64,000 nucleotides of DNA from Gemmatimonadota bacterium. Lineage in GTDB: Bacteria > Latescibacterota > UBA2968 > UBA8231. Where the stretch lies: positions 62,001-126,000 of the forward strand of contig JABJJN010000003.1 of assembly GCA_018660835.1 (NCBI GenBank). The letters are read 5' to 3'. Position numbers and translations under genes: made by a program. The notes under the pieces were generated by a model. The model ran no database searches. It was not told where the DNA came from and was given only the letters and a program-made list of their open reading frames with translations. Numbering within the stretch: position 1 is the stretch's first letter; each line of letters opens with the position of its first letter. Of the stretch, positions 1 through 64,000 are shown one piece after another.

Positions 1-103
1 CAATGTGCAGGTGAAGTTTCCAGGGAACGATGTGCCAATCACGAGAGGCGTGTTCGTTGGTGGCGAGATCGTGATCATCGATGAGGAAGTCTTCGACGAA
101 TGA
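1..103 (+). CDS. 3' end of an unidentified CDS (partial)
   Basis: An open frame runs from base 2 to a TGA at 101-103 and encodes the last 33 residues of a protein, ending in an acidic tail (EEVFDE). Its stop overlaps the start of the next gene in an ATGA junction, so the two are probably co-transcribed and translationally coupled. Too little is present to name the product. The tail is rich in short beta-strand-like Val/Ile stretches. Confidence 0.6.
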   Translation, partial: NVQVKFPGNDVPITRGVFVGGEIVIIDEEVFDE

Positions 104-3100
104 CCCGTAGCTTCGACACGATACGATCCTTGAAGTGTGCCGCTTGGGCGCTGACAGTGTGTACCTGTCTGGGTGCGCACCCAGCTGCCGGTGCCGCCAC
201 CCGACAGACAGATGTCGGCGTGCGAGCCCTTGGCATGGGTGGCGCTTTTTCGGCGGTCGGCTCTGATGCGAGCACGATTCGCTGGAATCCGGCGGCGATT
301 GCCACGTTGCAGCGTCAGGAGGTCCTTGGTGGTTATACCGATCGTTATGGTCTGGGGCTGAATGAATCATATCTCGGCTATGTTCTGCCGATTACCGATG
401 CGCATGCAGTCGGGTTGGACTGGTTTCATCGCGGCTTCGATGATGTGAGTGGTGGTCTGGGACTGAATTCCGGACACAATTTGATGAGCCTAGCCTACGG
501 CTATCGCAACAACATCGCTGCCCTGAAGCCATACATCGGCAACACAGCCATCGGCGGCACGCTGAAGTTTGTCACCCAGGATGCGGACCTCGATGGTCGG
601 TCCGTCATGTCTGCATCGGGTCTTGGCTTTGACATCGGACTGCTGGCACCACTGCCGCACGGTCTACGTCTGGGCATTGCCGTGCAGGATCTCGGTGGCA
701 CGTCCGTTGAGCACGATGGCGGCATCAGCGAACAGATCTTCGCTTCGCGCTGGCGTGTCGGCCTCGCCCACAAGCCGGTGGAGGGACTCACCATCGCTGC
801 CGACGTGGACGACCATTTGCGCTTCGGTGCTGAATACTGGATTCGCGGACAACTGGCCCTGCGGGCCGGCGTACGCACAGAACTCGACACGCCTGAGAGT
901 CGCGGCGACGCAACGACGCCCTCCGCTGGTTTCGGCGTGAAGTATCGCTTTGCGACGCTGGATTATGCCTACGAGCAGCATCCGATTCTTGATGCCACCC
1001 ACTATACGTCCCTGACGCTGGCCTACAATTCGAAGGTCATCGAGATCAAGGACGCGACAGTACGTCCCAATCCGATCTTCCGCTCGCTCTATCCGCACTA
1101 CCAGGAAGCGGACTTCTTCGATGTCGTCCTCTCAAATTCATCGCCGCAGCCGATCGAGGTCACAGTCGGCCTCATGCTGCCGCGCACGATGAGTGTCGAG
1201 CATACAGAACGTCTCACCCTGCCGCCGCAGAGCACCGAGAAGTATGCATTCTCTGTGACCTTCGATCCGGATCTGTTCAACGAGCCGGACGCCTACTACG
1301 ACAACTTCGTCACACCCATCGTCTCGGTAACCTATCAGCGCAATCGACGTGAACAGCGACTCGAGAAGCAGCTTGAGCGCGTCTACGTAGCTGGCAAGGG
1401 CAAGCTCAGCTGGAATGTGCCCGGCATGGCTGCCGCCTTCGTGACGCCCGCAGACCTGGCTGTAGCTGGATTCTCTCGTGGGTTGGTCGCCAGATACGAT
1501 GACATACTCTCTGGCCGCTTCAATCATTCGAATATGGGCAAGGCAGCCATCCTCTACGATGCCCTCGGCGTGTACCGATTCAGCTATCAGGCGGATCAGA
1601 AGACACCCTTTGCCAGCATTTCCGACGATCGCACGATCTTTGACACCGTGCAGTACCCCAGCGAGATGTTGGCCAAGCCCGAAGGGGTCGACACCAAGAT
1701 CGGCGATTGCGACGATCTGACCGTCCTCTACGCCTCGCTTCTGGAGAATCTGTCCATCGACACGGCCTTCCTCGAGGCCAATGAGCCCGGTAGAGGCCAT
1801 ATCTACCTGATGTTTGATGCGGGCATCCATCCCGATGCGGCAGAAGACCATTTCACCAGTTCGGCGGAGTATGTCGAATGGGAAGGTCGTATCTGGATTC
1901 CCGTAGAAACAACGATGGTCGGTTTCTCCTTCGGCGATGCATGGCGCACAGGCGTGGGCGAATACAAGCGTCTCGAGCCACGGGGCATGATCAACCAGGT
2001 CTACGTGCAGAAGTGGATGCAGACATACAAGTCGGCCGTGCTGCCTGCTGTGGACATCGAGTTGCCTGGTGTCGTGGTCATGGACAGTCTGATGATGCGT
2101 GATCTGGACTTCTTCGATCGACGCACAGACGAGATTGCCCTCGGTTCGGTGACATCTCTCGATACACCGCAGGGCGCCTATGACGCCGGTGTCGCCTATC
2201 TGCGCGCCAATCATCTCGACAAGGCGACGGCGATGTTTGAGCGTTCCCTCGGGATGGAGCCAGAGCAGGCGGACGCACTCAATGCACTGGGCGTCATCGA
2301 CACGCGACGTGGTGACTACGAGAGCGCCATGGATCGCTATCGTGAGTCACTCACCTATACCGAAGACAATGGTGTGCGGATGAATATCGCCCTCACCTAC
2401 TATCTGATGGGTGAGCGCGAGCAGGCGGACATCTTCTTCGAAGAAGTCGTCGCCCTGGATGGTACGTATGGCGAATTGTTCGACTTCCTCTCCGGTGTAG
2501 GTGACGCGGCAGAATACTATGAGATCGGTGCCAGCTACCTGCGGCAACTGCGACTTGAGCAGGCGGCAGAGCAGTTTGAGTTGGCCATCGGTGCGGATCC
2601 GCAATATGCAGATGCGATCAATGCGGCCGGCGTCGTTCACGCCCGACAGGGTCGGGCGTCGGAGGCGTTGAGTGCCTTTGAGCGTGCATCAGAGATCGAG
2701 CCGGACCGCGCCGGCTTCCGCATCAATGTCGCTCTCGCACATCACCTGCTTGGAGACTTCCAGACGGCAGATGTGATCTATCGTCAGGTTGTGGCTGAAG
2801 ACGAGACGTACGAAGGACTCTACGATTTCCTCGCCGCAACGGAGACGACGCAGGAGAGCTACCGGATTGCCACTGGCTATATGCAGCAGGCGCTGTGGGC
2901 CAAGGCACTGGAACGTCTGGAGCGAGCCATCAAGGCCGGCTCAATCGACGCCGACATCTTCAATGCACGCGGTGTCGTGTTGACCCGCCTGGCTCGCCAT
3001 GATGAAGCATTCGCCATGTTTGAACGCGCCGAATCACTTGATCCTGATCGCGCCGGCTATCGCATGAATATGGCCATCGTTCGACATCTTCAGGGCCGGC

Positions 3101-3180
3101 GCCACGAGGCGGCTGTCCTCTATCAGCAGGTGGTCGACATGGAACCCTCCTATGAGGGTTATCTCGACCTGGGACCATAA
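100..3180 (+). CDS. PorV/UPF0164-type barrel fused to transglutaminase-like and TPR domains
   Basis: This 1026-residue exported protein starts with a signal peptide (cleavage near residue 32). The segment at about 35-320 begins with the RALGMGGAFSA and WNPAA motifs of PorV/PorQ/UPF0164 outer-membrane barrels. Residues about 320-450 look like an Ig-type beta domain. Residues about 500-630 resemble a transglutaminase-like fold, with Cys537 in GDCDD, His567 in GRGH and a possible Glu in place of the usual Asp. The C-terminus holds three TPR-rich repeats of about 113 residues, starting at 691, 804 and 918. I infer a surface or periplasmic assembly protein with a peptidase or cross-linking module. 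The substrate is unknown. The combination of domains is unusual; each assignment rests on motifs only. Confidence 0.75.
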   Translation: MTRSFDTIRSLKCAAWALTVCTCLGAHPAAGAATRQTDVGVRALGMGGAFSAVGSDASTIRWNPAAIATLQRQEVLGGYTDRYGLGLNESYLGYVLPITDAHAVGLDWFHRGFDDVSGGLGLNSGHNLMSLAYGYRNNIAALKPYIGNTAIGGTLKFVTQDADLDGRSVMSASGLGFDIGLLAPLPHGLRLGIAVQDLGGTSVEHDGGISEQIFASRWRVGLAHKPVEGLTIAADVDDHLRFGAEYWIRGQLALRAGVRTELDTPESRGDATTPSAGFGVKYRFATLDYAYEQHPILDATHYTSLTLAYNSKVIEIKDATVRPNPIFRSLYPHYQEADFFDVVLSNSSPQPIEVTVGLMLPRTMSVEHTERLTLPPQSTEKYAFSVTFDPDLFNEPDAYYDNFVTPIVSVTYQRNRREQRLEKQLERVYVAGKGKLSWNVPGMAAAFVTPADLAVAGFSRGLVARYDDILSGRFNHSNMGKAAILYDALGVYRFSYQADQKTPFASISDDRTIFDTVQYPSEMLAKPEGVDTKIGDCDDLTVLYASLLENLSIDTAFLEANEPGRGHIYLMFDAGIHPDAAEDHFTSSAEYVEWEGRIWIPVETTMVGFSFGDAWRTGVGEYKRLEPRGMINQVYVQKWMQTYKSAVLPAVDIELPGVVVMDSLMMRDLDFFDRRTDEIALGSVTSLDTPQGAYDAGVAYLRANHLDKATAMFERSLGMEPEQADALNALGVIDTRRGDYESAMDRYRESLTYTEDNGVRMNIALTYYLMGEREQADIFFEEVVALDGTYGELFDFLSGVGDAAEYYEIGASYLRQLRLEQAAEQFELAIGADPQYADAINAAGVVHARQGRASEALSAFERASEIEPDRAGFRINVALAHHLLGDFQTADVIYRQVVAEDETYEGLYDFLAATETTQESYRIATGYMQQALWAKALERLERAIKAGSIDADIFNARGVVLTRLARHDEAFAMFERAESLDPDRAGYRMNMAIVRHLQGRRHEAAVLYQQVVDMEPSYEGYLDLGP

Positions 3181-3216
3181 ACCGTCCCACAGAAGTGATC
3201 TACGTCATATTTATTT

Positions 3217-3245
3217 GCTATCTGGTTGCCGATCTTCCAGATAGC
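3217..3245. repeat. Inverted repeat in the 3180-3329 intergenic region
   Basis: A perfect 9-bp inverted repeat (GCTATCTGG / CCAGATAGC) is separated by 11 bases. It follows the barrel gene and precedes the small TPR gene. No T-run follows on either strand, so it is not a typical intrinsic terminator. It could be an operator or an RNA processing structure. Confidence 0.4.
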
Positions 3246-3328
3246 GTGTAGTTGGCAATACATCAGGAAATCGACCGGTCAATTGACCACAACTCCACAG
3301 GGCACGCCCTTGGAGCAGGAGGAGCACC

Positions 3329-3847
3329 ATGAACACGACCTTGAGAATTCTGGCCATGGCTCTGATGGCAGTCTTTTTGACAATGCCCGCCCTGGCCCAG
3401 GAAGAGGGGGCAGCTGCCTCGACGTCGACTGAAGAGGCGACAGCAGACGAGAATGTTGACGACGAGTGGCTGAATACGATCTGGACCCAGGTCGACGACA
3501 TGGTCAAGGAAGAGGAGCACAAGCTGCAGGAGACGGTCACCGTCGCCGGTGTGCGTGGTGCCGAGGCCGAGGATTCCATCCTTGATCGACTCTACTACAA
3601 GGGTGCCAAACGCTACCCAAGCCAGGACAAGCTGAGCAAGGCGATCGATACGCTGCGCAAGGCGCTGGCTGCGGCTCCCAATAGTGAGAATGCGCCGATG
3701 CAGAAATTCTTCATCGCCCAGTGTTACGACAAACTAGGACGTACCGCTGACGCAACGAGGTTCTACGGCCAGGTTACACAGGATCACGCCAATACAACGT
3801 GGGCAAAGAAGGCGAGAGCAGAGCTGGATCGCCTGACGACGCAGTAG
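3329..3847 (+). CDS. Small secreted TPR-like protein
   Basis: This 172-residue protein has a clear signal peptide ending at an ALA-Q site near residue 23, then an acidic Ala/Thr/Glu-rich linker. The C-terminal half (about residues 95-170) resembles one or two tetratricopeptide units (AIDTLRKALAAAP, YDKLGRTADATRFYGQV). A good ribosome site (AGGAGG) lies just before the ATG. It stands alone, with an inverted repeat upstream and a strong terminator downstream. Its place between the barrel/TPR fusion and the other TPR lipoproteins suggests a periplasmic envelope role. No specific function can be assigned. Confidence 0.7.
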   Translation: MNTTLRILAMALMAVFLTMPALAQEEGAAASTSTEEATADENVDDEWLNTIWTQVDDMVKEEEHKLQETVTVAGVRGAEAEDSILDRLYYKGAKRYPSQDKLSKAIDTLRKALAAAPNSENAPMQKFFIAQCYDKLGRTADATRFYGQVTQDHANTTWAKKARAELDRLTTQ

Positions 3848-3918
3848 CGTCCCTGCCGCCTAAAGCGGATTCTGATACGTCCAGCGACAGATTCGCTGGA
3901 GTGCACGAACCTTTGTGA

Positions 3919-3951
3919 AGGAGGAGTGGCCCACGCCGCTCCTCCTTTTTC
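3919..3951 (+). terminator. Rho-independent terminator
   Basis: A 12-bp stem (AGGAGGAGTGGC with GCCGCTCCTCCT, one G-U pair) with a CCAC loop is followed by a T-run. It ends the gene at 3329-3847. It covers the first codons of the longest possible frame of the cyclase gene, which argues that the cyclase starts downstream at 4014. Confidence 0.9.
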
Positions 3952-4013
3952 TATATTTTGCCAATCTCAACAACCCTCCGATTGTCTTAAGGGCACCAGG
4001 ACCCCGATCTACC

Positions 4014-6815
4014 ATGGCGGATACCAACGCAGGCGAACAGCGCATTGAGCTTGTCCTAGGCCCTCTCGTGGGTCTCCTCGTCTTCCTGTTCTCGCTAACA
4101 GAGATCTACGAGCGCGCTGAACTGGTCACCTATGACTCGCGCTTCAATGTGCGCAACTCCGTCTTTGGCCCCCCGCCGATGAATCGGCACCTGGGCACGA
4201 TCGACATCGATCTGGAGAGTATCGAAGCGGAAGGTCGCTATCAGGACTGGACGCGGAACAAATACACAGACGTCGTGCGTGTATTGCATGACTATGGAGC
4301 CCGACTCGTCGGCTTCGATGTGTTCTTTGTCGAGCCCTCGACGAATCTGGTCTCTGCCGAGCAGATCCGCGCACTCGATCGCATCGATGAGGCGACGGTC
4401 TCGGAACTACTGGCCAAGTCTGATCACGATGAGCTCTTCCGTCAGACCATCGTCGATGCAGGCAATGTCTATTTGGGCCAGACAATCGTCGTTCCCCATG
4501 GCGAGTTGGGTATCGAAGAGATTCAGCAGCACCTGGCACCGCTCAGCGCTGACAAGCAGGAGGCACTTGCTTTCATCCGCCAGCAATCACCCGTGTTGGC
4601 CGCTGACGCAGACAATACGATCTGGCGTGGCTACGATTTCGACCCACCGCTGCGCTCGCTGCGCGAGGTGTCACGAGGCTTCGCCTACGCCCAGACCGTA
4701 CCAGACGTGGATGGCGCACGACGGCGCTTCCCACTGGTCTATCGTTACGAAGATGTGCTGTTCCCCTCTCTGGCACTGAAGATGGCGGCTGATGTGCTGC
4801 AGGTGCCCATTCAGCAGGTCGTCATCGATCCGGGCAATCATATCCTGCTGCCAAACGCACAGTTGCTGGATGGTGGTGTCGAGGATGTAGAGATCCCCAT
4901 CGACCGCTATGGCAACATGAATGTCAATTGGGCGGGACGCTGGGAGGATACATTCACCCACTACCCGCACTACACGCTCAGAGAAGCAGCATGGCGCCAG
5001 GATCGCCAGGCACTGCTCGATGACGTGAAATCACGTGTCGATGCGGATGCCTCTCTGCGCAATCCGCGCAAGCTACTCGGCAACCTCACGGGGGCCGGTT
5101 ACACGGACCGAGATCTTCTGCTCACCGTGGTGCGTGCGTACCTGGCATCGATGGAGATGGAGAGTGCCATACAGTCGACTGAGGGGTTAACGGCAGCAGA
5201 TTTCTGGAAGAAAAAGGGCATCTCTGAGCCAACAGAAACGCTGTCTCTGATTTTCGACAAAGTCCGACGCACAAATCTCGTCGCCGATCTGCTTGGGCAG
5301 GATCCGACCTTGACCTCACAAGACTTGCTGGTCGCATTGGCCGACGAAGATGAGGGTGAGGTCAGCCAGAGCGAATACTACGTTCGCTCCATGTTCGTCG
5401 ATGGTGCTCTGCCCGACGCGGCTCGGCCTCTGTATTTCTATCCCTACCAGAAGTATCAGCCACGTAATGGTGCGTCCGCCTTTGTCAGCCCCGAGGACGT
5501 GGATGGCAAGATCCTGTTTTACGGGCTGACCGCGCCGGGTACGACCGATTTGAATGTCACACCCGTCCAGGGCAGTTATCCCATGGTCGGCATCTATCCG
5601 AATGTTCTGAATACGATTCTCGAGAGGATCTTTATTCAGCGTATGCCTGCCTGGACCGATGCAGTGCTGATGATCGCCCTCGGCCTGTTGCTGTCCTTGC
5701 TCGTGCCGCGACTGCGCGTGCTCGCCGGCGCCGGTATGGTCGCCGGGATTGTCGTCATCTACAGTGCCATCGCCTTCTTCGGGTTTACCCACGCCGGTCT
5801 ATGGCTTGAATTTGTCGCGCCCCTCATGACGGTCGTCATCGGTTACCTGGCCCTAACCATCTACGGCTACATCATCAAGGAGAAGGAGAAGGAGTTCGTT
5901 CAGGGCGCCTTCGGTCACTACCTGTCCCCGGCCGTCGTTGATCAGATCATGACGAACCCGGACATGATCGGCCAATTGGGTGGTGAAGAACGTGTCATGT
6001 CCGCCTTTTTCTCCGATATCGCCGCTTTCTCGACGATCTCTGAATGTCTGACCCCAGCGGAGTTGGTGAGTTTCATCAACGAATATCTGTCAGATATGTG
6101 CGATATCATCGAAGCGGCTGGTGGTACGATCGACAAGTTCGAGGGTGATGCCATCGTCGCCTTCTTCGGCGCACCGCTCTACTATGATGATCACGCCGTG
6201 CGCGGTTGTATGTCTTGTATTGACCAGCAGCGAGCCATGATCCAGTTGCGCGAGCGCTGGCGCGGCGAGAAGGCACTGCCGCCCGCTCTGATGCAGCTGC
6301 GCGACCGCTGGGACCAGCAGGGACGCCCCTTCTGTCACGTCCGCATCGGACTCACAGCGGGGCCGATGGTCGTCGGCAACATGGGATCGCGAACCCGCAC
6401 CGACTACACCATGATGGGAGATACAGTGAATCTCGCTGCTCGGTTCGAGTCTGGGCAGAAGATTTACGGTACGGGCATCATGGTGAACGAAGCGATCTAT
6501 GAGCAGGTCAGCGATCAGGTCGAGGGGCGGCGCCTGGATTTCATCCAGGTGATGGGCAAGGAAGAGCCAGCGACAGCCTACGAGATTCTGGAACGCAAAG
6601 GCGAGATCACACAGAATCAGACTGATATGCTGGGTCTGTATCAACAGGGCCTCGAACTATACGATAAATTCGAGTTTGCCGAGGCCAAGGCGCGCTTTGA
6701 AGAAGCCTTGAAAGTGATGCCTGACGACGGCCCCTGCGCACTGTATGCCGACCGCTGTGAAGACTATGCGTCGAACCCTCCGGAAGATCTTGTCTTCCGG
6801 GCAGATAGCAAATAG
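4014..6815 (+). CDS. CHASE2-domain adenylate cyclase (class III)
   Basis: Membrane-bound enzyme predicted to convert ATP to cAMP. From the ATG at 4014 it has 933 residues. One membrane segment lies near residues 18-33, followed by a long extracytoplasmic CHASE2-type sensor containing YDSRF and FFVEPS, then three membrane segments at about 555-635. The C-terminal class III cyclase domain has metal Asp668 (FSDIAAFS) and Asp712 (GDAIVAFFG). Lys708 and the TDYTMMGDTVNLAAR motif are typical of adenylate rather than guanylate cyclases. A TPR-like tail follows. An in-frame GTG at 3915 lies inside a terminator, so 4014 is preferred. The signal sensed is unknown. Confidence 0.88.
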   Translation: MADTNAGEQRIELVLGPLVGLLVFLFSLTEIYERAELVTYDSRFNVRNSVFGPPPMNRHLGTIDIDLESIEAEGRYQDWTRNKYTDVVRVLHDYGARLVGFDVFFVEPSTNLVSAEQIRALDRIDEATVSELLAKSDHDELFRQTIVDAGNVYLGQTIVVPHGELGIEEIQQHLAPLSADKQEALAFIRQQSPVLAADADNTIWRGYDFDPPLRSLREVSRGFAYAQTVPDVDGARRRFPLVYRYEDVLFPSLALKMAADVLQVPIQQVVIDPGNHILLPNAQLLDGGVEDVEIPIDRYGNMNVNWAGRWEDTFTHYPHYTLREAAWRQDRQALLDDVKSRVDADASLRNPRKLLGNLTGAGYTDRDLLLTVVRAYLASMEMESAIQSTEGLTAADFWKKKGISEPTETLSLIFDKVRRTNLVADLLGQDPTLTSQDLLVALADEDEGEVSQSEYYVRSMFVDGALPDAARPLYFYPYQKYQPRNGASAFVSPEDVDGKILFYGLTAPGTTDLNVTPVQGSYPMVGIYPNVLNTILERIFIQRMPAWTDAVLMIALGLLLSLLVPRLRVLAGAGMVAGIVVIYSAIAFFGFTHAGLWLEFVAPLMTVVIGYLALTIYGYIIKEKEKEFVQGAFGHYLSPAVVDQIMTNPDMIGQLGGEERVMSAFFSDIAAFSTISECLTPAELVSFINEYLSDMCDIIEAAGGTIDKFEGDAIVAFFGAPLYYDDHAVRGCMSCIDQQRAMIQLRERWRGEKALPPALMQLRDRWDQQGRPFCHVRIGLTAGPMVVGNMGSRTRTDYTMMGDTVNLAARFESGQKIYGTGIMVNEAIYEQVSDQVEGRRLDFIQVMGKEEPATAYEILERKGEITQNQTDMLGLYQQGLELYDKFEFAEAKARFEEALKVMPDDGPCALYADRCEDYASNPPEDLVFRADSK

Positions 6816-6896
6816 AGTGGGAGCCAGGACTCCTTTGCCGCGCCGGCACAACCTGTGCATCTTCTTGGTTTGCCAAACTCTTCACGCATCGCTCGA

Positions 6897-7652
6897 ATGA
6901 ACCCACTGCGTCGGTCTCTTTCTACTGCAACTGTTGTCTGTCGAGGATTGATCGGTGTCGGTCTGCTGCTGACCCTCACCGGGTTCGGCGGCTGCTCCGC
7001 GCGGCAGGCGGAGTTGGCACAGCGGCTCGATACAAGTGACGACGCACTGCGTGCGGACCAGGAGACACTGCGCCAGGAGTTGGCCGCTCTACACCGTCGC
7101 CTGCAATTGCAGGCGGACCGGTTGCGTCGCGCCGAAGACGAGCTGGTGCGTCTGCGGGCAGAGATGTTGGTTGCGGGGGAACGCTCGGACGGTCTCAGCA
7201 GTCGGTCGACCAGAGCCGAGGCGAGCACGACTGAGCCACATGCCGTTCGAGCCAGTGCGGCGGCCACCTCTGCTCTCGATGCGGCCGCTCTGTACCAACA
7301 GGGGCGTGCTCACTACGGCGAACGAAGATATGACGAGGCCCTGAAGCCCTTTGCCCGCATTGTCGCCGAAGCGCAGCAGAGCAAAGAGGCGGACAACGCC
7401 CAGTACTGGATTGGTGAGTGTTATTATGGAATGGGTAAATTTCGTCAGGCCCTCGACGCCTTCAATTTGGTCCTTGCCTATGCGAAGACCGAGAAGGATG
7501 ACGACGCGCAATTGAAGATCGCCCGCTGTCACCTCTCTCTAGGTCAGAAGGAACAGGCCATCGCCGCCTTTCGCGTTCTGATCGAAACGTATCCAACTAG
7601 TGAATACGTGAGCGCTGCCGGACGAGAACTACGCTATCTTGAGGGTCCATGA
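6897..7652 (+). CDS. YbgF/CpoB-like coiled-coil and TPR protein
   Basis: This 251-residue envelope protein has an N-terminal hydrophobic segment ending at a possible lipobox Cys33 (GFGGC, with Phe at -3 so the lipobox is weak). A coiled coil follows at about 37-90 (repeated LRQELAALHRRL-type heptads). Three TPR units fill the C-terminal half (ALYQQGRAHYGERRYDEAL onward). This order is that of CpoB/YbgF, which in Proteobacteria works with Tol-Pal in outer-membrane constriction. The ATG at 6897 is chosen over an in-frame ATG 14 codons upstream because it gives a better signal sequence. Its stop overlaps the next start (ATGA). Confidence 0.75.
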   Translation: MNPLRRSLSTATVVCRGLIGVGLLLTLTGFGGCSARQAELAQRLDTSDDALRADQETLRQELAALHRRLQLQADRLRRAEDELVRLRAEMLVAGERSDGLSSRSTRAEASTTEPHAVRASAAATSALDAAALYQQGRAHYGERRYDEALKPFARIVAEAQQSKEADNAQYWIGECYYGMGKFRQALDAFNLVLAYAKTEKDDDAQLKIARCHLSLGQKEQAIAAFRVLIETYPTSEYVSAAGRELRYLEGP

Positions 7653-8335
7653 GGGGAACTGTATCTCAACAGGTTGATACCCGGCGAGTCATTGCCCAGC
7701 GCGTCATTGACCGGCCAGTCACCATTCAACGGGTCGTGATGCTATGCTGGTGTTTGTGGCTTGCCATCTGGTCGTCACCTGCCGCGGCGCTGATGGCGAG
7801 CAATCTCGATCTGCTGACCCAGGCAACGGATGATGCGGTACGTGTGGCGCTGAGCCGCGTGCAGATCACGAGTGGCCAGGACGGATGGCAGACTCCTCTG
7901 CTGTTGGAGTCACAGGATGAGCACGACGCCAACTGGCTCGTCGAACAATTGCTCGTCGAACAACTCCTGGCGGCCGGACTTCCGATCACGACGCGATCCG
8001 AAGGTGTTGCCGAAGATGCGCCGCGCCTGGCCTATCGAATTGTTGATCTCGGCATCACCGGCCGGGGTCGCCTGTTGTCAGGTGCCGTCGAGCGGCGTTG
8101 CCATGTGACGATTGGACTACATTTTAGTAACCAGGGCGAGTTGGTCGGTGTTGGCGAAGCCAAGGCTGTCGTCGCCGACCGGATTCCTGGACGACAGCTT
8201 GAAGCACTGCAGCATTCGAGCCACAAATTTGCCGACACGAATCTCGAGAAACGCTCCTGGGAGCGCTTTGCCGAACCGATCATTGTGACAACTGTGCTCG
8301 GCAGCCTCATCTACCTCTTTTTCTCTAATCGCTGA
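7649..8335 (+). CDS. Unidentified membrane-associated protein
   Basis: I do not recognise this 228-residue protein. It overlaps the YbgF-like gene by four bases and abuts the bamD-like gene, so it belongs to that envelope operon. A hydrophobic signal-type segment lies at about residues 29-48 (VVMLCWCLWLAIW, then a SPAAA site). The true start may therefore be the ATG at 7739. A second membrane segment sits at the C-terminus (about 208-225, VTTVLGSLIYLFF). The middle part (YRIVDLGITGRGRLLSG, then beta-rich) resembles a periplasmic domain. A 15-bp tandem duplication lies inside the gene. Confidence 0.65.
   Translation: MRGTVSQQVDTRRVIAQRVIDRPVTIQRVVMLCWCLWLAIWSSPAAALMASNLDLLTQATDDAVRVALSRVQITSGQDGWQTPLLLESQDEHDANWLVEQLLVEQLLAAGLPITTRSEGVAEDAPRLAYRIVDLGITGRGRLLSGAVERRCHVTIGLHFSNQGELVGVGEAKAVVADRIPGRQLEALQHSSHKFADTNLEKRSWERFAEPIIVTTVLGSLIYLFFSNR
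7936..7965 (+). repeat. 15-bp tandem duplication inside a CDS
   Basis: Two adjacent copies of GCTCGTCGAACAAyT keep the reading frame and encode the repeated peptide LVEQL-LVEQL in the unidentified membrane protein. It looks like a recent in-frame slippage event. Confidence 0.6.
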
Positions 8336-9109
8336 ATGCATCTATCTAACATCCATCTTTCGAAAACACGTTCCATCCTCCTGCTGAGTATGCTCTGCCT
8401 TTTATTCGCAGGGTGCGCCGCCAGAGGCGTTCCTGAAGTGCGCGGTCCCCAACACTTCTACGACAAGGGAACCGAAGCTCTGGGCAAAGGACGCTATCTC
8501 GAAGCCATCGAGAATTTTCAGCGCCTCGTGAGCAACTTTCCAGGCTCCGCATTGGTCGCCGACGGCCAGTACCAGTTGGCACAGTCGTATTTCGGTATGG
8601 AGGACTACGTCAATTCCGTCTTCGAATACCAGCGACTCATCGACACGTATCCATCCAGCGAATGGGCAAGCGAGGCAGCTTTTCAGATCGGCGAAGCGTT
8701 CTTCGAACAGCGACGCCGTCCCGAGTTGGATCAGACAGAGACCTTTGAAGCGCTGACCGCTTTTCGACGGTTCATCGAAGACTACCCCACGAGCCCCAAG
8801 GTTGAGATCGCCCACGAGCGCATCACAACCTGCCGTGAACGCCTGGCTCGCAAGGAATACCTCGGCGCCCAGTTATACCATCGCCAGGGACATTTTGAAG
8901 CTGCCCGCATGAGCTACGACCAGTTGTTGCTGAGCTTTCCGGATACCGAGTGGTATTTGCACGGACTCACCCAGCTGGGAGTATTGGAGCGCAATGAGGG
9001 AAACGACGAAACAGCCAGGCAACATTGGCAACAGGTAATCGACAGTACACAGGATGCCAAGTTACGAGAACAGGTCCAGCTCTGGCTGACAGAGTTGGCC
9101 ACACCCTAA
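8336..9109 (+). CDS. bamD: BamD-like outer-membrane assembly lipoprotein
   Basis: This 257-residue lipoprotein has lipobox LLFAGC (Cys27) and about five TPR units (YDKGTEALGKGRYLEAIENF, YQLAQSYFGMEDY, and others). The length and the regularly spaced TPRs match BamD/YfiO, the essential lipoprotein partner of BamA in folding outer-membrane proteins. Its start follows the upstream stop directly, in an operon with a YbgF-like gene and another envelope protein. Other TPR lipoproteins of the YbgF/ComL type look similar, so the family call is firmer than the precise function. Confidence 0.8.
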   Translation: MHLSNIHLSKTRSILLLSMLCLLFAGCAARGVPEVRGPQHFYDKGTEALGKGRYLEAIENFQRLVSNFPGSALVADGQYQLAQSYFGMEDYVNSVFEYQRLIDTYPSSEWASEAAFQIGEAFFEQRRRPELDQTETFEALTAFRRFIEDYPTSPKVEIAHERITTCRERLARKEYLGAQLYHRQGHFEAARMSYDQLLLSFPDTEWYLHGLTQLGVLERNEGNDETARQHWQQVIDSTQDAKLREQVQLWLTELATP

Positions 9110-9118
9110 GCGGCATCC

Positions 9119-9724
9119 GTGGGAGAACGGCTCGGTGTCCTGGGTGGCACGTTCGATCCGATTCACTGTGGTCATGTGCTGTTGGCGCAGAGTGTGCGCG
9201 AGCAACTTGATCTGGATCGGATCCTGTTCATTCCCGCTGCGGATCCACCGCACAAGCGTTCTGCAGATCTGACGGCGGCCGACCATCGCTGGGCGATGGT
9301 CGAACTGGCCATCACCGGACTCGCCGGGCTGGAACCATCTTCGCTGGAGATCGATCGCGGTGGGACCTCATACACGATCGACACGCTGCGCCAACTGGCA
9401 GTCCAGCATGAGGACGCCGATCTGCATCTGATTATCGGCGCTGACAACATCTGTGATCTGAGTACGTGGCACGATCCAGAAGCGATCCTGTCCATCGCCC
9501 GTGTCGTGGCTGGCGCGCGTCGACAAGCAGGGATCAGCACCCACGAGCGTTTCGCCGATCGCATCATGCAACTCGACACGCCGCTATTCGAAGTCTCCTC
9601 CACCCTCGTTCGGCAACGATTGCGCGACCATCAATCCATACGGTATCTGGTGCCTCCCACAGTGGAAGCATACATCTTCGATCAGCGCCTGTATGGCGTC
9701 AGCGACAAAGGACGGATTTCTTGA
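9119..9724 (+). CDS. nadD: Nicotinate-nucleotide adenylyltransferase
   Basis: Cytoplasmic enzyme of NAD biosynthesis that transfers AMP from ATP to nicotinate mononucleotide. The 201-residue protein shows the nucleotidyltransferase motif GGTFDPIHCGH near the N-terminus, PPHK, the IIGADN motif in the middle and the C-terminal SSTLVRQRL motif. Length is normal. It starts at GTG 9119, ten bases after the bamD-like gene, and its stop overlaps the TTG start proposed for thrC. Confidence 0.95.
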   Translation: MGERLGVLGGTFDPIHCGHVLLAQSVREQLDLDRILFIPAADPPHKRSADLTAADHRWAMVELAITGLAGLEPSSLEIDRGGTSYTIDTLRQLAVQHEDADLHLIIGADNICDLSTWHDPEAILSIARVVAGARRQAGISTHERFADRIMQLDTPLFEVSSTLVRQRLRDHQSIRYLVPPTVEAYIFDQRLYGVSDKGRIS

Positions 9725-10908
9725 CGAGCCCCTTTTTCACGCATCTGGAATGCACACGGACGGGGACGCGATACGACCGTGATGGCTTGCACAATCTGTC
9801 TGACGTGGGCGCTCCCCTCTTCGCTCGCTACGATCTTACCGCCGCAGCATTCACGGTATCTCGTGATGACCTGAGTCGGCGACACGAAGGGGGAATGTGG
9901 CGCTATCGGGAGGTCATGCCCCTGCGGCCCGGGGATGCCGCGATTACACTGGAGGAAGGGTCTACCCCCCTGCGCTCCTGTCCGCGTCTGGCCGCCAGCC
10001 TCGATCTGCAGCAACTGTGGGTCAAAGATGAGTCGACGAATCCGACGGGGTCCTTCAAGGCTAGAGGCTTGTCCGCAGCCGTAACGGCGGCTGCCGCGCG
10101 TGGCGCAACGAAACTCGCCATCCCCACGGCAGGAAATGCGGGCGGCGCCCTTGCCGCCTACGCCGCTGCCGCCGGGCTGGAGAGTTATGTCTTCATGCCT
10201 GCAGATACTCCCCAGGCCTTTCAGTTGGAGGTCATCTCTTGTGGCGGCCATCTGGAGCTGGTAGATGGACTGATCTCCGACTGCGGACGGATCGTTGGCG
10301 AGCGCAAACAGGAAGAGGGATGGTTCGATGTTTCCACACTGAAGGAGCCCTACCGTGTGGAGGGAAAGAAGACGATGGGATACGAGATGGCCGAACAATT
10401 CGGTTGGCGTTTACCCGATGTCGTCATCTATCCGACTGGTGGCGGTACGGGTCTGATCGGCATGTGGAAGGCTTTCGAGGAGATGGAAAAACTGGGCTGG
10501 CTCGAACCGGGCCAACGCCCACGCATGGTATCGGTCCAAGCCAGTGGCTGTGCTCCCGTCGTACGGGCCTTTGAGGCAGGAGAAGAGACGGCCACACCGT
10601 GGGAAGACGCGCAAACCTGTGCGTCCGGCTTGCGAGTGCCTGGAGCTGTGGGCGATTTCCTGATGCTTCGCGCCCTGCGCGAGAGCCAGGGAACGGCTGT
10701 AGCCGTGGAGGACGAGGAGCTGGTCGCCGATTCACACGAGTTGGCTCGCCTCACTGGCATCTTTCCAGCGCCGGAAGGCGGTGCGACACTGACGGCTCTG
10801 CGACGGTTGCGAGATAGTGGCTGGGTTGCCGACGATGATCGGGTCGTATTATTCAATACGGGGTCCGGTTACAAGTATCTGGAGGCGCTGTCGACGAAGA
10901 CACCGTGA
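9721..10908 (+). CDS. thrC: Threonine synthase
   Basis: PLP enzyme converting O-phosphohomoserine to threonine. The 395-residue protein carries the PLP lysine Lys113 in TGSFKARG, the Asn-rich TAGNAGGALAAY motif and a glycine-rich phosphate loop YPTGGGTGLIG. An N-terminal zinc-ribbon-like start (LECTRTG) is partly kept. The frame stays open far upstream, but that part is antisense-like sequence within nadD. TTG 9721 overlaps the nadD stop (TTGA) and has AAGGA seven bases upstream, so it is the likely start. The tRNA-Arg gene follows. Confidence 0.92.
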   Translation: MTSPFFTHLECTRTGTRYDRDGLHNLSDVGAPLFARYDLTAAAFTVSRDDLSRRHEGGMWRYREVMPLRPGDAAITLEEGSTPLRSCPRLAASLDLQQLWVKDESTNPTGSFKARGLSAAVTAAAARGATKLAIPTAGNAGGALAAYAAAAGLESYVFMPADTPQAFQLEVISCGGHLELVDGLISDCGRIVGERKQEEGWFDVSTLKEPYRVEGKKTMGYEMAEQFGWRLPDVVIYPTGGGTGLIGMWKAFEEMEKLGWLEPGQRPRMVSVQASGCAPVVRAFEAGEETATPWEDAQTCASGLRVPGAVGDFLMLRALRESQGTAVAVEDEELVADSHELARLTGIFPAPEGGATLTALRRLRDSGWVADDDRVVLFNTGSGYKYLEALSTKTP

Positions 10909-10917
10909 CCTGGATTC

Positions 10918-10945
10918 TTGACGACCACTGAGGGTGCCTTATCTT
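10918..10945 (+). promoter_or_regulatory. Sigma-70-type promoter of tRNA-Arg
   Basis: A -35 box TTGACG and a -10 box TATCTT, 16 bases apart, lie about 20 bases before the mature tRNA 5' end. The -35 box falls just after the thrC stop. Confidence 0.65.
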
Positions 10946-10964
10946 CACTGGCTGCTGAATTGAT

Positions 10965-11041
10965 GCACCCATAGCTCAATTGGATAGAGCACCTGACTAC
11001 GGATCAGGAGGTTTGGGGTTCGAATCCCTATGGGTGTACCA
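10965..11041 (+). tRNA. tRNA-Arg (anticodon ACG)
   Basis: A complete cloverleaf can be drawn. The acceptor stem pairs GCACCCA with TGGGTGT (first pair G-U). The D arm contains AGCTC/GAGC. The anticodon stem CCTGA/TCAGG holds loop CTACGGA with ACG at 10999-11001. The T arm carries GGTTCGAATCC. CCA is encoded at 11039-11041. A34 is expected to be edited to inosine to read CGU, CGC and CGA. A promoter precedes it and a terminator follows within eight bases. No integrated element is seen at its 3' end. Confidence 0.96.
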
Positions 11042-11048
11042 TTTTGGA

Positions 11049-11084
11049 GGGCGACGATTCTGATGAATCGTCGCCCTTTCTATT
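11049..11084 (+). terminator. Rho-independent terminator after tRNA-Arg
   Basis: A perfect 12-bp stem (GGGCGACGATTC / GAATCGTCGCCC) with loop TGAT is followed by a T-rich tail (TTTCTATTT). Confidence 0.92.
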
Positions 11085-11109
11085 TGGATCTGTCCTGACT
11101 CGCCACCGG

Positions 11110-11613
11110 CTAACCATCTGACGCAGATGCCTCGACGAGCGTCACGGCAATGCGCAGGGTTCGCAGGCCGAATCGCGCTGCATCCGGGCCACCACGCAGC
11201 ACAAATTCTCCCCGTTGCCACGTTGTGGACTTTGCCGGCAGCCGCAGTGGCAGATCGAAGGGGATAAAGTTGTCGACGAGGAAATCATCATTGTCGAAGA
11301 ATCGCAGATCATCTCGGAGCTCGAAAACCGACTCACTGTCATTGCGGAAGGCGATGACATAGTCGCCGACGATTTCGAGCATCTGCCCAGGCGCCGGAAA
11401 AACAGCCGTTGGCAGCCATTGGACGCTATCGATGGTGACGGCGGACTCGTGGCCTTCCGGTGCATCCACGACGAGCAGAACACTGCGGCGATCCCCCTCC
11501 TCAAACAGAGAATTCGTCCCCTTGTCACCATCACCGCAATTCCACAGCAGCACGGACATGAGCAGCGCGCCGACAGAAATCCGACAACGTTCTACTTTCT
11601 TCAGCATCATCAT
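11110..11613 (-). CDS. Putative lipoprotein, function unknown
   Basis: This 167-residue protein begins at one of three consecutive ATG codons. The first, at 11613, overlaps the stop of the upstream RNA methyltransferase gene in an ATGA junction. A hydrophobic segment ends in LLWNC (Cys26), a plausible but not ideal lipobox, followed by GDGDKG. The rest is predicted beta-rich and acidic (DSVQWLPTAVFPAPGQM, FRNDSESVFELRDDLRFFD), reminiscent of a small Ig- or cupredoxin-like fold. I do not recognise a family. Confidence 0.65.
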   Translation of the reverse strand: MMMLKKVERCRISVGALLMSVLLWNCGDGDKGTNSLFEEGDRRSVLLVVDAPEGHESAVTIDSVQWLPTAVFPAPGQMLEIVGDYVIAFRNDSESVFELRDDLRFFDNDDFLVDNFIPFDLPLRLPAKSTTWQRGEFVLRGGPDAARFGLRTLRIAVTLVEASASDG

Positions 11614-12611
11614 GCGGGCGCCGTCGAGGTGACTTTGCGCAGCCGGCTCAAGAAGAAACCCTCCCACGGAGGGGACGGCAGAATTCGCCGCGTGCCAGTG
11701 ACTCGCGTATCAAAGGTCTTCTCCATCCATGTCGTTCGTCCCGGTACTCCCATCGTCTCGGGCAACGGCAGACTCTCCACCTCCAGGGCTGCGCCGAAAC
11801 GATGCAGAAGTCGGTGCACGATCGCCTCGTTTTCTTCTGGCGCCAGGGTGCACGTGCAGTAGACGAGTACTCCACCTGGCTTCAGACAATGGACGGCAGA
11901 CTCGGCCAGCCGCCTCTGCTTGCGCACCATCTCCTTGATCTTGCGCAGACTCCAGAATTTCCACGAGTCCGGCTGACCTGCAACGATGCGGCCCTCTGCA
12001 CTACATGGGGCGTCGAGAAGCACTCTGTCGAAGCGCTCCGGCACCTTGCGCCACACGCCACGGCCATCTGCCAGATAGGTGTCAACGATCTGGGCACCAC
12101 AGCGATCGAGATTTCGCCGCATTCGATGGAAGCGTCCCTTGACGGATTCGACGGCGGCGATCCGCCCTTCGTTCCCCATCAGATCTGCAAGGTGAAGCGT
12201 TTTTCCGCCGGGGGCGGCGGCGAGGTCCAGAATTTCCTCGCCAGGTTCTGGCTCAAGGCAAATTCCTGCTAGCATACTCGAAGGGGTCATCAGATATATT
12301 CGCCCCTCAAGAGCTGCCGCCGTGTCGGTCAGGGCACGATGCAGTTCATGAGGCACCGTCCAGACGCCGTCGAGACCTGCCAGAGGAGATGCAGCGATAC
12401 CCGCCACGGCCAATTCTTCGTGCGCCTGCGCCACTGTCGTGAGCAGACCATTGACGCGAAAGGCTGTGGGTCCTGTGTCCACCATCTGATCGAGACAGGC
12501 GCCAAGGGCCACTTCATTCTCGTCAAACAAACGATACAGCCGTGCCACGAAGTCCTCAGGCAGTTCCTTACCCGGTGGTGGGTTATATTCTATGTGAACT
12601 TGATCGGACAT
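11610..12611 (-). CDS. RsmB/RsmF-family RNA (cytosine-5) methyltransferase
   Basis: SAM-dependent enzyme of the NOL1/NOP2/Sun family that methylates C5 of cytosine in rRNA or tRNA. From the ATG at 12611 it has 333 residues. It shows the SAM loop LAAAPGGKTLHLADLM, the motif IV cysteine in LDAPCSAEGRI and the catalytic cysteine in VYCTCTLAPEENE. The order and spacing match RsmB and RsmF. It lacks the long N-terminal NusB-like domain of RsmB, so it is nearer RsmF-type or single-domain enzymes. An in-frame TTG nine codons upstream is possible. It is divergent from the PAS kinase gene, with only 53 bases between the starts. Confidence 0.88.
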   Translation of the reverse strand: MSDQVHIEYNPPPGKELPEDFVARLYRLFDENEVALGACLDQMVDTGPTAFRVNGLLTTVAQAHEELAVAGIAASPLAGLDGVWTVPHELHRALTDTAAALEGRIYLMTPSSMLAGICLEPEPGEEILDLAAAPGGKTLHLADLMGNEGRIAAVESVKGRFHRMRRNLDRCGAQIVDTYLADGRGVWRKVPERFDRVLLDAPCSAEGRIVAGQPDSWKFWSLRKIKEMVRKQRRLAESAVHCLKPGGVLVYCTCTLAPEENEAIVHRLLHRFGAALEVESLPLPETMGVPGRTTWMEKTFDTRVTGTRRILPSPPWEGFFLSRLRKVTSTAPA

Positions 12612-12664
12612 TTCGCAAAGCTTCAGTTGAGATCCCAATTGGCCAACAAAGATAGGGTCCTTCG

Positions 12665-14254
12665 ATGACGGACGAGCCAGAGCGCCACGAATTGCTCGAA
12701 GAAGTGCGTGCTTTGCGGCGCGAGCTCGCCGAAACGCATCCTGCGTCGGCGGAGGGCAAGGTGCGCTTCCAGTCAGTCGTGGACAATGTCATCGATGGCA
12801 TCATCACCATTGACGAAGAGGGCATCATTGAGTCCTTCAATCCCGCAGCGGCGCGGATATTTGGTTACGACAGCAGCGAGGTGATCGGCAAACCCGTTCA
12901 GGTGTTGATGCCCGAACCTTATGCCACTGAGCACGATGGCTACATGCACAGCTACAAGGAAACCGGACATCGTCGCATCATCGGGATTGGTCGAGAAGTC
13001 CGTGGGCGTCGAAAAGATGGCCATGAGTTCCCTATGGATCTGTCGGTTGGTGAATTCCGCGAGGACGGCGTGCGCAAGTTCACCGGCGTAGTCCGTGACG
13101 TCACGGAGCGGAAACACCTGGAACTGCAGCTACTGCAAGCGCAGAAAATGGAATCCGTCGGACAATTGGCAGGAGGCGTTGCCCACGACTTCAACAATCA
13201 GCTGGGCATCCTCCTGTTTGACGTGGATCTGCTCCTGGCCCGCGTCGAAGAGGTGTCTATTCGCGAGGATCTGAAGAAGATTCGCAAGACCGTTTTGCGC
13301 GCCGCCGACCTTACGCGGCAACTGCTCGTATTCAGTCGACGGCAGCGGATGGAGCCTCAACCTGTCGATCTCAATCACCATGTTGGCGAACTACGCAAAA
13401 TGATGGGGCGTTTGCTGGGCGAAAACATCGATGTCGTACTGCAGTTGGACGACCAGGTGTGTATCGTCAGTGCAGATCCCGGCAACCTCGATCAGGTGCT
13501 GATTAACCTGTGCGTCAACGCCAGGGACGCGATGCCGGATGGCGGCGTCCTGACCATCGAGACACGCCACGTCGTAGTAACCCAGGGTGACAAGGCACAA
13601 GGCGGCGAACCTGGCTCATACTGCCTTCTGGCGGTGCATGACAGTGGCCATGGGATGGAACAAGATGTGCAGGAGCGCGTCTTCGAACCCTTCTTCACGA
13701 CAAAGGAAGCGGGCAAAGGCACGGGCCTGGGACTGTCTGTCGTGTATGGAATCGTCGAAGCGCATGGGGGGTGGCTCAAAGTCGACAGCACGCCCGATGA
13801 AGGCTCCTGTTTCGAGATCTATCTGCCCACTGGCGAGGGTATAGCGGCAGCAGGCAAACCAAGTGAAGCAGATGAAGAGGAAGCTGGAGGGCAAGGCGAA
13901 TACGTGTTGCTCGTCGAGGACGATCCAGAATTGCGAATTCGAATGGAGCAAGTCCTGAGCGGAGCCGGATATCGAGTCACAGCATGTGGGGACCTGTCTG
14001 GCGCCCGCCGCGAGCACGGAGGAGCACGCTTCGACCTTCTCGTAAGTGACTTGGTCCTGCCAGATGGCCGCGGTACCGATCTGGCCTTCGAGTTGATGGA
14101 GCGATCACCCGGGATGCGGTCGATTATCGTTACGGGCCACACAGATGACAGCATCGACTGGGAAGAAGCACGCCGTCGCAGTATCCCCATCCTGCACAAA
14201 CCGCTGGGGATGTCCGAACTGCTTGAGCAGGCCCGGCTACAGCTCGACAGCTGA
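12665..14254 (+). CDS. FixL-like PAS hybrid histidine kinase with receiver domain
   Basis: This 529-residue protein lacks membrane segments and is probably cytoplasmic. An N-terminal coiled coil (1-30) leads to a PAS domain (about 33-150) very close in motif to oxygen-sensing FixL. It has LMPEPY, His90 in EHDGY at the haem-ligand position, and Arg110 in IIGIGR at the FixL oxygen-binding arginine position. The kinase core follows: His174 (GGVAHDFNN), N-box NLCVNARDAM, DSGHGM, FEPFFTTK and GKGTGLGLS. The C-terminal receiver (413-529) has acidic residues 418-420, phospho-acceptor Asp462, Thr490 and Lys512. Haem binding is an inference from the two residues. No partner DNA-binding regulator is adjacent in the same transcript. 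Confidence 0.9.
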   Translation: MTDEPERHELLEEVRALRRELAETHPASAEGKVRFQSVVDNVIDGIITIDEEGIIESFNPAAARIFGYDSSEVIGKPVQVLMPEPYATEHDGYMHSYKETGHRRIIGIGREVRGRRKDGHEFPMDLSVGEFREDGVRKFTGVVRDVTERKHLELQLLQAQKMESVGQLAGGVAHDFNNQLGILLFDVDLLLARVEEVSIREDLKKIRKTVLRAADLTRQLLVFSRRQRMEPQPVDLNHHVGELRKMMGRLLGENIDVVLQLDDQVCIVSADPGNLDQVLINLCVNARDAMPDGGVLTIETRHVVVTQGDKAQGGEPGSYCLLAVHDSGHGMEQDVQERVFEPFFTTKEAGKGTGLGLSVVYGIVEAHGGWLKVDSTPDEGSCFEIYLPTGEGIAAAGKPSEADEEEAGGQGEYVLLVEDDPELRIRMEQVLSGAGYRVTACGDLSGARREHGGARFDLLVSDLVLPDGRGTDLAFELMERSPGMRSIIVTGHTDDSIDWEEARRRSIPILHKPLGMSELLEQARLQLDS

Positions 14255-14394
14255 ACAAGCGCCGCAGGCGTCCTGCCTGCTTCCGGGGCAGCCACGTCTC
14301 ACCCCGCCAGCATACTGTCCCACCCACGTCCCGCTCGACGTGTAATCGCGACACAGCTGTCACAGTCGACAGACGGTCTCAAGTGGTCACACTC

Positions 14395-14410
14395 TGGCAT
14401 GGAGATTGCG
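14395..14410 (+). promoter_or_regulatory. Predicted sigma-54 (-24/-12) promoter
   Basis: TGGCATGGAGATTGCG matches the sigma-54 consensus TGGCACG-N4-TTGCW, with C6 changed to T and the final W changed to G. Spacing is exact. The predicted start of transcription is near 14421, just before a strong ribosome site (GGAGGTGA, 14425-14432) for the PilZ gene at 14438. Half-sites TGTCCCA (14316-14322) and CGTCCCG (14327-14333) lie about 90-105 bases upstream of the start, where an activator might bind. Confidence 0.7.
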
Positions 14411-14437
14411 TTTCCGTATGTATCGGAGGTGATCGTC

Positions 14438-15379
14438 ATGGGACTCCCCCAGAAGATTGACACAGGAACCCAACCAACAGCCAATCAGATGGCAGTCTTC
14501 GGACAGGCTCGATGGATCAGTCTTGCCTGGGTATTTGGGGTTGTGACAGCAGTCCAGGCGTTAGACCGCGACGGCATGTGGCGGCAGATGGGCAGCACGG
14601 TCCGCTCAGATGAGAAGGCAGATGTCACATGGTTCCTCGCCGCCTTTGCGGCTCTGGTCATCGTCGTCTTCTTCGTGACGCGTCTGGTAGAACATCAACA
14701 CCAGCGGCGTGCTGTATCAGGTGGGCGCAGCAAGTTGCGGCGGACATTTTCACAGCAGGCAGGTGCGATGGGTTTTCGTCCTGTGGAGATCTCCAATTTG
14801 AGACGTATCGCCAGCCGCTTGTCTGGCGGCAGCGATCCACTGAATGTGCTCAGCACGAACAGTGGTCGTCAGTTTCTGACAGCGGATCTACGCAAGCGCA
14901 TCCGCCGACGAGAGCGGGAGATCGAAATGCTCGATCACATCCTGCAGAAACTCGGCACCGCTGGTCGCGGCTTCCATGAACGCGCTGGCATCAGAGTTGA
15001 GACGGACATCTCCATCTGGCTCGTCCACAGGGGTGAGGACAACCAGGGCGCTGACGACGAAATCGTCATCGACATCGCCCCCATCGCCGCTCGTCTCTTC
15101 GATTTGAGTGAGGCAGGAGCAGCGATCTGCGCCAACACCGAATTGAGCCCAGGGGATATCGTCGAATTCTGGTCAGGCGATCCTCAGTACTGGATTCCAC
15201 CGACGCAGTCGGGTGTCGTGAGTGTTCGTCCAACTAAGGACGGCACGAGAAATATTGGCCTGCACTTTCTGGATCCCCCACGAACTGAGATTCGACGTGT
15301 GATCCAGGAAATCCAGCGCCACGAACGAGAGGACTTGGACCAGATACTCCACGCTCCGGAAAGCCCGACCGACTCTTGA
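14438..15379 (+). CDS. Membrane protein with C-terminal PilZ (c-di-GMP-binding) domain
   Basis: This 313-residue protein has two membrane segments (about 20-42 and 63-82), a basic and coiled-coil cytoplasmic linker, and a C-terminal PilZ domain. The PilZ signature is complete: RxxxR as RAGIR at 182-186 and DxSxxG as DLSEAG at 222-227. It is therefore a likely c-di-GMP receptor. ATG 14438 has a GGAGGTGA ribosome site five bases upstream. An in-frame ATG at 14399 falls inside the -24/-12 promoter and is rejected. The stop overlaps the TTG start of the kinase gene (TTGA). The three-gene operon links c-di-GMP to a sigma-54 regulatory system. Confidence 0.82.
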   Translation: MGLPQKIDTGTQPTANQMAVFGQARWISLAWVFGVVTAVQALDRDGMWRQMGSTVRSDEKADVTWFLAAFAALVIVVFFVTRLVEHQHQRRAVSGGRSKLRRTFSQQAGAMGFRPVEISNLRRIASRLSGGSDPLNVLSTNSGRQFLTADLRKRIRRREREIEMLDHILQKLGTAGRGFHERAGIRVETDISIWLVHRGEDNQGADDEIVIDIAPIAARLFDLSEAGAAICANTELSPGDIVEFWSGDPQYWIPPTQSGVVSVRPTKDGTRNIGLHFLDPPRTEIRRVIQEIQRHEREDLDQILHAPESPTDS

Positions 15380-16497
15380 ATCTGAGCACCAAAATTTCGC
15401 TGAGTGTGAGCCTGATCGTCGTGGCGATTCTGGCCGTTGGTAACTGGCTCATCTGGGAGCGTCTTGACAGTTGGGCACTGCAGCGCGCTCACCTGCTTCT
15501 GGCTGCCTGGACGATGGGAGGTGTGGCCTTTGCAGTTTACTTTGCCGTCCGCCATCTGACTCGCCCCCTGCGCGACCTGACGAATCTGGCACAGGCTCTT
15601 GGGGAAGGACATCTCGATCGCCGACTTCAGTTCAGTAGCGATGACGAAATCGGCCAGCTGGCCCAGGCTTTTGATCGAATGGCGACGTCCCTGTCCTCGG
15701 CGCAGGACGCACTGGGACAGGAGGTCCAGGAACGCACCGATGAGCTCGAGCAGTCGCAGCGCCAGCTACAGCAGGCGGCACGACTGGCAGCCGTCGGCGA
15801 ACTGGCAGCGGGTGTGGCTCATGAAATCAACAATCCAGCGAGCACGATTCTCATTCGCGCGGGACAGTTGAGTGAATCGCCGGTGATTCAGGAAGGTCCC
15901 GGTCAGTTGGAAGAGGATCTGAGTGTGATCAGACGGCAGATCGAGAAGATCAGCTCCATCGTTTCTGGTCTACTGACCTTTTCCAGACAATCGACGGCGT
16001 CAGGGACGATGACGCCTCTGAATGTGAACGATGTTGTGAAACGTTCAGCAGAATTGACGACGGGGTTGTTTGAAAGTCGTAAAGTTGAGATAGCCCTTGA
16101 TTTGACCGACGACCTGCCCGCAGTGATCGCCGACAGCCCTCGAGTCGAGCAGGTAATGCTCAACCTGGTGAACAATGCCGTGGATGCCATGCCCGACGGA
16201 GGAAGACTTACCTTTGGGTCGGCTCGTGGTGAGGGAGAGTTTGAAGACTTCGTGGCAGCCTATGTGGAGGATACGGGAATCGGCATGGACTCTGACCATC
16301 TCGAGCGTGTATTCGATCCGTTTTTTACCACCAAAGAGCCCAATCAAGGCACGGGTCTGGGACTGTCGGTGAGTTATGGAATCGCACAAGATCACGGCGG
16401 ACACCTGGTTGCATCCAGTGTGCCCGATAAGGGTTCTCGCTTTACGTTGTATTTAGCCGGTTCCCAGGGCGAATCATCCGCCGCATCGGACGCTTAA
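15376..16497 (+). CDS. HAMP-domain sensor histidine kinase (NtrB/ZraS type)
   Basis: This 373-residue membrane kinase has two membrane helices at about 7-27 and 40-60 with only about a dozen residues between them, so it has almost no periplasmic sensor. HAMP covers about 59-112, followed by a coiled coil. The catalytic core has His149 (GVAHEINNPAS), N-box NLVNNAVDAM, DTGIGM, FDPFFTTK and GTGLGLS. The TTG at 15376 overlaps the stop of the PilZ gene. The NtrC-type regulator follows after 16 bases and is its likely partner. With no obvious sensor of its own, it may take its input from the PilZ membrane protein. Confidence 0.88.
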   Translation: MNLSTKISLSVSLIVVAILAVGNWLIWERLDSWALQRAHLLLAAWTMGGVAFAVYFAVRHLTRPLRDLTNLAQALGEGHLDRRLQFSSDDEIGQLAQAFDRMATSLSSAQDALGQEVQERTDELEQSQRQLQQAARLAAVGELAAGVAHEINNPASTILIRAGQLSESPVIQEGPGQLEEDLSVIRRQIEKISSIVSGLLTFSRQSTASGTMTPLNVNDVVKRSAELTTGLFESRKVEIALDLTDDLPAVIADSPRVEQVMLNLVNNAVDAMPDGGRLTFGSARGEGEFEDFVAAYVEDTGIGMDSDHLERVFDPFFTTKEPNQGTGLGLSVSYGIAQDHGGHLVASSVPDKGSRFTLYLAGSQGESSAASDA

Positions 16498-16513
16498 AGG
16501 ATAGAGTCTCTCA

Positions 16514-17923
16514 ATGCCCGAACGAATTCTCGTCGTCGATGACGAGGTCGATCTTGCCACCAGTTGCACGCGCCTGCTCGAAAGCCGCGGCTATGGAACA
16601 GGCATCGCCTGCAGCGCGGAAGAAGCACTGGAAATACTGGCTGCACAGGAATTCCAGCTTGTCGTAACGGATTTGAAGATGCCGGGTATAGGCGGCATGG
16701 AATTGCTGCGGCAGGTCCGCGAAGGGGCTGCTGAGATTCCCGTCATCATGATGACTGCCTACAGCACTGTGGAGGATGCGGTTGAGGCCATGCGCTTGGG
16801 CGCAGCGGACTTTGTCCCCAAGCCGTTCTCGCCCGATCACTTGCTCATCGTGATTGAAAAGGCACTCGAAAAGCGCTCCCTGCGACAGGAGAACCAGAGT
16901 CTACGCGATCAGCTGAGTCGCCACTACAGTTTCGACAATATCATCGGCAAGAGTGCGTCCATGGCGCAGATCTTCGAGTCCATCAAGAAGATATCCGGTA
17001 CAGATATTTCGGTCCTGATCTCGGGGGCCAGTGGTACGGGCAAGGAGTTGATCGCCAGATCGATTCACGCCAATAGCAAACGTGCGACGAAGCCCTTCGT
17101 GCCTATCAACTGTGGCGCCCTGCCCGAGAACCTGGTGGAGAGTGAGATCTTTGGCTACGAGCGGGGTGCCTTCACCGGTGCGGCGAAACCAAAACCGGGA
17201 CTCCTGGAAGAGGCCCATGGAGGCACGTTCTTCCTGGACGAGATCGGTGAATTGCCCCTTGCTCTACAGGTGAAATTCCTGCGCGTGCTCGAAGATGGAC
17301 GTTTCCGGCGTCTGGGCAGCAATCAGGAACGCGAGGTCGATGTGCGACTTGTGTGTGCAACCAATCGCAATCTTGAACAAGTCGTCGAGGAAGGCGACTT
17401 CCGCGAAGACCTCTTCTACCGCATCAACACGTTTCCCATCCACCTGCCTCCCTTACGGGAGCGGCGTGATGACATCGCTTTGCTCGCCGATCACTATCTG
17501 CAGGTCTATGCCGACAAGAACGGTATGGAAGCGGCGACCATATCGCCTGAGGCGATGGATCTGTTGATTGGATATGAGTGGCGTGGCAATGTGCGTGAAT
17601 TGCAGAATGTCATCGAGCGGGCGCTGGTGTTGGCGAGTAACAACATCGTGATGCCCGAAGATCTGCCTCCTAGTGTGAAGAAGTCCGACAACGCGCCCGC
17701 GGGAGAGCATCCCGAATTCTATCTCGATCTGCCCTTCAAGGACGCCAAGGAGCACCTCATCGAGGACTTCGAAAAGCGCTACATCGTCGAAGTACTCAAG
17801 ACCTTCGGCGGTAACATCTCGCGCTCTGCGGATCATAGTGGAATCGATCGACGTTCGCTGCATCGATTGTTGTCCAAGTACCACATCGATGCTCACCAGG
17901 TTGCAGCCGACGAGCAGGACTGA
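16514..17923 (+). CDS. NtrC-family sigma-54-dependent response regulator
   Basis: Transcription activator for sigma-54 RNA polymerase, 469 residues. The receiver (1-120) has acidic VVDDE and phospho-acceptor Asp53 (VTDLKMPG). The AAA+ domain (about 140-370) has Walker A Lys177 in GASGTGKE, the sigma-54 loop GAFTGA near 218-223 and Walker B FFLDEIGE. A Fis-type helix-turn-helix lies at the C-terminus (NISRSADHSGIDRRSLHRLL). It ends the operon with the PilZ protein and kinase. A -24/-12 promoter before the operon suggests autoregulation. It might also act on the sigma-54 promoters near 39-40 kb, but nothing in the sequence proves this. Confidence 0.94.
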   Translation: MPERILVVDDEVDLATSCTRLLESRGYGTGIACSAEEALEILAAQEFQLVVTDLKMPGIGGMELLRQVREGAAEIPVIMMTAYSTVEDAVEAMRLGAADFVPKPFSPDHLLIVIEKALEKRSLRQENQSLRDQLSRHYSFDNIIGKSASMAQIFESIKKISGTDISVLISGASGTGKELIARSIHANSKRATKPFVPINCGALPENLVESEIFGYERGAFTGAAKPKPGLLEEAHGGTFFLDEIGELPLALQVKFLRVLEDGRFRRLGSNQEREVDVRLVCATNRNLEQVVEEGDFREDLFYRINTFPIHLPPLRERRDDIALLADHYLQVYADKNGMEAATISPEAMDLLIGYEWRGNVRELQNVIERALVLASNNIVMPEDLPPSVKKSDNAPAGEHPEFYLDLPFKDAKEHLIEDFEKRYIVEVLKTFGGNISRSADHSGIDRRSLHRLLSKYHIDAHQVAADEQD

Positions 17924-17934
17924 TCTCAGTACCT

Positions 17935-19101
17935 GTGCCACGGTTTCGGAGGGTGATTTTTCTGAGGATTGCGTCACTCTGCCTGCTATGCTGCCTGCCT
18001 CTGATTGTTGCACCGTGGGCTGTGCTGGCAGACCCATCGGTCGAGTTGTTGCGGGTCCCCGAAGGCGGCTTGCAGCCAGAGGTTCTGCTCGACACCCATG
18101 GCGAGTTGCACCTGCTCTATTTCTCCGGCGAAGCATCCGGTGGCGACCTCCGCTACACCCATGCCTCCGTACCCTCCACTGCTGATCAAACACCCGCCTG
18201 GACCCCATCGATTCAGGTCAATAATCTGCAGGGATCCGCCATTGCGGTCGGTACCGTTCGTGGCGGTCACCTTGCCTTGGGCGCAGGATATGTGCACGTC
18301 GCATGGATGTCCGCCAAACGTGACGAACCGGGGATGTACTATACCAGGAGCAATGGCGACGGCGGCTTCGAGCCGCAGAGGAACGTGACGCGTAGAGAGC
18401 ATCACCTGGATGGTGGAGGTTCGCTCGCCGCAGATGACCTGGGACAGATTCACGTTGCCTGGCATGCAGGTCACGAGGAGCCGAGCCGCTCGCTCTGGGC
18501 GGCAACTTCCACTGACAGTGGACGGACATTTGCACCCGAATCCCAAGCCAATCCGGTGGAAACTGGTGCGTGTGGGTGCTGCGGAATGCGCGCAGGCGGC
18601 GAATCAGAGGTGTATATCCTGTATCGGGCGGCGACGCAGGGCACGCAACGTGGCATGCAGTTGCTGCACAAGACCTCCGGGCAATATCAGCAGGTTGCGC
18701 TGGATCAATGGGAGGCAACAACCTGCCCCATGAGCACCGCCTCCATCCACCCCTTCAAAGACGGGGTCCAGTCGGCCAAAGGCGGGGCTCTGTTGGCTTG
18801 GGAGAGGGCCGGACAGATCTGGTGGTCCACCGTATCGGCAGGACAGATTGCCACGCCGATGGCCGTTCCAGGGGCGGGCAGCGGGCGCAAGCACCCCGCG
18901 ATAAGTATGGACGACCAGGGCCAGATCCTGATCGCCTGGGCTGAAGGCACCGGTTGGGCTCGAGGTGGCGACCTGGTGTGGCAACTCTACAGTCGAGAAC
19001 GGGTCCCGATCTCGACTGGCCGCATGGAAGGAGCGATCTCGGTCTGGAGTCGCTCTGCGGCGGTCGCCCGGCCCGGTGGCGGATTCTACTTGTTCCACTA
19101 A
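17935..19101 (+). CDS. Secreted sialidase-like beta-propeller protein
   Basis: This 388-residue exported protein starts at GTG 17935, eleven bases after the regulator gene. A signal peptide covers about residues 1-32 (LCLLCCLPLIVAPWAVLA). The mature part has repeated beta-propeller blades of exo-alpha-sialidase/BNR style (DTHGELHLLYFSG, DDLGQIHVAWHAG, STDSGRTFAPE, MDDQGQILIAWAEG). A Cys-rich GACGCCGM motif sits mid-protein. The Arg triad of true sialidases cannot be confirmed, so an enzymatic role is uncertain. Confidence 0.7.
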   Translation: MPRFRRVIFLRIASLCLLCCLPLIVAPWAVLADPSVELLRVPEGGLQPEVLLDTHGELHLLYFSGEASGGDLRYTHASVPSTADQTPAWTPSIQVNNLQGSAIAVGTVRGGHLALGAGYVHVAWMSAKRDEPGMYYTRSNGDGGFEPQRNVTRREHHLDGGGSLAADDLGQIHVAWHAGHEEPSRSLWAATSTDSGRTFAPESQANPVETGACGCCGMRAGGESEVYILYRAATQGTQRGMQLLHKTSGQYQQVALDQWEATTCPMSTASIHPFKDGVQSAKGGALLAWERAGQIWWSTVSAGQIATPMAVPGAGSGRKHPAISMDDQGQILIAWAEGTGWARGGDLVWQLYSRERVPISTGRMEGAISVWSRSAAVARPGGGFYLFH

Positions 19102-19232
19102 AGACCCTCCAAGAGCCGAAGTGGATGTAGACGGCAGTGACACTTTCTCCAGTGCCTGGTGTTTCATCAAGCACAGGGCAGTGTGGGCAATCCGTGCCCA
19201 CCAGGAACAAGTGTTGTCTGGAGGTTCTAGCT

Positions 19233-20732
19233 ATGCAATCTGTATTTCCCTTGAAGGAATTCTCGCTTCCTCTTTCTCTGCTAGGTATCTGCTTTGCGCT
19301 ACTGATGGGCTGCAGCGACGGGGCCAGTCCAACGGCGGCCGACGAAAGTGACGTTCAAGGAGATCTTGGCCTTGGCGATCTGGGTTCGACAGGAGGCACC
19401 ACGGGTGACGCGGACCACACCGACGGTGGTATCACCGACAGCGTGTCCGACGGCGGCGTCGATGGAAACCAGGGAATTGCTGTGGGTGAACCCAACCCCA
19501 ACGCACCACTGGTGAACACCGGAGACTTCGTTGAACAGTTGCGCGCTCGCGGATTGGATGTAGTCGATGACGGCGAGCGGATTGCATCCGACTTTTTGCC
19601 AGAGGCCAGGGTCGTTCACTTCAACGGTGAACCGGTCAACATTTACGAATTCGATTCCGTCGAGGCCCTCAAGGACGTCGCCGGCGAGATCTCGGCGGAT
19701 GGCTACACGATTGGTCGCACGCAGCTGATGTGGATCTCCTCACCTCACTTCTTCGCTCGCGGGAATCTGCTGGTATTGTATGTAGGTGTGGAGGAATCGA
19801 CCCTGCGCCTGCTCCTCAACATTCTGGGCAGCCCGATTGCCGGCGCCGAACTCAACATCCCCGTCGACGATGGCTCATCCACGACACCTGGCTCAGACGA
19901 CGGCTTCGGTGCCCTGGGGGAACCGCAGCTATTGGTCATTGACGATGAACAGCAACTATCGATGGTCCTGGACTGGATTCAGGACGATGAACTTGCCGAC
20001 CGCCTGCAGGATGTGAACCTGGACCGTGAATGGATCGTCTTCGTCGCTCGTGGCCAGATGCCGACAGCGGGTTATGAGATCACCATCGAACACGTGAGCC
20101 TCAACGAAGAGGGAGTCGTCGTTGTTGAGGTTTCGCTCACGAATCCGCCGATTGATGCGTTCGTGGCGCAGGTCATCACGTACCCCATCGATGTCAGCAC
20201 CATCTCACGTGACGCAGTACCCTCGCCTTCAGTCGCACATTGGATTGCCGCCGCTGACGAGGGATTTCGCGTAGGTCAAAGCCATTTGCTCGGCGAGCCG
20301 ATGCCTCTGCCTGACACCGAGCAACCGGTGGATGATATGCTCGTCGACCCAGTGGATACGGATGGAACACATGATTCTCTGCCACCGGATGCAGTGAGCT
20401 CAGATCCGGGCGTAATCTCCGATCCGCTTCCGGTACATGTCGACATCCGCGGAAAGATCACTCAGCTGGATCTATTTGATGACGTCACGACATCCGGTGT
20501 CATGGCAAGGCTGTTGATCGAAGCAGAGACGGGGGACGACACCGGGTACGATCGTGCCTGGGTAGAGATCACATCGGCGACGCAGATCCTGCGACTCATG
20601 GCCGACACACAAGTCCAGGCAACGATGTCGGAGTTGACTGCAGCCGCTTCCGTCGTCGTACACTTCACGGGGCCAGTGAGGGAATCCTATCCTGTGCAGG
20701 CTGTGGCGGGGCAGATTCTGATTCTGCCGTAA
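19233..20732 (+). CDS. Lipoprotein with PrcB_C-like and DUF3221-like domains
   Basis: This 499-residue lipoprotein has lipobox LLMGC (Cys27) and a long acidic Gly/Asp/Thr-rich linker (about 28-90). The start at ATG 19233 is chosen for its GGAGG site eight bases upstream. A central region (about 230-340) resembles the PrcB C-terminal domain (REWIVFVARGQMPTAGYEI, then a beta-rich run). The last 100 residues (RGKITQLDL, then YDRAWVEITSATQIL) resemble DUF3221, a small beta-barrel. Function is unknown. Both domain calls come from pattern likeness only. A terminator follows. Confidence 0.68.
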   Translation: MQSVFPLKEFSLPLSLLGICFALLMGCSDGASPTAADESDVQGDLGLGDLGSTGGTTGDADHTDGGITDSVSDGGVDGNQGIAVGEPNPNAPLVNTGDFVEQLRARGLDVVDDGERIASDFLPEARVVHFNGEPVNIYEFDSVEALKDVAGEISADGYTIGRTQLMWISSPHFFARGNLLVLYVGVEESTLRLLLNILGSPIAGAELNIPVDDGSSTTPGSDDGFGALGEPQLLVIDDEQQLSMVLDWIQDDELADRLQDVNLDREWIVFVARGQMPTAGYEITIEHVSLNEEGVVVVEVSLTNPPIDAFVAQVITYPIDVSTISRDAVPSPSVAHWIAAADEGFRVGQSHLLGEPMPLPDTEQPVDDMLVDPVDTDGTHDSLPPDAVSSDPGVISDPLPVHVDIRGKITQLDLFDDVTTSGVMARLLIEAETGDDTGYDRAWVEITSATQILRLMADTQVQATMSELTAAASVVVHFTGPVRESYPVQAVAGQILILP

Positions 20733-20758
20733 GCAGTATTCGAACTCGCGTAGAATGC

Positions 20759-20790
20759 GCCCTCTGTCCGTCAATGGACAGAGGGCTTAT
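20759..20790 (+). terminator. Rho-independent terminator
   Basis: A perfect 11-bp stem (GCCCTCTGTCC / GGACAGAGGGC) with a six-base loop is followed by TTATTC. It lies between two convergent genes and mainly serves the rightward lipoprotein gene. The T-tail on the other strand is poor. Confidence 0.8.
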
Positions 20791-20810
20791 TCGTGTCACG
20801 ACGTGATCCG

Positions 20811-21248
20811 CTACAGTGTCTCCACGTCGTCAATCTGAAGACCCGTCAATCCTCGCCCATGGGTCAGGCTGCCAGTTACCTTCACCTGCAATCCGATGTG
20901 CTCCTTGAAACCCTCGAGAGGACTTTCGTGCCCATCGGGGAGCAGGAGATAGACGGTTTTCGATTCCTTCTCGAGGAAACCGAAGGGCATCCCCTGCTCT
21001 GCACAGAACAGCGCACACTTCACGTGTTGTTGACCGGTGGCAGCATGTCGCAGATAGCAACTGATGTCGATGATTTCACCTTCCATGGTGACCTTACCAG
21101 TCATCGGATCCAATGGCGGCACGTGCTCTGCCGATGTCTCCTCTGCGTGATCAACTTCGCCATGATCGTGATCATCGTGTTGCCCATCGACCTGTATGCC
21201 GATGGTCAGCACGGCCAAGATTGCGCCGATCATAGAGAGTCGCTTCAT
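20811..21248 (-). CDS. Small secreted His/Cys-rich protein at the end of the Cus-type operon
   Basis: This 145-residue protein has a signal peptide (about 1-22) and a His/Asp/Glu-rich segment just after it (HDDHDHGEVDHAEE). A compact beta domain follows with Cys64, His68, His75, Cys78 and Cys82. Its start overlaps the stop of the RND pump gene (ATGA), so it is the last gene of the efflux operon. The pattern suggests periplasmic metal binding or delivery. It is not CusF by sequence motif. I do not recognise a named family. Confidence 0.75.
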   Translation of the reverse strand: MKRLSMIGAILAVLTIGIQVDGQHDDHDHGEVDHAEETSAEHVPPLDPMTGKVTMEGEIIDISCYLRHAATGQQHVKCALFCAEQGMPFGFLEKESKTVYLLLPDGHESPLEGFKEHIGLQVKVTGSLTHGRGLTGLQIDDVETL

Positions 21249-24200
21249 GGGATTTCATCTTTCGATTGAGGTAATGTGTTGGATTCACTGAATTCGCGTC
21301 GATGTACCCAGCCCTGCCAAACGGTGTAGATCATTGGAATCACAAGGAGTGTCAGCAGGGTCGATGAGACGAGGCCGCCGACCATGGGTGCGGCGATTCG
21401 GCGCATCACTTCTGATCCGGTACCGCTGCCCCACATGATGGGCAGCAGTCCCGCCATCGTTGCCGTCACGGTCATCACCTTTGGACGGACGCGGTCGACA
21501 GCGCCTGCTGTCACGGCGGCGTAGAGATCCTGCCGTGTCAGCAATCTACCCTCACCTTGGCGCCGATCACGGATCTCATCCCAGGCCTGATCCAGATACA
21601 ACAGCATGATCACCCCTGTTTCGGCGGCAACCCCGGCGAGGGCGATGAAACCGACGCCCACGGCGATGCTCATGTTGTAGTCGAGCATCGCGAGCAGCCA
21701 GATCCCCCCCACCAGCGCGAAGGGTAAGCTGAGCATGATGATGAGAGATTCTGTCACAGAGCGGAAGTTGAGGAACAGCAGCAGGAAGATGACACCCAGC
21801 GTAATGGGCACGACCAGCCGCAGCCGCTGCTCGGCACGCTGCATGTATTCATACTGTCCACTCCAGGTCAGACTATAACCCGGAGGCAGTTCAATTTCTC
21901 TGGACACTGCCGCCCGTGCTGCCTTCACATAGCTGCCTATATCGATGCCACGGATGTCGACATAGACCCAGGCATTCAGGCGCGCATTCTCACTTTTGAT
22001 GGCCGGTGGGCCCTTGCGCAGTTGCAACGTGGCGACCTGTGATATCGGTATCTGGGCGCCTGTGGGCGTTGGGATCAGAACCGCTTCGAGTGCGGGCAGG
22101 TTGTCGCGAAGTTCGCGACCATAGCGCAGATTGATCGGATAGCGCTCACGACCTTCGACGGTGTAGGAAATGTTCATGCCACCAAGAGCCGACATGATGA
22201 CATCCTGCACATCACCCACTGTGAGACCGTAGCGACCTAGGTTGGCTCGATCGATATCAAAGTCGAGATAATTGCCACCGGCAACGCGCTCCGCATAGAC
22301 GCTCAAGGTCCCTTCCTGGCGCCGAATCACTTCCTCGATCTGCTGGCCAATCCGTTGCAAGACGGCCAGATCCTCCCCGGCAATCTTGATTCCCACAGGT
22401 GTCTTGATCCCTGTCGACAGCATGTCGATCCGCGTCTTGATCGGCATGGTCCAGGCATTGGTCAGACCCGGAAACTTGACGGCCGCATCCAACTCGTCGA
22501 TCAGGAGCTCCGGCGTCATCCCTTCACGCCACTCGGCCTCCGGCTTCAGGGTGATCGTCGTCTCGATCATCGACAAAGGTGCTGGGTCCGTTGCCGTTTC
22601 AGCGCGACCGATTTTGCCAAAGACCTGGTCTACCTCGGGGAAGGTGCGGATGATACGATCCGTCTGCTGCAGGAGTTCTCGTGCTTTGGTGACCGACACG
22701 CCCGGCAAGGTCGTCGGCATGTAGAGCAGATCTCCTTCGTAGAGTGCCGGCATAAACTCCGAGCCGATGCGCTCGAGAGGAAACAGATGTTCGAAACGCG
22801 ACAAGACTCGATGTGCATTTCCGTCCACACGACTCAACACCCACGAGGAGTAGGGCAACACGGTAATCACAAGGATCAGCAGACTTGCCACTCCGACGAG
22901 CATCTTCCTTCGCAGTACCCAGCTGATGATCGGCCTGTATCCCCACAGCAGGAAACGATTGATTGGATTGCGTCTCTCCGGCAGGATTTTGCCACGTACG
23001 AGATATCCCATCAGTACGGGCACGAGCGTGATCGCCAGCAACGCCGAGGCTGCCATGGCCCAGGTCTTGGTGAAGGCCAATGGCTTGAACAGCCGGCCTT
23101 CCTGTGCCTCCAGAGAGAACACGGGCAGGAAGGAGAGCGTCACAATCAGCAACGAATAGAACAGGGACGGCCCCACCTCTTTGGCCGCGTCAAGAATAAT
23201 CGCCCAGTGCTCCTTCTTTCCCCCATCACGCTCGATATGCTTATGGGCATTCTCCACCATGACCACCGCCGCATCGACCATGACCCCAATGGCGATCGCG
23301 ATACCACCCAGAGACATGATGTTGGCGTTGATCGACTGGAAGTGCATGACAAGGAAGGAGACAAGAATACCGATCGGCAGCGTGACGATGGCAACCAGAG
23401 CTGAGCGTACGTGCAGCAGGAAAATGATGCAGACGAGGGCGACAATCGCACACTCTTCGATCAGCTTCGTCTGCAGATTGTCGACGGCGCGGAGAATCAG
23501 ACCGGATCGATCGTAGGCCGTATGTAACACGACGCCCTCCGGCAATCCTGCCTTGAGTTCATCCAGGCGATCGGTCACACGCTCGATCACGGCGAGTGCG
23601 TTCTCGCCGTAGCGCATCACGACGATGCCACCCACCGTCTCCCCTTCGCCATTCCACTCGGCGATTCCCCGCCGCAGTTCAGGTCCGATCTGCACAGTCG
23701 CCACATCGACAACGCGGATGGGCGTTCCGGCGTCGCTGACCCCCACGGTGATCTGCTCTATGTCCTCAATGGAGGAGATGTAACCTCGACTACGCACCAT
23801 GAACTCGGTTTCCGACAGTTCCACCAAACGACCCCCCACGTCATTGTTCGATCGTTGGACGGCATCCCGCAGTTTCTGCAGTGGCACCCCATAGGCGAGT
23901 AGTCGATTCGGCTCGACGGTGATCTGGTATTGTTTGACGAAGCCGCCGATGCTCGCCACTTCAGCAACACCGGGCACACTGGTCAATTCGTAGCGCAGAT
24001 ACCAGTCCTGGATCGAACGCAGCTGCGCCAGATCATGCGTGCCCGTCGTGTCTTGTAGCACATACTGGTAGACCCAACCCACACCCGTGGCATCGGGCCC
24101 AAGACGCGGCTGCACACCCGCTGGCAGGCGATCAGCCACGACATTGAGGTATTCGAGGACGCGACTGCGAGCCCAGTAGATGTCGGTGCCATCCTCGAAC

Positions 24201-24487
24201 AGCACATAGACGAAGGACAGCCCAAAGAAGGAGTAGCCGCGCACGACACTTGCGTGCGGCACGGACAGCATCGCTGTCGTGAGTGGATAGGTGACTTGAT
24301 CCTCCACGACCTGGGGTGCCTGTCCCGGCACATCTGTGAGGATGATGACCTGCACGTCGGATAGATCCGGGATCGCATCCAGTGGCGTATTGCGTACTGC
24401 CCAGACGCCAGCACCGATGACGAAGACCGTCGCGAGAATCGTCAGCAGCCGGTTGCTGATGCAGGCTTCTATTATGCGCTGTAGCAT
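21245..24487 (-). CDS. cusA: CusA/CzcA-family heavy-metal RND efflux pump
   Basis: Inner-membrane proton-driven pump of 1080 residues, the usual HME-RND length. It starts MLQRIIEACISNRLLT and shows the family hallmarks: DAIPDLSDVQVIILT and PGQAPQVVEDQVTYPL in the first porter region, GVMVDAAVVMVENAHKH in the transmembrane core, and a second half with GGIWLLAMLDYNMSIAVGVGF and PMVGGLVSSTLLTL. The order of genes is TolC, adaptor, pump and small metal protein. Substrate is probably Cu(I)/Ag(I), judged from the adaptor's metal-binding N-terminus. Co/Zn/Cd export cannot be excluded from sequence alone. Confidence 0.93.
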   Translation of the reverse strand: MLQRIIEACISNRLLTILATVFVIGAGVWAVRNTPLDAIPDLSDVQVIILTDVPGQAPQVVEDQVTYPLTTAMLSVPHASVVRGYSFFGLSFVYVLFEDGTDIYWARSRVLEYLNVVADRLPAGVQPRLGPDATGVGWVYQYVLQDTTGTHDLAQLRSIQDWYLRYELTSVPGVAEVASIGGFVKQYQITVEPNRLLAYGVPLQKLRDAVQRSNNDVGGRLVELSETEFMVRSRGYISSIEDIEQITVGVSDAGTPIRVVDVATVQIGPELRRGIAEWNGEGETVGGIVVMRYGENALAVIERVTDRLDELKAGLPEGVVLHTAYDRSGLILRAVDNLQTKLIEECAIVALVCIIFLLHVRSALVAIVTLPIGILVSFLVMHFQSINANIMSLGGIAIAIGVMVDAAVVMVENAHKHIERDGGKKEHWAIILDAAKEVGPSLFYSLLIVTLSFLPVFSLEAQEGRLFKPLAFTKTWAMAASALLAITLVPVLMGYLVRGKILPERRNPINRFLLWGYRPIISWVLRRKMLVGVASLLILVITVLPYSSWVLSRVDGNAHRVLSRFEHLFPLERIGSEFMPALYEGDLLYMPTTLPGVSVTKARELLQQTDRIIRTFPEVDQVFGKIGRAETATDPAPLSMIETTITLKPEAEWREGMTPELLIDELDAAVKFPGLTNAWTMPIKTRIDMLSTGIKTPVGIKIAGEDLAVLQRIGQQIEEVIRRQEGTLSVYAERVAGGNYLDFDIDRANLGRYGLTVGDVQDVIMSALGGMNISYTVEGRERYPINLRYGRELRDNLPALEAVLIPTPTGAQIPISQVATLQLRKGPPAIKSENARLNAWVYVDIRGIDIGSYVKAARAAVSREIELPPGYSLTWSGQYEYMQRAEQRLRLVVPITLGVIFLLLFLNFRSVTESLIIMLSLPFALVGGIWLLAMLDYNMSIAVGVGFIALAGVAAETGVIMLLYLDQAWDEIRDRRQGEGRLLTRQDLYAAVTAGAVDRVRPKVMTVTATMAGLLPIMWGSGTGSEVMRRIAAPMVGGLVSSTLLTLLVIPMIYTVWQGWVHRREFSESNTLPQSKDEIP

Positions 24488-24501
24488 CTGCGGGCCCCCA
24501 C

Positions 24502-25893
24502 CTAACCACCGACCGCGGTCGGTTGAGTATCTCCGGCACTGCGCATATTGGATACCGCCGTCTTGAGATTGCTCTCTGAATCGATGAGGAACTGTGCAGA
24601 AGTGACGATTTCGTCGCCAACACGTAAGCCGCTGCGGATCTCATACCAGCCATCAGCTTCGACACCGACCTCAACCTGACGGGGTTGGAATTTCCCCGCA
24701 CCAAGGTGAACGATCGCCACACGACGTGTGCCGGTGTGCAGGATCGCCTGCACGGGCGCCACAATCACATCTGGTACAGCAGCGGCATCGATCACGACAT
24801 CCGCGTACATCGCTGGCTTCAACTGCCCATCGGCATTGTCGAAGGTCAGCCTGGCCCGCAATGAACGGGTGTCGGCATCGAGAAATGGGAACAGGTGCGC
24901 CACCGTGCCTTGAAATACGCGGTCCGGCAGAAACGACAACGATACGACGGCCGCCGCGCCCTCCTTTACCCATGGAATATCTCGTTCGAACAGATCGGCG
25001 TAGATCCATACACTCGATAGATCGGCGATCCGATACAGATGCTCGCCGGGTCTGATGTAGGCGCCCTCGAGAACCGCCTTGTGGACGACGACCCCTTGCT
25101 GAGGCGATTCAATCATCACCGTACGCTCTACGACTCCTTCACTCTCGAGGCGCTGGATGCGCTCCTGACTGACATCCAGAAAGCGCAGGCGCTGAGTCGA
25201 AGCCTCAACCAACTGGCGCGCTCCCTCCAGCACATCGTCGCTGACACGCTGGCGCTGAAGACGGTGCAGATAGTCCAGCGAGATGAGGTGCTCCTCCTGG
25301 GCATTGACCAGTTCGGGACTGTAAATCTCCAGAAGTGGCTGACCTGTCTCGACATGCTGGCCAGTGAAATCGACATGCAGCTTTTCCACCCATCCAGACA
25401 CCTTCGTATTCACGTCGCTCATACGCGTCTCATCGTAGTCGACGCGTCCCACGGTCCGTACCGTACGCTGTAACACTCGACGCTCGGTGACGGCCGTCCG
25501 TACCCCCATGTTCTGCATGGTCGCCGCATCGATCGTCACCGTGCTACCAGTCCCGAGTTCGTCGACATAGACCGGAATCAGCGACATCCCCATCGGCGAC
25601 TTCCCCGGGCCAGCGGCCGTGTAGTTTGCATCCATGGGCGCACGCCAGTGGGAGATCTCACGTTCAGAGGTCTCAGGCTGAGATGGTTGCTCATCAGCGA
25701 CGAGATCCATGGCGCAGATCGGGCAGCTACCTGGCACCTCCGAAACCACCGTCGGATGCATGGGACAGCGATAGGCGACCTCGTCGTGCATGTGTTCGGT
25801 TGATTCATCCAGAGGCTGTCCGCCATGCACCCACCATCCAAGGGCGACACCGATGATCATAGGCAAAAGCAAGCTGAGTATTTTGCGTGTCAT
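24502..25893 (-). CDS. cusB: CusB-type periplasmic adaptor with heavy-metal-binding N-terminus
   Basis: This 463-residue membrane-fusion protein links the RND pump to the outer-membrane channel. ATG 25893 gives a clean N-terminal anchor (ILSLLLPMIIGVALGWW). The 28 extra in-frame residues upstream lie in the TolC gene overlap and look spurious. A heavy-metal-binding domain follows (YRCPMHP, Cys43; CPICAMDL, Cys57 and Cys60), typical of CusB proteins in copper/silver systems. Beta-barrel and hairpin regions (VSGWVEKLHVDFTGQHVETG, IVTSAQFLIDSES) match the family. The pump gene begins 14 bases downstream. Confidence 0.9.
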   Translation of the reverse strand: MTRKILSLLLPMIIGVALGWWVHGGQPLDESTEHMHDEVAYRCPMHPTVVSEVPGSCPICAMDLVADEQPSQPETSEREISHWRAPMDANYTAAGPGKSPMGMSLIPVYVDELGTGSTVTIDAATMQNMGVRTAVTERRVLQRTVRTVGRVDYDETRMSDVNTKVSGWVEKLHVDFTGQHVETGQPLLEIYSPELVNAQEEHLISLDYLHRLQRQRVSDDVLEGARQLVEASTQRLRFLDVSQERIQRLESEGVVERTVMIESPQQGVVVHKAVLEGAYIRPGEHLYRIADLSSVWIYADLFERDIPWVKEGAAAVVSLSFLPDRVFQGTVAHLFPFLDADTRSLRARLTFDNADGQLKPAMYADVVIDAAAVPDVIVAPVQAILHTGTRRVAIVHLGAGKFQPRQVEVGVEADGWYEIRSGLRVGDEIVTSAQFLIDSESNLKTAVSNMRSAGDTQPTAVGG

Positions 25894-25954
25894 TGTTGGG
25901 TCTCTTTCGAAGCCGCAATCGTCACTGCGGGGCCGTTCCATTGTGAGAGGTTCA

Positions 25955-27220
25955 TCAGAACAGGCGGACGCCGACAACGGCTTCTAGCCGCGCCAACGTC
26001 TTTTCATAGTCGATGTGATGATGATGTAATTCGATCTCGAACTGCTGCAGTGATACGTGGCTGTCGAGAAGTGCGCCAAAGTCGACGTGATCCACACGAT
26101 AGCCGGCGACTGCAGCCGTCAGTGACTGCCGTGCCTGTGGTAGGATGGCCTCGCGCAGCAACGCCATCTGTCCGTGATGCAGTTGCGCCTTCACGAGTAG
26201 CTCCTGCAACTGCAACTCGATCTCCAACTCCATCGCCGCCAGATCGGCGACAGATGCGCGCTGCCGTTGCCGCGCAGCAGCACCCTGTTCGTGCTCACGC
26301 TGATGACGCCAGAGGGGCAGACGCAAACTGATGCCCGCAGAGACGAAATCGGCACCGGCGACCGGATCTGTATCGAAGCTGCGCTGGCGATAGGCGATGT
26401 TGAGATTGATATCCGGGCGTGCCGACAGTCGGGCCACCTCTTCGACTGCGCGCCAGTGTTCGATCTGCTGTCGCTGACCCTCAAGAGCCGGACGAGAGGC
26501 GATCGCCATCTGCACGAGATCGGGTAACTCATAAGGCAGATGTGTAGCAGGCATCATGCGGGCGCTGACGAGGGGCGTCTCGATGGGTCGGGCCCGCAGT
26601 GCATTGAGACGCGCCTCAGCGATCCGCCGGCGCGCGCGCAACTGCAGCAAGCGGTCACCCAGACTCGACTGAAATACCTGCGCTTTGAGAATGTCCTGAA
26701 GGCGGCCTGTGCCGACGGCGTATTTCGCCTGCGCCATGCGCACGTAATCGCGCACCAAGTTTTGATTGCGCGTCGTGATCGCCATGGCCTCGTCCGTGAG
26801 AATCAACTCGAAGAACGCTTGCTTCACCGCATCGACGATCCGCGCCGCCTCGTGATGGGTGTTGGTTGCGACGATCTGCGTTTGCGTCGACGCCACACGG
26901 CGGTCTGCCGCCCGACGACCCGGCCAGGGCAACTGCTGCACGAGCCCCAGTTGCCGACCACTCATGGGAGAGCTATCCAGATTCCACTCGCCGAGTGGTA
27001 CATTCAACAGATCGAGTCGCAATGTGGGATCCGGCATCGCCGCAGCAGGTGCTTCACCGTGCCGCTGGGCCGCCGTCCTGGCAGTGAGTGCCTCGAGGCG
27101 CGGATGACGGGACAACGCTTCTGCTATCAGCACTTCGAGCTGCTCCTGCTGGGCGATGGTGCCTTGCACAGTGAGCCCGAGTGTCAGCACCAGCCAACGC
27201 AGAACCGGAATCGCTCGCAT
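25955..27220 (-). CDS. TolC-family outer-membrane efflux channel (CusC/CzcC-like)
   Basis: This 421-residue outer-membrane channel protein has a signal peptide (about 1-23, LTLGLTVQGTIAQ). The TolC pattern shows two repeats of long helices with Ala/Gln/Arg-rich heptads (IAEALSRHPRLEALTARTAA, then IASRPALEGQRQQIEHWRAV). It is the first core gene of the leftward metal efflux operon and precedes the adaptor by about 60 bases. An 8-bp inverted repeat lies upstream at 27304-27326. Confidence 0.88.
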   Translation of the reverse strand: MRAIPVLRWLVLTLGLTVQGTIAQQEQLEVLIAEALSRHPRLEALTARTAAQRHGEAPAAAMPDPTLRLDLLNVPLGEWNLDSSPMSGRQLGLVQQLPWPGRRAADRRVASTQTQIVATNTHHEAARIVDAVKQAFFELILTDEAMAITTRNQNLVRDYVRMAQAKYAVGTGRLQDILKAQVFQSSLGDRLLQLRARRRIAEARLNALRARPIETPLVSARMMPATHLPYELPDLVQMAIASRPALEGQRQQIEHWRAVEEVARLSARPDINLNIAYRQRSFDTDPVAGADFVSAGISLRLPLWRHQREHEQGAAARQRQRASVADLAAMELEIELQLQELLVKAQLHHGQMALLREAILPQARQSLTAAVAGYRVDHVDFGALLDSHVSLQQFEIELHHHHIDYEKTLARLEAVVGVRLF

Positions 27221-27303
27221 TCTGTTCTACCCCCTTGATTTTGCTTAGAAAGACGCAGATCTGATCTCAGTGGCTGCGTGTAACAGACAGCCGTGCACAT
27301 TGC

Positions 27304-27326
27304 ACGTGAGAAGGGATCTCTCACGT
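27304..27326. repeat. Inverted repeat upstream of the efflux operon
   Basis: A perfect 8-bp inverted repeat (ACGTGAGA / TCTCACGT) with a 7-base spacer sits between the TolC gene and the small Cys-rich gene. No T-run follows. It may be an operator for the efflux genes or a processing hairpin between two parts of one transcript. Confidence 0.4.
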
Positions 27327-27394
27327 ACAGACGTCGACCTCAGCACACCAGGCTCTTCGCCTTGTGCTTGAAGTCACGACAATGGATCAGAGGG

Positions 27395-27763
27395 TCAGAT
27401 CAGAAAGGATGCGTGCAGGAGATACAACGATGGGCTGCGGCCAGAGCTACGACCGGTCTCTGTGCCGGTATCGATCATCGACGCGACAGGCCCTGGGATG
27501 GCCCTGGGGATGCGGAGTATCACCGAGTGCGATACGGGCTGGTCATCGACGACACGCAGTGCCGTCTCCATGCCAAGTGGAGCCGTGAGTTCCGTTGCGC
27601 AATTCGGGCCGCAACAGCAGGCGGGCAGAAGCCGCGCATCGTCGACAGCGGCCATACCCTCACACCCACCCTGGGCGCAGGGCGCTATAGCGAGCACGAG
27701 CACCAGATGGGTCAACAGCAGCAGACCCGTGGTGACGGCGAGCATGGATTGGCGACGTCTCAT
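27395..27763 (-). CDS. Small Cys-rich protein upstream of the Cus-type operon
   Basis: This 122-residue protein has a hydrophobic signal or anchor (about 7-27). A cluster of cysteines follows: Cys29, Cys34, then CCC at 49-51 and Cys55. The C-terminal part is Arg/Ser-rich and looks unstructured. ATG 27763 has a GGAG site seven bases upstream and is preferred over the GTG four codons earlier. It points the same way as the efflux genes and lies 175 bases before TolC. Its cysteines suggest metal sensing or sequestration in the envelope. Short unknown proteins of this style are common beside cus/czc genes. Confidence 0.62.
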   Translation of the reverse strand: MRRRQSMLAVTTGLLLLTHLVLVLAIAPCAQGGCEGMAAVDDARLLPACCCGPNCATELTAPLGMETALRVVDDQPVSHSVILRIPRAIPGPVASMIDTGTETGRSSGRSPSLYLLHASFLI

Positions 27764-27909
27764 TGGATTCTCCACAGGGAAAATCTACCCGACTCCCTCG
27801 CGATAGGCAACAATCTCGCTCAATGGGTAACAGGTTCGTCATGTGCCCCAGTGGGGCAGTGCAAGCACATGAGCGGGACATCTATGTCTCCATTTGATTG
27901 CCAGAAGGC

Positions 27910-27943
27910 GTGGCGAAGGTCTCGAATCGGCGGGATTCGCCAC
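27910..27943. repeat. Structured intergenic region between divergent genes
   Basis: In the roughly 300-bp gap (27764-28061) an 8-bp inverted repeat (GTGGCGAA / TTCGCCAC) encloses a competing hairpin (CGAATC GGCGG GATTCG, 27923-27939). The two structures cannot form together. A shorter hairpin (TGCCCC AGT GGGGCA) lies near 27843-27857. The rest of the gap holds no gene that I can see. A promoter for each divergent gene must lie here. Confidence 0.4.
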
Positions 27944-28061
27944 CTTGCCCAGAGTGATCTGAGTGAGGTCGCGGTGGTACGGATCATGCTCAGTCCATAG
28001 AGGTGAATGTCGTCACGCTTCGTGCGACATGGCGTGTGAGATGGACGAAAGAGGGGATGTC

Positions 28062-28925
28062 GTGGCAACCGCATACGAGACGGGCTCAAGCAGGCTTGGC
28101 AATTCCGCAGTATTGAACTCCTACTGGCATGATATCAGGCACTGTGCCCCTGTGTCCCGCGAGGAGGAAGTCAGGCTTGTGCGGCGGGCACGTGAGGGCG
28201 ACGAAGAGGCCCTCGCCGGGCTCATTTCTGCCAATCTGCGTTTTGTCGTATCTGTGGCGAAGGAGTTCCGTGCCACGGGCCAGCCACTCAATGAACTGAT
28301 TTCGGACGGGAATGTGGGGCTGCTGGAAGCTGCCCGTCGCTTTGACGAGCGACGTGGATTCAAGTTCATCACCTACGCCGTCTGGTGGATCCGCCAGTCC
28401 ATCCGCCGCGCATTGGCCGAGAGACGTCGGACAGTATGCGCACCGTCCAATCGCGTCGCGGATCTAAAAGATGTCGAGCGCGCTCAAATCCGCTTGTCTC
28501 AATCTCTGGGTCGCGATCCATCCCTCTTTGAGATCTGCGATGATGTCGGCTACAGCATGCAGCGGGTTCTACGGGCTATGGAGGTTTCGTCACCAGATGT
28601 CCATCTCGATCGTCCTTTGTATGCCGATGAAGACGATACGAATGTCAGTGCTCTGTTTGAGGCTGATGGACCACCACCGGAAACGCAGGCGGAAGAACAC
28701 GAATTTGTCGACACGATCGACCAGTGCCTGCAGATACTGGACACACGCGAGCGCGAGATTATCCGCCGCTACTACGGGTTTGATGGCTGTTTGCCGATGA
28801 CACTTGAACAGATTGGCGGCACCCTGGGGCTGACCCGTGAGCGTATTCGTCAACTTCGTGATCGCGGCCTGGCCAAATTGCGCCGAGAACACGAAGACGT
28901 ATTGGTGGAACTGTCCCACAACTGA
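28062..28925 (+). CDS. RpoD/SigA-type sigma-70 family factor (short, group 2/3)
   Basis: RNA polymerase sigma factor of 287 residues from GTG 28062, which has AGAGGGG six bases upstream. In-frame ATGs at 28029 and 28041 are alternatives. Region 1.2 is present (SYWHDIRHCAPVSREEEVRL), then region 2 (NLRFVVSVAKEF, GLLEAARRFDERRGFKFITY, WWIRQSIRRAL), region 3 and region 4.2 (TLEQIGGTLGLTRERIRQLR). Region 1.1 is absent and the protein is far shorter than a housekeeping RpoD, so it is probably an alternative RpoD-like factor. A terminator follows. It sits alone between the copper-type and arsenic clusters. Confidence 0.92.
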   Translation: MATAYETGSSRLGNSAVLNSYWHDIRHCAPVSREEEVRLVRRAREGDEEALAGLISANLRFVVSVAKEFRATGQPLNELISDGNVGLLEAARRFDERRGFKFITYAVWWIRQSIRRALAERRRTVCAPSNRVADLKDVERAQIRLSQSLGRDPSLFEICDDVGYSMQRVLRAMEVSSPDVHLDRPLYADEDDTNVSALFEADGPPPETQAEEHEFVDTIDQCLQILDTREREIIRRYYGFDGCLPMTLEQIGGTLGLTRERIRQLRDRGLAKLRREHEDVLVELSHN

Positions 28926-28942
28926 TCCGATATAGGAAGTCG

Positions 28943-28976
28943 GGGCAGCCACCCATGGTGGCTGCCCTTTTTTTTT
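28943..28976 (+). terminator. Rho-independent terminator
   Basis: A perfect 11-bp stem (GGGCAGCCACC / GGTGGCTGCCC) with a CAT loop is followed by nine T residues. It isolates the sigma gene from the arsenic operon. Confidence 0.96.
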
Positions 28977-29018
28977 GCCCACCCGATTGCGGAAATACGC
29001 GTCGGTGCTATATACGTG

Positions 29019-29046
29019 TTGCCATATATACGTAAATACGTATATT
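29019..29046 (+). promoter_or_regulatory. Promoter with overlapping operator-like palindrome (ars operon)
   Basis: A -35 box TTGCCA (29019-29024) and a -10 box TATATT (29041-29046) are 16 bases apart. A perfect palindrome (ATATACGTA-AA-TACGTATAT, 29026-29045) fills the spacer and most of the -10 box. An extra half-site (TATATACG) lies at 29009-29016. This is the expected position for repression by the ArsR encoded in the same operon. The arsM ATG lies 34 bases downstream of the -10 box. Confidence 0.72.
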
Positions 29047-29079
29047 CAAATGCATCACATCAAGAATCGGAGAAACCAG

Positions 29080-30018
29080 ATGGCCACCGAACCTTCCACC
29101 GACGTCACTTCGCAGACGTGCTGCGCCCCGACCTGCTGCGCCGACCAGGACGCAGCGCCTGCATCGGCACAGCAGCAGCCCGTATCTGAGGAGCATCCTG
29201 ATGATATCCACCGCACCGTGAGAGAGGGATACGGTAAGATCGCTCGATCTGAGGGGTCGTCTTGCTGTGGCTCGTCCTGCGGCAGTGCCGAGTCACTCGC
29301 TCGCGGCGTCGGCTATGCTGAGTCAGATCTTGAAAACCTGCCGGATAGCGCGAACATGGGGCTTTCCTGTGGGAACCCGACGGCCTTGGCGCAGCTCACA
29401 GCAGGTGAAACCGTCCTGGATCTCGGATCCGGCGGTGGCTTCGACATCTTCATCGCCGGCGAGAAGGTCGGCCCTGAGGGCAGGGCCATTGGTGTCGACA
29501 TGACCGTCGACATGATCGACCGGGCACGACGAGGAATCCCCGTGTATGAGGAGCGTACCGGCCTGGGCAATGTCGAATTTCGGCTGGGAGAGATCGAACA
29601 TCTGCCCATCGCAGATTCGAGCGTAGATGTTGTGATCTCCAATTGTGTGATCAATCTGTCTCCGGACAAGCAGCAGGTCTGGCGCGAAATCGCCCGAGTC
29701 CTGAAACCAGGTGGGCGCGTCGCCGTATCGGATCTGGCCCTCAAGCAACTGCTGCCGCAAGATGTAGCAGCCATGGTAGAGGCCCTCGTCGGCTGTGTCG
29801 CCGGGGCGGCCCTTGTGAGCGACACGCAACAGATGGTGCGTGATGCCGGTCTGGTCGACATCCAACTCGACTCTCGCGACAGCTATGTCAGCGCCATGGC
29901 CGACTGGCACGATCCTCTGTACAAGAAGATCATCGAGCATCTGCCTGAGGGATCCACGCCTGCTGACTACGTCACGAGCCTGGCCGTAAGCGCCAACAAG
30001 CAGGCAGTTCCCTCATGA
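29080..30018 (+). CDS. arsM: Arsenite S-adenosylmethionine methyltransferase
   Basis: Cytoplasmic enzyme that methylates As(III) using SAM, 312 residues from ATG 29080 (GGAG seven bases upstream). The SAM site is [11 protein letters not shown] (112-122). The four arsenic-site cysteines of characterised ArsM have likely counterparts: Cys62/63 (SCCGSSC), Cys97 (GLSCGNP), Cys189 ([11 protein letters not shown]) and Cys239 (LVGCVAG). An extra N-terminal extension carries two CC pairs (14-15 and 19-20). First gene of arsM-acr3-arsR-arsC; its stop overlaps the acr3 start. Confidence 0.94.
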
Positions 30019-31097
30019 GCGAGCCCGAGGTCAGTCCACGCCTGTCCACCCTCGATCGCTACCTGACACTCTGGATCTTTCTCGCTATGGGAGCAGGGAT
30101 TGGCCTGGGCTTGTGGGCACCAGGTCTGGTGGACTCGCTCACGAGTTTTCACGTGGGCACGACGTCGGTCCCCATTGCTCTGGGACTGATTCTGATGATG
30201 TATCCACCGCTGGCGAAGGTGAAATACGAGCAACTGCCACGGGTCTTCGCCAACACACGAGTCCTTGGATTGTCGCTGCTGCAGAATTGGTTGATTGGTC
30301 CCGTTCTGATGTTTCTCCTGGCGATCCTGTTTCTCCGCGATCAACCCGAATACATGGTGGGTCTGATCATGATTGGTCTCGCCCGCTGTATCGCCATGGT
30401 TATCGTATGGAATGAACTGGCCCGCGGTGACAGCGAGTATGCAGCCGCCCTCGTCGCTTTCAACTCGATCTTTCAGATCCTCTTCTATTCGGCCTATGCG
30501 TGGTTCTTCTTAACGATCCTGCCACCTCTGTTCGGGCTCCAGGGCATCGTCGTCGATGTGACCATGGGACAGATTGCCGAAAGCGTTCTCATCTACCTTG
30601 GAATCCCCTTCTTTGGCGGGATGCTGACGCGGTTCCTGCTGTTGCGTAGATACACACTTGTTTGGTATGAGCAGGTCTTCATCCCGCGGATCAGCCCGAT
30701 CACCCTCGTGGCATTGCTATTCACCATCGTCGTCATGTTCTGTTTCCAGGGGGAGCGCATCGTCGCCCTACCTCTGGATGTATTGCGCATTGCCCTGCCA
30801 TTGCTGATCTACTTCGTGTTGATGTTTCTCGTGTCCTTCTGGATGGGACACCGGATCGGTGCCGACTACGCGCAGACAGCAACGCTGTCCTTCACGGCGG
30901 CGAGCAACAATTTCGAACTCGCCATCGCCGTGGCAGTCGCCGTCTTCGGCATCGGCTCGGGTGCAGCCCTGGCCGCTGTCATCGGCCCCCTCGTAGAAGT
31001 ACCTGTCCTGATTGGCCTGGTGCATGTTTCCTTGTGGCTCAGGACACGCATGTTCGGACCCCGATCAAGACCCTCCACCATCCCGGCGAGTGTATAG
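30015..31097 (+). CDS. acr3: Arsenite efflux transporter, ACR3 family
   Basis: Inner-membrane As(III) exporter of 360 residues with about ten membrane segments. Family features include [18 protein letters not shown] near the N-terminus, [33 protein letters not shown] with the conserved transport cysteine, and [19 protein letters not shown] near the C-terminus. It overlaps arsM by four bases (ATGA) and is followed directly by arsR. It belongs to ACR3 rather than the ArsB family. Confidence 0.94.
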
Positions 31098-31487
31098 ATG
31101 GCGACGACCGATGTGGAAATCTTCAAGGCCTGCGCCGATGAGACGCGCTTACGGATCCTCGTATTGCTTGGCGAAGGTCAACTGTGCGTCTGCGACATCG
31201 TCGATGTCCTCGACATGCCCCAGGGCAAGGTCTCGCGTCATCTGGCCGTTTTGCGGCGTGCCGGACTCGTCGACGACGAACGACGTGGGACGTGGATCCA
31301 CTATTCTCTGAGCGCTGCCAGCTCCCCCTTAATGCAACGCCTGCATGCGTACACAAAGACGGAGGCCCGCCAGAGCGACACTGCACGGGGAGATCTTGAT
31401 CGCCTGCAGGAGTTATGCGCCTGTGGTGAAGTTTGTCTCGGCGAACGCGAGACTGCCGCACAGCCGGCCGCGATCGCCGCCACATGA
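31098..31487 (+). CDS. arsR: ArsR-family arsenic-responsive repressor
   Basis: Winged-helix metalloregulator of 129 residues. It starts directly after the acr3 stop. Cys30 and Cys32 in LCVCDIV form the classical arsenite-sensing motif at the DNA-recognition helix, followed by GKVSRHLAVLRRAGLV and a wing (RRGTWIHYSL). A C-terminal LCACGEVC motif adds more cysteines. It probably represses the operon through the palindrome at 29026-29045. Confidence 0.94.
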   Translation: MATTDVEIFKACADETRLRILVLLGEGQLCVCDIVDVLDMPQGKVSRHLAVLRRAGLVDDERRGTWIHYSLSAASSPLMQRLHAYTKTEARQSDTARGDLDRLQELCACGEVCLGERETAAQPAAIAAT

Positions 31488-31915
31488 ACCCCCTGAAAGT
31501 GTTGTTTCTCTGCACGGGGAACTCGTGTAGAAGTCAGATGGCAGAAGGCTGGGCTCGTCATCTGAAGAGCGAGCAGATCGAGGCATTTTCAGCCGGTATT
31601 GCGACCCACGGACTCAATCCACACGCCGTGGCCGTCATGGCCCAGGTCGGTGTTGACATCTCGTGTCAACGATCGCAGCACATTGACGAATTCTCTGACG
31701 TCGAGTTGGACATCGTCGTCACCGTCTGTGATCGTGCTGCTGAGAGTTGCCCGATCTTCCCGGGGGCGACGCGGGTCGTCCATCGCGCCTTCGATGACCC
31801 ACCACGTCTGGCCGCAGAGGCCGCGACCGAGGCAGAAGGTCTGGTGTTCTATCGACGTGTCCGCGACGAGATCAGATCATTCGTGGAATCCCTGCCCGAG
31901 GCGATCCTGCCGTAG
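31484..31915 (+). CDS. arsC: Arsenate reductase, thioredoxin-coupled type
   Basis: Reduces As(V) to As(III), 143 residues from ATG 31484, overlapping the arsR stop (ATGA). The low-molecular-weight phosphatase loop CTGNSCRS carries Cys10. Cys82 and Cys89 (TVCDRAAESC) are at the same positions as the redox pair of the well-studied Staphylococcus plasmid pI258 enzyme. It converges with the fhs gene, with six bases between the stops and no visible terminator. Confidence 0.94.
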   Translation: MNPLKVLFLCTGNSCRSQMAEGWARHLKSEQIEAFSAGIATHGLNPHAVAVMAQVGVDISCQRSQHIDEFSDVELDIVVTVCDRAAESCPIFPGATRVVHRAFDDPPRLAAEAATEAEGLVFYRRVRDEIRSFVESLPEAILP

Positions 31916-31921
31916 TTCAGA

Positions 31922-33640
31922 TCAGCTCAGTCCGGACAGCTCTCCGTGTTCATCGATGTCGATCCCCATGAACGCCGGCACAGAAGGGAGTCCGGGCATC
32001 GTCATGATGTCACCACACAGCGCATACAGGAAACCAGCTCCCGCCGACAGACGCACATCCCGTACTGGCACTGTAAAGCCAGTCGGTGCCCCCTTGAGGG
32101 TGGGATCATGAGAGAGTGATGCCGGGGTCTTGGCCATGATCACTGGCAGCTTGCCGAATCCGAGTCGACGATATTCATCCATCCTGTCCCGTGCGAGATC
32201 TGTGAACTCGACGCCATCGGCGCCATACACCTGCGTCGCCAGGGTCTTCATCTTTTCTTCAATCGGGGCATCCAACTCGTACAGATAGCCGAAGTTGTTG
32301 TCCGCGGCGCATGCTTCCACCACGGCCTCTGCCAGGTCCGAACCACCTTGTCCACCATGCGCCCACACGTCGGAGATCGCCACATCACGAGCCCCGGCTT
32401 CGATGGCGGCCTCCTTTACGAAATCGATCTCTGCATCCGTGTCCTCAGGAAAACGGTTGATCGCCACAACGGCAGGCACCCCAAAGCGACCAACGATCCC
32501 AAGATGCGCCGCAAGATTCGCCATCCCCGCTTGCAGGAAAGGCATCTGTTCGTCTACCGGAGGTCGCTTACTGCGGCGCGTCGGTAAGCCACCATGTTCT
32601 TTGAGTGCCTTCACCGTGGCGACGATGACGGCGCAATCTGGTTGTAGTCCGGACGTCCGGCATTTGATGTGAACGAATTTCTCGAAGCCACAATCAGAGC
32701 CAAAGCCAGCTTCCGTGACCAGATATCCATCGCCGAGGAGATTCAGGGCAATACGATCAGCGATAACAGAGCTGTTGCCGTGAGCGATGTTGGCGAAGGG
32801 CCCGGCGTGAACCAGCACGGGTGTGCCTTCCAGTGTCTGCATCAGCGTTGGCATGATCGCATCGCGCAACAGGGCCGCCATGGCGCCGGCCACACCCAGA
32901 TCTTCAGCCGTCACGGGCTGGTCGCTGCGATTGAAACCAACAACGATGCGTCCGAGACGCTCGCGTAGATCGGCTCGACCTGTCGTCAAGGCAAGAATCG
33001 CCATCACTTCTGAAGCGGCGGTGATGTCATAGCCAGACGAACGTTCGGTCTCGTCTTGCGCCAGGGTGATACTGCGTAAGGCTCGATCATTGATGTCGAC
33101 GACCCGACGAAAGGTCACCTGCTCCGGATCGATATCGAGTCGACGCAGACCTGCACGCTCGAGTCGTGCGTCGCTCAGGCGTGCTTCATGATACAGTCTC
33201 GAGTCGACAGCAGCGGCGAGCAGATTGTGGGCGGCACTGACGGCGTGAATGTCACCCGTCAGATGCAGATTCAGATCGACCATGGGCACGACCTGCGCGT
33301 ATCCCCCCCCTGCAGCGCCACCTTTCAGGCCGAAGGTTGGTCCTTGTGAGGGTTGGCGCAGGGCAGCGACGGAAGGATGCCCGAGCGTAGCGATCGCCTG
33401 CGCAAGTCCGACGGTGGTCACCGTCTTGCCCTCGCCCTGTTTGGTTGGCGTCATCGCTGTGACGATGACATAGCGCGGCGTTCCGGGCTTTGCATCCCGC
33501 TTGAGAACATCCAGATGCACCTTGGCCTTGTGGCGGCCATAGAGGTCGAGGTCATCCTCGGCCAGGCCGATGTCGGCAGCAACATCGACAATAGGGCGCA
33601 GAACGGCGGCGTTGGCGATCTCCAGATCAGTCTTCGCCAT
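31922..33640 (-). CDS. fhs: Formate-tetrahydrofolate ligase
   Basis: Cytoplasmic enzyme interconverting formate, THF and ATP with 10-formyl-THF, ADP and phosphate. From ATG 33640 it has 572 residues, close to the usual 556-580. The ATP loop TPTKQGEGKTV, GLKGGAAGGGYAQV, HAGPFANIAHGNSS and the C-terminal MTMPGLPSVP are all present. It is the last gene of the leftward corrinoid/C1 operon. In this setting it could run in either direction: releasing formate with ATP gain, or supplying C1 units. The intermediate enzyme FolD is not encoded in the window. Confidence 0.95.
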   Translation of the reverse strand: MAKTDLEIANAAVLRPIVDVAADIGLAEDDLDLYGRHKAKVHLDVLKRDAKPGTPRYVIVTAMTPTKQGEGKTVTTVGLAQAIATLGHPSVAALRQPSQGPTFGLKGGAAGGGYAQVVPMVDLNLHLTGDIHAVSAAHNLLAAAVDSRLYHEARLSDARLERAGLRRLDIDPEQVTFRRVVDINDRALRSITLAQDETERSSGYDITAASEVMAILALTTGRADLRERLGRIVVGFNRSDQPVTAEDLGVAGAMAALLRDAIMPTLMQTLEGTPVLVHAGPFANIAHGNSSVIADRIALNLLGDGYLVTEAGFGSDCGFEKFVHIKCRTSGLQPDCAVIVATVKALKEHGGLPTRRSKRPPVDEQMPFLQAGMANLAAHLGIVGRFGVPAVVAINRFPEDTDAEIDFVKEAAIEAGARDVAISDVWAHGGQGGSDLAEAVVEACAADNNFGYLYELDAPIEEKMKTLATQVYGADGVEFTDLARDRMDEYRRLGFGKLPVIMAKTPASLSHDPTLKGAPTGFTVPVRDVRLSAGAGFLYALCGDIMTMPGLPSVPAFMGIDIDEHGELSGLS

Positions 33641-33653
33641 CAGGTCTTCACCA

Positions 33654-34826
33654 TCAGACAAGCACCGGTGCTTTGACGAGGGCGGGATTGATGGGAAGAT
33701 CTCCCCAGGCTTCTACCATATCGCTAATGCGCTCCAGTCGGGAAATGAGGGCATCGGGCATCACATTGTCGGCGACGCCCAGAATGAAGGCGTCCCCAGG
33801 CGCGATCGTTGTGAAAACCCCGGCCATGTATTGCTCGAAATCTGCTTCCGAGAACGTTGGCTCGAGGATCACTGATGGGATGCCCCCCCAGATGATGACA
33901 TTGCTACCCCAGGCGTCGCGCGCCTGTTGAAGCGTACACGAAACCTGCGGTTCGGTTGTAAAGGTCTCCGCCATATCAAATCCGGCATCGCGCATGTGGC
34001 CGAGAATCAAGCGCGAGTCGTTGTCAGCATGAGTGCACAGCGTCTTGCCACAATGGTGCAGTTGCGCCGACAGATCCTGGTAGTACGGTGTGATGTAGCG
34101 TTCGAACAGGGGTGGTGGCGTCAGATTTGAGTCAAAATGCAATCCGTGCAACAACAGGCGAGCAGGCGAGGAAACCAGAAGGGGCCAGACACGTTCACGC
34201 TCGATCTCCTCCATGCGTCGCAGATGTGCTTCGACCTTTTCAGGACAGTCGGCGAGCAGATAGAAGGCATTCTGGTAACCGGCCTGTTTCTGCAGGAAAT
34301 GGTGGAATGGCACATCCCCGACCTGAACAAGAGGATAACCGTCGTCGCCGATCTGTGCCTCATAGGCTAGATACTCGTCGTATGTCGCCTCATACGACTG
34401 GTTTTCGATCAGATAGGCGACAACATCAATGTCCGCGGGCTCTTTGATCATGTGTTCAACCTCAAGAGCCTGAATCCCGGCGTCTGCCAGCACACTCGAA
34501 CTGCGTTGGCGGGTCGTCACGGTACCGACTGGCGTGCGAGTTTCAGTGAGGACAGAATCCCCCTGCTGATGTTCACGAATCTCTACGTCACCACCCTGAT
34601 GGGTACGGAAGACGTGCCCATCGCGCGCCGGCGTCCCCATACACAGTTGCTTTTCGAGTTCGCGTAGCGTGAGACCTGCGTAGCGCTCGGGCATGGTACC
34701 GCGATTGACTTGCGCCGTGTACCACAGCAGCAAACGCGGGATCCAGGGGACTCGATCAGGGCGCTGGTGATCCATGACCGCCAGCAAGCGCTGACGATGA
34801 GTCATCGTCGTCATCATATTCTGCAT
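33654..34826 (-). CDS. URO-D-family methyltransferase-like protein (paralogue of 42813-43994)
   Basis: This 390-residue protein of the uroporphyrinogen decarboxylase superfamily includes MtaA-type cobalamin methyltransferases. The N-terminal THRQRLLAVMDHQRPDRVPW and C-terminal WGGIPSVIL and ILGVADNVMPDA mark the subfamily. A possible metal site is HCGKTLCTHADND. No haem-pathway genes surround it, so a decarboxylase role is unlikely. It lies between the AcsE-MetF-MetV fusion and fhs, which suggests methyl transfer to or from the corrinoid protein. Several clustered ATGs make the exact start uncertain. The third URO-D gene at 42813 shares its motifs. Confidence 0.82.
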   Translation of the reverse strand: MQNMMTTMTHRQRLLAVMDHQRPDRVPWIPRLLLWYTAQVNRGTMPERYAGLTLRELEKQLCMGTPARDGHVFRTHQGGDVEIREHQQGDSVLTETRTPVGTVTTRQRSSSVLADAGIQALEVEHMIKEPADIDVVAYLIENQSYEATYDEYLAYEAQIGDDGYPLVQVGDVPFHHFLQKQAGYQNAFYLLADCPEKVEAHLRRMEEIERERVWPLLVSSPARLLLHGLHFDSNLTPPPLFERYITPYYQDLSAQLHHCGKTLCTHADNDSRLILGHMRDAGFDMAETFTTEPQVSCTLQQARDAWGSNVIIWGGIPSVILEPTFSEADFEQYMAGVFTTIAPGDAFILGVADNVMPDALISRLERISDMVEAWGDLPINPALVKAPVLV

Positions 34827-34901
34827 CACGACTGTGGTGTTCCGTCCGGCATCGGTCAGATTCCCTTCCTCACCCCGACGTCATTGGCGAGGGGGCAGGC
34901 C

Positions 34902-37508
34902 CTAGCGAGGTGGCATGGCTTCAACGGGAGGCAACCCTAGATCCAGTGGCTGCGGGCAAAGGCCTTCGATTTCATTGCGCCATGACGACGTATGTACAAG
35001 CGTGGGATCCTTGGGTGGCTGCAGCGAGAACAGAGCCTCCACACGATCCGTTGCGAGAGTTGCCTCCATTACCCGCCCCCAATAGCAGCGGCGCTCCGGG
35101 ATCACTTCGCAACCTCCCTGCAAGTCTGCGCCGGCGCAGGGCCCATTCAGGAGTCGCTTGGCGCAACCGGCGGTCGGTTCGGGACACAGATAGGCCAGAT
35201 CGGGGATGCGGCAGTCTCCGCACATTTCGCAACCGAGTTTGGAACTCTTTGTCCCCTGCTCAAAGAGTGTCGCCCAGCGCTGACGCCGGCCCTCTGGATC
35301 ACCACCAACCATCCATCGCAGTGCACCATTGAGTCCTTTGCCCTGCTCGAAATAACGTGCGTGCAGCGCCTGCATCTGTGGATCAACGGGTTCGTAGTCA
35401 GAACGATCCCCACGAACGAGGGGCCCATCGCTGCGCAGCAGACCATCGTCCTGATGTTCGAAGAGATAGAAGGGATCTGCCGTCGGCGCCATTTGCATGG
35501 GGCGGGAACCGTCAGCGTCTCGATACTCTTCCCATGACTCAAGCCAGTCGCGCCCGGACAGACTTGCCAATTCGTCCCGTACGGCACGAGCGTCATCCAA
35601 CTTCGTGATGCCCGCCAAATCAATACCGCGAAACGAAAGTCCCTCCAACAGAATGTGACTGAGCAAGGCCGCTCGGCGCACGGCCTGTCGATGCTGGTGC
35701 TCGGCGAGTTCACTGAAGTTCATCTTACGCAACGCGCGCAACTCTTCCCGTGCCCCAAGCTTGCCCTGGTACTTCTTTTTTAACTCATCGGGAACGACTG
35801 CACCCGCCACGTGCACACGATTCAGAACGCGCAGGAACTGTGGTGTCAGGAAGTAGACCATAGGGAACACAGGCATGTCCTGAATTCCCGCGCGTGTCAT
35901 CCACAGCTTCAATTCCTGAAACTTTGCCACGTCGTAGCCGAGTTGCGTGATGAGGTAATCGGCGCCGGCGCCGCGCTTCTTCCACACCTTCATATACTGG
36001 CCCCAGGTATCGGCTTCGGAGTATTTGAAGGGAGAGACGGCGGAGCCAATGCGCAGATCTTCGAGGGCACCCCCTGCACGTGGCAACAGATCAGGAAACT
36101 CGAGACCGCGACGCAGTGTATCGAGTGCCATGGCCAGATTGACAGCATCCAGATCGAAGATCGGCTTGCCACCTGTCGTATAGTCGCCGGTGACTGCGAA
36201 GAAGTGATGCAGACCCTGGTGGTAGAGAGCCAGGGCGCGGCGGATCAACGCATTCCGATCATCACTCTTGCAGGACAGGTTCACGATCGGCTGACGACCA
36301 CTGAGTCGCGCAATCTCAAGGGCCAGTGTGTCCGGACCGGGTGTGCGCTGACCTCCTGGTGTATCGGTGATGGTGAAGACGTAATCTTCGTCCCGCGCCT
36401 CTTCAGCAACTGCGAGGATCTGATCGAGGCCGCCTTCGGAGGGTGCCAGTTCGAGGATGAACACGGGGTCACCCTGCGGATCCTGCAATGCCCGGCCGAA
36501 GGGATCATCGAATTCCTGCACACGTTTGGGTGCCGCTGGTGCGCGTCGCTGTGACTGGGCGTAGTCAACGAGCAGCGTCAGCGCATCGACGGATGCACCT
36601 GAGCCCGCCGCAGCCCCGGCATCCGTGCCAGTGGCGATCGTACGGATCAACTTGAGAATTCGCCCATCCACCAGATCAGCCCCCGAGATCTGGCCAACAT
36701 CACAGATCGCCGCATCAACACCATATTCCATCGCGACACGTAGATAGGCGCGATTGATGGCGAGTCGACGTGGCAGGCCATCGGAACAATTCGACAGACC
36801 GAGCACGACATGGGCACCGGCCATCGCATCGTCCTCGCGGATCATGCGAATGCCCTCGAAGGTTCGCTTCGTATACCCCACCATGTCGGCGCCAAGAGGA
36901 CCTACGGTGGGATCGAAATACACTTCATTCGCCGCAATGCCTGCCTCGCGAGCGGCGACAAAGATCTGCCGTGCCGTTTCATGGTAGACGTCAGCATCGG
37001 CGATATCCGTAAACCCCGTTGCTGCCTCATCGCCCGCTTTCTCCAGCAGCATGCCCACCACGGCGAAAGGGAACTCCCGACGTAGTTGAAGTGCTTCGAG
37101 CCGATTGACTGTGACAGAGTTTACGAGCGGGACACGGGGGTTGGGGTCATCGGTGTGATCGTGATAGTGACGCAGGCCATATTCGAGCATCGATGGATCC
37201 GAAGAATCGATGCAGGGCGGTACGCCACCCCCCAGCAGGACGATGAGTTCGATGATGTGCGCCAGGACCTGCTGCGCGCCATCGTGACCAATCCCCTCGA
37301 TGGTGAAAAAGTCGTCCACGTTGACATCGAGAAAGCTGGCGCCAGAAGCAACCTGTTCAGTGACCAGTTTCCGCAGATGCCGATCACCAGCGAGGCGATC
37401 GATCCCATCCCCTGTCAACCAGCGCTGCGCCGATGTGCGCACACCGGGGATGTGACAGTGGAGACTCTCTGCAATGCGGATGAGCGATGGGTCGGCGGGC
37501 GAGCTCAT
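34902..37508 (-). CDS. AcsE-like / MetF / MetV-like triple fusion protein
   Basis: This 868-residue protein starts at ATG 37508 (GGAAGAG upstream). Residues about 1-290 resemble the pterin-binding methyl-THF:corrinoid methyltransferase AcsE/MeTr (FLDVNVDD, PPCIDSSDP, VPLVNSVTV, EVYFDPTVGPLG, GLSNCSDGLP). Residues about 345-640 are a MetF methylene-THF reductase (FILELAPSEGG, TDTPGGQRTPG, FFAVTGDY, ITQLGYD). Residues about 750-830 match the MetV-type C-terminus, with eight cysteines at 760, 763, 766, 775, 782, 791, 800 and 808. In acetogens these are separate proteins (AcsE and MetVF). The fusion would take a methyl group from corrinoid to THF and oxidise it to methylene-THF. The electron acceptor is unknown. 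Confidence 0.88.
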   Translation of the reverse strand: MSSPADPSLIRIAESLHCHIPGVRTSAQRWLTGDGIDRLAGDRHLRKLVTEQVASGASFLDVNVDDFFTIEGIGHDGAQQVLAHIIELIVLLGGGVPPCIDSSDPSMLEYGLRHYHDHTDDPNPRVPLVNSVTVNRLEALQLRREFPFAVVGMLLEKAGDEAATGFTDIADADVYHETARQIFVAAREAGIAANEVYFDPTVGPLGADMVGYTKRTFEGIRMIREDDAMAGAHVVLGLSNCSDGLPRRLAINRAYLRVAMEYGVDAAICDVGQISGADLVDGRILKLIRTIATGTDAGAAAGSGASVDALTLLVDYAQSQRRAPAAPKRVQEFDDPFGRALQDPQGDPVFILELAPSEGGLDQILAVAEEARDEDYVFTITDTPGGQRTPGPDTLALEIARLSGRQPIVNLSCKSDDRNALIRRALALYHQGLHHFFAVTGDYTTGGKPIFDLDAVNLAMALDTLRRGLEFPDLLPRAGGALEDLRIGSAVSPFKYSEADTWGQYMKVWKKRGAGADYLITQLGYDVAKFQELKLWMTRAGIQDMPVFPMVYFLTPQFLRVLNRVHVAGAVVPDELKKKYQGKLGAREELRALRKMNFSELAEHQHRQAVRRAALLSHILLEGLSFRGIDLAGITKLDDARAVRDELASLSGRDWLESWEEYRDADGSRPMQMAPTADPFYLFEHQDDGLLRSDGPLVRGDRSDYEPVDPQMQALHARYFEQGKGLNGALRWMVGGDPEGRRQRWATLFEQGTKSSKLGCEMCGDCRIPDLAYLCPEPTAGCAKRLLNGPCAGADLQGGCEVIPERRCYWGRVMEATLATDRVEALFSLQPPKDPTLVHTSSWRNEIEGLCPQPLDLGLPPVEAMPPR

Positions 37509-37527
37509 CGATTTATCTCTTCCTGGT

Positions 37528-38289
37528 CTAGGAGGTGGACATGGTGTGCATGGGTTCGATCTGGATGATGCCTTCGTCGTAGCTGGGGACGACCGTTGCA
37601 CCGGGCTCGACGATGAGGTAGTCCTGTTCGGGCCATGGACCGTCGAGCCAGCGCTGAAACAGCGTGAGATCGCCCTCTATTTCCTGATACTCCCAGCCAC
37701 GATCAGCGCAGATCTTCATAGCGGTCTGTTTGACTGGCAGGTGGCGTGAGAAGTCGAAATCGATGAAAACACCCCGTTTGTAGTGAGCGGTCCATCCCTC
37801 CATCACTTCGATCAGATAGCGGGCATTCTCCTCGCCGTATTGTTCGACGAGCTTGTCGTACTCCATCTGCGTACCCAGTCCGGCGCCTTGTTTGCGCTCC
37901 GGACGCTCACCACCTCGCTCGCGATGCTCAAGCCAACCGGTTGTGAAATAGTAGGTACCCGGATTGTCGAGAAAGAACTCTGAGTAACGCTCCTTGGACC
38001 CCAGAAAAAATGTGATGCAATCATGGGCACGAGGGATGATCAGTTGCGTATCAGCTGGTGCACGCAAGCCGTTGAGCATGTTGTTACACAACCCATACCC
38101 CACGAGGATCGCGTCGTACTTACCGGGCTCGATTGCATCGAGGCTCTCCTGAATCCGATCGATCCCAACCAGGGGATTGTCATGATACCCCTGGCTGAGA
38201 TACTCGAAATCGAACAGATTCGGCGATCGAGCTGCACAATGGCAGATCTCGCGGAAGGAGACCTCGCAAGCGAGGATTTTCAGAAACAC
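37528..38289 (-). CDS. DUF1638-family protein
   Basis: This 253-residue cytoplasmic protein carries the DUF1638 hallmarks: ILACEV at the N-terminus, GYGLCNNMLNGL, IIPRAHDCITFFLGSKERY and YYFTTGWLEH. The conserved Cys and His residues could bind a metal or cofactor. The family is typically found beside corrinoid proteins and methyltransferases. It lies two bases after the corrinoid gene here. Its role is unknown; helping reactivate or load the corrinoid is one guess. Confidence 0.85.
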   Translation of the reverse strand: MFLKILACEVSFREICHCAARSPNLFDFEYLSQGYHDNPLVGIDRIQESLDAIEPGKYDAILVGYGLCNNMLNGLRAPADTQLIIPRAHDCITFFLGSKERYSEFFLDNPGTYYFTTGWLEHRERGGERPERKQGAGLGTQMEYDKLVEQYGEENARYLIEVMEGWTAHYKRGVFIDFDFSRHLPVKQTAMKICADRGWEYQEIEGDLTLFQRWLDGPWPEQDYLIVEPGATVVPSYDEGIIQIEPMHTMSTS

Positions 38290-38291
38290 TC

Positions 38292-38936
38292 TTAGTTGCT
38301 CAGCTGGTCTATGAGCTCCCGTGCCTGGTCAGCTGCACTGGCTGCGTCGGCGGCATAGGCATCGGCCCCGATTTGGTCCGCATACGCCTGAGTGACGGGC
38401 GCGCCGCCCACCATCGTGCGCACATCATCGGTGATTCCCGCCTCCTTGATCGCTTCGACGGTGGCCTTCATAGATGGCATCGTCGTTGTCAGCAGAGCAG
38501 ACATGCACACAATCTGGACTCCCTGCTCACGAACAGACTCGAGAAAGCGCTCTGGTGGCACATCGATTCCCAGATCGACGATCTGGAAACCGGCGCCCTC
38601 GAGCATCATCGCCACGAGATTCTTGCCGATATCGTGCAGGTCACCCTTCACCGTGCCAATGGCGGCAATTCCGGCAGGTTCAACCTTCTCCTCGATGAGT
38701 TGTGGCCTGATAAGTTGCATTCCTGCCTTCATCGCTCGAGCGGCGATGAGCACCTCAGGGATGTAGAACTCGTTATTCTTGAACTTGGCACCGACAACAT
38801 TCATTCCGGCGATCAGACCCTCATGGAGGATTTCACGCACCGGAACTCCCTCGTCGAGAGCTTGTTGAACGCCCTCCTCGACCTCGGATGCCTGCCCCTT
38901 GATCAGGCTCTGAGCGACCTGCTGTAAGTCTGCCAT
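38292..38936 (-). CDS. Corrinoid (B12-binding) methyl-carrier protein
   Basis: This 214-residue protein of the MtaC/MtbC/MttC type shuttles a methyl group on cobalamin. An N-terminal helical cap (about 1-85, NNEFYIPEVLIAARAMKAGM) is followed by a B12-binding Rossmann domain with the DxHxxG motif GTVKGDLHDIGKN, in which the His is the lower cobalt ligand, plus MSALLTTTMPSM and VGGAPV. ATG 38936 is preferred; upstream in-frame sequence covers a predicted -24/-12 promoter (39025-39040). It is the central carrier of the operon. Confidence 0.94.
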   Translation of the reverse strand: MADLQQVAQSLIKGQASEVEEGVQQALDEGVPVREILHEGLIAGMNVVGAKFKNNEFYIPEVLIAARAMKAGMQLIRPQLIEEKVEPAGIAAIGTVKGDLHDIGKNLVAMMLEGAGFQIVDLGIDVPPERFLESVREQGVQIVCMSALLTTTMPSMKATVEAIKEAGITDDVRTMVGGAPVTQAYADQIGADAYAADAASAADQARELIDQLSN

Positions 38937-39024
38937 GATAATCCGTCTTCCATCGAATGAGATGAAGGGAAACCGCTTGGGAGTCGACGCCTCGATCTGA
39001 CAACCGAGCGCTCTGTTATGACTC

Positions 39025-39040
39025 TGCAATCCGGGTGCCA
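39025..39040 (-). promoter_or_regulatory. Predicted sigma-54 promoter of the corrinoid gene
   Basis: On the minus strand TGGCACCCGGATTGCA matches TGGCACG-N4-TTGCW with a single change (G7 to C) and exact spacing. Transcription would start near 39014, leaving a leader of about 78 bases before ATG 38936. Two palindromes lie about 74-126 bases upstream. Confidence 0.75.
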
Positions 39041-39087
39041 CGGTGGCAGCGACTGTGGGGACGCCTTATCTGGGGGATTCAGGCCGC

Positions 39088-39140
39088 TCATGGGACATGT
39101 TTGTCCCATGATCAGCACAGACCGGGACGACACCGTCCCG
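39088..39140. promoter_or_regulatory. Two palindromes at enhancer (UAS) distance from a sigma-54 promoter
   Basis: Palindrome 1 is a perfect 10-bp repeat (TCATGGGACA-TGTT-TGTCCCATGA, 39088-39111). Palindrome 2 is a perfect 7-bp repeat (CGGGACG-ACAC-CGTCCCG, 39123-39140). Both share the core GGGAC(A/G)-N4-(T/C)GTCCC. Their centres are 32 bp apart, about three helical turns. A further GGGACA half-site is at 39143-39148. Position and phasing suit tandem binding by an NtrC-type activator. RNA hairpins are an alternative reading. Confidence 0.65.
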
Positions 39141-39167
39141 ACGGGACACCAACGACACGGATCATTC

Positions 39168-40205
39168 TCACCCCAGTTCGAGACCTGCTGCGTAGAGGGC
39201 GACGACATTCTCGGGGGGACTCACAGACTGGATATTATGGCAGGGAGCCAGAATGTATCTGCCATTGGCCCCGAGAGTTCGCAGATTTTCACCAACCTCT
39301 GTCCGCACATCCTCCGGCGTACCGAAGGGCAAGGTCTGCTGATTGTCGACACCGCCGTGGAAGACAAGCTGGTCACCAAAATCCCTGCGCAACTGCTCGC
39401 GCTCCATACCCGGGCATCGCCACTGGATCGGATTCAGTACATCCATGCCCAGAGCGATCATGTCGGGCAGGACATCGCGTATGGCGCCATCAGAGTGAAA
39501 GAAGACGAAGGCCCCCGCCTCGTGCGCCAGATCCACCATGCGTTTCATCCGCGGCAACAGAAATCGGCGGATATGCTCGAGACTGAACATGAGACTCTCC
39601 TGACTACCCAGGTCTTCGGCGACGTAACTGATGTTGACCTGCCCCGGCAGCGACTCGTAGATCCGTGTTGAGTTCTCTCGAGCAAGATCGAACAGATGAT
39701 CGAGGCAATAGTCGACGATGTCTGGATGTTCGATCATATCGATGAAGGCTTGTTCCTGGCCACGCAGCTGTTTGTAGAGCAGGAATGGTTCGGACCCACC
39801 GCCACGGATGGGATACGCCTCCCACCCTCGAATCTGCCCGGGTAGTACGCTGTAGTCCCACCAGTCAGGGTGGGGCCAGTGATAGTTCGCCTCTATCTCT
39901 TCGACACTGTCGTAGGTGGCCAACGGATGATACACGGTCTCCGAGTAGACGCCGCCGCCATAGTCGACCAATTCTGCACGACAACCGTAGATGTCGTAAC
40001 CGATCTCAGGGGCGGGACCGACGTAGCGCGGTGTGACACTGAAGGGGCGATCGATACTCAATCTCTCCAGCATCTGCCGATCATCGCTGACGGCCAGATG
40101 GGCCTTCAATTTGTCTGTCGCTTCAGCAGTCGCCCAATAGTCCATGGGTATTCGGTCAGGCTTCTCTCCAGACAACACTGCAAGCCAACGTTCTTTGGGG
40201 GTCAT
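39168..40205 (-). CDS. URO-D-family methyltransferase-like protein (operon leader gene)
   Basis: This 345-residue protein starts at ATG 40205 with AGGAGAG seven bases upstream. It starts with the URO-D/MtaA pattern MTPKERWLAVLSGEKPDRIP. The C-terminal half has HSDGAIRDVLPDMIALGMDV, HGGVDNQQTLPFGTPEDV and ILAPCHNIQ, a probable metal site including His and Cys. It is more distant from the two other URO-D proteins here than they are from each other. As the first gene after a near-perfect sigma-54 promoter, and directly before the corrinoid gene, it is the best candidate for the substrate-specific methyltransferase. The methyl donor cannot be read from sequence. Confidence 0.85.
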   Translation of the reverse strand: MTPKERWLAVLSGEKPDRIPMDYWATAEATDKLKAHLAVSDDRQMLERLSIDRPFSVTPRYVGPAPEIGYDIYGCRAELVDYGGGVYSETVYHPLATYDSVEEIEANYHWPHPDWWDYSVLPGQIRGWEAYPIRGGGSEPFLLYKQLRGQEQAFIDMIEHPDIVDYCLDHLFDLARENSTRIYESLPGQVNISYVAEDLGSQESLMFSLEHIRRFLLPRMKRMVDLAHEAGAFVFFHSDGAIRDVLPDMIALGMDVLNPIQWRCPGMEREQLRRDFGDQLVFHGGVDNQQTLPFGTPEDVRTEVGENLRTLGANGRYILAPCHNIQSVSPPENVVALYAAGLELG

Positions 40206-40238
40206 CGGTGCTCTCCTCTTCGAGTCAGTCGCATGGGA

Positions 40239-40254
40239 TGCAACCACCGTGCCA
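40239..40254 (-). promoter_or_regulatory. Predicted sigma-54 promoter of the corrinoid/C1 operon
   Basis: On the minus strand TGGCACGGTGGTTGCA is a perfect match to TGGCACG-N4-TTGCW. Transcription is predicted near 40228, 23 bases before ATG 40205 of the first operon gene. The -24 box forms an inverted repeat with the -24 box of the divergent promoter at 40280. Confidence 0.85.
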
Positions 40255-40278
40255 CAGATGTTAGCTGCTTTGAATAGC

Positions 40279-40295
40279 TTGGCACGGAAGTTGTT
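40279..40295 (+). promoter_or_regulatory. Predicted divergent sigma-54 promoter of the MFS transporter gene
   Basis: TTGGCACGGAAGTTGTT has a perfect -24 box and a -12 box with one change (TTGT for TTGC), at the right spacing. Transcription would start near 40306. This leaves the purine-rich ribosome site at 40327-40343 in the leader and favours a GTG start at 40345 or 40351. Confidence 0.75.
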
Positions 40296-40344
40296 TGCTC
40301 AATGACGAATGACCGTGTGCAGTGGTGGAGGAAGAGGAAGGGAA

Positions 40345-41709
40345 GTGTCAGTGAAGCAGATCATCGAAGTTCCGACGTCGCGCTGGAGCGTCGTCGCCGG
40401 TGCCCTCATTGTCCAGGTGATCCTGGGCACCGTGTATGCATTCAGCATCTTTGTAAAACCCTTGGAAATTGAGTTTGGCTGGTCGCGCACTGCGACGCAG
40501 TGGGCCTTCTCACTGGCCTTGGCGACCTTCGCCGTAAGCATGATTCCAGCAGGTCGTCTGCAGGACCGCCTCGGCCCGCGTACCGTCGCCAGTATCGGTG
40601 GAGCCCTATTGGGTGCGTCCTTCCTATTGGGGGCGATCTTGCTTGCCTGGGTGCGACAGCCGTGGGCCCTGTATCTGACGTACGGCATATTGGGTGGCGC
40701 AGGAATCGGCTTTGCCTATGTGTGCCCCATCGCTGCCGCCGTGAAGTGGTTTCCCGACAAGAAGGGTCTCATCACGGGTCTCGCTGTCGCCGGATTCGGC
40801 GCCGGCGCCTTGTTCTTTGCCGGTCCTGCCTCGGTTCTGCTGCAACCTTCCGGAAGTGGCGACGAGGCGATCGGAATATCACAGATCTTGTTGGTCGGCC
40901 TGGGGATCAAGGCCGGCGGCGGCTTCGGCATCGGCTGGCAGACTTTCTTCCTTCTCCACGGGGTCGTCTGCGTCGTTGGCGTTTTGGTGGGGGCATCCCT
41001 GTTGCGAAATCCACCAGAGGGTTACTTGCCGCCAGGCTACACCCCCCCTCCTGGCTCTGGGAAGCGCGATCTCGCCTGGCGCGAAATGCTGGACACACCA
41101 CTGGCGTGCATGCTGTGGCTGACCTTCATCTTTGGCGCCACTTCTGGTCTGATGGCGATCGGTCAGTGGAAACCGATGATGAATACCCTCTTGCAGGGCC
41201 AGACCTTTGCACCTGAGTGGATGGGGTCCTTTGGCCGATTCGTTGAACCCGTCGGTATCCTCGCCGTATTCAATGCCCTGGGTCGAGTGTTCTGGGGTAA
41301 GGTCTCCGATATCATCGATCGTCCACGCGCCATGATGATCATGTTCCTGGCGCAGGGCATGGCCTTCATGGTTCTGGTAAGTGTGGAGAGTACCGTCGCC
41401 GTCTTCGTCGCGTCTGCCTGGGTCGGATTGAACTTTGGTGGCAACTTCGCCCTGTTTCCGTCGGCAACGGCAGACTACTTCGGCAGCAAGAATCTTGGCA
41501 TGAACTATGGCTGGATCTTCACCGCCTACGGCGTGGCAGGTATCCTTGGCCCCGTGGTAGGTGGCGTCCTGTTCGACGTAACCGACCAGTATATCCTGCC
41601 CTTCGTCTTCGCTGGCACGCTCTGCTTCATCGCTGCCGGATGCTCGGTTGCCGTCTGGGGTCTGGCACGAGCACGAAATCGTGAAGCGGCGGAAGGAACG
41701 ATCCAATGA
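40345..41709 (+). CDS. MFS transporter, oxalate/formate antiporter (OFA) family
   Basis: Inner-membrane carrier of about 454 residues with roughly twelve membrane segments. OFA-type features include RWSVVAGALIVQVILGTVYAFS, FGWSRTATQWAFSLAL, AGRLQDRLGPR, GGAGIGFAYVCPIAAAVKWF and PDKKGLITGLAVAGFGAGA. Characterised members move oxalate, formate or other small carboxylates. The start is ambiguous: GTG 40345 (chosen), GTG 40351, or ATG 40309, which would be almost leaderless from the predicted sigma-54 promoter. Expressed divergently from the C1 operon, it probably imports the substrate or exports a product such as formate or the demethylated acid. Confidence 0.88.
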   Translation: MSVKQIIEVPTSRWSVVAGALIVQVILGTVYAFSIFVKPLEIEFGWSRTATQWAFSLALATFAVSMIPAGRLQDRLGPRTVASIGGALLGASFLLGAILLAWVRQPWALYLTYGILGGAGIGFAYVCPIAAAVKWFPDKKGLITGLAVAGFGAGALFFAGPASVLLQPSGSGDEAIGISQILLVGLGIKAGGGFGIGWQTFFLLHGVVCVVGVLVGASLLRNPPEGYLPPGYTPPPGSGKRDLAWREMLDTPLACMLWLTFIFGATSGLMAIGQWKPMMNTLLQGQTFAPEWMGSFGRFVEPVGILAVFNALGRVFWGKVSDIIDRPRAMMIMFLAQGMAFMVLVSVESTVAVFVASAWVGLNFGGNFALFPSATADYFGSKNLGMNYGWIFTAYGVAGILGPVVGGVLFDVTDQYILPFVFAGTLCFIAAGCSVAVWGLARARNREAAEGTIQ

Positions 41710-42806
41710 CCCCTCGACTTGTGTCGCTGGCGCTGTTTCTGCTGTCCTTGGTGCCCGTGTCTGCTGCGCAGGACACGGAACTGGAGTGGTATGGATATCT
41801 GCGACTGGACATGGCCCATGACACGGCCCAATCCAGTCATGGCAACTACACTGTCTTCGTCCAACCTCATCCTGCGGGTGAAGCGACCTCAACGATGAGT
41901 GTCACGGCGCGGCAGTCGCGCCTCGGTGCGCACGCCACTCGGGGCACGATGACGGGGCGTCTCGAGGTCGACTTCTATGGTGTCAGCCCTGAAAACAAGA
42001 ACACCGTCATGCTCCGCTACGCCTACATGAGTGTCCCTGTTGGCGCATTCACATTGCGGGCGGGACAGACGATGGACATGATCTCCCCCCTCAATCCACT
42101 CACCGTCAACTACCCTGTCATCTGGGGAGCCGGTAACATCGGTTATCGCCGCCCCCAGATTCAGCTGTTTCGCCGCACCGAGGCCTATTTCGCTGGACTG
42201 GCCCTGACACGAAACATCACGGGCGATCTCGACGGCGACACCATCGTCGACGGTGATGCATCTGGTGTGCCGGCCATTCAGGGCCGCGTCGCTCTGCGAC
42301 CCGAATGGACCTTGCCGGGGCTCGAATTGGGTGTGTCCGGCCACTACGGCAAGTGCAACTGCCCGGCGAAGGATATCGACTACAACAATTGGTCTGTCTC
42401 CGGCGACCTGGCCTGGAAGAGCAGCCGCGTGAAGGTGCTCGCCGAAGTGTATCGGGGTTCGAATCTTGGAGCCTACGCTGGGACGATCTACAACAGCGAC
42501 AGGGTGAATGGTCTGCACAGCATGGGCGGCTGGGCGAATCTGCAAGTAGCCCTCGATGAGCTGACTCGAGTGTCCATCGGCGGTGGCAGGGACGATGTAG
42601 ATGAAGCCGACCTTGGTGCCGAGCAACAGGGCGTGCGAGAGCGCAATCAGGTGGCCTTCGCGGCAGTTCTTCGTCAGATCACACCAGAGGTGACGGTAGG
42701 ATTCGAGTTGTCTCATTGGGCGACGCGGTATTCAAATCCAGCACTCGGCAGCGAGGCAGAACCCACGGATCTGCGATTGCAGTGGTCGATTCAAGGGAAT
42801 TTCTAG
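41706..42806 (+). CDS. Outer-membrane porin (DcaP-like)
   Basis: This 366-residue outer-membrane barrel has a signal peptide (about 1-21, LVSLALFLLSLVPVSAAQ). The mature chain alternates beta-strands typical of trimeric porins (ELEWYGYLRLDMAHD, SRLGAHATRGTMTGRLEVDF, LRYAYMSVPVGAFTLRAGQ) and ends in an aromatic residue (QGNF), as is usual for barrels. The closest pattern is the DcaP-like group linked to small organic acids. It overlaps the MFS gene (ATGA), so channel and carrier are co-expressed. Confidence 0.85.
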   Translation: MTPRLVSLALFLLSLVPVSAAQDTELEWYGYLRLDMAHDTAQSSHGNYTVFVQPHPAGEATSTMSVTARQSRLGAHATRGTMTGRLEVDFYGVSPENKNTVMLRYAYMSVPVGAFTLRAGQTMDMISPLNPLTVNYPVIWGAGNIGYRRPQIQLFRRTEAYFAGLALTRNITGDLDGDTIVDGDASGVPAIQGRVALRPEWTLPGLELGVSGHYGKCNCPAKDIDYNNWSVSGDLAWKSSRVKVLAEVYRGSNLGAYAGTIYNSDRVNGLHSMGGWANLQVALDELTRVSIGGGRDDVDEADLGAEQQGVRERNQVAFAAVLRQITPEVTVGFELSHWATRYSNPALGSEAEPTDLRLQWSIQGNF

Positions 42807-42812
42807 AATTCT

Positions 42813-43994
42813 ATGACGACACATCATCAGCATCTGCTGGCTGCCATGCGTGGCCAGCAGGTAGACGGGGTACCGTGGGCACCACGCATGGATCTGTGGC
42901 AGATCGCGCTGCAGGCACGGGGCGCCTTACCGACTCGCTTTGCCGGGATGCACACGGCGGACATTGCCAGACAGCTGGATGTAGCCTGCCATGCCGTGCG
43001 CGGCGACTACACACTGACAAGGCCGAGCGAGGATGTGGTGCTGCGCGGCCTCGGCATCGACAACCATCCGGACTATCCGTATCGCGTCGAGATCGAGGGC
43101 CTGTCCATTGAGGCAGATGTGGCACCCGAGCACGTCCACACCGTCGTGCATACGTCAGCCGGTGATGTCACGACGCATCTGGAGCTGACGGCGCAGATGA
43201 AGGCGGAGGGGATCTCTCTGCCCTTTGTGCGTCAGTACCCGATCGAGACGGTTGCCGATCTTGAGCGCGTAGCTGAGGTATTCGAGCACTGTCGTGTCAT
43301 TCCTACGCCCGCTGCCTATGCACAGTTTCACCAGCGCATTGGTGAAGCAGGTGTCGCTGTCGCCTCCGGGCCCATCGCCGCCTCACCGATGCATCTGGTT
43401 CTGCATGATCTGATGGCGATGGACCGCTTCTTCTATCTCTACGCCGACGAACCGGAGGCATTGCGTTCCTTCGCCACACGCCTGGACCCATTCTATGATG
43501 CCTGTCTCGATGCAGTGGTTGCCAGTGCGGCTGAGGTCGTTTTCTGGGGGGCCAACTACGATCGTGATCTGACGTGGCCCCCCTTCCTCGAGCAGGAAAT
43601 CGCGCCATGGTTGCGGCGGGTCGCAGAGCGATTGCACGATGCGGGCAAGCTGCTGCTGACGCACTGTGACGGCGAGAACGACGGCATCGGCCATGTTTTC
43701 GCCGATTGCGGCGTCGACGTGGTGGAGTCCGTCTGCCCCACACCGATGACGAGTCTCGATCACCAGGCGCTGCGTACGGCCTTTGGCCCTGACGTCACGA
43801 TCTGGGGAGGCGTGCCGTCCGTCGCCTTGCTCGAAGCGTCCATGTCCCAACAGGACTTCTCCACCTATGTGGATGATCTGTGCGAACAGATCGGCGACGG
43901 TCATCGTTGGATCCTGGGTGTATCCGACAATGTGCCTCCCGACGCGGACATGGCACGACTCGAATACCTTCGCGAACGCTTCGCCGCATCCTAA
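42813..43994 (+). CDS. URO-D-family methyltransferase-like protein (paralogue of 33654-34826)
   Basis: This 393-residue protein shares its order of motifs with the gene at 33654: MTTHHQHLLAAMRGQQVDGVPW at the start, a mid-protein LTHCDGEND site (possible His/Cys metal ligands), then WGGVPSVALLEASMS and WILGVSDNVPPDADMARLE. It follows the porin gene by six bases, so it belongs to the divergent transport operon. A duplicated pair of URO-D proteins, one per operon, suggests either two methyl donors or two steps (substrate to corrinoid and corrinoid to acceptor). Confidence 0.82.
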   Translation: MTTHHQHLLAAMRGQQVDGVPWAPRMDLWQIALQARGALPTRFAGMHTADIARQLDVACHAVRGDYTLTRPSEDVVLRGLGIDNHPDYPYRVEIEGLSIEADVAPEHVHTVVHTSAGDVTTHLELTAQMKAEGISLPFVRQYPIETVADLERVAEVFEHCRVIPTPAAYAQFHQRIGEAGVAVASGPIAASPMHLVLHDLMAMDRFFYLYADEPEALRSFATRLDPFYDACLDAVVASAAEVVFWGANYDRDLTWPPFLEQEIAPWLRRVAERLHDAGKLLLTHCDGENDGIGHVFADCGVDVVESVCPTPMTSLDHQALRTAFGPDVTIWGGVPSVALLEASMSQQDFSTYVDDLCEQIGDGHRWILGVSDNVPPDADMARLEYLRERFAAS

Positions 43995-44074
43995 GCGCTT
44001 GCCGTCGGCCCCAGTGAGGCCCAATTTCGATCCCAAACGATTGCACCCAGCACTCGAATCCGGATCGAAACATT

Positions 44075-45028
44075 ATGAAGATCGTCGTCCTCGACGGCTA
44101 CGCGCTGAACCCTGGTGATCTCAACTGGGATGGACTTGCCGCTCTCGGCGATCTGACGGTACACGAACATTCGACGGCCGATCAGGTAGTCGAACGTGCC
44201 GCCGGCGCCGAAGTTCTGTTAACGAACAAGTGTCCTGTCGGGGCAGAGCAGATCTCAGCCCTGCCGGAACTGCGTTGTATTGGCGTCCTGGCGACGGGCT
44301 TCAACATCGTCGACGTCGAAGCGGCGCGAGCCCGAGACATTTCCGTCGTGAACGTACCGACGTACGGTACCGCCTCTGTCGCGCAGATGGTCTTCGCCCA
44401 CATCCTGCATCTCACGCAGAATGTGGGGCATCATGCCGCAACGGTAAGCGCAGGACGCTGGGCAGCCAATCGCGACTTTTGCTACTGGGATACTCCACAA
44501 GTTGAGTTGGAGAATCTTACGCTGGGTATCGTCGGCTTCGGTCGAATTGGTGGTCGCGTGGCCGAACTGGCCCGCGCCTTCGGCATGAACGTCATCGCTG
44601 CGACACGAGATGGGCGAGACCCGGATGCGGGCGATGTCCGTGCTGTGGAACTGGATGAATTGTTCCGCAGCAGCGACATCATCTCTCTTCACTGTCCGCT
44701 GACACCGGCGACAGAAGGCATCGTCAGTGCCGAACGCCTTGCACTGATGAAGTCAACGGCTTTCCTCATCAACACGAGTCGCGGTCCACTCGTCGACGAA
44801 GCGGCACTGTTGGCAGCTCTCAAGGACGAACGTATTGCCGGCGCGGGTCTGGATGTGCTCGCCGTGGAGCCGCCCAAAGAAGGTCACCCACTGTATGCCG
44901 CCAAGAATTGCTACATCACACCGCACATCGCCTGGGCCACGGGTGCCGCACGCTCCCGACTGTTGGCGACGGTCGTCGACAATGTGCGCGCCTACGCCGC
45001 AGGCGAAGCACAGAACGTGGTGAACTAG
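44075..45028 (+). CDS. D-2-hydroxyacid dehydrogenase (glycerate dehydrogenase-like)
   Basis: NAD(P)-dependent enzyme of 317 residues reducing a 2-oxoacid to a D-2-hydroxyacid, or the reverse. It has the dinucleotide site IVGFGRIGGRVAELARAFGM, HCPLTPATEG, the catalytic Arg in INTSRGPLVDE, a Glu in the EPPKEGHPL region and the catalytic His in ITPHIAWATGAAR. The FCYWDTPQVELENLTLGIVG stretch is typical of HprA/glycerate dehydrogenases, so hydroxypyruvate or glyoxylate is a reasonable substrate. An 80-base gap before it holds no clear promoter. Confidence 0.9.
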   Translation: MKIVVLDGYALNPGDLNWDGLAALGDLTVHEHSTADQVVERAAGAEVLLTNKCPVGAEQISALPELRCIGVLATGFNIVDVEAARARDISVVNVPTYGTASVAQMVFAHILHLTQNVGHHAATVSAGRWAANRDFCYWDTPQVELENLTLGIVGFGRIGGRVAELARAFGMNVIAATRDGRDPDAGDVRAVELDELFRSSDIISLHCPLTPATEGIVSAERLALMKSTAFLINTSRGPLVDEAALLAALKDERIAGAGLDVLAVEPPKEGHPLYAAKNCYITPHIAWATGAARSRLLATVVDNVRAYAAGEAQNVVN

Positions 45029-45051
45029 CATTTCGCTACCCGTCTCTTTGA

Positions 45052-46014
45052 GTGGAGTTTCCCTTGGGTAAACCTGTCGTATTCGTCTCCGAACCAATCA
45101 ACCCCCTCGGTCTGGAGATACTGTCCCCTCACTGTCATTGCATCGCACCCTGGCACGATGGCAGCGAGACAGGTGAAATCCCCGAGGCGGCAGAGGCGAT
45201 CATGGTGCGTACGTATTCTGTGACTGCAGAGCGCATGGAGGCAGCGTCCCGGCTGCGCGTCATAGCCAAGCATGGTGTCGGGATCGACAACATAGACGTC
45301 GCCAGTGCCACAGCGCGGCGCATCCCGGTACTATGGACACCAGAGGCCAATGCGGATGCCGTCGCCCAACACGCGCTGGCCCTGATGCTGGGTCTCGCGA
45401 ATCGTCTGGCAGGTGCAGACGAGGCGCTACGAGGGGGTCGTTTCCTTGAGCGACTGGATTTTGGCAGTGTGGAATTGACGGGCCGAGTACTTGGGATCAT
45501 CGGACTGGGCAGGATCGGCAGCCGCGTCGCGCGCCGCGCCCATTTGGGATTGGGAATGGAGATTCTCGCCTACGACCCTTTTATAGATGCCAGTGATGTT
45601 GCGACCCTCGTTGACGACCTGGGAGAATTGCTCTCACGAGCTGATGTTGTCACCCTCCATGTTCCCCTGACCGACGAGACCCGCGGCTTTATCAACGCCT
45701 CCGCCCTGGCTCACATGAAACCGACGGCCTTCCTCGTCAATACATCCCGCGGTCCCGTGATCGATGAAGAAGCGTTGGCACAGGCATTGACCGACGGTGG
45801 CCTCGCTGGCGCGGGCATCGATGTTTTTCGCAACGAGCCCCCGGCGCCAGATCATCCATTCCTCACGGCACCGCGGGTGATCCTGACGCCGCATGTGGCG
45901 GGTCTGTCGGACCAAGCTCTGGTGCGTGTCGCAACCGAAGCAGCTCAAGGTATTCTCGATGTCTTGCAGGGACGTCGACCTGCCAGCCCCGTCAATCCGG
46001 AGATTCTGCCATGA
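45052..46014 (+). CDS. D-2-hydroxyacid dehydrogenase (SerA-like)
   Basis: This 320-residue enzyme belongs to the same superfamily as its neighbour but to a different branch. It has HGVGIDNIDVASATARRIPV, the NAD site IIGLGRIGSRVARRAHLGLG, LHVPLTDETRGFI, catalytic Arg in VNTSRGPVIDEEAL and His in ILTPHVAGLSDQ. It looks like phosphoglycerate dehydrogenase without the regulatory ACT domain. The start may be GTG 45052 or TTG 45064. Two different hydroxyacid dehydrogenases in tandem point to catabolism of hydroxy- or oxo-acids. The stop overlaps the VOC gene (ATGA). Confidence 0.88.
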   Translation: MEFPLGKPVVFVSEPINPLGLEILSPHCHCIAPWHDGSETGEIPEAAEAIMVRTYSVTAERMEAASRLRVIAKHGVGIDNIDVASATARRIPVLWTPEANADAVAQHALALMLGLANRLAGADEALRGGRFLERLDFGSVELTGRVLGIIGLGRIGSRVARRAHLGLGMEILAYDPFIDASDVATLVDDLGELLSRADVVTLHVPLTDETRGFINASALAHMKPTAFLVNTSRGPVIDEEALAQALTDGGLAGAGIDVFRNEPPAPDHPFLTAPRVILTPHVAGLSDQALVRVATEAAQGILDVLQGRRPASPVNPEILP

Positions 46015-46481
46015 GCGACTGGTCACTGTCAGCTATCCACCACGTCGGCATCACAGTCAAGGATATCGAACGTTCGATCGAGTTCTATCGCGACGTGCTG
46101 GGCATGGTGCTCGCGGGACGTCGCGAGTGTGTTGACGAGAAGTATGTGGCACAGCAGACCGGATACGAAGGCGTACAGCTGAGTGTCGCCTCTTTCCGTG
46201 TACATCAGGACAGTCCGAATTCGCTCGAGATTGTGCAATATCTCAATCACCAGGGTGATGCCGTATCGACGTCGACAAACCAACCGGGGATCACCCACTT
46301 GTGTCTCGTCGTCGATGATCTCGGTGCGGCGTATGAGAAATTGCTTGAACAGGGTGTCCGCTTCAGATCTGCCCCCGTTGAGATCACCGCTGGCCCAAAC
46401 AAAGGCGGCAAGGTCATCTACTTATATGATCCTGACGACTACGTGCTGGAGATGTTCGAACCGGTGATGGCCGCTCAGTGA
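46011..46481 (+). CDS. VOC (glyoxalase/dioxygenase superfamily) protein
   Basis: This 156-residue protein has two beta-alpha-beta-beta-beta modules. Metal ligand positions are suggested by IHHVGITVKDIERSIEFY, GITHLCLVVDDL and the final DDYVLEMFEP (Glu). It resembles lactoylglutathione lyase or methylmalonyl-CoA epimerase-type members. Substrate cannot be assigned. It overlaps the dehydrogenase gene by four bases. Confidence 0.82.
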   Translation: MSDWSLSAIHHVGITVKDIERSIEFYRDVLGMVLAGRRECVDEKYVAQQTGYEGVQLSVASFRVHQDSPNSLEIVQYLNHQGDAVSTSTNQPGITHLCLVVDDLGAAYEKLLEQGVRFRSAPVEITAGPNKGGKVIYLYDPDDYVLEMFEPVMAAQ

Positions 46482-46491
46482 GGACGCAGCC

Positions 46492-47745
46492 ATGACCCGT
46501 TCACGCGAAAACTGGCATCCCGTCGCACCGCCTCTGCCGGCAGCAGCAGGCAAGGTTCTGCAGGTCACCACAGTCGAAGAGCTATTCGACGCTGCAGACA
46601 CCGTCTCTCCTGGTGACACGATCGAAATCGCTGATGGTCACTATCTGCTGCCGACGGTCTTCACGATCCGCACCGATGATGTGTGTGTGCGCTCCGCCTC
46701 AGGGGACCGTGATGCAGTGATTCTCGACGGCAACCACAGCGATCACGGCGAGTTATTTGCGTTTACCGAATGTCACCGGGTCTCCGTGGCGGATCTCACC
46801 ATCCAGAATGTCCTTCACAATGGCTTCAAGCTGAATGCCAATATCGGCCGCAGTGTCCGTGCCATCGTCCTGCACAATTGTGTCATCCGCAATGTCTGGC
46901 AGCGTGGTCTCAAGGGCGTGAATGGCCCGGAGGTTGAGGGCGACAGTGAACTCCCCATGCGCCCCGGCAAGGCCGGTAACCCCTCGGTGGCCAGACAGTT
47001 CGTCGATGACTGTGTCATCCGCTACTGCCTGTTTTTCAACGACCGGCGCAAACGTTTAGATGACGAACCCTACGAGCAGAAGAATCCGCTGAACTTTGAC
47101 GGCAACTACATCGCCGCCATGGACGTCATGTCTGCACGCAACTGGCATGTTCACGACAATGTCTTCGTCGGTATCCAGGGCAGAAATGGCGGCGCCAGAG
47201 GGGCCATCTTCTTCTGGCAGGGGTCGGAGGCGGTTCGCATCGAACGCAATGCCATCGTCGACTGTGATTCGGGCATGTGGCTCGGTCTCTCCTGGACACC
47301 CGAGGACACACGTCGCTGCGTTGGCTACACCGTGTGTGACAACACCATCACACGTCCTGGGCGTACGGGCATATTGCTGTCGCGACATGTAGATAGCCAC
47401 GTTCACCGAAACACCGTCTATGATCCGGTCACCGATGACGAGCGACCAGCGGCGACGGACATCGATGATGGTGGTGTCCTGATTCCCAGTGCCGCAGCAG
47501 CCTGTCGTCCCCTGCGCGTCGGCATCGAAAACGATGGCCTGCTCATCGAAGACAATCTGCTGATCAGCGAACAGGATCTACACGTGAATCAGGATGCTGG
47601 CCGCATCGAAGTGCGGCAGAATCTGTGGTTTCAGTCTGCCAGTCCAGATCCATTCATCGACAGCTCGAAGGGTGACCTGCGGCGTACGGATGCCGGAGAA
47701 GCTCTCACAAATTCCGCCAGACCCCCTCATACAGGAGCCATTTGA
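46492..47745 (+). CDS. Right-handed parallel beta-helix protein (polysaccharide lyase-like)
   Basis: This 417-residue protein begins with the chondroitinase-B/PL6-like opening (VTTVEELFDAADTVSPGDTI, EIADGHY). Repeated beta-helix turns follow (ADLTIQNVLHNGFKLNAN, AIVLHNCVIRNVWQRGLKG, NVFVGIQGRNG, NTITRPGRTGILLS). There is no signal peptide, so it seems cytoplasmic, which is odd for a polysaccharide lyase. It may act on oligosaccharides or be an epimerase. The next gene starts within its stop codon. Confidence 0.75.
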   Translation: MTRSRENWHPVAPPLPAAAGKVLQVTTVEELFDAADTVSPGDTIEIADGHYLLPTVFTIRTDDVCVRSASGDRDAVILDGNHSDHGELFAFTECHRVSVADLTIQNVLHNGFKLNANIGRSVRAIVLHNCVIRNVWQRGLKGVNGPEVEGDSELPMRPGKAGNPSVARQFVDDCVIRYCLFFNDRRKRLDDEPYEQKNPLNFDGNYIAAMDVMSARNWHVHDNVFVGIQGRNGGARGAIFFWQGSEAVRIERNAIVDCDSGMWLGLSWTPEDTRRCVGYTVCDNTITRPGRTGILLSRHVDSHVHRNTVYDPVTDDERPAATDIDDGGVLIPSAAAACRPLRVGIENDGLLIEDNLLISEQDLHVNQDAGRIEVRQNLWFQSASPDPFIDSSKGDLRRTDAGEALTNSARPPHTGAI

Positions 47746-48320
47746 TGGCGCGCATCATGTTGATCGGCGATTCAATTCGCAATAGCTATGAACCACTGGT
47801 GAGAGATGCTCTGGGTGCTGAGGGACACGAAGTATTCGGGGCACCGGGCAACAGCCAGTTCACCCTCTACACGTTGGCCTCACTGGGTACGTGGCTCAGC
47901 CAGTTCGAGAATCCCGATATCGTCCACTGGAACAATGGTCTGCACGATATCGGCCACAATCCACAACGTGCACCCCAGCAGATGCCCCTGGAGGTGTATG
48001 CCGGGAATCTCGGCTTTATTGGCAAGTATCTATTAGAGACCGGTGCTCGCGTCGTCTTCGCCAGTTCGACGCCCGTGCACCCTGATCGCCCCTTCCGCGA
48101 TGATCAGTGGTCGTGGCGCAACGAAGAGATCGATGTCTACAATGACGCCGCTCGCTCGGTGATGGCCGAGCTCGAAATCCCCATCAACGAGTTACATGCG
48201 GTCGTGGCGGCTGACGTGGATCGACTGCTGAGTGCCGACCAATTGCACCTCAGCGATGAGGGCAAACAAGCCTGTGCCGATGCTGTCTGTGCTGCCATTC
48301 GTTTGCAGCTGGAACTTTAG
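47745..48320 (+). CDS. SGNH/GDSL-family hydrolase
   Basis: This 191-residue esterase-like protein has block I IGDSIRNSY (nucleophile Ser), a block III-like NNGLHDIGHN and block V DQLHLSDEG (Asp-His). No signal peptide is present. It probably removes an acyl group from a sugar or small molecule. Its ATG shares a base with the upstream TGA. Its stop overlaps the stop of the opposite-strand dehydratase gene by four bases, tail to tail. Confidence 0.85.
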   Translation: MARIMLIGDSIRNSYEPLVRDALGAEGHEVFGAPGNSQFTLYTLASLGTWLSQFENPDIVHWNNGLHDIGHNPQRAPQQMPLEVYAGNLGFIGKYLLETGARVVFASSTPVHPDRPFRDDQWSWRNEEIDVYNDAARSVMAELEIPINELHAVVAADVDRLLSADQLHLSDEGKQACADAVCAAIRLQLEL

Positions 48321-49588
48321 CTGCGCTGTTCGCGCATAGGGCCCTGCTGTAGTCGCTCGTAGAGATCGGCCCATTCCTTCGAGCCATCGTCGTCCCACAC
48401 CTCCAGGGTCGCGCCCGGTTCCTGTGCTGGATCGTTGCCACGCTGACGGAAATGGGGCCACACATGATCCCGCATGTTGGCGAAGTGCACCACTCGACCA
48501 CCAGGCCAGACGACGGAGAGAATGTGCCGCGGATGAGGCAACTCGTACGGCGGCTCCATCTTGTATTTCACCAGCGCCTCTTCGTTCACTTCTACACCGA
48601 GACCAGGACCTTCCGGTACCTGCAGATAGCCCCCACGAATCGTCAGCGGTTCTGTCAGTAAGTCATCGGTATAGTTGTTCATGCACGTAATCGTCGGCCA
48701 CTGAGCAAAGGGCAGGACGGCGCCAAGATGTGCTGACAAGGCAGTGACCAGACCAACACCCACCATCTGCAGCCAGAAGGGATGCTCAAAGGCGCCAGCC
48801 AGTTGTCCCTGTTGCAACACCGTAGAAACGCCACCACCGATCACAAAACCATCACACACAGCTTCCTTCATCGCCGTTGGAAAGGGCGGGGCACCAAAGT
48901 GCAGGGCAATCGGCTTTTGCACATTTCGGCGCAGCTCACGCATCCCCTCGACATCGGACTGATTGATCGGGCCTTCGTAGATGGAGACCCGTTCGTATTG
49001 GTCGAGACGCTGCATGACCGGAGTCGCCGTGCCCACATTCATGAGCATGCCATTCCAATCGAGATCAAGACGATAGTGCTCGGGTGTGACAGCGCTGATG
49101 GCCTCGACCTGTTCGTATACATCGAACCAGGGCCGTGTCTTGAACTTGTGGAAGATGTAGCCTGCGGCGACTGCCTTCTGTGCCTCCGACGCCAGATCCT
49201 CTGGACTCATCTTCGTATTCCACCAGGCGATGGGACACCAGTCGCGAACCTTGGGCAGATTCAACAACTGATAGACGGGCACGCCCAGAGCCTTGCCAAC
49301 GACATCGTAGATGGCCATCTCGAGACCCGCACCAAAACTGGTATCGCCCAGCAACTCAGCTGGATTGCGCCCGCGGACCCGTTCCAACGCCTCATCACTC
49401 ACCCGCCCCCACGTATAGTGTGGCAAGGTCTCCCCATAACCCACGGTACCGTCATCCGTCGTGACACGGATGATCTCCACAATCTGCCACTGCCACACGA
49501 GCAGTGCATTCCAGCGTGCCGCCGTTTCGGTGAAAGGCACGCGCAACGTAATGCGCTCTACGTCTTTGATTCTTAGGCTAGCGTGCAT
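48317..49588 (-). CDS. Enolase-superfamily (mandelate racemase/muconate lactonizing) enzyme
   Basis: This 423-residue protein has an N-terminal capping domain (DDGTVGYGETLPHYTWG) and a TIM barrel. The general-base motif KxK is seen as HKFKTRPW, the first metal ligand in LDLDWNG and the second in YEGPI. At the usual third ligand position (Glu/Asp) there is ALHFGAPP, with His or no acid, which is atypical. GFVIGGG and AHLGAVLPFAQWP follow. Relatives dehydrate sugar acids. A good ribosome site (GGAGAG) precedes ATG 49588. It faces the SGNH gene tail to tail. Confidence 0.85.
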   Translation of the reverse strand: MHASLRIKDVERITLRVPFTETAARWNALLVWQWQIVEIIRVTTDDGTVGYGETLPHYTWGRVSDEALERVRGRNPAELLGDTSFGAGLEMAIYDVVGKALGVPVYQLLNLPKVRDWCPIAWWNTKMSPEDLASEAQKAVAAGYIFHKFKTRPWFDVYEQVEAISAVTPEHYRLDLDWNGMLMNVGTATPVMQRLDQYERVSIYEGPINQSDVEGMRELRRNVQKPIALHFGAPPFPTAMKEAVCDGFVIGGGVSTVLQQGQLAGAFEHPFWLQMVGVGLVTALSAHLGAVLPFAQWPTITCMNNYTDDLLTEPLTIRGGYLQVPEGPGLGVEVNEEALVKYKMEPPYELPHPRHILSVVWPGGRVVHFANMRDHVWPHFRQRGNDPAQEPGATLEVWDDDGSKEWADLYERLQQGPMREQRS

Positions 49589-49796
49589 ATGAACTCTCCA
49601 AAGGGATCGATGAGGGCCTCGGTCGCGGAAATATGGTAAGAATCATCCCGGCGAGGAAGGCCTTCGAACCACGGCGGGGATGACAGAAAAGTGAAGGCGG
49701 CCAGAACAGTGCCGATGTACTTAATAGAGTCACGGCCCTGACCGTGGTTTTCACAGACCAGCCAGGATGGCGAGTCAGTCAACAAGGAGGTTGGCG

Positions 49797-50003
49797 ATGA
49801 ATCCTATCAACCGGTTCGAAGCCGGTTCGAGTCTCATCAGCCGCATCGAACCCGGTTCGTTGCGTACGAATGATGCTCTTGCGCGGAACGAAGAGCGAGA
49901 GCGCCGTCGACGCAGGCGGGAACGGAGCAAAAAGGAGCAGGACCGAGAGGAACATCCGTCATCCGCTGAGGATGCCGAATCGGTGCTGGACCTGGTCGCT
50001 TGA
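49797..50003 (+). CDS. Small, highly charged protein with strong ribosome site
   Basis: This 68-residue protein has an AAGGAGG site six bases before its ATG and its own terminator 36 bases after its stop, so it is likely to be a real single-gene unit. The N-terminal part repeats a motif (NRFEAGSSL, then SRIEPGSLR) coded by CCGGTTCG repeats. The middle is a run of Glu/Arg/Lys (EERERRRRRRERSKKEQDRE), probably helical. I recognise no family. The 200 bases upstream hold no other gene. Confidence 0.6.
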   Translation: MNPINRFEAGSSLISRIEPGSLRTNDALARNEERERRRRRRERSKKEQDREEHPSSAEDAESVLDLVA

Positions 50004-50038
50004 GCCAGGTCTTCTCCCCTACAAGCGAGATTCAATAG

Positions 50039-50072
50039 ACGTCCGCCCCTCTTGAGGCGGACGTTTCTCGTT
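50039..50072 (+). terminator. Rho-independent terminator
   Basis: A 9-bp stem (ACGTCCGCC / GGCGGACGT) with an eight-base loop is followed by TTTCTCGTTT. It ends the small charged gene and separates it from the convergent secreted protein gene. Confidence 0.82.
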
Positions 50073-50101
50073 TCCGACATTTGCTCGACGAGACGCCCCG
50101 A

Positions 50102-53100
50102 TCACTCGTGGCCGATGCGCAACTGATTGTTTTCCTGCGTGATTTCCAAGGCAGAACGATGTGGCGTCACGGCGACTCGATGAACTCGCTGCCAGTCTTC
50201 ATATGACAAAGGCACACGCAGGGACACGACACTCGGGCGCAGATTGACCGGTGCATCCAATGCGGGCAGATCTGTCTGCGCGATTGCGTTGTCGCGCCGA
50301 TCCAGTAGGCGCAAGGTAGATTCCCCCGCCCTTCTGGAACCAATATTGTGCACCGTCACGTGCACCACGCCGCCCTCTTCCTGCTGCCGATACGACACAT
50401 CATCGGGGCCGATGGCCAGATCAGGCAGCAGCGCCGGCTCGGGTCGAGCTTCTACCTGTCTGAGACGCAGCAATTGCATCTGCCCATAGGGTATGGGGAC
50501 GGTCATCCTCGTGCCCCGACGCACAGCGATCGAACGAATCTCTGTTTCGCCATCGAATACCCCGTCCTCGTTCGCATCAGCGCCGTTCTCCAAACGATAC
50601 TCGCCAGGCTCCAATTGCCACACGCGAATCTCGACCTGTTCTCGTGCCGGTTCGAAATTGTAGGCGCGCAGAGCGAGTTGTGTCGTCCGATTCTCGAGCA
50701 CGAGGCTGGCCAGATCCGTGCCGGCCTCTGTATAGCTGATGGCCAGACCAGGCCAATTCGACGTGCGACGGTGTCCGGCGGCATAGCCTCCCAGGTAGGC
50801 GAGGAACAGATTCTCATCCCACAATCCCCACAGTCGATCCGTGCTTGGCTGACCCTGGGTGTACAGATAGTGCGTCCCCTGTTTGTAGTCCTCGACCTTT
50901 TTCCGGTAGTAGTCAGCGAGGGGTGCCGAATCACCAGTAACAAACCACGTCTCGAAGGCGGTAGTTGGACGCTCTCTAAAAGCGGCGAAGCGTGCGTCTT
51001 CTAGAAGTCGATGCCGCTGCGAGGCAAAGTCGCGCAGCAACATGCTGCTGCCGCGTCGCCGCAGGGCCGGATAGAACCCGTCCTCATTGCTCAGTGCCCG
51101 TGCCGTATAGGTGCTGTCTCCAGACAGAAGTCCGGTGATAAAGAACTGATGCGGCATCGTATAGGAACGGTGGTACACACCTTCCACATACTCTTCGGCC
51201 GGGATCCGCACACTGATCGGTTTGGTAAAGCCTTGCTCACGAGATCTGGCGAAGTCATCGAGCCAGGAATCGGCCCACTCCCGATAGAAGGAAGTGAGCT
51301 TGGGGTCTCTATTGTACCACGACAGCATATGACCGAGAATCGTGAAGGCACTGTTGCCCATATTGTCGATGCCAAGATCCCCATCGGTGACGGCTTCAGT
51401 CGCTGAGAAATACCAGCTCTTGAAGTGACGGTGCCCCAGGGGTGTTTGCGTCGTGGCAAAATCGAGGACCGACACAGACTCCATCGACATTTCCACATAG
51501 CGTGGATCACCATATTCGGACAACACCAACAGCGGCCAGGCGCCGACAACTTCCTCCGCATTGTGGCCGACATCGTTGGTACGCATCGGATAGCCGCGAT
51601 AGAAGCCGGCATTCTTCCAGGTGCCATCCGTGACAGCACGCAGCAGATGGCGAATCTTCTCGTCTCCTGTGCAGAAATACATCCAGAAGGTTTCGCCTGT
51701 GAGTTGCGTGTCGTCTCCATAGCCACGCAGGATCCCTGTCTCCACATCGAGACGATGATCGTACCACCACTCAACAATGCTGAGAAACTGCTCGAGCAAC
51801 TCGCGCTGATACAGCGCCCACGCCGGCGCATCCGTTGGATTCTCCATCTGCGGCAGAGGAGGTCTCGTATAGGGCAGACTGCGCAGTGGCGCACTACGCG
51901 AATAGTCGACGTAGTCAGCGAGACGCTCGCGTGTATCAGGCCGCAGGATGTGCCAATACGTACCGACCACAGGGTCATGAGCCCCCAGACCCGTGCGAAT
52001 CAGGTGTTCCAACGGTGCCCACTCAGACCACAGGTAGTAATAATGCTCGTCGCCTGGCCACTTCCATGATCGCGTCCACGGATGCGGCTCCGAGTCAAAG
52101 GGGAAAGCCCGTTCCACCAGATCTCGTGCATCGGCAACAAACTGCTGCGCCGCCTTCTCGACAACGACCTCGTGCAGCGTCAGCTTGCTGTCATTGAGCT
52201 CAATCCACTCTCCGTGTCGAGGAACGATCCATATCCACAGACGACGTCCCTCTTCGAGCACGATATCACGAAAGTCGATGGACAGATCGAAAACCTGTGG
52301 ATTCTGTCCGTCCGTGAATTCGACCTTCACATCTGCATTGAACAGATCCCGCTCTTTCGTCACAGGATCGACGATGCGAATACGCAGCACACCCTCACTG
52401 CGATTCGCAGGAGGGATCATGGCCAACTGCAACCTGACACCACTGATCCCGGTCCTCGCATGCATCGCTTCACTGATCAGATGCAGTGGTCGCAGCGGCG
52501 ATAGCTCGATGGCCTTGAGTTTTTCTGTCGGCTCATCCACCATCTCGACCGCCGGTGAGCCGCCGCTGTGGTAGAGCGAATACACACCACCCTCCCACTC
52601 GACATCTCGCAGATCTGTAAAGCGGCCTGGACGCAGCACACGCTGGGTGTCGGCAGAGATCGCGGCACCCTGGCGTAGATCGTATGCCCAGAATTCACCG
52701 ACGCGCGCACCATGGCGATCGAGGACAAGCTTCTCGAACTCGACCGGTTCAGCCAGCATTCGACGCCGGACCAGTTTGTCCTCCCAGCCATCACGCTCGG
52801 GTCGTACTTCGTCCGTCCACAGTGAGCGCCCATCGCCCGTATGCACCGAGAAACGTGTTCCGTCGGACAGGACTCGCAGATAGTTGGCCCGTACGGGACC
52901 ACCATAGTCGATGCTCAATCGATCACTATTGGCAATCTCGATGTGACTCGTGGGCCAGCAGGTCGTGCGATTGCCATCGAGGGCACGCCACATCGGTTGA
53001 CGTGCATCCCGCGCATCCAGGGCGTGCAACGGCGTGATCGTCATGGGATGGCCAGCCCGTAGCACGGGGTAGTCGCTGCCCGCATCCAGTCCATAGGCAT

Positions 53101-54001
53101 GGGCCACATCGTTTTCGAGAGCCTGTGGGATCTGGCGTGTCGTGGCCGAGATCCGGACCGCGTCGGGTGCAGGCAATTCACCGCGATGCAGTGCTATGGC
53201 CTGGGCGCTGGTGAGGGCGCGGTCGAAGAGCAGCAACTCATCCACAGCCTGCATCGACTTCAGCTTGATGATGCCTGGAGTCATCATCTGTATCCACGCC
53301 GTCGTCCCCCAGCTGTCGACGAGTTTCTCGCCATCGATAAACAGCCGCATTCCCTGCGTGTGATCCCATGTCCACACAACGTGATGCCACGTATCAGGAT
53401 TCAGATCTGGCAGGGAAAATGGTTCGTCCTGGGCTTCCAGCGCGGGGCGAATCAGGGCGCGAGCGAAACCCTCGCGTAATACAGGGCTCGTACCGAGCAG
53501 AAACGTCGCGTAGTAGAGGTCCATCTGCCGACGTGAGTTGGGGCCCACGCCTGCCTCACGTGCATGAACCTGGAAGAACGTCCACAGATCACCCTCATTC
53601 GGCCGAAACCAGAAGGACACAGCCCCACGTTCCGCCGAGAAATTCCGCAGAGGGTCATAGACAAGGCACAGATTGCCAGTGACCGCCTCGCCGAAAGGTC
53701 CCTCTTCGTAGGCAATCTGCTGGTCTTTGTAGAACGGCTCAAAATAGGGTTCGATTGCCTCGGCACGACCACCAGCGTATGCGGCATGTAGTGTTCCATC
53801 AAAGGGCGCGTAGAAGGTGATGCCACGGGACGTGTAGAAGTCATTGCTGGCGTCTGCGGCGATGGGTAGATCTGCAGCATGCCCTGTTGCTGCAGCAAAG
53901 ACAGCCAACCTCATCGACCAGAGCCAGAGGCTTGCTGGAATCATCCATGACATCGGGCCTCGCCGCATCAGACGCTGCGACGCCAAGTGTTTCTCTATCA
54001 C
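50102..54001 (-). CDS. Large secreted LamG/CARDB protein, possible carbohydrate-active
   Basis: This 1299-residue exported protein starts at GTG 54001 with GGGAGG six bases upstream and a signal peptide ending near AADL (about residue 43). A LamG/concanavalin-like jelly roll covers about 60-280 (GAVSFWFRPNEGDLW, TWHHVVWTWDHTQGMRLFIDG). A discoidin-like segment follows (NRTTCWPTSHIEIANSDRLS). A large helical Trp/Tyr-rich region at about 640-1090 (SWKWPGDEHYYYLWSEWAPL, TDGTWKNAGFYRGYPM) is reminiscent of an (alpha/alpha) toroid. The C-terminal 100 residues resemble a CARDB domain (VTVHNIGSRRAGESTLRLL). I infer binding or degradation of a polysaccharide. Catalytic residues are not identified. 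Confidence 0.78.
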   Translation of the reverse strand: MIEKHLASQRLMRRGPMSWMIPASLWLWSMRLAVFAAATGHAADLPIAADASNDFYTSRGITFYAPFDGTLHAAYAGGRAEAIEPYFEPFYKDQQIAYEEGPFGEAVTGNLCLVYDPLRNFSAERGAVSFWFRPNEGDLWTFFQVHAREAGVGPNSRRQMDLYYATFLLGTSPVLREGFARALIRPALEAQDEPFSLPDLNPDTWHHVVWTWDHTQGMRLFIDGEKLVDSWGTTAWIQMMTPGIIKLKSMQAVDELLLFDRALTSAQAIALHRGELPAPDAVRISATTRQIPQALENDVAHAYGLDAGSDYPVLRAGHPMTITPLHALDARDARQPMWRALDGNRTTCWPTSHIEIANSDRLSIDYGGPVRANYLRVLSDGTRFSVHTGDGRSLWTDEVRPERDGWEDKLVRRRMLAEPVEFEKLVLDRHGARVGEFWAYDLRQGAAISADTQRVLRPGRFTDLRDVEWEGGVYSLYHSGGSPAVEMVDEPTEKLKAIELSPLRPLHLISEAMHARTGISGVRLQLAMIPPANRSEGVLRIRIVDPVTKERDLFNADVKVEFTDGQNPQVFDLSIDFRDIVLEEGRRLWIWIVPRHGEWIELNDSKLTLHEVVVEKAAQQFVADARDLVERAFPFDSEPHPWTRSWKWPGDEHYYYLWSEWAPLEHLIRTGLGAHDPVVGTYWHILRPDTRERLADYVDYSRSAPLRSLPYTRPPLPQMENPTDAPAWALYQRELLEQFLSIVEWWYDHRLDVETGILRGYGDDTQLTGETFWMYFCTGDEKIRHLLRAVTDGTWKNAGFYRGYPMRTNDVGHNAEEVVGAWPLLVLSEYGDPRYVEMSMESVSVLDFATTQTPLGHRHFKSWYFSATEAVTDGDLGIDNMGNSAFTILGHMLSWYNRDPKLTSFYREWADSWLDDFARSREQGFTKPISVRIPAEEYVEGVYHRSYTMPHQFFITGLLSGDSTYTARALSNEDGFYPALRRRGSSMLLRDFASQRHRLLEDARFAAFRERPTTAFETWFVTGDSAPLADYYRKKVEDYKQGTHYLYTQGQPSTDRLWGLWDENLFLAYLGGYAAGHRRTSNWPGLAISYTEAGTDLASLVLENRTTQLALRAYNFEPAREQVEIRVWQLEPGEYRLENGADANEDGVFDGETEIRSIAVRRGTRMTVPIPYGQMQLLRLRQVEARPEPALLPDLAIGPDDVSYRQQEEGGVVHVTVHNIGSRRAGESTLRLLDRRDNAIAQTDLPALDAPVNLRPSVVSLRVPLSYEDWQRVHRVAVTPHRSALEITQENNQLRIGHE

Positions 54002-54040
54002 TGTTGGCCTCCCTTGTTGTCAGAAAGTCCTGCGGCTGTG

Positions 54041-55465
54041 TCAGGCAAATTGGGCTGCGGCACCCATGCCCGCCGCATACCCACTCGACCATGCCCACTG
54101 AAAATTGAATCCCCCGAGCCGCCCCGTCACGTTGACGACCTCGCCACAGCAGTGGAGACCGGGCAGAAGGCGACTTTCGAGGGTACGGCGCTCGAGTTGG
54201 GCCAGAAGCACACCCCCCGCCGTGACTTCCGCCTTCTCATAGCCGTCGGTCCCTTGAAGTCTCAGATCAACCTGCGTCAGCGCCAAAAACAGTTGTCGTC
54301 GTCCACGCGTATCGATCTGCTTGACCTTGATATCGGGATCAAGGCCGGCCGCCCGGACGAGCCCCCCTACGAGGGCTCGGGGCAGGCGTGTCGACAGAGC
54401 GACGGCAAGATTCCGATCGCCCTGAGCGAAGAGATCCTTTGCCTGCGCCTCGAAGAGCTCTCTTGTAGGCGGCCGTGGTGTCAGTTTCGGTTGCAGACAG
54501 GCGCCGGGCGGCTTGGGTTGCCCTCTGTATTCGGACCAGACGCCGGCCGATTCGGAGAGACTCCAGAAGTCGGCGCGCAGGGTGACATCATCGGCGCCAT
54601 CGAGAGCGCGCTGACAGGCGCCACTCACGTCGAAGGCAACGGGACCTGTCGCTCCTTTGTGCGTCACCAGAAGACTACCTGCGGCGCGCGCCAGGGGGCG
54701 ATGGCGGGCACCGGACAGCTGTTCGGGCTCGACGCGTGTTGGCGACAAGGTCAGGACTGCGGCGACCGTTAACCCCGCCAGGCCTGCGAGGGGACCGTCC
54801 GGGTGGAGTCGCATCGACGTGAGGGCCGGCACAGGGGGCGCCATGGTGTGCCCGAGCTGGGCCAGTTGGGTCAGCCCGAAACCGCGCGAACCCGTCTTCG
54901 GCAGACTCTTGCCACCCGTCGCCAGAATCAGACGGTTTGCCTGCCATCTGCTCCCATCCGCGAGCGTCGCCGACCAGGAGAGAGATTCGGACGCTGGCGG
55001 GATGAGTCGGTCGACCTGGGCTGGGGCGATCAGAGGAATGCCGGCGTCTTCGACTGAGGCAAGCAGAGTCTGCAACACGTCACGCGCTTTGCCACTACAC
55101 GGAAAAAGCTTGCCCAACGCCTCCTGTTGTAGCCGACACCCACGCGATTCGAAAAAGGTCCGAATCGACTCGACAGGGAATTCCCGCAGCAGTCCTTTCA
55201 GCACACGCGGTGTGTCCGTCTCGTAGTCACCCTCATCGACATGGCCATTGGACACATTGCAGCGGCCACCACCAGACACGAGGATCTTGAGACCCAGTCG
55301 CGCTTCATTGTTCAGCAGCACGACATGAGGCGCATTGGCTGGCACATTTCGCCGACGACCGTCCGCGCCGATTGCACCGCGTGCCGCCAGAGCCGCAAAC
55401 AGACCCGCTGCACCGGCGCCAACGACAAGGATGTCACAGTGATGGTCATCCTGGTCAGAGTTCAT
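54041..55465 (-). CDS. HI0933/BaiN-family FAD-dependent oxidoreductase
   Basis: This 474-residue flavoprotein has an N-terminal FAD site ILVVGAGAAGLFAALAA, the family signature KILVSGGGRCNVSN, LILATGGKSLPKTGSRGFG and a C-terminal GLHCCGEVVNVTGRLGGFN with WAWSSGYAAG. These are the hallmarks of the HI0933 group, often named NAD(P)/FAD-dependent or aminoacetone oxidase-like. The reaction in this host is unknown. It lies 39 bases upstream of the large secreted protein gene on the same strand. Confidence 0.88.
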   Translation of the reverse strand: MNSDQDDHHCDILVVGAGAAGLFAALAARGAIGADGRRRNVPANAPHVVLLNNEARLGLKILVSGGGRCNVSNGHVDEGDYETDTPRVLKGLLREFPVESIRTFFESRGCRLQQEALGKLFPCSGKARDVLQTLLASVEDAGIPLIAPAQVDRLIPPASESLSWSATLADGSRWQANRLILATGGKSLPKTGSRGFGLTQLAQLGHTMAPPVPALTSMRLHPDGPLAGLAGLTVAAVLTLSPTRVEPEQLSGARHRPLARAAGSLLVTHKGATGPVAFDVSGACQRALDGADDVTLRADFWSLSESAGVWSEYRGQPKPPGACLQPKLTPRPPTRELFEAQAKDLFAQGDRNLAVALSTRLPRALVGGLVRAAGLDPDIKVKQIDTRGRRQLFLALTQVDLRLQGTDGYEKAEVTAGGVLLAQLERRTLESRLLPGLHCCGEVVNVTGRLGGFNFQWAWSSGYAAGMGAAAQFA

Positions 55466-55690
55466 CGCTGCTGCTCACTCAAGATGGACGTCCCCGTTTG
55501 ATGGGTGTTGGCGCGGCGATGGGTGCTGGTAGGCGATGATTGCAGGGCGTTGAAGCAACTGCCCGCCAACAGGTTAGTCTGATCGGCACCGCCCGAGCAA
55601 GGTCTTGCACACCGTGGGGGTCGCCCTCTGGGGGCAGTGCGACTATCGTTGATGCCGGAAAAACCCTCACCTGGCGACAAGGTCAACCAA

Positions 55691-57115
55691 ATGAACAAGA
55701 AGGACGAACTCGGCGTCTTGATCGAAGACGGCGCGCAGGACTGGCAGATCTTTCAACGCGCAGCAGATGACACAGCATCCATCACCCTGTCTGGTCGCTG
55801 GGTCACGGGTGAATCCTTTACGAAAGCCGTCGTCGTCGTCCGTCTCGTACGCGAAGCCGATGGCGAGGCCGTGACGCGCTCGCTGCAGTGGGTGCGCACA
55901 CGCACGAGAAAGTCGGGTGCGAAGTCAGGCACCTGGAGCATCACCCTCGACGCAGTCCCTGCGGGCGGTCTCTATCGCCTTGAAACGGTCTTGCAGTTGA
56001 GCAACGGCCCTGTGGAATGGGGACAACGGGGCGACATGGTGCATCACCTCGGCGTCGGCGATCTCTGGATCATCGCGGGGCAGAGCAATTCCGAGGGCCA
56101 CGGAAAATCACCCACACCGGACGCGCCGGAACTGGGCGTGCACGTCTTTCGGGCCCGCGGCGAATGGACTCTCGCATCTCACCCGTTGAATGATTCGACA
56201 CAGACACAATATCTGCCGAATCGCCTGGGCTCGAATCCATCTCACAGTCCGTGGCTCGTCTTCGCCAAGATCCTGAGATCCGAGCTGGGTGTGCCCATCG
56301 GCTTGATTCCCGCCGCCCTTGGTGGTTCGCCCCTGTCTGCGTGGACGCGGGGAGGCAAGAACAACCCATCCGGCGGAGTACTCTTCGACAACATGCTGCG
56401 TTACGCGGAGGATGCCCGTGCCAAACGTGTACGGGGCGTCGTGTGGTATCAGGGAGAATCCGATGCGGGTGGCGAGCAGCGTCGCGTGTATGCGCGCAAC
56501 TTCAAGCATTTCGTTGCGGATCTTCGCGCTAGTTTTGGCGACCGCGAGTTGCCCGTGATCACCGTGCAGCTGAATCGTGTCATGAGTGAACCGAGTACAG
56601 AAGGCGATGCCGGCTGGGATGGCATGCGCGAGATCCAGCGTCAACTGGCGCAGTCAATGCGCAATGTCTTCCTCATCTCGACCATTGACCTGAATCTTTC
56701 GGACTCGATCCACACCAACTCACTGGGTAATGTCACCATCGGCCAGCGCGCCGCGGCGACGGCCCTGGGCGGTGTCTTCGAGCGCGACGTCAAATTCCGT
56801 CATCCGAATTGTGTCACTGCAAAAAGGAAGACCGCACGCCGACTCGAGCTCCATTTCGATGACGTGGATGAGCGGTTGCACTTCGAGAATTTGATCCCCG
56901 CTGAGTTTCCCTTTGTCGTGCGCGATAAACAAGGCGATGTGCCTGTTGAAGGCTGGGCCATCCCGAGACCCGATCGTTTCGAGATTCGCTTACAGCGGAG
57001 TCTCGTCGGCAAAGCCGTCGTCATCGGCGCGCCGGGTACCTATCCCCCCTTCGTCGTACCTCAGGACGTGAGTGGTCATCGACCAATGCTCGGCTTCACA
57101 CAGGTCGTGGAATGA
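55691..57115 (+). CDS. Sialate O-acetylesterase-like (SASA domain) hydrolase
   Basis: This 474-residue protein has an N-terminal beta domain (about 1-115), then an SGNH-type SASA domain. Block I is IIAGQSNSEG (nucleophile Ser), followed by VVWYQGESDAG, and the Asp-His pair is in DSIHTNSLGN. It lacks a signal peptide. ATG 55691 with AAGG upstream is chosen; ATG 55652 and a codon at 55637 are alternatives. It is likely to deacetylate a sugar. It overlaps an SLC13 transporter gene (ATGA), suggesting uptake and processing of one substrate. Confidence 0.8.
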   Translation: MNKKDELGVLIEDGAQDWQIFQRAADDTASITLSGRWVTGESFTKAVVVVRLVREADGEAVTRSLQWVRTRTRKSGAKSGTWSITLDAVPAGGLYRLETVLQLSNGPVEWGQRGDMVHHLGVGDLWIIAGQSNSEGHGKSPTPDAPELGVHVFRARGEWTLASHPLNDSTQTQYLPNRLGSNPSHSPWLVFAKILRSELGVPIGLIPAALGGSPLSAWTRGGKNNPSGGVLFDNMLRYAEDARAKRVRGVVWYQGESDAGGEQRRVYARNFKHFVADLRASFGDRELPVITVQLNRVMSEPSTEGDAGWDGMREIQRQLAQSMRNVFLISTIDLNLSDSIHTNSLGNVTIGQRAAATALGGVFERDVKFRHPNCVTAKRKTARRLELHFDDVDERLHFENLIPAEFPFVVRDKQGDVPVEGWAIPRPDRFEIRLQRSLVGKAVVIGAPGTYPPFVVPQDVSGHRPMLGFTQVVE

Positions 57116-58578
57116 TCGTTTCACGTCAGTCAGCTGGTCTGGTCGGTGGCTTGCTGCTATTTGCTCTGGCGTTGCTATTGCCGACACCTGCCGGGATGAG
57201 CCCCGTGGCGCAACGAGCTGCGGCGGTCACCCTGCTGATGGCCGTGTGGTGGATGACGGAAGCCATTCCGATTGCAGCGACGGCCTTCGTTCCCGCCGCA
57301 CTGTTCCCCTTGCTAGGCATCCTTGACGCCAAGGCGACGGCGGCAAACTACGGGCACAATTATGTGCTCATGTTTCTCGCCGGCTTTTTCATCGCTCGTG
57401 CCTTCGAGGTACATCAACTACATCGGCGCATCGCCCTGAATCTGATCCATCGAATCGGTACCAGCAGACGCTTGATCATACTCTCCTTCATGCTCGCCAC
57501 CGCGTTGCTGTCCATGTGGATCGCCAATGTGGCAGTGACCTTGTTGATGTTGCCTATCGGCATGGCGATCGCATCCCGCGACGATGGCAAAGGGGGAGGC
57601 TTCGCTGTGGCGCTGATGCTTGCCATCGCCTACAGCGCCAGCATCGGCGGCACGGGGTCACTGGTGGGCACACCACCGAATATGGTTTTCGTCGGCATGG
57701 TGAAGACCATGTATCCGCAGGCGCCGGATGTGACCTTCGTCGACTGGATGGAGATCGGCATCCCCTTTGTGATATGTATGCTGCCCGTTACCTGGTTCTT
57801 TTTGACGCGCTCCTTTGGCGTCACAGGGAGCTTCTCTGGCAGCCGCGAAATTATCACCGGTGAACTGCAAGCCCTCGGGCCGATGCAACCTGGTGAGCAA
57901 CGTGTATTAGGAATTTTTCTGCTCACGGGTCTCGGTTGGATCTTCCGTGATGTGTGGGCTGAAGCGATGGGTGTAGAGCATCTGGTCCACGATGCGACCG
58001 TCGCCGTCGCCGCCGCATTGGCACTGTTTGTACTGCCCGCCGGTGGCAGCGAGACAAAGGGGACCCGGCTGCTCGACTGGCAGCAGGCACAGACGGTACC
58101 CTGGGGCGTGGCCATGATCGTCGGTGGCGGTTATGCCATTGCCAAGGGCTTCGCCGCGACGGGACTGGCCACCTGGCTGGGTGGTGCGATGGCACCCATC
58201 GCCGCCTTGCCCGTGCCCGTCATCGTCCTGCTTGTGGTCCTGTTCATGACCTTCATCACCGAGATCAATTCGAATACAGCAACGGCGAGTATCTTCCTGC
58301 CCGTGTTGGCGACCATGGCCGCTGCAGGAAACACCCACCCTTTTCTCCTGATGATTCCCGCCACCTTCGCCTGCTCTTGTGCATTTATGCTGCCTTCAGG
58401 CACGGGACCCAATGCGGTGATCTTTGGTAGTGGCCAAGTGACCATTCCACAGATGTCACGAGCGGGTTTGCGCATGAATCTCATTTCTGTGGTGGTATTG
58501 TCCATGATCATGGTGCTCTTCGTCATCCCCCTACTCAATATCTCAGGAACTGTTCCTGAATGGGCCATCCTTCCATGA
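57112..58578 (+). CDS. SLC13/DASS-family sodium:anion symporter
   Basis: Inner-membrane transporter of 488 residues with about eleven to twelve membrane segments. Family motifs are VWWMTEAIPIAATAFVPAAL near the N-terminus, the first substrate loop SIGGTGSLVGTPPNMVF, the second EINSNTATASIFLPVL (SNT motif), and MLPSGTGPNAVIFGSG. Members import di- and tricarboxylates or sulfate with sodium. It is coupled to the esterase upstream and to the dehydrogenase downstream by four-base overlaps. Confidence 0.92.
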   Translation: MIVSRQSAGLVGGLLLFALALLLPTPAGMSPVAQRAAAVTLLMAVWWMTEAIPIAATAFVPAALFPLLGILDAKATAANYGHNYVLMFLAGFFIARAFEVHQLHRRIALNLIHRIGTSRRLIILSFMLATALLSMWIANVAVTLLMLPIGMAIASRDDGKGGGFAVALMLAIAYSASIGGTGSLVGTPPNMVFVGMVKTMYPQAPDVTFVDWMEIGIPFVICMLPVTWFFLTRSFGVTGSFSGSREIITGELQALGPMQPGEQRVLGIFLLTGLGWIFRDVWAEAMGVEHLVHDATVAVAAALALFVLPAGGSETKGTRLLDWQQAQTVPWGVAMIVGGGYAIAKGFAATGLATWLGGAMAPIAALPVPVIVLLVVLFMTFITEINSNTATASIFLPVLATMAAAGNTHPFLLMIPATFACSCAFMLPSGTGPNAVIFGSGQVTIPQMSRAGLRMNLISVVVLSMIMVLFVIPLLNISGTVPEWAILP

Positions 58579-59552
58579 GTACGCAGGCAGTCGTTTTTTC
58601 CGGCGTGGATCAAGTCGAAATCCAGCAGATCAACGTCCCCCCTCCCGCAGCGGGAGAAGTGCAGATTCAGACCCACTTTTCCAGCATCAGTTCAGGCACT
58701 GAGGGCTGGGCTCTGCACAACGAGTTCACGTGGGCAGCGACACCCTTTCCAGCGGTTCCGGGCTATCAACGAGTCGGTACGATCACCGCCGTGGGAGCTG
58801 ATGTCACAGGCTGGAAGGAGGGCGACGCCGTGATGGCGACCATGGGCAGTTGGACAGCCTCCCCCGTCCCCTTCTGGGGTTCACATGTGGGCACGGCCAA
58901 TTCGAAACTCGAGCATCTATTCCGTATGCCTGCCGGTGTGAATCCCGTGGACGCTGCGGCGACCGTCGTGATTCAGGTGGGATACAATGCCGCGTATCGC
59001 CCCTACATGGAGCCCGGTGATTGGGTTGTCGTGTATGGCGATGGCCCCATCGGCCAGTTCGGCGCGCAGGCGGCACGCGCTCGTGGCGCCCGCACCATCC
59101 TTGTCGGCCATCGTCAGATGCGCTTGGACGCAGCAGCAGCCCATAGTGCGGATCATGCCTTGCTCGAAGCGGCGGATACAGTCGAGCAGATACAGGCCCT
59201 GACGGGACAGCAACACGTACCCATTGTCATCGACACCGTGCAGAGACCGCAGGTTCAGGCAGCTTACATGCCCCTGCTGGAGCGGGAACAGGGGCAGATC
59301 GTCTATTCAGGATTCTCACCCGAGGATACCTGGGCGAGTATGGCGGATCTGCACAAGAGTGAATTGACGACGCACTATATCAGTGGCATCACGCGGCCGC
59401 GCATGGAGGCAACCCTCGATCTGATCGCTGCCGGCGAACTGCGCCTGGAGCCCTTGATCTCACATCGGGTCAGCTATGAGCAGGCACCACAGATGTATCG
59501 GATGATCGATACGCGTTCGGAGCCCTTCCTGGGCATCCTTTTCGAGTGGTAG
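58575..59552 (+). CDS. Zinc-binding-type (MDR superfamily) dehydrogenase
   Basis: This 325-residue medium-chain dehydrogenase/reductase has an N-terminal GroES-like domain (GEVQIQTHFSSISSGTEGW) in which the usual Cys of the catalytic zinc site is Ser. Then come GYQRVGTITAVGADVTGWKEGD and the NAD(P) site VVVYGDGPIGQFGAQAARARG. The loss of a classical GHE/Cys zinc set places it with BchC- or L-threonine-dehydrogenase-like relatives of unclear substrate. ATG 58575 overlaps the transporter stop. Confidence 0.82.
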   Translation: MSTQAVVFSGVDQVEIQQINVPPPAAGEVQIQTHFSSISSGTEGWALHNEFTWAATPFPAVPGYQRVGTITAVGADVTGWKEGDAVMATMGSWTASPVPFWGSHVGTANSKLEHLFRMPAGVNPVDAAATVVIQVGYNAAYRPYMEPGDWVVVYGDGPIGQFGAQAARARGARTILVGHRQMRLDAAAAHSADHALLEAADTVEQIQALTGQQHVPIVIDTVQRPQVQAAYMPLLEREQGQIVYSGFSPEDTWASMADLHKSELTTHYISGITRPRMEATLDLIAAGELRLEPLISHRVSYEQAPQMYRMIDTRSEPFLGILFEW

Positions 59553-59555
59553 CCC

Positions 59556-61394
59556 TCACGCGTCCGTCTCGCTCTGGGTCCCGTCACCACTCCAGAGTCT
59601 GCGCATCTCTTCATTTGTCTTGAGGAGATCTTCCAGTCCGCCAACCGCCTCGATCTTGCCGTCCTTCAATACAATGATCTGATCTGCATGGCGCAGCGCA
59701 GGGCGTCGATGCGACACGACGAGACAAGTGGTTTGCCGCTCGGTGCTGGCTGAGCTCGCGTCCTGACCTGTGCCTGGACTCGAGCTTTGGCCCGGCCCGC
59801 GGCGCTCAAACATCCGCCGCCAGAGCCGGCTTTCGGTGTCGACGTCGAGGGCACTCGACAGATCGTCAAAAACAAACAGTTCCGGATCACGCACGAACAT
59901 GCGAGCCGCCGCAACACGCTGCATCTGGCCACCTGAGAGTCGCACACCCTTGGGCCCGACGACGGTGTCGAGGCCCTTGTCGAATTCCGTCAGATCCTCT
60001 TCGAGTACGGCTGAGTACATCGCCCGCTCCAGCTCGCCCTCCACCTGGGGCAGTCCCATGAGCAGATTGTCTGTCAGTGACGCACTGTAGAGCCAGGGCA
60101 CTTGCGGTGTGTAGGCAGAGCGTGGCGGTACGAAGAAATTGGCGGGATCTTCGATGTGCTTGCCATTCCAGATGATCTCTCCCTCATCCCTGGGCAGCAA
60201 ACCCAGAATCGCGCGCAGAAGCGTCGTCTTCCCGGAACCAATGCGACCCGTGATCACCGTAAAGGAGCCTCGCGGCATCTCGAGATCGATACCCGTTACC
60301 CCATTTTCAGATCCTGGGTAGTGGTAGCCGAGGCCACGAACCGAGAGATGTTCGAGTCGATCCGGCGACGAGCGCTCAGGGCGCTCCAGCTGGGGGGTGT
60401 CCTCGTCGACATAGATCGGCCCATGCTCGACCAGATCCGTCTCGGGTGCACCCTGCATCACGCGCTGCATGCGTTCGAAAGAGACACCGAGCTGACGAAA
60501 GCGTGCTGTCGTGGATCCGAACATCCACGTCATTTCCGCCAGGCCAGGCAAGTAATAGACAAACAGGGCAAAGTCACCCACCGTAAATTCGCCAGCCCGC
60601 ATCGACTGAGCCGCGAGGATCATGATCACCGCCGTGCCGATGCTGACGGCATTGCGGAAAACCGAATCCATACATTGCTCGAAGAGTCGGTCGCGTAGTG
60701 CTGCCTTTGGTCGTCGTCGGTTCAGCTCAGAGAAGTGGTCGATCATCGACTGTTCAGATGTCGACACTTTGACCGCCTGCACTGCGCCAAATAACTCGCC
60801 GATAAAACCAGTTACGTGTCCCGCCGTTTCACGTGCTGCTTTCCGATACGCGGCGATACGCATGCGCATGAAATAGACAACGCCCATGACAGCAAGGATC
60901 GGCACGAGACTCACCATCGTGATGTACGGATTGATCCACATCATGATGGCGATGGACAGGACGCCATTGACGATGGAGGCGATCCAATCGTTGAGGCGCA
61001 GGGGAAACCAGCGGACCTCATCCACGTCTCCCCGGAAGCGACTGATCGTCTCCCCTGCCGAACTCTCGAGGGCTTGAGCGCCTGGCAGTTTGAAGATGCG
61101 ACCGAGCAGATTTTTCTGCAGCAGGGCGGCGATGCGATACTGCAGCGGCACATGTGTAAACACGGTGAAGAAGATCCCGAAGAGCCGCCCAAAACCTCCG
61201 GCCACGAGCAGCACGACCATCGCCGTCAGGCCGATCCGTGCAGGGGCGTCACCGGTGATGTGATTGAAGAATTCCCGATTGACCAAACCGGGCACCTGGA
61301 AGGAGAGAAAGATCAGAACGATGCCGGCCATGTTGCCGATCCACCACTTGGTCACATAGCGAATCGTGGAATAGACGCCTTCCCAGGTCTTCAT
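59556..61394 (-). CDS. ABC exporter half-transporter, degenerate-site subunit
   Basis: This 612-residue protein has an N-terminal six-helix exporter domain and a C-terminal ATPase. Walker A is GRIGSGKTTLL, the signature is the canonical LSGGQMQRVA and Walker B is LFVFDD, where the catalytic Glu is replaced by Asp. The switch His is kept (VVSHRRP). With its partner gene, whose stop overlaps this start (ATGA), it forms a heterodimeric exporter with one active and one degenerate ATP site. A Pro/Ser/Gly-rich insert (GPGQSSSPGTGQDASSASTE) lies between Walker B and the switch. Confidence 0.9.
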   Translation of the reverse strand: MKTWEGVYSTIRYVTKWWIGNMAGIVLIFLSFQVPGLVNREFFNHITGDAPARIGLTAMVVLLVAGGFGRLFGIFFTVFTHVPLQYRIAALLQKNLLGRIFKLPGAQALESSAGETISRFRGDVDEVRWFPLRLNDWIASIVNGVLSIAIMMWINPYITMVSLVPILAVMGVVYFMRMRIAAYRKAARETAGHVTGFIGELFGAVQAVKVSTSEQSMIDHFSELNRRRPKAALRDRLFEQCMDSVFRNAVSIGTAVIMILAAQSMRAGEFTVGDFALFVYYLPGLAEMTWMFGSTTARFRQLGVSFERMQRVMQGAPETDLVEHGPIYVDEDTPQLERPERSSPDRLEHLSVRGLGYHYPGSENGVTGIDLEMPRGSFTVITGRIGSGKTTLLRAILGLLPRDEGEIIWNGKHIEDPANFFVPPRSAYTPQVPWLYSASLTDNLLMGLPQVEGELERAMYSAVLEEDLTEFDKGLDTVVGPKGVRLSGGQMQRVAAARMFVRDPELFVFDDLSSALDVDTESRLWRRMFERRGPGQSSSPGTGQDASSASTERQTTCLVVSHRRPALRHADQIIVLKDGKIEAVGGLEDLLKTNEEMRRLWSGDGTQSETDA

Positions 61395-63184
61395 GACAGC
61401 ACCTGCGACAGGCCCGTCTTCAGCAGCCCACTGAAACGCGAGTCGGGGTCAGCGGCGAGCGTTTCTCGCTCGCCAAATTCGGCAATGCGCCCGTCATCGA
61501 GAATGATGATATCATCGGCGCGCTGAACCGTCGCCAGACGGTGAGCAATGATGATTCCCGTGCGTCGCGCCAACAGGTGTTCTACAGCGAGTTCGATGCG
61601 CGCCTCGGTTGCCGGATCGAGCCGGGATGAGGCCTCGTCAAGGATGACAAGCCCGGGATCCTTCAGAAAGACGCGCGTAAAGACCAGCAGCTGTGCTTCA
61701 CCGGCGGACAGTCCACCGCCGCCACTGGCCAGGTGCGTGTCGAGTCCATCTGACATGGTCGAAAACCAATCTGACAGACCCATTGTGTTGATCACGTCGA
61801 GGATGTGATCATCTGGCACATCCTTGGCAAAGAAGGTCAGATTGTCGCGCACCGTGCCACGAAACAGCTGCACACTCTGGGTGACGATTCCCACCCTCTG
61901 GCGCAGGTCCCAAGGTGCCACGTCGCGCACATCGGTGCCACCAATTCGAATCCTTCCCTCCTGCACGTCGTAGAGACGGAACAGCAGGCGCGAAATCGTT
62001 GTCTTGCCGCTCCCGGTGCGGCCCAGCAGACCAACCACGCGATTTGGCTCGATATGCAGGTCGACCTGCTTGAGAATCAGGTCTTCCGGGTCGTAACCAA
62101 AACTCACCTGATCGAGATCGACGCCGAGGGGTACGCCTTTGGCGATGCTCCCTTGCACCTGAGGCTGGTCACCACGATCAGTGGGCGCGAACGGCGCGCC
62201 CTCGACAACGTCGATTGTGCTCAACTCTTGTCGCAGGTGATCCACCCGAGTGATGCTGGCACTGGCTCGTTGAAAATCCTCCAGTTCTCTGGTGATCTGT
62301 TCGAGGGGCCTAAAGAGGATATCCGTGTACCAGATCACCATGAAGACAGTTCCCACTGTCATCTGCCCCGACTGATACAGCAGGTATCCACCACCGAGGC
62401 CGATGATGTGCCCCAACACATGCAGCCCACCCGTCAAACCCCACAAGCGCACATTGCGCAGTCCCGCGACGCGTTCGGTACGCAAGCGACGACCGGCGTG
62501 ATCATAGAGCAGATTCATGGAGTGCTCCTGACCGCCATTGGCGCGGATGTCTTCCGTCCCAGACAGGTGCTCTTCCAGAAAGCCGAAGAGCCCGGCACTC
62601 GCTTCGCGCGCCTCCTCCCAGGCAGGAACGGCCGTGTTGCGCATCATAGCCAGGCCAAAGACCGTGAGGAAGGCATACACAGCCAGGGCCGCGCCAAGAC
62701 GCCAGTCTTCGTAGAAAAGCACACCGAGGACGCCGGCGAGGAGAAAGAGATTACCCACGATCCGCACGGTGAATTGAGAGAAGAAATTCGCCAGGTGTCC
62801 CACGTCGCCGTCGACGCGTTCGATCATCTCACCTGGGGTGCGCTTGTTGTGGAAAGCCATGTCGAGGCGCAGACAGTGCAGGGCCAGATCTTCGCGCAGT
62901 GCATTGGTCGCAGTCCAGGCGAGTCTCTCGCTCAGATAGCGAGCGCCGATGGCCAGTACTTGCTGGCCCACGGCGATGGCGAGGAAGAGAAATCCGGCGC
63001 GCAACACGAGATCGAGAGAGGTCTCGGATCGAGCCGCATCGATAAACCCGCGCATGATCTGCGGATTGAGGATCTGCAGGCCGATGCTGGAGAACAGCAG
63101 CGTCGCCAGAGAACCGACGAGTCTCTTGTGGGGGAGCACGTAGCTGGCGAGCAGCTCGCGCAAACGATTGCGTTTTGGGGGCAT
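61391..63184 (-). CDS. ABC exporter half-transporter, catalytic-site subunit
   Basis: This 597-residue partner of the downstream subunit has exporter membrane helices in the N-terminal half. Its ATPase has Walker A GRTGSGKTTIS, Walker B LVILDEAS with the catalytic Glu, and switch His in IIAHRLATV. Its signature motif is LSAGEAQ instead of LSGGQ. Its Walker motifs therefore pair with the good signature of the other subunit, as in BmrCD-type exporters. Cargo is unknown; lipids, drugs or peptides are all possible. Confidence 0.9.
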   Translation of the reverse strand: MPPKRNRLRELLASYVLPHKRLVGSLATLLFSSIGLQILNPQIMRGFIDAARSETSLDLVLRAGFLFLAIAVGQQVLAIGARYLSERLAWTATNALREDLALHCLRLDMAFHNKRTPGEMIERVDGDVGHLANFFSQFTVRIVGNLFLLAGVLGVLFYEDWRLGAALAVYAFLTVFGLAMMRNTAVPAWEEAREASAGLFGFLEEHLSGTEDIRANGGQEHSMNLLYDHAGRRLRTERVAGLRNVRLWGLTGGLHVLGHIIGLGGGYLLYQSGQMTVGTVFMVIWYTDILFRPLEQITRELEDFQRASASITRVDHLRQELSTIDVVEGAPFAPTDRGDQPQVQGSIAKGVPLGVDLDQVSFGYDPEDLILKQVDLHIEPNRVVGLLGRTGSGKTTISRLLFRLYDVQEGRIRIGGTDVRDVAPWDLRQRVGIVTQSVQLFRGTVRDNLTFFAKDVPDDHILDVINTMGLSDWFSTMSDGLDTHLASGGGGLSAGEAQLLVFTRVFLKDPGLVILDEASSRLDPATEARIELAVEHLLARRTGIIIAHRLATVQRADDIIILDDGRIAEFGERETLAADPDSRFSGLLKTGLSQVLS

Positions 63185-63373
63185 ATGAGTCCTGGGTTCC
63201 GCCTGGCAGGAATTCCTCTATACATGTGGAACAGTGTCAAGCGTGGCCCTGGGACGATTGGAGCCGCTGGAAGGCGACCTCACGGCCACCTAACTTCCCA
63301 GTGCGGGAAAGATACGGGCAATCGCCCTGCAAGTCCTCAACCACCGACTCCCCCGAATCGAAAGCCCATCTCG

Positions 63374-64000
63374 ATGCGCCCATTGACCCTCATCCTTGGA
63401 ATCTGCCTGCTGTTAGCTGCCACCCATCGAGCCCGGGCGGCTGATCAGATCGTCGGCATTCATCTGCTCTCCTGGACGTCAGACTCGCTGCTGGTGGAAC
63501 TGGGCAAGACGATTCCCACGCTCGCCGACCAGGGAATCAACCTCATCTTCCTTGAAGTCGACTACAGCTTCGAGTTTGAGTCCCATCCGGAGCTTTCGCC
63601 AGGGATCACAGCTCATCACCCGGCAGGGCGCACGACGCTTCGCCGAGATTTGTGAAACTCATGGAATCCGACTGATCCCACAGTTTCAGGCCCTCGGCCA
63701 TCAGTCATGGGCGGGCACGACCTTCCCTCTGCTCACGGTCTATCCAGAGCTCGATCTCACACCAGGTGCTTTCCCCGGAAACGAGGGGATCTACTGTCGC
63801 GAGTGGGATGTCACCAATCCGCGTGTGAACGAAATCGTCTTTCCACTGATTGACGAAATCGTCGATGCCTTCGGAGCCGATGGCATCCACCTCGGCATGG
63901 ACGAGATCTTCCTGCTCGGCGCCGAAGAATCGCCGCACACGAAGGGACAGGATCCGGCGCAACTGTTCGCTCAGGTTGTGAATGAATTCCACGCTCATTT
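63374..64000 (+). CDS. Partial GH20-like glycosidase gene with apparent frameshift
   Basis: ATG 63374 opens a signal peptide (LTLILGICLLLAATHRARA) followed by a TIM-barrel start (INLIFLEVDYSFEFESHPEL). That frame stops at 63655. Homology-like sequence continues one base over, from about 63603 to the end of the window: GARRFAEICETHGIRLIPQ, LGHQSWAGTTFPLL, then GADGIHLGMDEIFLLG, which recalls the catalytic Asp-Glu of family 20 hexosaminidases. Removing one base near the GGG at 63602-63604 restores a continuous frame. A sequencing error, a real pseudogene or, less likely, programmed shifting could explain this. The 190 bases upstream contain a 10-bp palindrome (AGGAATTCCT, 63208-63217) and no other gene. 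Confidence 0.7.

Follow-up and report, generated by a model that had tools for sequence, protein, structure and literature searches.

A 64,000-nucleotide stretch of a Latescibacterota MAG, referred to here as the window, carries an operon that we consider likely to encode a corrinoid-dependent demethylation and methyl-oxidation pathway under sigma-54 control. The MAG is 93% complete with 8% contamination, which weakens any claim of absence made for this genome.

Gene content and conservation

Pfam and NCBIfam profile searches define a minus-strand operon in the order UroD1, corrinoid protein, DUF1638, AcsE/MetF/MetV fusion, UroD2 and Fhs, divergent from an OFA transporter, a porin and UroD3 on the plus strand. 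Each gene named in an earlier, sequence-only reading of this DNA was matched by a profile. UroD1, a URO-D-superfamily protein (39168–40205; 71 bits), is followed by the corrinoid carrier (38292–38936; 214 aa, B12-binding_2 and B12-binding), the DUF1638 protein (37528–38289; DUF1638 profile, 125 bits), the 868-aa fusion (34902–37508; Pterin_bind, MTHFR and MetV/DUF5981), the second URO-D protein, UroD2 (33654–34805; PF01208, 39 bits; 60–70% identity to relatives), and the formate-tetrahydrofolate ligase Fhs (31922–33640; PF01268, 797 bits). With starts revised inward for UroD1 (40205), the carrier (38936), the fusion (37508), UroD2 (34805) and Fhs (33640), the apparent gene overlaps vanish. The plus strand encodes an OFA-family MFS transporter of the monocarboxylate type (40309–41709; NF049980 SfMCT, 378 bits, cut-off 320), a DcaP-type porin (41706–42806; 29 bits, cut-off 27) and the third URO-D protein, UroD3 (42813–43994; 38 bits). 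Two D-2-hydroxyacid dehydrogenases downstream (44075–46014, plus strand) probably share a transcript with UroD3; they were not found beside the cluster copies in relatives.

A search for the same gene order in other genomes recovered the cluster, whole or partial, in six further members of the same family, with a fragment in a seventh. Most core enzymes are 57–82% identical across the six related genomes, and UroD1 is 56–74% identical in five of them. The OFA and porin genes are kept beside the cluster in several relatives, the transporter being 81% identical in G056 and 76% identical over 89 aa in G063, and the porin 49–50% identical in G056 and G057. UroD3 lacks a close counterpart in the relatives' clusters and is therefore a weaker member of the system. 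The relatives' clusters usually add a RACo-type reductive activase (inside the cluster in G045, G054 and G058) and a fourth URO-D gene, neither of which is present in the window copy. Gene calls and profile searches found no reductive activase within the window operon, and the sole RACo detected by a profile search of the genome lies on contig C101.

Sigma-54 promoters

Two perfect sigma-54 sites (TGGCAC-N5-TTGCA), the only ones in the 64 kb, lie on the minus strand upstream of operon genes: TGGCACGGTGGTTGCA (40239–40254), a -24/-12 promoter 33 nt upstream of the UroD1 ATG, and TGGCACCCGGATTGCA (39025–39040), upstream of the corrinoid protein. For the exact pattern TGGCACN5TTGCW, dinucleotide shuffles gave an expectation of 0.11 sites in the window, compared with the two found. 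At the equivalent place in G063, G054, G056 and G057 the UroD1-upstream site is matched at 10–11 of 11 positions, and sites matching the window's carrier-upstream promoter are found in G058 and G045. All six relatives, and seven of seven clusters when the window copy is counted, thus have a -24/-12 site at an equivalent place, and the sigma-54 control suggested by the sequence-only reading is upheld by perfect sites that exceed chance and are conserved. None of the 24 other exact sites in the genome is near a URO-D match, and these promoters are not a general trait of its URO-D genes. A candidate divergent site for the OFA gene (TGGCACGGAAGTTGTTTGC) was rejected on its spacing.

Searching for an activator beside the cluster, we observed a PAS–sigma-54 activator in G063, about 2.3 kb beyond UroD5. 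An NtrC-type regulator is encoded in the window at 16514–17923, too distant to be assigned to the operon. The 442-aa frame that follows the porin in G056 and G057 was considered as a regulator and discarded, as by eye it resembles a glutamate dehydrogenase.

The URO-D proteins and the proposed path of the methyl group

The curated cut-off of TIGR01463 (MtaA/CmuA) is 235.4 bits; UroD1 scores 50.8 and UroD2 21.7, and UroD3 has no match, so the chemistry of these proteins is not assignable from family. Cysteine metal ligands are typical of thiol methylators; at the aligned positions UroD1 has H-D-H and UroD2 and UroD3 both have H-D-D in place of the His-Cys-Cys zinc ligands, indicating that the superfamily metal site is kept in an altered form, H-x-D. 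In fold comparisons UroD1 is nearest to MtaA, with HemE behind. MtaA, its nearest solved relative, is a thiol methylator. CdmB was absent from the PDB search results for the URO-D proteins, and the UroD2 profile found no relative among solved structures. A separate gene at C84 scores 353.6 bits with the URO-D profile, by far the highest value in the genome. UroD1 is likely to be the methyl-donor (MT I) enzyme. The earlier guess that a URO-D protein acts on the substrate itself has precedents in MtvB, OdmB, VdmB, MtoB, CdmB and CmuA, and is not in itself a new idea.

The weak scores of the three proteins (38–71 bits) in a very diverse family could suit enzymes of another kind, for example decarboxylases or lyases, that merely share the operon. 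UroD1 orthologues do exist as orphans (about 57–66% identity) in other families and, in the stretches examined, apart from any carrier gene. However, in members of the family UroD1, UroD2 and Fhs mostly accompany the carrier and fusion, none of UroD1–3 matches the HemE model TIGR01464, and on that reading the carrier would be left with no methyl-donor enzyme. We therefore regard a non-methyltransferase role as improbable.

A corrinoid relay from the URO-D proteins to AcsE is supported. The carrier has the base-off motif DLHDIG together with SALLTTTM. The AcsE domain of the fusion scores 102.6 bits with NF005719, under a cut-off of 259 that applies to full-length proteins, and alignment with MeTr shows four pterin-site motifs retained (DS, NS, DP and LSN). 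From these features the fusion would join a methyl-corrinoid:THF methyltransferase to a methylene-THF reductase, and it is the only THF methyltransferase of its kind in the genome. In the DUF1638 protein, residues C8, C16 and C18 are invariant. Its predicted fold is poor (mean pLDDT 60) and has no match in the PDB, and hence no mechanism can be drawn from it; the protein probably helps in reductive activation of the corrinoid (PMC5764234). The earlier statement that MttB, MtaB and MtrH are missing is true of the cluster; the genome does have one MttB-family gene outside it, at C61. A LigM/DesA-like gene is also present in the genome, adjoining a different MetF.

In the pathway that we propose, a methylated compound would come in through the porin and OFA transporter, and UroD1 would move its methyl group onto the Co(I) carrier, with UroD2 and UroD3 possibly acting on other methyl donors. 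The AcsE domain would hand the methyl group to THF, and the fused MetF/MetV domains would catalyse the oxidation of methyl-THF to methylene-THF, with an RnfC-like protein as the probable NAD(H) partner. FolD, in trans, would then produce 10-formyl-THF, from which Fhs would free formate, conserving ATP. DUF1638 and a RACo-type activase would hold the cobalt reduced, the activase acting in trans here and from within the operon in several relatives. A small-acid substrate would fit the transporter family and the nearby D-2-hydroxyacid dehydrogenases, although the latter are not conserved with the cluster. FolD is encoded in the genome outside the operon, which makes the formate route complete, and PF03598 (CdhC/AcsB) has no match anywhere in the MAG; both agree with the earlier proposals that methyl-THF is oxidised in a branch of its own, with Fhs as the last step, and that acetyl-CoA synthase is missing.

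Fhs normally works from formate to 10-formyl-THF, which counts against the proposed direction. Flow could be reversed, with Fhs activating formate, the fusion reducing it to methyl-THF and handing the methyl group to the carrier, and the URO-D proteins methylating an acceptor, as a biosynthetic or electron-sink methyl branch. Fhs, MetFV and AcsE do constitute the Wood-Ljungdahl methyl branch, each step of which is reversible in principle, and the thiol-methylating MtaA is the nearest solved relative of UroD1. Nevertheless, the genome has no ACS, a homocysteine methyltransferase domain is found in none of the cluster copies read, the divergently encoded transporter and porin point to import of the substrate, and the thiol-methylator cysteines are substituted in UroD1–3. 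Reverse flow is thus unlikely.

The fusion and carrier might also belong to a housekeeping C1 module, as part of a formate-fed split methionine synthase. In Phaeobacter such an enzyme is supported by DUF1638 and RamA-like proteins (PMC5764234). A homocysteine methyltransferase is also encoded in this genome's related C101 cluster. Yet the C101-type cluster is distinct, occurring together with a window-type cluster in G054, and the genome has a 1243-aa MetH-type frame at C92. It encodes three MTHFRs in all: the fused reductase, a bifunctional Hcy-MT/MTHFR at C78 and one more. Patchy presence in one family and a sigma-54 promoter also better suit an accessory pathway. The earlier reading named a conserved neighbourhood pointing to a purely biosynthetic role, such as methionine synthesis, as evidence against demethylation; the separate methionine cluster takes that objection away. 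With MetH-type, bifunctional and split-synthase genes located elsewhere, we reject methionine synthesis as the operon's principal function; any part in it is unlikely, and we give the split-synthase reading very little weight.

Relation to known systems

URO-D methyl-donor enzymes are already known from the Mtv, Odm, Mto, Cdm and Cmu systems (PMC8630106, PMC8359953, PMC13222342, PMC3621897). The Mto, Mtv, Odm and Vdm O-demethylases of Methermicoccus, Archaeoglobus, Moorella and Acetobacterium (PMC8630106, PMC8359953, PMC13222342) share with the operon a URO-D MT I (at superfamily level), a small corrinoid protein and a pterin-binding MT II, and MFS transporters adjoin the Mto genes as the OFA transporter does here (PMC8630106, PMC8359953). 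They have a RACo-type activase, as do the relatives' clusters but not the window operon. Unlike these systems, the operon has its MT II fused to MetF and MetV, includes Fhs, DUF1638 and a sigma-54 promoter, and would feed neither ACS nor methanogenesis.

The chloromethane pathway (cmuA, cmuB, metF2, folD, purU) likewise passes a corrinoid-bound methyl group to THF and on through MetF and FolD to formate release (PMC3621897). In CmuA, however, the methyltransferase and corrinoid domains are fused, whereas here they are separate and UroD1–3 fall below the CmuA model cut-off; and PurU hydrolyses 10-formyl-THF where Fhs would conserve ATP. The ligM-metF-ligH operon of Sphingobium SYK-6 also combines an O-demethylase, MetF and a 10-formyl-THF synthetase (PMC6888825), but LigM transfers methyl straight to THF with no cobalamin, in place of a corrinoid carrier. 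Ruegeria MtgBCD glycine betaine demethylation, with RamA, shares a carrier of the MtgC/MtbC kind, DUF1638 and a dedicated MetF2 (PMC12478193), but has an MttB-type donor enzyme and scattered parts, with no fusion and no Fhs in the operon. The type 1 mlp clusters of Kountz and Balskus share URO-D proteins, a corrinoid protein and a Ram activase (PMC10418091); members of that class have His-Cys-Cys sites and, by its criterion, lie more than 20 kb from any gene for a THF methyltransferase (PMC10418091), in contrast to the AcsE fusion and H-x-D sites here, which place the operon outside it. The C101 cluster is nearer to type 1 mlp than the window operon is.

Besides HemE, the C101 enzyme and UroD1–3, the genome has 34 more URO-D genes and yet, surprisingly, no more than one methyl-THF transferase and two carrier proteins. 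A speculative extension, to which we attach a small but real chance, is that the operon is a hub whose one carrier and fusion serve the 34 scattered URO-D proteins, each of which would act on its own O-methylated sugar or sugar acid freed by polysaccharide breakdown, the methyl groups being oxidised to formate.

The oxidation logic is that of LigM-MetF-LigH and Cmu-MetF2-PurU, with known parts joined in a new way. If the proposed pathway is correct, bacteria of an uncultured phylum that have neither acetogenesis nor methanogenesis would harvest methyl groups by corrinoid chemistry and convert them to formate, and a THF methyltransferase and a methyl-THF oxidase would be united in one protein. 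The operon would be a second setting for DUF1638 in corrinoid metabolism, and offers a small gene set for assigning substrates within the very large, mostly uncharacterised URO-D group.

A conserved operon with sigma-54 sites

All nine genes named in the sequence-only reading were confirmed by profile searches. The host genome (G000), assigned to Latescibacterota through its close relatives, is a MAG of 7.09 Mb that is 93% complete and 8% contaminated. Six of the nine genes, on the minus strand, form a tight unit once their starts are corrected: UroD1 (40205–39168), a corrinoid carrier that keeps the base-off motif DLHDIG (38936–38292), DUF1638 (38289–37528), an AcsE-MetF-MetV fusion (37508–34902), UroD2 (34805–33654) and Fhs (33640–31922). 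Alignment of the AcsE domain with MeTr structures shows that the motifs around the pterin site are retained. Six bases separate the Fhs stop from a convergent set of arsenic-type genes (28975–31915; by eye an ArsM-like methyltransferase, ACR3-like transporter, ArsR-like regulator and ArsC-like phosphatase), probably a chance adjacency.

The fusion has relatives at five loci in a scan of 84,980 species. Searching 64 genomes from the phylum traced four of these loci to the family of the window itself and added G045 as a further cluster genome; the fifth, L013, corresponds in content to a contig of G057. G053 contains a fusion fragment with 55% identity over 91 residues, possibly another copy. 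The gene order UroD1–carrier–UroD4–DUF1638–(RACo)–fusion–UroD2–Fhs–(UroD5), where UroD4 and UroD5 are extra URO-D genes and RACo is a reductive activase, was found in family relatives, with core identities of 57–82%. In G056 both the OFA transporter and the porin run divergently from UroD1; G057 shows the porin in this arrangement, and G063 the beginning of an OFA gene. UroD1 (56%) is located away from the cluster in G058, and in G054 Fhs is separate and in the opposite orientation. A complete RACo-type activase sits inside the cluster in G045, G054 and G058; the window copy lacks both RACo and UroD4, and the sole RACo of G000 is on contig C101. Two public MAG contigs (L009, L013) carry Gemmatimonadetes labels (Gemmatimonadaceae and Gemmatimonas phototrophica) that are likely wrong; the taxonomy of the genome collection places the matching genomes in the window's Latescibacterota family.

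Sigma-54 control had been proposed from the window alone. The exact pattern occurs there twice, 33 nt upstream of UroD1 and 88 nt upstream of the carrier, against 0.11 expected, and no shuffle gave two. Directly before UroD1, G063, G054, G056 and G057 have a site with 10–11 of 11 matching positions; in G058 and G045 such a site precedes the carrier. Genome-wide, G000 has 26 exact sites versus 6 for a reversed control pattern, some of them preceding frames read by eye as ammonium transporter, flagellin and small heat-shock protein. Given this excess, the conserved placement and the genome-wide count, the predicted sigma-54 control is well supported by sequence. Judged by comparative sequence evidence, the operon is genuine and conserved, and its putative sigma-54 sites are conserved with it.

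Methyl transfer, methionine and the route to formate

URO-D methyl-donor enzymes are well established (PMC13222342, PMC8630106). The confidently predicted structure of UroD1 (pLDDT 87) matches the methylcobalamin:CoM methyltransferase MtaA first and HemE next. In alignments the His-Cys-Cys zinc site of MtaA becomes H251, D253 and H337 in UroD1, with a one-residue doubt involving C336, and H-D-D in both UroD2 and UroD3 (numbering for UroD1 and UroD2 follows the longer reading frames, not the corrected starts). By the argument of PMC10418091, loss of both cysteines favours an oxygen over a sulfur ligand; since CdmB functions without zinc (PMC13222342), this is only a hint.

The sequence-only reading would have been refuted by neighbourhood conservation pointing to a purely biosynthetic role, such as methionine synthesis; the neighbourhoods compared do not point that way. 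Away from the operon, G000 encodes a MetH-type frame of 1243 aa that carries Pterin_bind and B12-binding_2 domains, as well as a bifunctional homocysteine methyltransferase/MTHFR and a protein of MetV-MetF type. Many relatives carry a separate second cluster, UroD–carrier–RACo–MetFV–AcsE–homocysteine methyltransferase, and G054 holds both this and the window-type cluster; the G000 member of its UroD group scores above the MtaA/CmuA cut-off. At C101:208300–213066 (L051), G000 encodes a UroD of the MtaA/CmuA family together with a corrinoid protein, a RACo and a homocysteine methyltransferase; this type of cluster, with MetFV and AcsE too in relatives, resembles a split methionine synthase to which a methyl-donor enzyme has been added. 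Homocysteine methyltransferase is absent from every copy read of the window-type cluster. The MetH-type frame, the bifunctional enzyme and the separate second cluster count against methionine synthesis as the main role of the operon, and that reading is rejected.

Most probably the operon serves to demethylate a substrate by corrinoid chemistry and to oxidise the released methyl group to formate. The fusion would convert methyl-THF to methylene-THF, FolD would carry this to 10-formyl-THF, and Fhs would release formate; as G000 has two FolD-type genes, the route from methyl-THF is complete on paper. The lack of acetyl-CoA synthase noted in the window extends to the 93%-complete genome, where none was found. 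Immediately past the cluster, G056 and G057 encode an RnfC-like protein bearing FMN, SLBB and 4Fe-4S domains, of which G000 has a 62% identical homologue. In Acetobacterium the MetFV reductase uses an RnfC-type subunit as its NAD(H) partner, and by analogy this protein may be the electron partner of the fusion. Elsewhere in G000 (C4:236000–252000; L118, L164), a DesA/LigM-like THF-dependent O-demethylase frame, scoring 499.6 bits against a syringate-model cut-off of 800, adjoins a MetV-MetF protein of reversed domain order, a second, cobalamin-free route producing methyl-THF.

Substrates and the wider URO-D repertoire

A methoxy-acid is a possible substrate. The OFA protein scores above the threshold of an L-lactate transporter model, and could export formate. 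Two D-2-hydroxyacid dehydrogenases lie downstream of UroD3 and are not conserved with the cluster in relatives. Nearby carbohydrate-type genes (46492–49588 and 55637–57115: a beta-helix protein, GDSL esterase, gluconate/galactonate-dehydratase-like enolase-superfamily protein and SASA carbohydrate esterase) suggest sugar-acid metabolism.

URO-D matches in G000 total 39: besides HemE and the C101 enzyme they comprise the three of the cluster and 34 others. Against these stand a single AcsE-type MT II and two carriers of methyltransferase type. Within the family, 7/8 fusion-bearing versus 2/17 fusion-less genomes encode UroD1-like proteins (E at most 1e-20; Fisher p = 5e-4, uncorrected for kinship, the G053 fragment scored as fusion-bearing), and the same-genus pair G000 and G059 has 12 versus 0 of them. 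Neighbours at hand-picked URO-D loci, which have no background rate for comparison, include alpha-L-fucosidase, sulfatase, a heparinase/alginate-lyase-like protein, a GH141-type beta-helix protein and mandelate-racemase-family enzymes. Repertoire and neighbours motivate, rather than prove, the speculative idea that one carrier and one fusion might serve many URO-D methyltransferases scattered through the genome. About fifteen URO-D genes are densely packed at C4:132000–157500 (L045, L046), together with an alpha-L-fucosidase and a hydantoinase-A-like ASKHA protein; at C61:163102–164466 (L048, L072) an MttB-family methyltransferase adjoins URO-D genes, distant from any corrinoid protein gene.

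What is distinctive about the operon is the presence of the AcsE-MetF-MetV fusion, Fhs and DUF1638 together in one unit, and also its phylum, Latescibacterota, which none of the papers searched linked to this chemistry.

Follow-up and report, generated by a model that had tools for sequence, protein, structure and literature searches.

Paired palindromes above a predicted sigma-54 promoter of a corrinoid protein gene and the NtrC-type activator that probably acts on them

In the 64,000-nucleotide stretch of DNA that was analysed (the window), the gene for a corrinoid protein is preceded by a -24/-12 element and two perfect palindromes, and the evidence supports the prediction that these palindromes are conserved sites of a sigma-54 activator. 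The reading that we favour, with a probability of about 0.72, is that an NtrC-type activator encoded at 16514-17923, in relay with a FixL-type kinase, starts transcription of the corrinoid and methyl-tetrahydrofolate genes at low oxygen by way of the palindromes.

The corrinoid promoter and its operon

The elements of the promoter region and the genes around it are as follows:

39025..39040 (-): -24/-12 sigma-54 promoter of the corrinoid gene, TGGCACCCGGATTGCA, one mismatch to TGGCACG-N4-TTGCW
39089..39110 (-): predicted proximal enhancer palindrome, 22 bp, CATGGGACA-TGTT-TGTCCCATG, arms of 9, core GGGACAAACATGTCCC
39123..39140 (-): predicted distal enhancer palindrome, CGGGACG-ACAC-CGTCCCG, arms of 7, core GGGACGGTGTCGTCCC, 32 bp above the proximal one
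38292..38936 (-): corrinoid protein gene, B12-binding and B12-binding_2 domains
37528..38289 (-): DUF1638 gene, further down the operon, a neighbour kept in relatives
34902..37601 (-): pterin-binding methyltransferase/MTHFR fusion gene, downstream in the operon
33654..34829 (-): second URO-D family methyltransferase gene, downstream
31922..33661 (-): formate-tetrahydrofolate ligase gene, operon end (identified by its sequence and its orthologues rather than by a domain search)
39168..40205 (-): URO-D family methyltransferase gene, on the upstream side of the gap
40240..40254 (-): second -24/-12 site, TGGCACGGTGGTTGC, before the URO-D gene, without a palindrome
40280..40294 (+): divergent -24/-12-like site, TGGCACGGAAGTTGT, one mismatch, before an MFS transporter gene, without a palindrome

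The GG and GC of TGGCACCCGGATTGCA (39040-39025 on the minus strand) were found to have the spacing required of a -24/-12 element, within the TGGCAC / TTGC pattern, with GG and GC at fixed spacing, by which sigma-54 promoters are recognised, and RpoN is encoded in the genome (Sigma54_DBD at C73, E 1e-62). The exact string TGGCAC-N5-TTGC occurs twice in the window compared to 0.14 expected, the other copy being that before the URO-D gene (40240-40254), and there were 9 matches with at most one mismatch compared to 5.2 expected. The centres of the two palindromes (39099.5 and 39131.5) have a spacing of exactly 32 bp and lie about 86 and 118 bp above an inferred transcription start near 39013. Exact matches to GGGACR-N4-YGTCCC number two in the window (0.03 expected, and none of 100 shuffles contained two) and are found at only three places across all 7.09 Mb of the genome, this and the other genome-wide site counts being the result of pattern matching rather than matrix scoring. 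A first-pass annotation had called both the -24/-12 element with its single mismatch and the pair of perfect GGGAC palindromes 32 bp apart; the former call was correct to the base, and the latter was confirmed in position, spacing, and distance from the start.

That annotation had also remarked on the length of the gap between the URO-D and corrinoid genes. The gap, which runs from the stop codon of the URO-D gene (39168) to the ATG of the corrinoid gene (38936), a start supported by orthologues that align from residue 1, is 231 bp, and the other genes of the operon are separated by 2 bp, by 72 bp, or overlap, so the gap is indeed unusually long. A search of the gap for terminator-like or sigma-70-like sites found none, and the GC-rich hairpin followed by a T-tract that makes an intrinsic terminator is not present at the palindromes.

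Several features of the operon may be recorded here. The corrinoid protein matches its NCBIfam relatives MtgC/MtbC/pyl_corrinoid with scores below the cut-off. The gene at 34902-37601 (-) encodes an unusual 899-residue fusion of a pterin-binding methyltransferase, MTHFR, and an MTHFR C-terminal domain (DUF5981), and the fusion is kept in relatives. An extra gene lies between the corrinoid and DUF1638 genes in relatives (L148:3015-4214, L146:11148-12308, and L149:12898-14058) and is missing in the window. The other flank of the operon in genome G011 (L147:11413-18253) contains genes, named by eye, for a formate-tetrahydrofolate ligase, a CooC-like ATPase, an AcsD-like protein, and a CooS-like CO dehydrogenase, which suggests a branch of the Wood-Ljungdahl pathway. 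The URO-D and MFS -24/-12 sites are divergent with 25 bp between them, are kept in relatives, and have no GGGAC dyad, and a search for a site shared by the URO-D promoters found none. These two sites may be served by another activator, or the palindrome array, 1.1 kb downstream, may act on them at a distance.

Conservation and recurrence of the site

In four genomes of the same family (G005, G008, G011, and G017), a URO-D gene (71-73% identity) is followed by a corrinoid gene (76-82%) across a gap of 170-209 bp, and in G003 the corrinoid gene (78%) lies elsewhere and not behind a URO-D gene. These five corrinoid promoters were picked by orthology alone and not by motif, and TGGCAY-N5-TTGCA was found at the same position before the corrinoid gene in all of them. 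Above this element, the four URO-D-corrinoid gaps contain two or three dyads akin to GGGAC-N6-GTCCC, the best two being 32-33 bp apart in G017, G008, and G011 and 22 bp apart in G005, and G003 keeps TGGCACATCACTTGCA along with two dyads 31 bp apart. The palindrome pair, whose lack upstream of orthologous corrinoid genes had been named as grounds for refutation, is thus kept, with a spacing of 31-33 bp in four of the five relatives and of 22 bp in the fifth. Dinucleotide shuffling gave p values of 0.001-0.003 for each of the five promoters, in tests that are not fully independent because G008, G011, and G017 belong to one genus (as does G014, and counts of genomes are likewise not independent). 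The URO-D and MFS promoters of the same loci, used as an internal control, gave a shuffle p of 1.0 and no dyad. Distant URO-D homologues (Chloroflexi and others) were also tried as a conservation test and were uninformative, having no adjacent corrinoid gene.

The site, in the family form GRGAC-N6-GTCYC, recurs before other -24/-12 promoters, most of which are oxygen-related. The third palindrome in the genome is located 100 bp above the GGGCAC-N5-TTGC of a 2-oxoacid:acceptor oxidoreductase (KOR) gene, and its only close orthologues (G005 and G009) also have paired dyads and promoters, in common with a divergent enolase-superfamily-like gene. A USP-like gene in G008, G011, G014, and G017 is preceded by TGGCATTTGATTTGCT and, above that, by a pair of dyads with a spacing of 20 bp; it is followed, on the contigs that extend far enough, by the gene for pyruvate:ferredoxin oxidoreductase (PFOR), the G014 contig ending first, and the gene divergent from it in G017 is an oxygen-independent HemN-like gene (named from sequence) with a -24/-12 site. 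The ccoI-ccoNO genes (cbb3 oxidase, named from sequence) of G000, G005, and G007 have dyads of the GAGAC-N6-GTCTC type, some of them imperfect, above TGGTAC/TGGTAT -24/-12 elements. The site is also carried by another URO-D methyltransferase gene in G011 and G017, by a porin-like gene in two genomes (a porin has no known tie to oxygen), and by a sigma-70-family gene in three genomes, including the copy in the window:

27875..27890 (+): palindrome GGGACATCTATGTCTC, 100 bp before the -24/-12-like site of the sigma-70-family gene
27975..27990 (+): -24/-12-like site TGGTACGGATCATGCT, before the sigma-70-family gene (ORF 27963-28925)

The G017 counterpart of this gene has two perfect palindromes 32 bp apart, and the dyad and -24/-12 element before 27963-28925 (+) suggest a sigma cascade. 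Across these promoters, the sites lie 35-165 bp above the -24/-12 elements, multiple copies are separated by near-integral helical turns, and the 31-33 bp spacing of pairs recurs at unrelated promoters.

The corrinoid, G009 KOR, and G000/G007 ccoI promoters were found otherwise than through the motif; most of the other promoters were found through it, and their shuffle p values are therefore biased and overstate significance. Raw matches to GDGAC-N5-TGTCCC include many inside genes or without a promoter, and in most genomes their counts were not above those of a reversed-pattern control, so the motif is informative only when it accompanies a -24/-12 element. No site with a promoter was found in the region upstream of the G003 PFOR gene, and in G007 there was a single palindrome-like site (L321:3784) with no promoter.

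Candidate activator and oxygen sensor

The genes and sites of the window that bear on the identity of the regulator are as follows:

12665..14254 (+): predicted oxygen sensor, FixL-type haem PAS, histidine kinase, receiver
14285..14300 (+): palindrome GGGGCAGCCACGTCTC, degenerate with 2 mismatches, predicted to serve in autoregulation
14348..14363 (+): palindrome GCGACACAGCTGTCAC, degenerate with 2 mismatches, predicted to serve in autoregulation
14395..14410 (+): -24/-12 site TGGCATGGAGATTGCG, belonging to the operon of the PilZ, kinase, and activator genes
15376..16497 (+): HAMP histidine kinase, adjoining the activator gene on its upstream side
16514..17923 (+): predicted activator, receiver, AAA+ domain with GAFTGA, Fis-type HTH (SGIDRRSLHRLL)

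The product of 16514-17923 has the receiver, the AAA+ domain with GAFTGA, and the Fis-type HTH of an NtrC-type enhancer-binding protein, and it scores below the AtoC, NtrC, and NtrX equivalog cut-offs (493 of 714, 427 of 559, and 427 of 600 bits, respectively). The site, together with a CGGCATAGAGATTGCT promoter that is conserved, lies between a PAS kinase gene and a HAMP kinase-activator gene pair in G008, G011, and G017; in G005, a palindrome and a -24/-12 element precede the kinase-activator operon, and in G009 a palindrome precedes the corresponding operon. The kinase-activator and corrinoid operons are on the same contig in G011 and G017. It was found that 16514-17923 is the best match of the palindrome-linked activators of G008/G011/G017 (65-66% identity, the next family being at 44%), that it is 77% and 75% identical to the activators of G005 and G009, respectively, and that the recognition helix GIDRRSLHRLL is common to seven members of its family. 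A search of relatives for an NtrC-type gene, proposed at the outset, therefore yielded an activator operon with its own copy of the site and an orthologue in the window. At the activator's own promoter in the window, the only sites are the two degenerate palindromes at 14285 and 14348 (jointly, p 0.02).

The arrangement of dyad and promoter, counted as a dyad whose left half has no more than one mismatch and which is located 40-70 bp before TGGCA-N6-TTGC, was present in 5 of 7 genomes with the activator compared to 1 of 18 without it (Fisher p 0.002; 25 family genomes). In G003 and G014, whose assemblies are 86% and 84% complete, there are promoters with the site and no activator orthologue was detected. 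The genome of the window encodes about 37 activators, and 16514-17923 was assigned to the site by linkage and co-occurrence; no activator gene adjoins the corrinoid operon itself. Comparative genomics thus makes 16514-17923 the most likely activator at the palindromes, and the original proposal of an enhancer bound by an NtrC-type protein is supported, as a prediction, by the rarity of the palindromes, their conservation, and the activator operon that bears the site.

Two other activators were considered and rejected: one at C12:46617, near a -24/-12 element with one TGTCCC, because there is no dyad, and one near palindromes in G005:C641, because the 7942 site has no -24/-12 element up to a distance of 220 bp and those near 6480 are poor. 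In the window, the kinase-activator operon opens with a gene for a PilZ-domain protein (14399-15379, +), and a similar-looking gene follows the activator gene in G011, near which there are also microcompartment-like genes (L274:1-2608; PduL-, EutN-, and PduP-like, named by eye).

The likely activator and a haem-PAS kinase are encoded 21-26 kb from the corrinoid promoter. The best solved relatives of the PAS domain of this kinase (12665-14254) are FixL haem domains (1d06, E 4e-35), followed by DosP, and the residues that we take to be the haem-ligating His and distal Arg of FixL are invariant in 8 of 8 aligned homologues, including activator-linked kinases of another family of the class. Judged by its sequence, the domain appears to be a FixL-type haem PAS with proximal His and distal Arg; the FixL equivalog score is 239 bits compared to a cut-off of 850, and the regulator linked to the kinase is NtrC-type, with no adjacent FixJ (NarL-type) partner. 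No globin domain was found in either kinase (12665-14254 or 15376-16497). In G007, the activator gene adjoins that of a haem-PAS kinase, and beyond them the contig carries ccoI, ccoNO, other genes of the cco type, and hemN, with ccoI-ccoNO about 6-7 kb from the activator and sensor genes and hemN further along. From these comparisons between genomes, we infer that oxygen is the signal and that low oxygen is the activating condition. Neither the wider set of targets nor this kinase, with the signal that it suggests, had been anticipated in the first-pass annotation.

In the mechanism that we propose, the FixL-type haem-PAS hybrid kinase would sense low oxygen and pass phosphate to the activator, either directly or via the HAMP kinase (15376-16497). 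The phosphorylated activator would oligomerise on the phased palindromes, and its AAA+ domain would open sigma-54 polymerase at 39025-39040, giving transcription of the corrinoid protein gene and the downstream methyl-tetrahydrofolate genes independently of the URO-D gene. Methyl transfer by corrinoid proteins needs Co(I), which is destroyed by oxygen, and an internal oxygen-gated promoter would therefore add the corrinoid protein and downstream gene products only when they are workable. PFOR and KOR are oxygen-sensitive and HemN is an oxygen-independent enzyme of the haem pathway, so their co-regulation with the corrinoid genes makes sense.

Alternative explanations and related systems

The palindromes could be enhancer sites of a different sigma-54 activator, with a methylated substrate or the redox state rather than oxygen as the signal. 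The large number of activators in the genome, none of them next to the corrinoid operon, and the site and promoter in G003 and G014 without a detected orthologue of 16514-17923 speak for this explanation; however, the site precedes the orthologous kinase-activator operon in G005, G008, G009, G011, and G017, and its targets include hemN and cbb3 oxidase genes, and we consider it unlikely. Many regulators typically have short-armed perfect dyads as their sites, so the palindromes might also be operators of an unrelated repressor or activator (TetR- or GntR-type) that lie near a -24/-12 element incidentally. The recurrent position 35-165 bp above such elements, the multiple copies at near-integral helical turns, and the presence of the site before the activator operon make this improbable.

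No more than 28 bp separates the URO-D stop codon from the start of the palindromes, and the third genomic copy closely follows a stop codon, as might be expected if the URO-D gene ended in terminators or in hairpins for RNA processing. This interpretation was rejected as very improbable because the palindromes occur at three places only in the genome, have no T-tract or terminator-like structure, and in G003 precede a corrinoid gene without a URO-D gene upstream; the concern that they might be a recurrent gene-end element is thereby answered. Chance resemblance with no regulatory role is the least credible of the explanations: single -24/-12 matches with up to one mismatch are indeed common in the window, but the excess of exact palindromes, the shuffle p values, and the conservation in five genomes are hard to reconcile with it. 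Control by the activator encoded at 16514-17923 is the explanation that we retain.

In the FixL-FixJ system of rhizobia, cbb3 oxidase genes are under low-oxygen control, and the regulator FixJ, which is of the NarL type, acts together with sigma-70 polymerase. The kinase described here resembles FixL in being a haem-PAS histidine kinase with conserved His and Arg and differs in its much lower equivalog score and in its NtrC-type linked regulator. Whether, in this family of uncultured bacteria, an NtrC-type sigma-54 activator stands in the place of FixJ as the partner of a FixL-type haem-PAS kinase, the two forming a low-oxygen master switch that joins corrinoid C1 metabolism, ferredoxin oxidoreductases, microaerobic respiration, and an alternative sigma-70 factor in one regulon, is in our judgement evenly balanced. 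The operon resembles those of the MtaC/MtgC type in that the gene for a corrinoid protein occurs together with tetrahydrofolate genes and with genes for URO-D or MtaA-like methyltransferases, although the corrinoid protein here falls short of the cut-off scores of the named subfamilies.

The closest published system is NmpRSTU of Myxococcus xanthus, in which, according to the part of the report drawn on here, a haem oxygen sensor and a multi-kinase relay control an NtrC-type activator that acts through paired dyads above sigma-54 promoters on its own operon, hemN, and cbb3 oxidase genes (PMC11841059). It differs in having a globin kinase as the sensor instead of a FixL-type PAS, and GCGCA-N5-TGCGC instead of GRGAC-N6-GTCYC as the site, and its regulon, as presented in that same part, concerns oxygen utilisation with no mention of corrinoid or ferredoxin oxidoreductase genes (PMC11841059). 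The sigma-54 regulome of Desulfovibrio vulgaris, including LurR, has NtrC-type activators, pyruvate oxidation genes among its targets, and multiple 16-bp sites above a -24/-12 promoter, whereas the portions of these reports used here describe no haem oxygen sensor (PMC4641369, PMC6456213). The string GGGAC or GTCCC is absent from the main text of both. In the open-access literature, which gives weak evidence of absence, we found no report of a FixL-type sensor linked to an NtrC-type activator or of corrinoid methyltransferases under sigma-54 and oxygen control, and a literature search found little on the regulation of corrinoid methyl-transfer systems outside model organisms.

If this interpretation is correct, it would provide a concrete, testable regulon for uncultured Latescibacterota-like bacteria, in which the predicted activator, the predicted sensor, and the DNA sites are each located to single-base precision. 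It would also mean that FixL-type sensors can drive sigma-54 activators and that a cobalt(I)-dependent pathway is gated by oxygen through an internal sigma-54 promoter.

Follow-up and report, generated by a model that had tools for sequence, protein, structure and literature searches.

Two operons diverge from one intergenic region of the window, by which we mean the whole 64-kb stretch of DNA that was analysed. On the minus strand, the C1 operon starts with URO-D1 (39168..40205), encoding an MtaA/CmuA-like methyltransferase, and continues with genes for an MtgC/MtbC-like corrinoid protein (38292..38936), a DUF1638 protein (37528..38289), a fusion of a pterin-binding methyltransferase with MTHFR and MTHFR C-terminal domains (34902..37511), URO-D2 (33654..34829), and a formate--tetrahydrofolate ligase (31922..33661). 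On the plus strand are genes for an MFS transporter of the lactate/monocarboxylate type (40345..41709; NF049980, 378 bits with a cut-off of 320), a DcaP-like outer-membrane protein (41706..42806), and URO-D3 (42813..43994). URO-D1 scored 50.8 bits against the MtaA/CmuA methyltransferase family TIGR01463, below the curated cut-off of 235.4; its assignment is to the URO-D superfamily only. Judging from these gene families, the C1 operon would move methyl groups of a presumed substrate to or from folate.

Several neighbouring features were recorded. An arsenic-type cluster adjoins the operon (28975-31915); its members, recognised by eye from the ORF translations, are arsenite methyltransferase-like, ACR3-like pump, ArsR-like, and ArsC-like. 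Some relatives have an extra URO-D gene between those for the corrinoid protein and the DUF1638 protein that is not in the window (L184 3015-4214, L185 11147-12307, L187 11897-13057). In G011 (L186 11700-19246) the operon has as neighbours a MarR-family regulator, CODH/ACS genes (CdhD, Prismane/CODH), and a second position for formate--THF ligase, a setting that links it to a Wood-Ljungdahl pathway.

Sigma-54 elements and an enhancer pair at the locus

We scanned for promoters with the -24/-12 pattern TGGCAC-N5-TTGCW, using TGGCAY-N5-TTGCW as the core criterion. Element A, before URO-D1, is on the minus strand at 40239..40254 (read 40254-40239, TGGCACGGTGGTTGCA) and matches the pattern with 0 mismatches. 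Its predicted +1 at ~40228 is 23 nt upstream of the URO-D1 start, ATG 40205, with GAGGAG in between; the GTG at 40247 that opens the long ORF sits within A and is not the start. Element C, before the transporter gene, is on the plus strand at 40280..40295 (TGGCACGGAAGTTGTT) and differs from the pattern only by a change of C-12 to T, which removes the important C of the -12 box. Its predicted +1 at ~40306 is followed by a GGAGGAAGAGGAAGG stretch and GTG 40345/40351. The original prediction of a perfect minus-strand element and a plus-strand element with a single change was thus borne out. It had also described the two -24 boxes as an inverted repeat 33 bp centre to centre; the repeat is there in the window sequence (40241-40254/40280-40293, 14 nt, 86%), but the distance between the TGGCAC boxes was measured at 31 bp.

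A third element, B, which was absent from the original prediction, lies in the same operon 1.2 kb from A. It is on the minus strand at 39025..39040 (39040-39025, TGGCACCCGGATTGCA), upstream of the corrinoid-protein ATG at 38936, with a predicted +1 at ~39014. A and B are the only perfect -24/-12 matches in the 64-kb window. Just upstream of B are two strandless enhancer (UAS) dyads, tandem 18-bp palindromes of the form TGRGAC-N6-GTCYCA. Dyad 1 (39091..39108, TGGGACATGTTTGTCCCA) is a perfect palindrome and the sole mismatch-free TGGGACA-N4-TGTCCCA in the 7.09-Mb genome, and dyad 2 (39123..39140, CGGGACGACACCGTCCCG) is 32 bp from it. By its sequence, the pair is a typical putative enhancer for a sigma-54 activator. 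It is placed between URO-D1 and the corrinoid-protein gene, ~1.1 kb from A and C. No conserved enhancer-like dyad was found near A or C.

Conservation of the elements and controls for chance

We compared 64 genomes of the phylum Latescibacterota and found the orthologous operon in four genomes of the same family besides the source, G005 and G008 (partial contigs), G011, and G017 (record L102 is identical to G008 in the operon region). Absence of the elements from orthologous loci, which the original prediction named as grounds for giving it up, was not what we found. A is kept in 5/5 loci with the operon, as is B, whose -24 box is TGGCAC/T. C is kept in all four loci that have the divergent MFS gene and is missing from the one that does not (0/1, G011). 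The intergenic DNA outside the elements hardly aligns among orthologues. Tandem UAS pairs spaced 32-33 bp apart are upstream of B in four of the five genomes (the window, G008, G011, G017; in the relatives the pairs are in L185, L186, and L187), and G005 has one perfect dyad there. Among 79 other, remote URO-D1 homologues, none had a site with ≤1 mismatch within 400 bp upstream, a result that delimits the clade and leaves the promoters unrefuted.

Could a consensus this short simply be matched by chance in a GC-rich genome? The count of window sites with ≤2 mismatches is only modestly above that in shuffled sequence (47 vs 33.7), as such an explanation would have it. However, the conservation at orthologous positions and the enhancer pairs speak against chance, and the orthologue test leaves it extremely improbable. 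When each intergenic segment was dinucleotide-shuffled, a correctly oriented site with ≤1 mismatch turned up in 0.2-1.2% of cases per element.

Genome-wide pattern searches of the 7.09-Mb genome found 26 perfect -24/-12 matches compared with 6 for the reversed pattern. Because the reversed-pattern control is biased by composition (246 vs 112 over all spacers), we replaced it with a spacer control, in which matches at 5-bp spacing were compared with those at five wrong spacings among the first 100 of the 246 matches listed. Within these 100, TTGCA occurred 13 times at 5-bp spacing vs 14 times summed over the five wrong spacings (p=1.5e-4), whereas TTG(A/T)T was not enriched (5 vs 23). Other perfect sites in the genome precede, as judged by eye, ammonium transporter-, flagellin-, and small heat-shock protein-like genes, which are typical sigma-54 targets. 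The genome encodes RpoN, with a single match to the RpoN DNA-binding domain (212 bits), and ~38 strong AAA domains of sigma-54 activators (bEBPs). On the sequence evidence we regard it as near certain that A and B are sigma-54 promoters.

The case for C is less straightforward. Its -12 box is TTGTT or TTGAT in all four loci; the three relatives with the transporter have the form TGGCAC-N5-TTGAT. This is the box that was no commoner at the proper 5-bp spacing than at wrong spacings among the first 100 of 246 matches, and in C even the spacer is conserved, something that sigma-54 alone would not require. Thus, A and B could be sigma-54 promoters while C, though conserved, represents a -24-like half element or an operator of another kind, with the transporter read from a different promoter. 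We consider this rather unlikely, since C disappears together with the transporter and TTG(A/T)T boxes recur before the nap and ccm genes and a sigma-factor gene, there 81-180 bp downstream of UAS dyads. The strongest argument that C is a real promoter is the occurrence of these boxes at several loci of the predicted regulon. By eye, we saw no conserved -10 box of a sigma-70 promoter for the transporter in the C-region sequences of the orthologues. The distance between the -24 boxes of A and C (26, 19, 16, and 16 bp, first T to first T) differs among orthologues and, because of this variation, an operator of fixed geometry at A/C was ruled out. C is probably a sigma-54 promoter.

A candidate activator and its predicted regulon

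A cluster of two-component genes lies on the plus strand of the window. It consists of HK1, a PAS-histidine kinase-receiver protein (12665..14254), HK2, a HAMP-histidine kinase (15376..16497), and RR (16514..17923). RR has the complete NtrC-type domain set of a receiver, a GAFTGA-bearing sigma-54 AAA domain, and a Fis-type HTH. A sigma-54 site precedes HK2 and RR at 14395..14410 (plus, TGGCATGGAGATTGCG), with orthologous sites in G005, G008, G009, G011, and G017. Between this site and HK2 the window has a PilZ-domain ORF (14399-15379) that was not seen there in relatives. An RsmB/F-type rRNA methyltransferase gene is divergent to HK1 (window 11610-12638; G005 L248 685-1620). Against curated cut-offs RR scored 493 vs 714 for AtoC, 427 vs 558.6 for NtrC, and 426.6 vs 600 for NtrX, all of them below the cut-off.

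The RR gene is 22 kb from the promoters, and in G000, G011, and G017 it shares a contig with the operon, 21-39 kb apart. Orthologues with ≥65% identity occur in 7 of the 64 phylum genomes, including all five that bear the operon; in G007 and G009, RR is present and the operon was not found. RR is 65-66% identical to its orthologues in relatives, with the next paralogue at ~42%, and its recognition helix, GIDRRSLHRLL, is identical in all seven and unlike that of the other bEBPs checked in the source genome. The HK-RR operon is preceded by a UAS pair together with a sigma-54 site (CGGCATAGAGATTGCT) in G008, G011, and G017, and its orthologue in G005 and G009 by GGGCATGAAGATTGCA and UAS-like dyads; upstream of HK2-RR in the source genome there are only weak UAS dyads. 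From these features RR is most likely the activator of the methyl-transfer promoters. The proposal that methyl-transfer and transport genes are tied to one activator is plausible, as an inference; the enhancer pair adjoins B and is ~1.1 kb from A and C.

The promoters might instead be real and served by another bEBP, for example a PAS-type bEBP (orthologue at G000:C16:38777-40117). The locus G005 L219 favours this, since it carries URO-D2, the formate--THF ligase gene, and the bEBP gene with UAS dyads on both sides. However, no orthologue of this bEBP was found in G008, a genome that bears the operon, and strong dyads are absent at the orthologous gene in the source genome, which makes it an unlikely activator. 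At G005 L219 6472-7951 the UAS-flanked gene is beside a sigma-70-like gene near the end of the operon.

UAS dyads together with sigma-54 sites also precede other genes. Single UAS matches (≤1 mismatch) were not enriched in the genome (55 vs 44), so only combinations of UAS and sigma-54 sites or conserved pairs were trusted. In the source genome a UAS and a sigma-54 site (TGGCACGGATGTTGTT) are upstream of napDA, the site being 14/16 identical to element C. The cbb3 oxidase operon has UAS and sigma-54 sites upstream both here and in G005. The gene for 2-oxoacid:ferredoxin oxidoreductase is preceded here by a UAS dyad and sigma-54 sites with ≤1 mismatch, and by UAS dyads in G009. Both kinds of site also precede ccmE-ccmF in G008 and G017 and a sigma-70-type factor gene in G011 and G017. 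The UAS-linked genes thus have mostly low-oxygen or anaerobic respiration functions. Because some of these loci were fetched for a matching motif, the regulon is a prediction. The methyl-transfer and transporter genes appear to share a switch protein with genes for low-oxygen respiration.

Proposed circuit and known systems

Our best reading is that a sigma-54 two-component system controls a regulon for low-oxygen metabolism, to which methyl transfer would belong, with an enhancer inside the C1 operon. In this model, RR is phosphorylated by its linked kinase on a presumed signal and would then bind the tandem 18-bp palindromes between URO-D1 and the corrinoid-protein gene, 50-100 bp upstream of B. 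Sigma-54 RNA polymerase would be positioned at three -24/-12 promoters, A for the URO-D methyltransferase, B for the corrinoid protein, and C for the divergent transporter. RR would open B by looping and, more speculatively, A and C as well from ~1.1 kb away; alternatively, A and C could depend on another activator or on unrecognised sites. RR would also autoregulate its own operon and control cbb3 oxidase, nap, ccm, and 2-oxoacid:ferredoxin oxidoreductase. If RR controls these genes for low-oxygen respiration, methyl transfer would belong to a wider low-oxygen regulon as one of its branches. We assign a probability of about 0.65 to this explanation as a whole, that is, three sigma-54 promoters of the C1 locus, an RR-bound enhancer pair, and a low-oxygen regulon. 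A bolder version is that one shared intra-operon enhancer pair drives all three promoters and that low-oxygen life in Latescibacterota is governed by the activator as a sigma-54 two-component master regulator, which would span methyl transfer, cbb3, nap, ccm, ferredoxin-linked enzymes, and an alternative sigma factor and would tolerate TTG(A/T)T as a -12 box; this we put forward tentatively.

To our knowledge, almost nothing is known about gene control in Latescibacterota, and a limited literature search found no paper on sigma-54 in this phylum. Control of low-oxygen respiration is usually assigned to FNR, FixLJ, or Reg-type regulators. If the model is correct, one sigma-54 two-component system would govern both the use of methyl groups and low-oxygen respiration. 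With promoters that are conserved, an enhancer motif, and a specific candidate for the activator, what began as a guess about promoters becomes a predicted regulon and a gene-control circuit for an uncultured lineage, open to in vitro tests that do not need the organism. The GGGAC/GTCCC motif was not found in the main text of two Desulfovibrio sigma-54/RR papers.

Divergent operons controlled by sigma-54 are known from the orp system of Desulfovibrio vulgaris, where one bEBP, DVU2106, acts together with IHF (PMC3897727). In orp the divergent promoter region itself holds the palindromic and IHF sites and the cluster includes the bEBP gene (PMC3897727), whereas here the dyads are inside one operon ~1.1 kb away and a two-component RR encoded 22 kb away is the candidate activator. 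In Clostridia, MttB, the trimethylamine:corrinoid methyltransferase, is predicted to be regulated by sigma-54 (PMC12316311); that case shares with ours a corrinoid methyltransferase gene under sigma-54, but the enzyme belongs to another superfamily (URO-D here), and the phylum and the operon are different. Members of the NtrYX/PlrSR type are reported to respond to oxygen tension and include an rsmB-plrP-plrSR cluster (PMC13001219). The likeness is an NtrC-like RR with a kinase and an RsmB-type gene nearby (11610-12638 here). However, RR carries the GAFTGA motif and scores below the NtrX cut-off (426.6 vs 600) and nearer to AtoC, and rsmB is divergent here. As far as our searches could show, this kind of system is already known, and what is new is its wiring, its enhancer motif, and the lineage in which it occurs.
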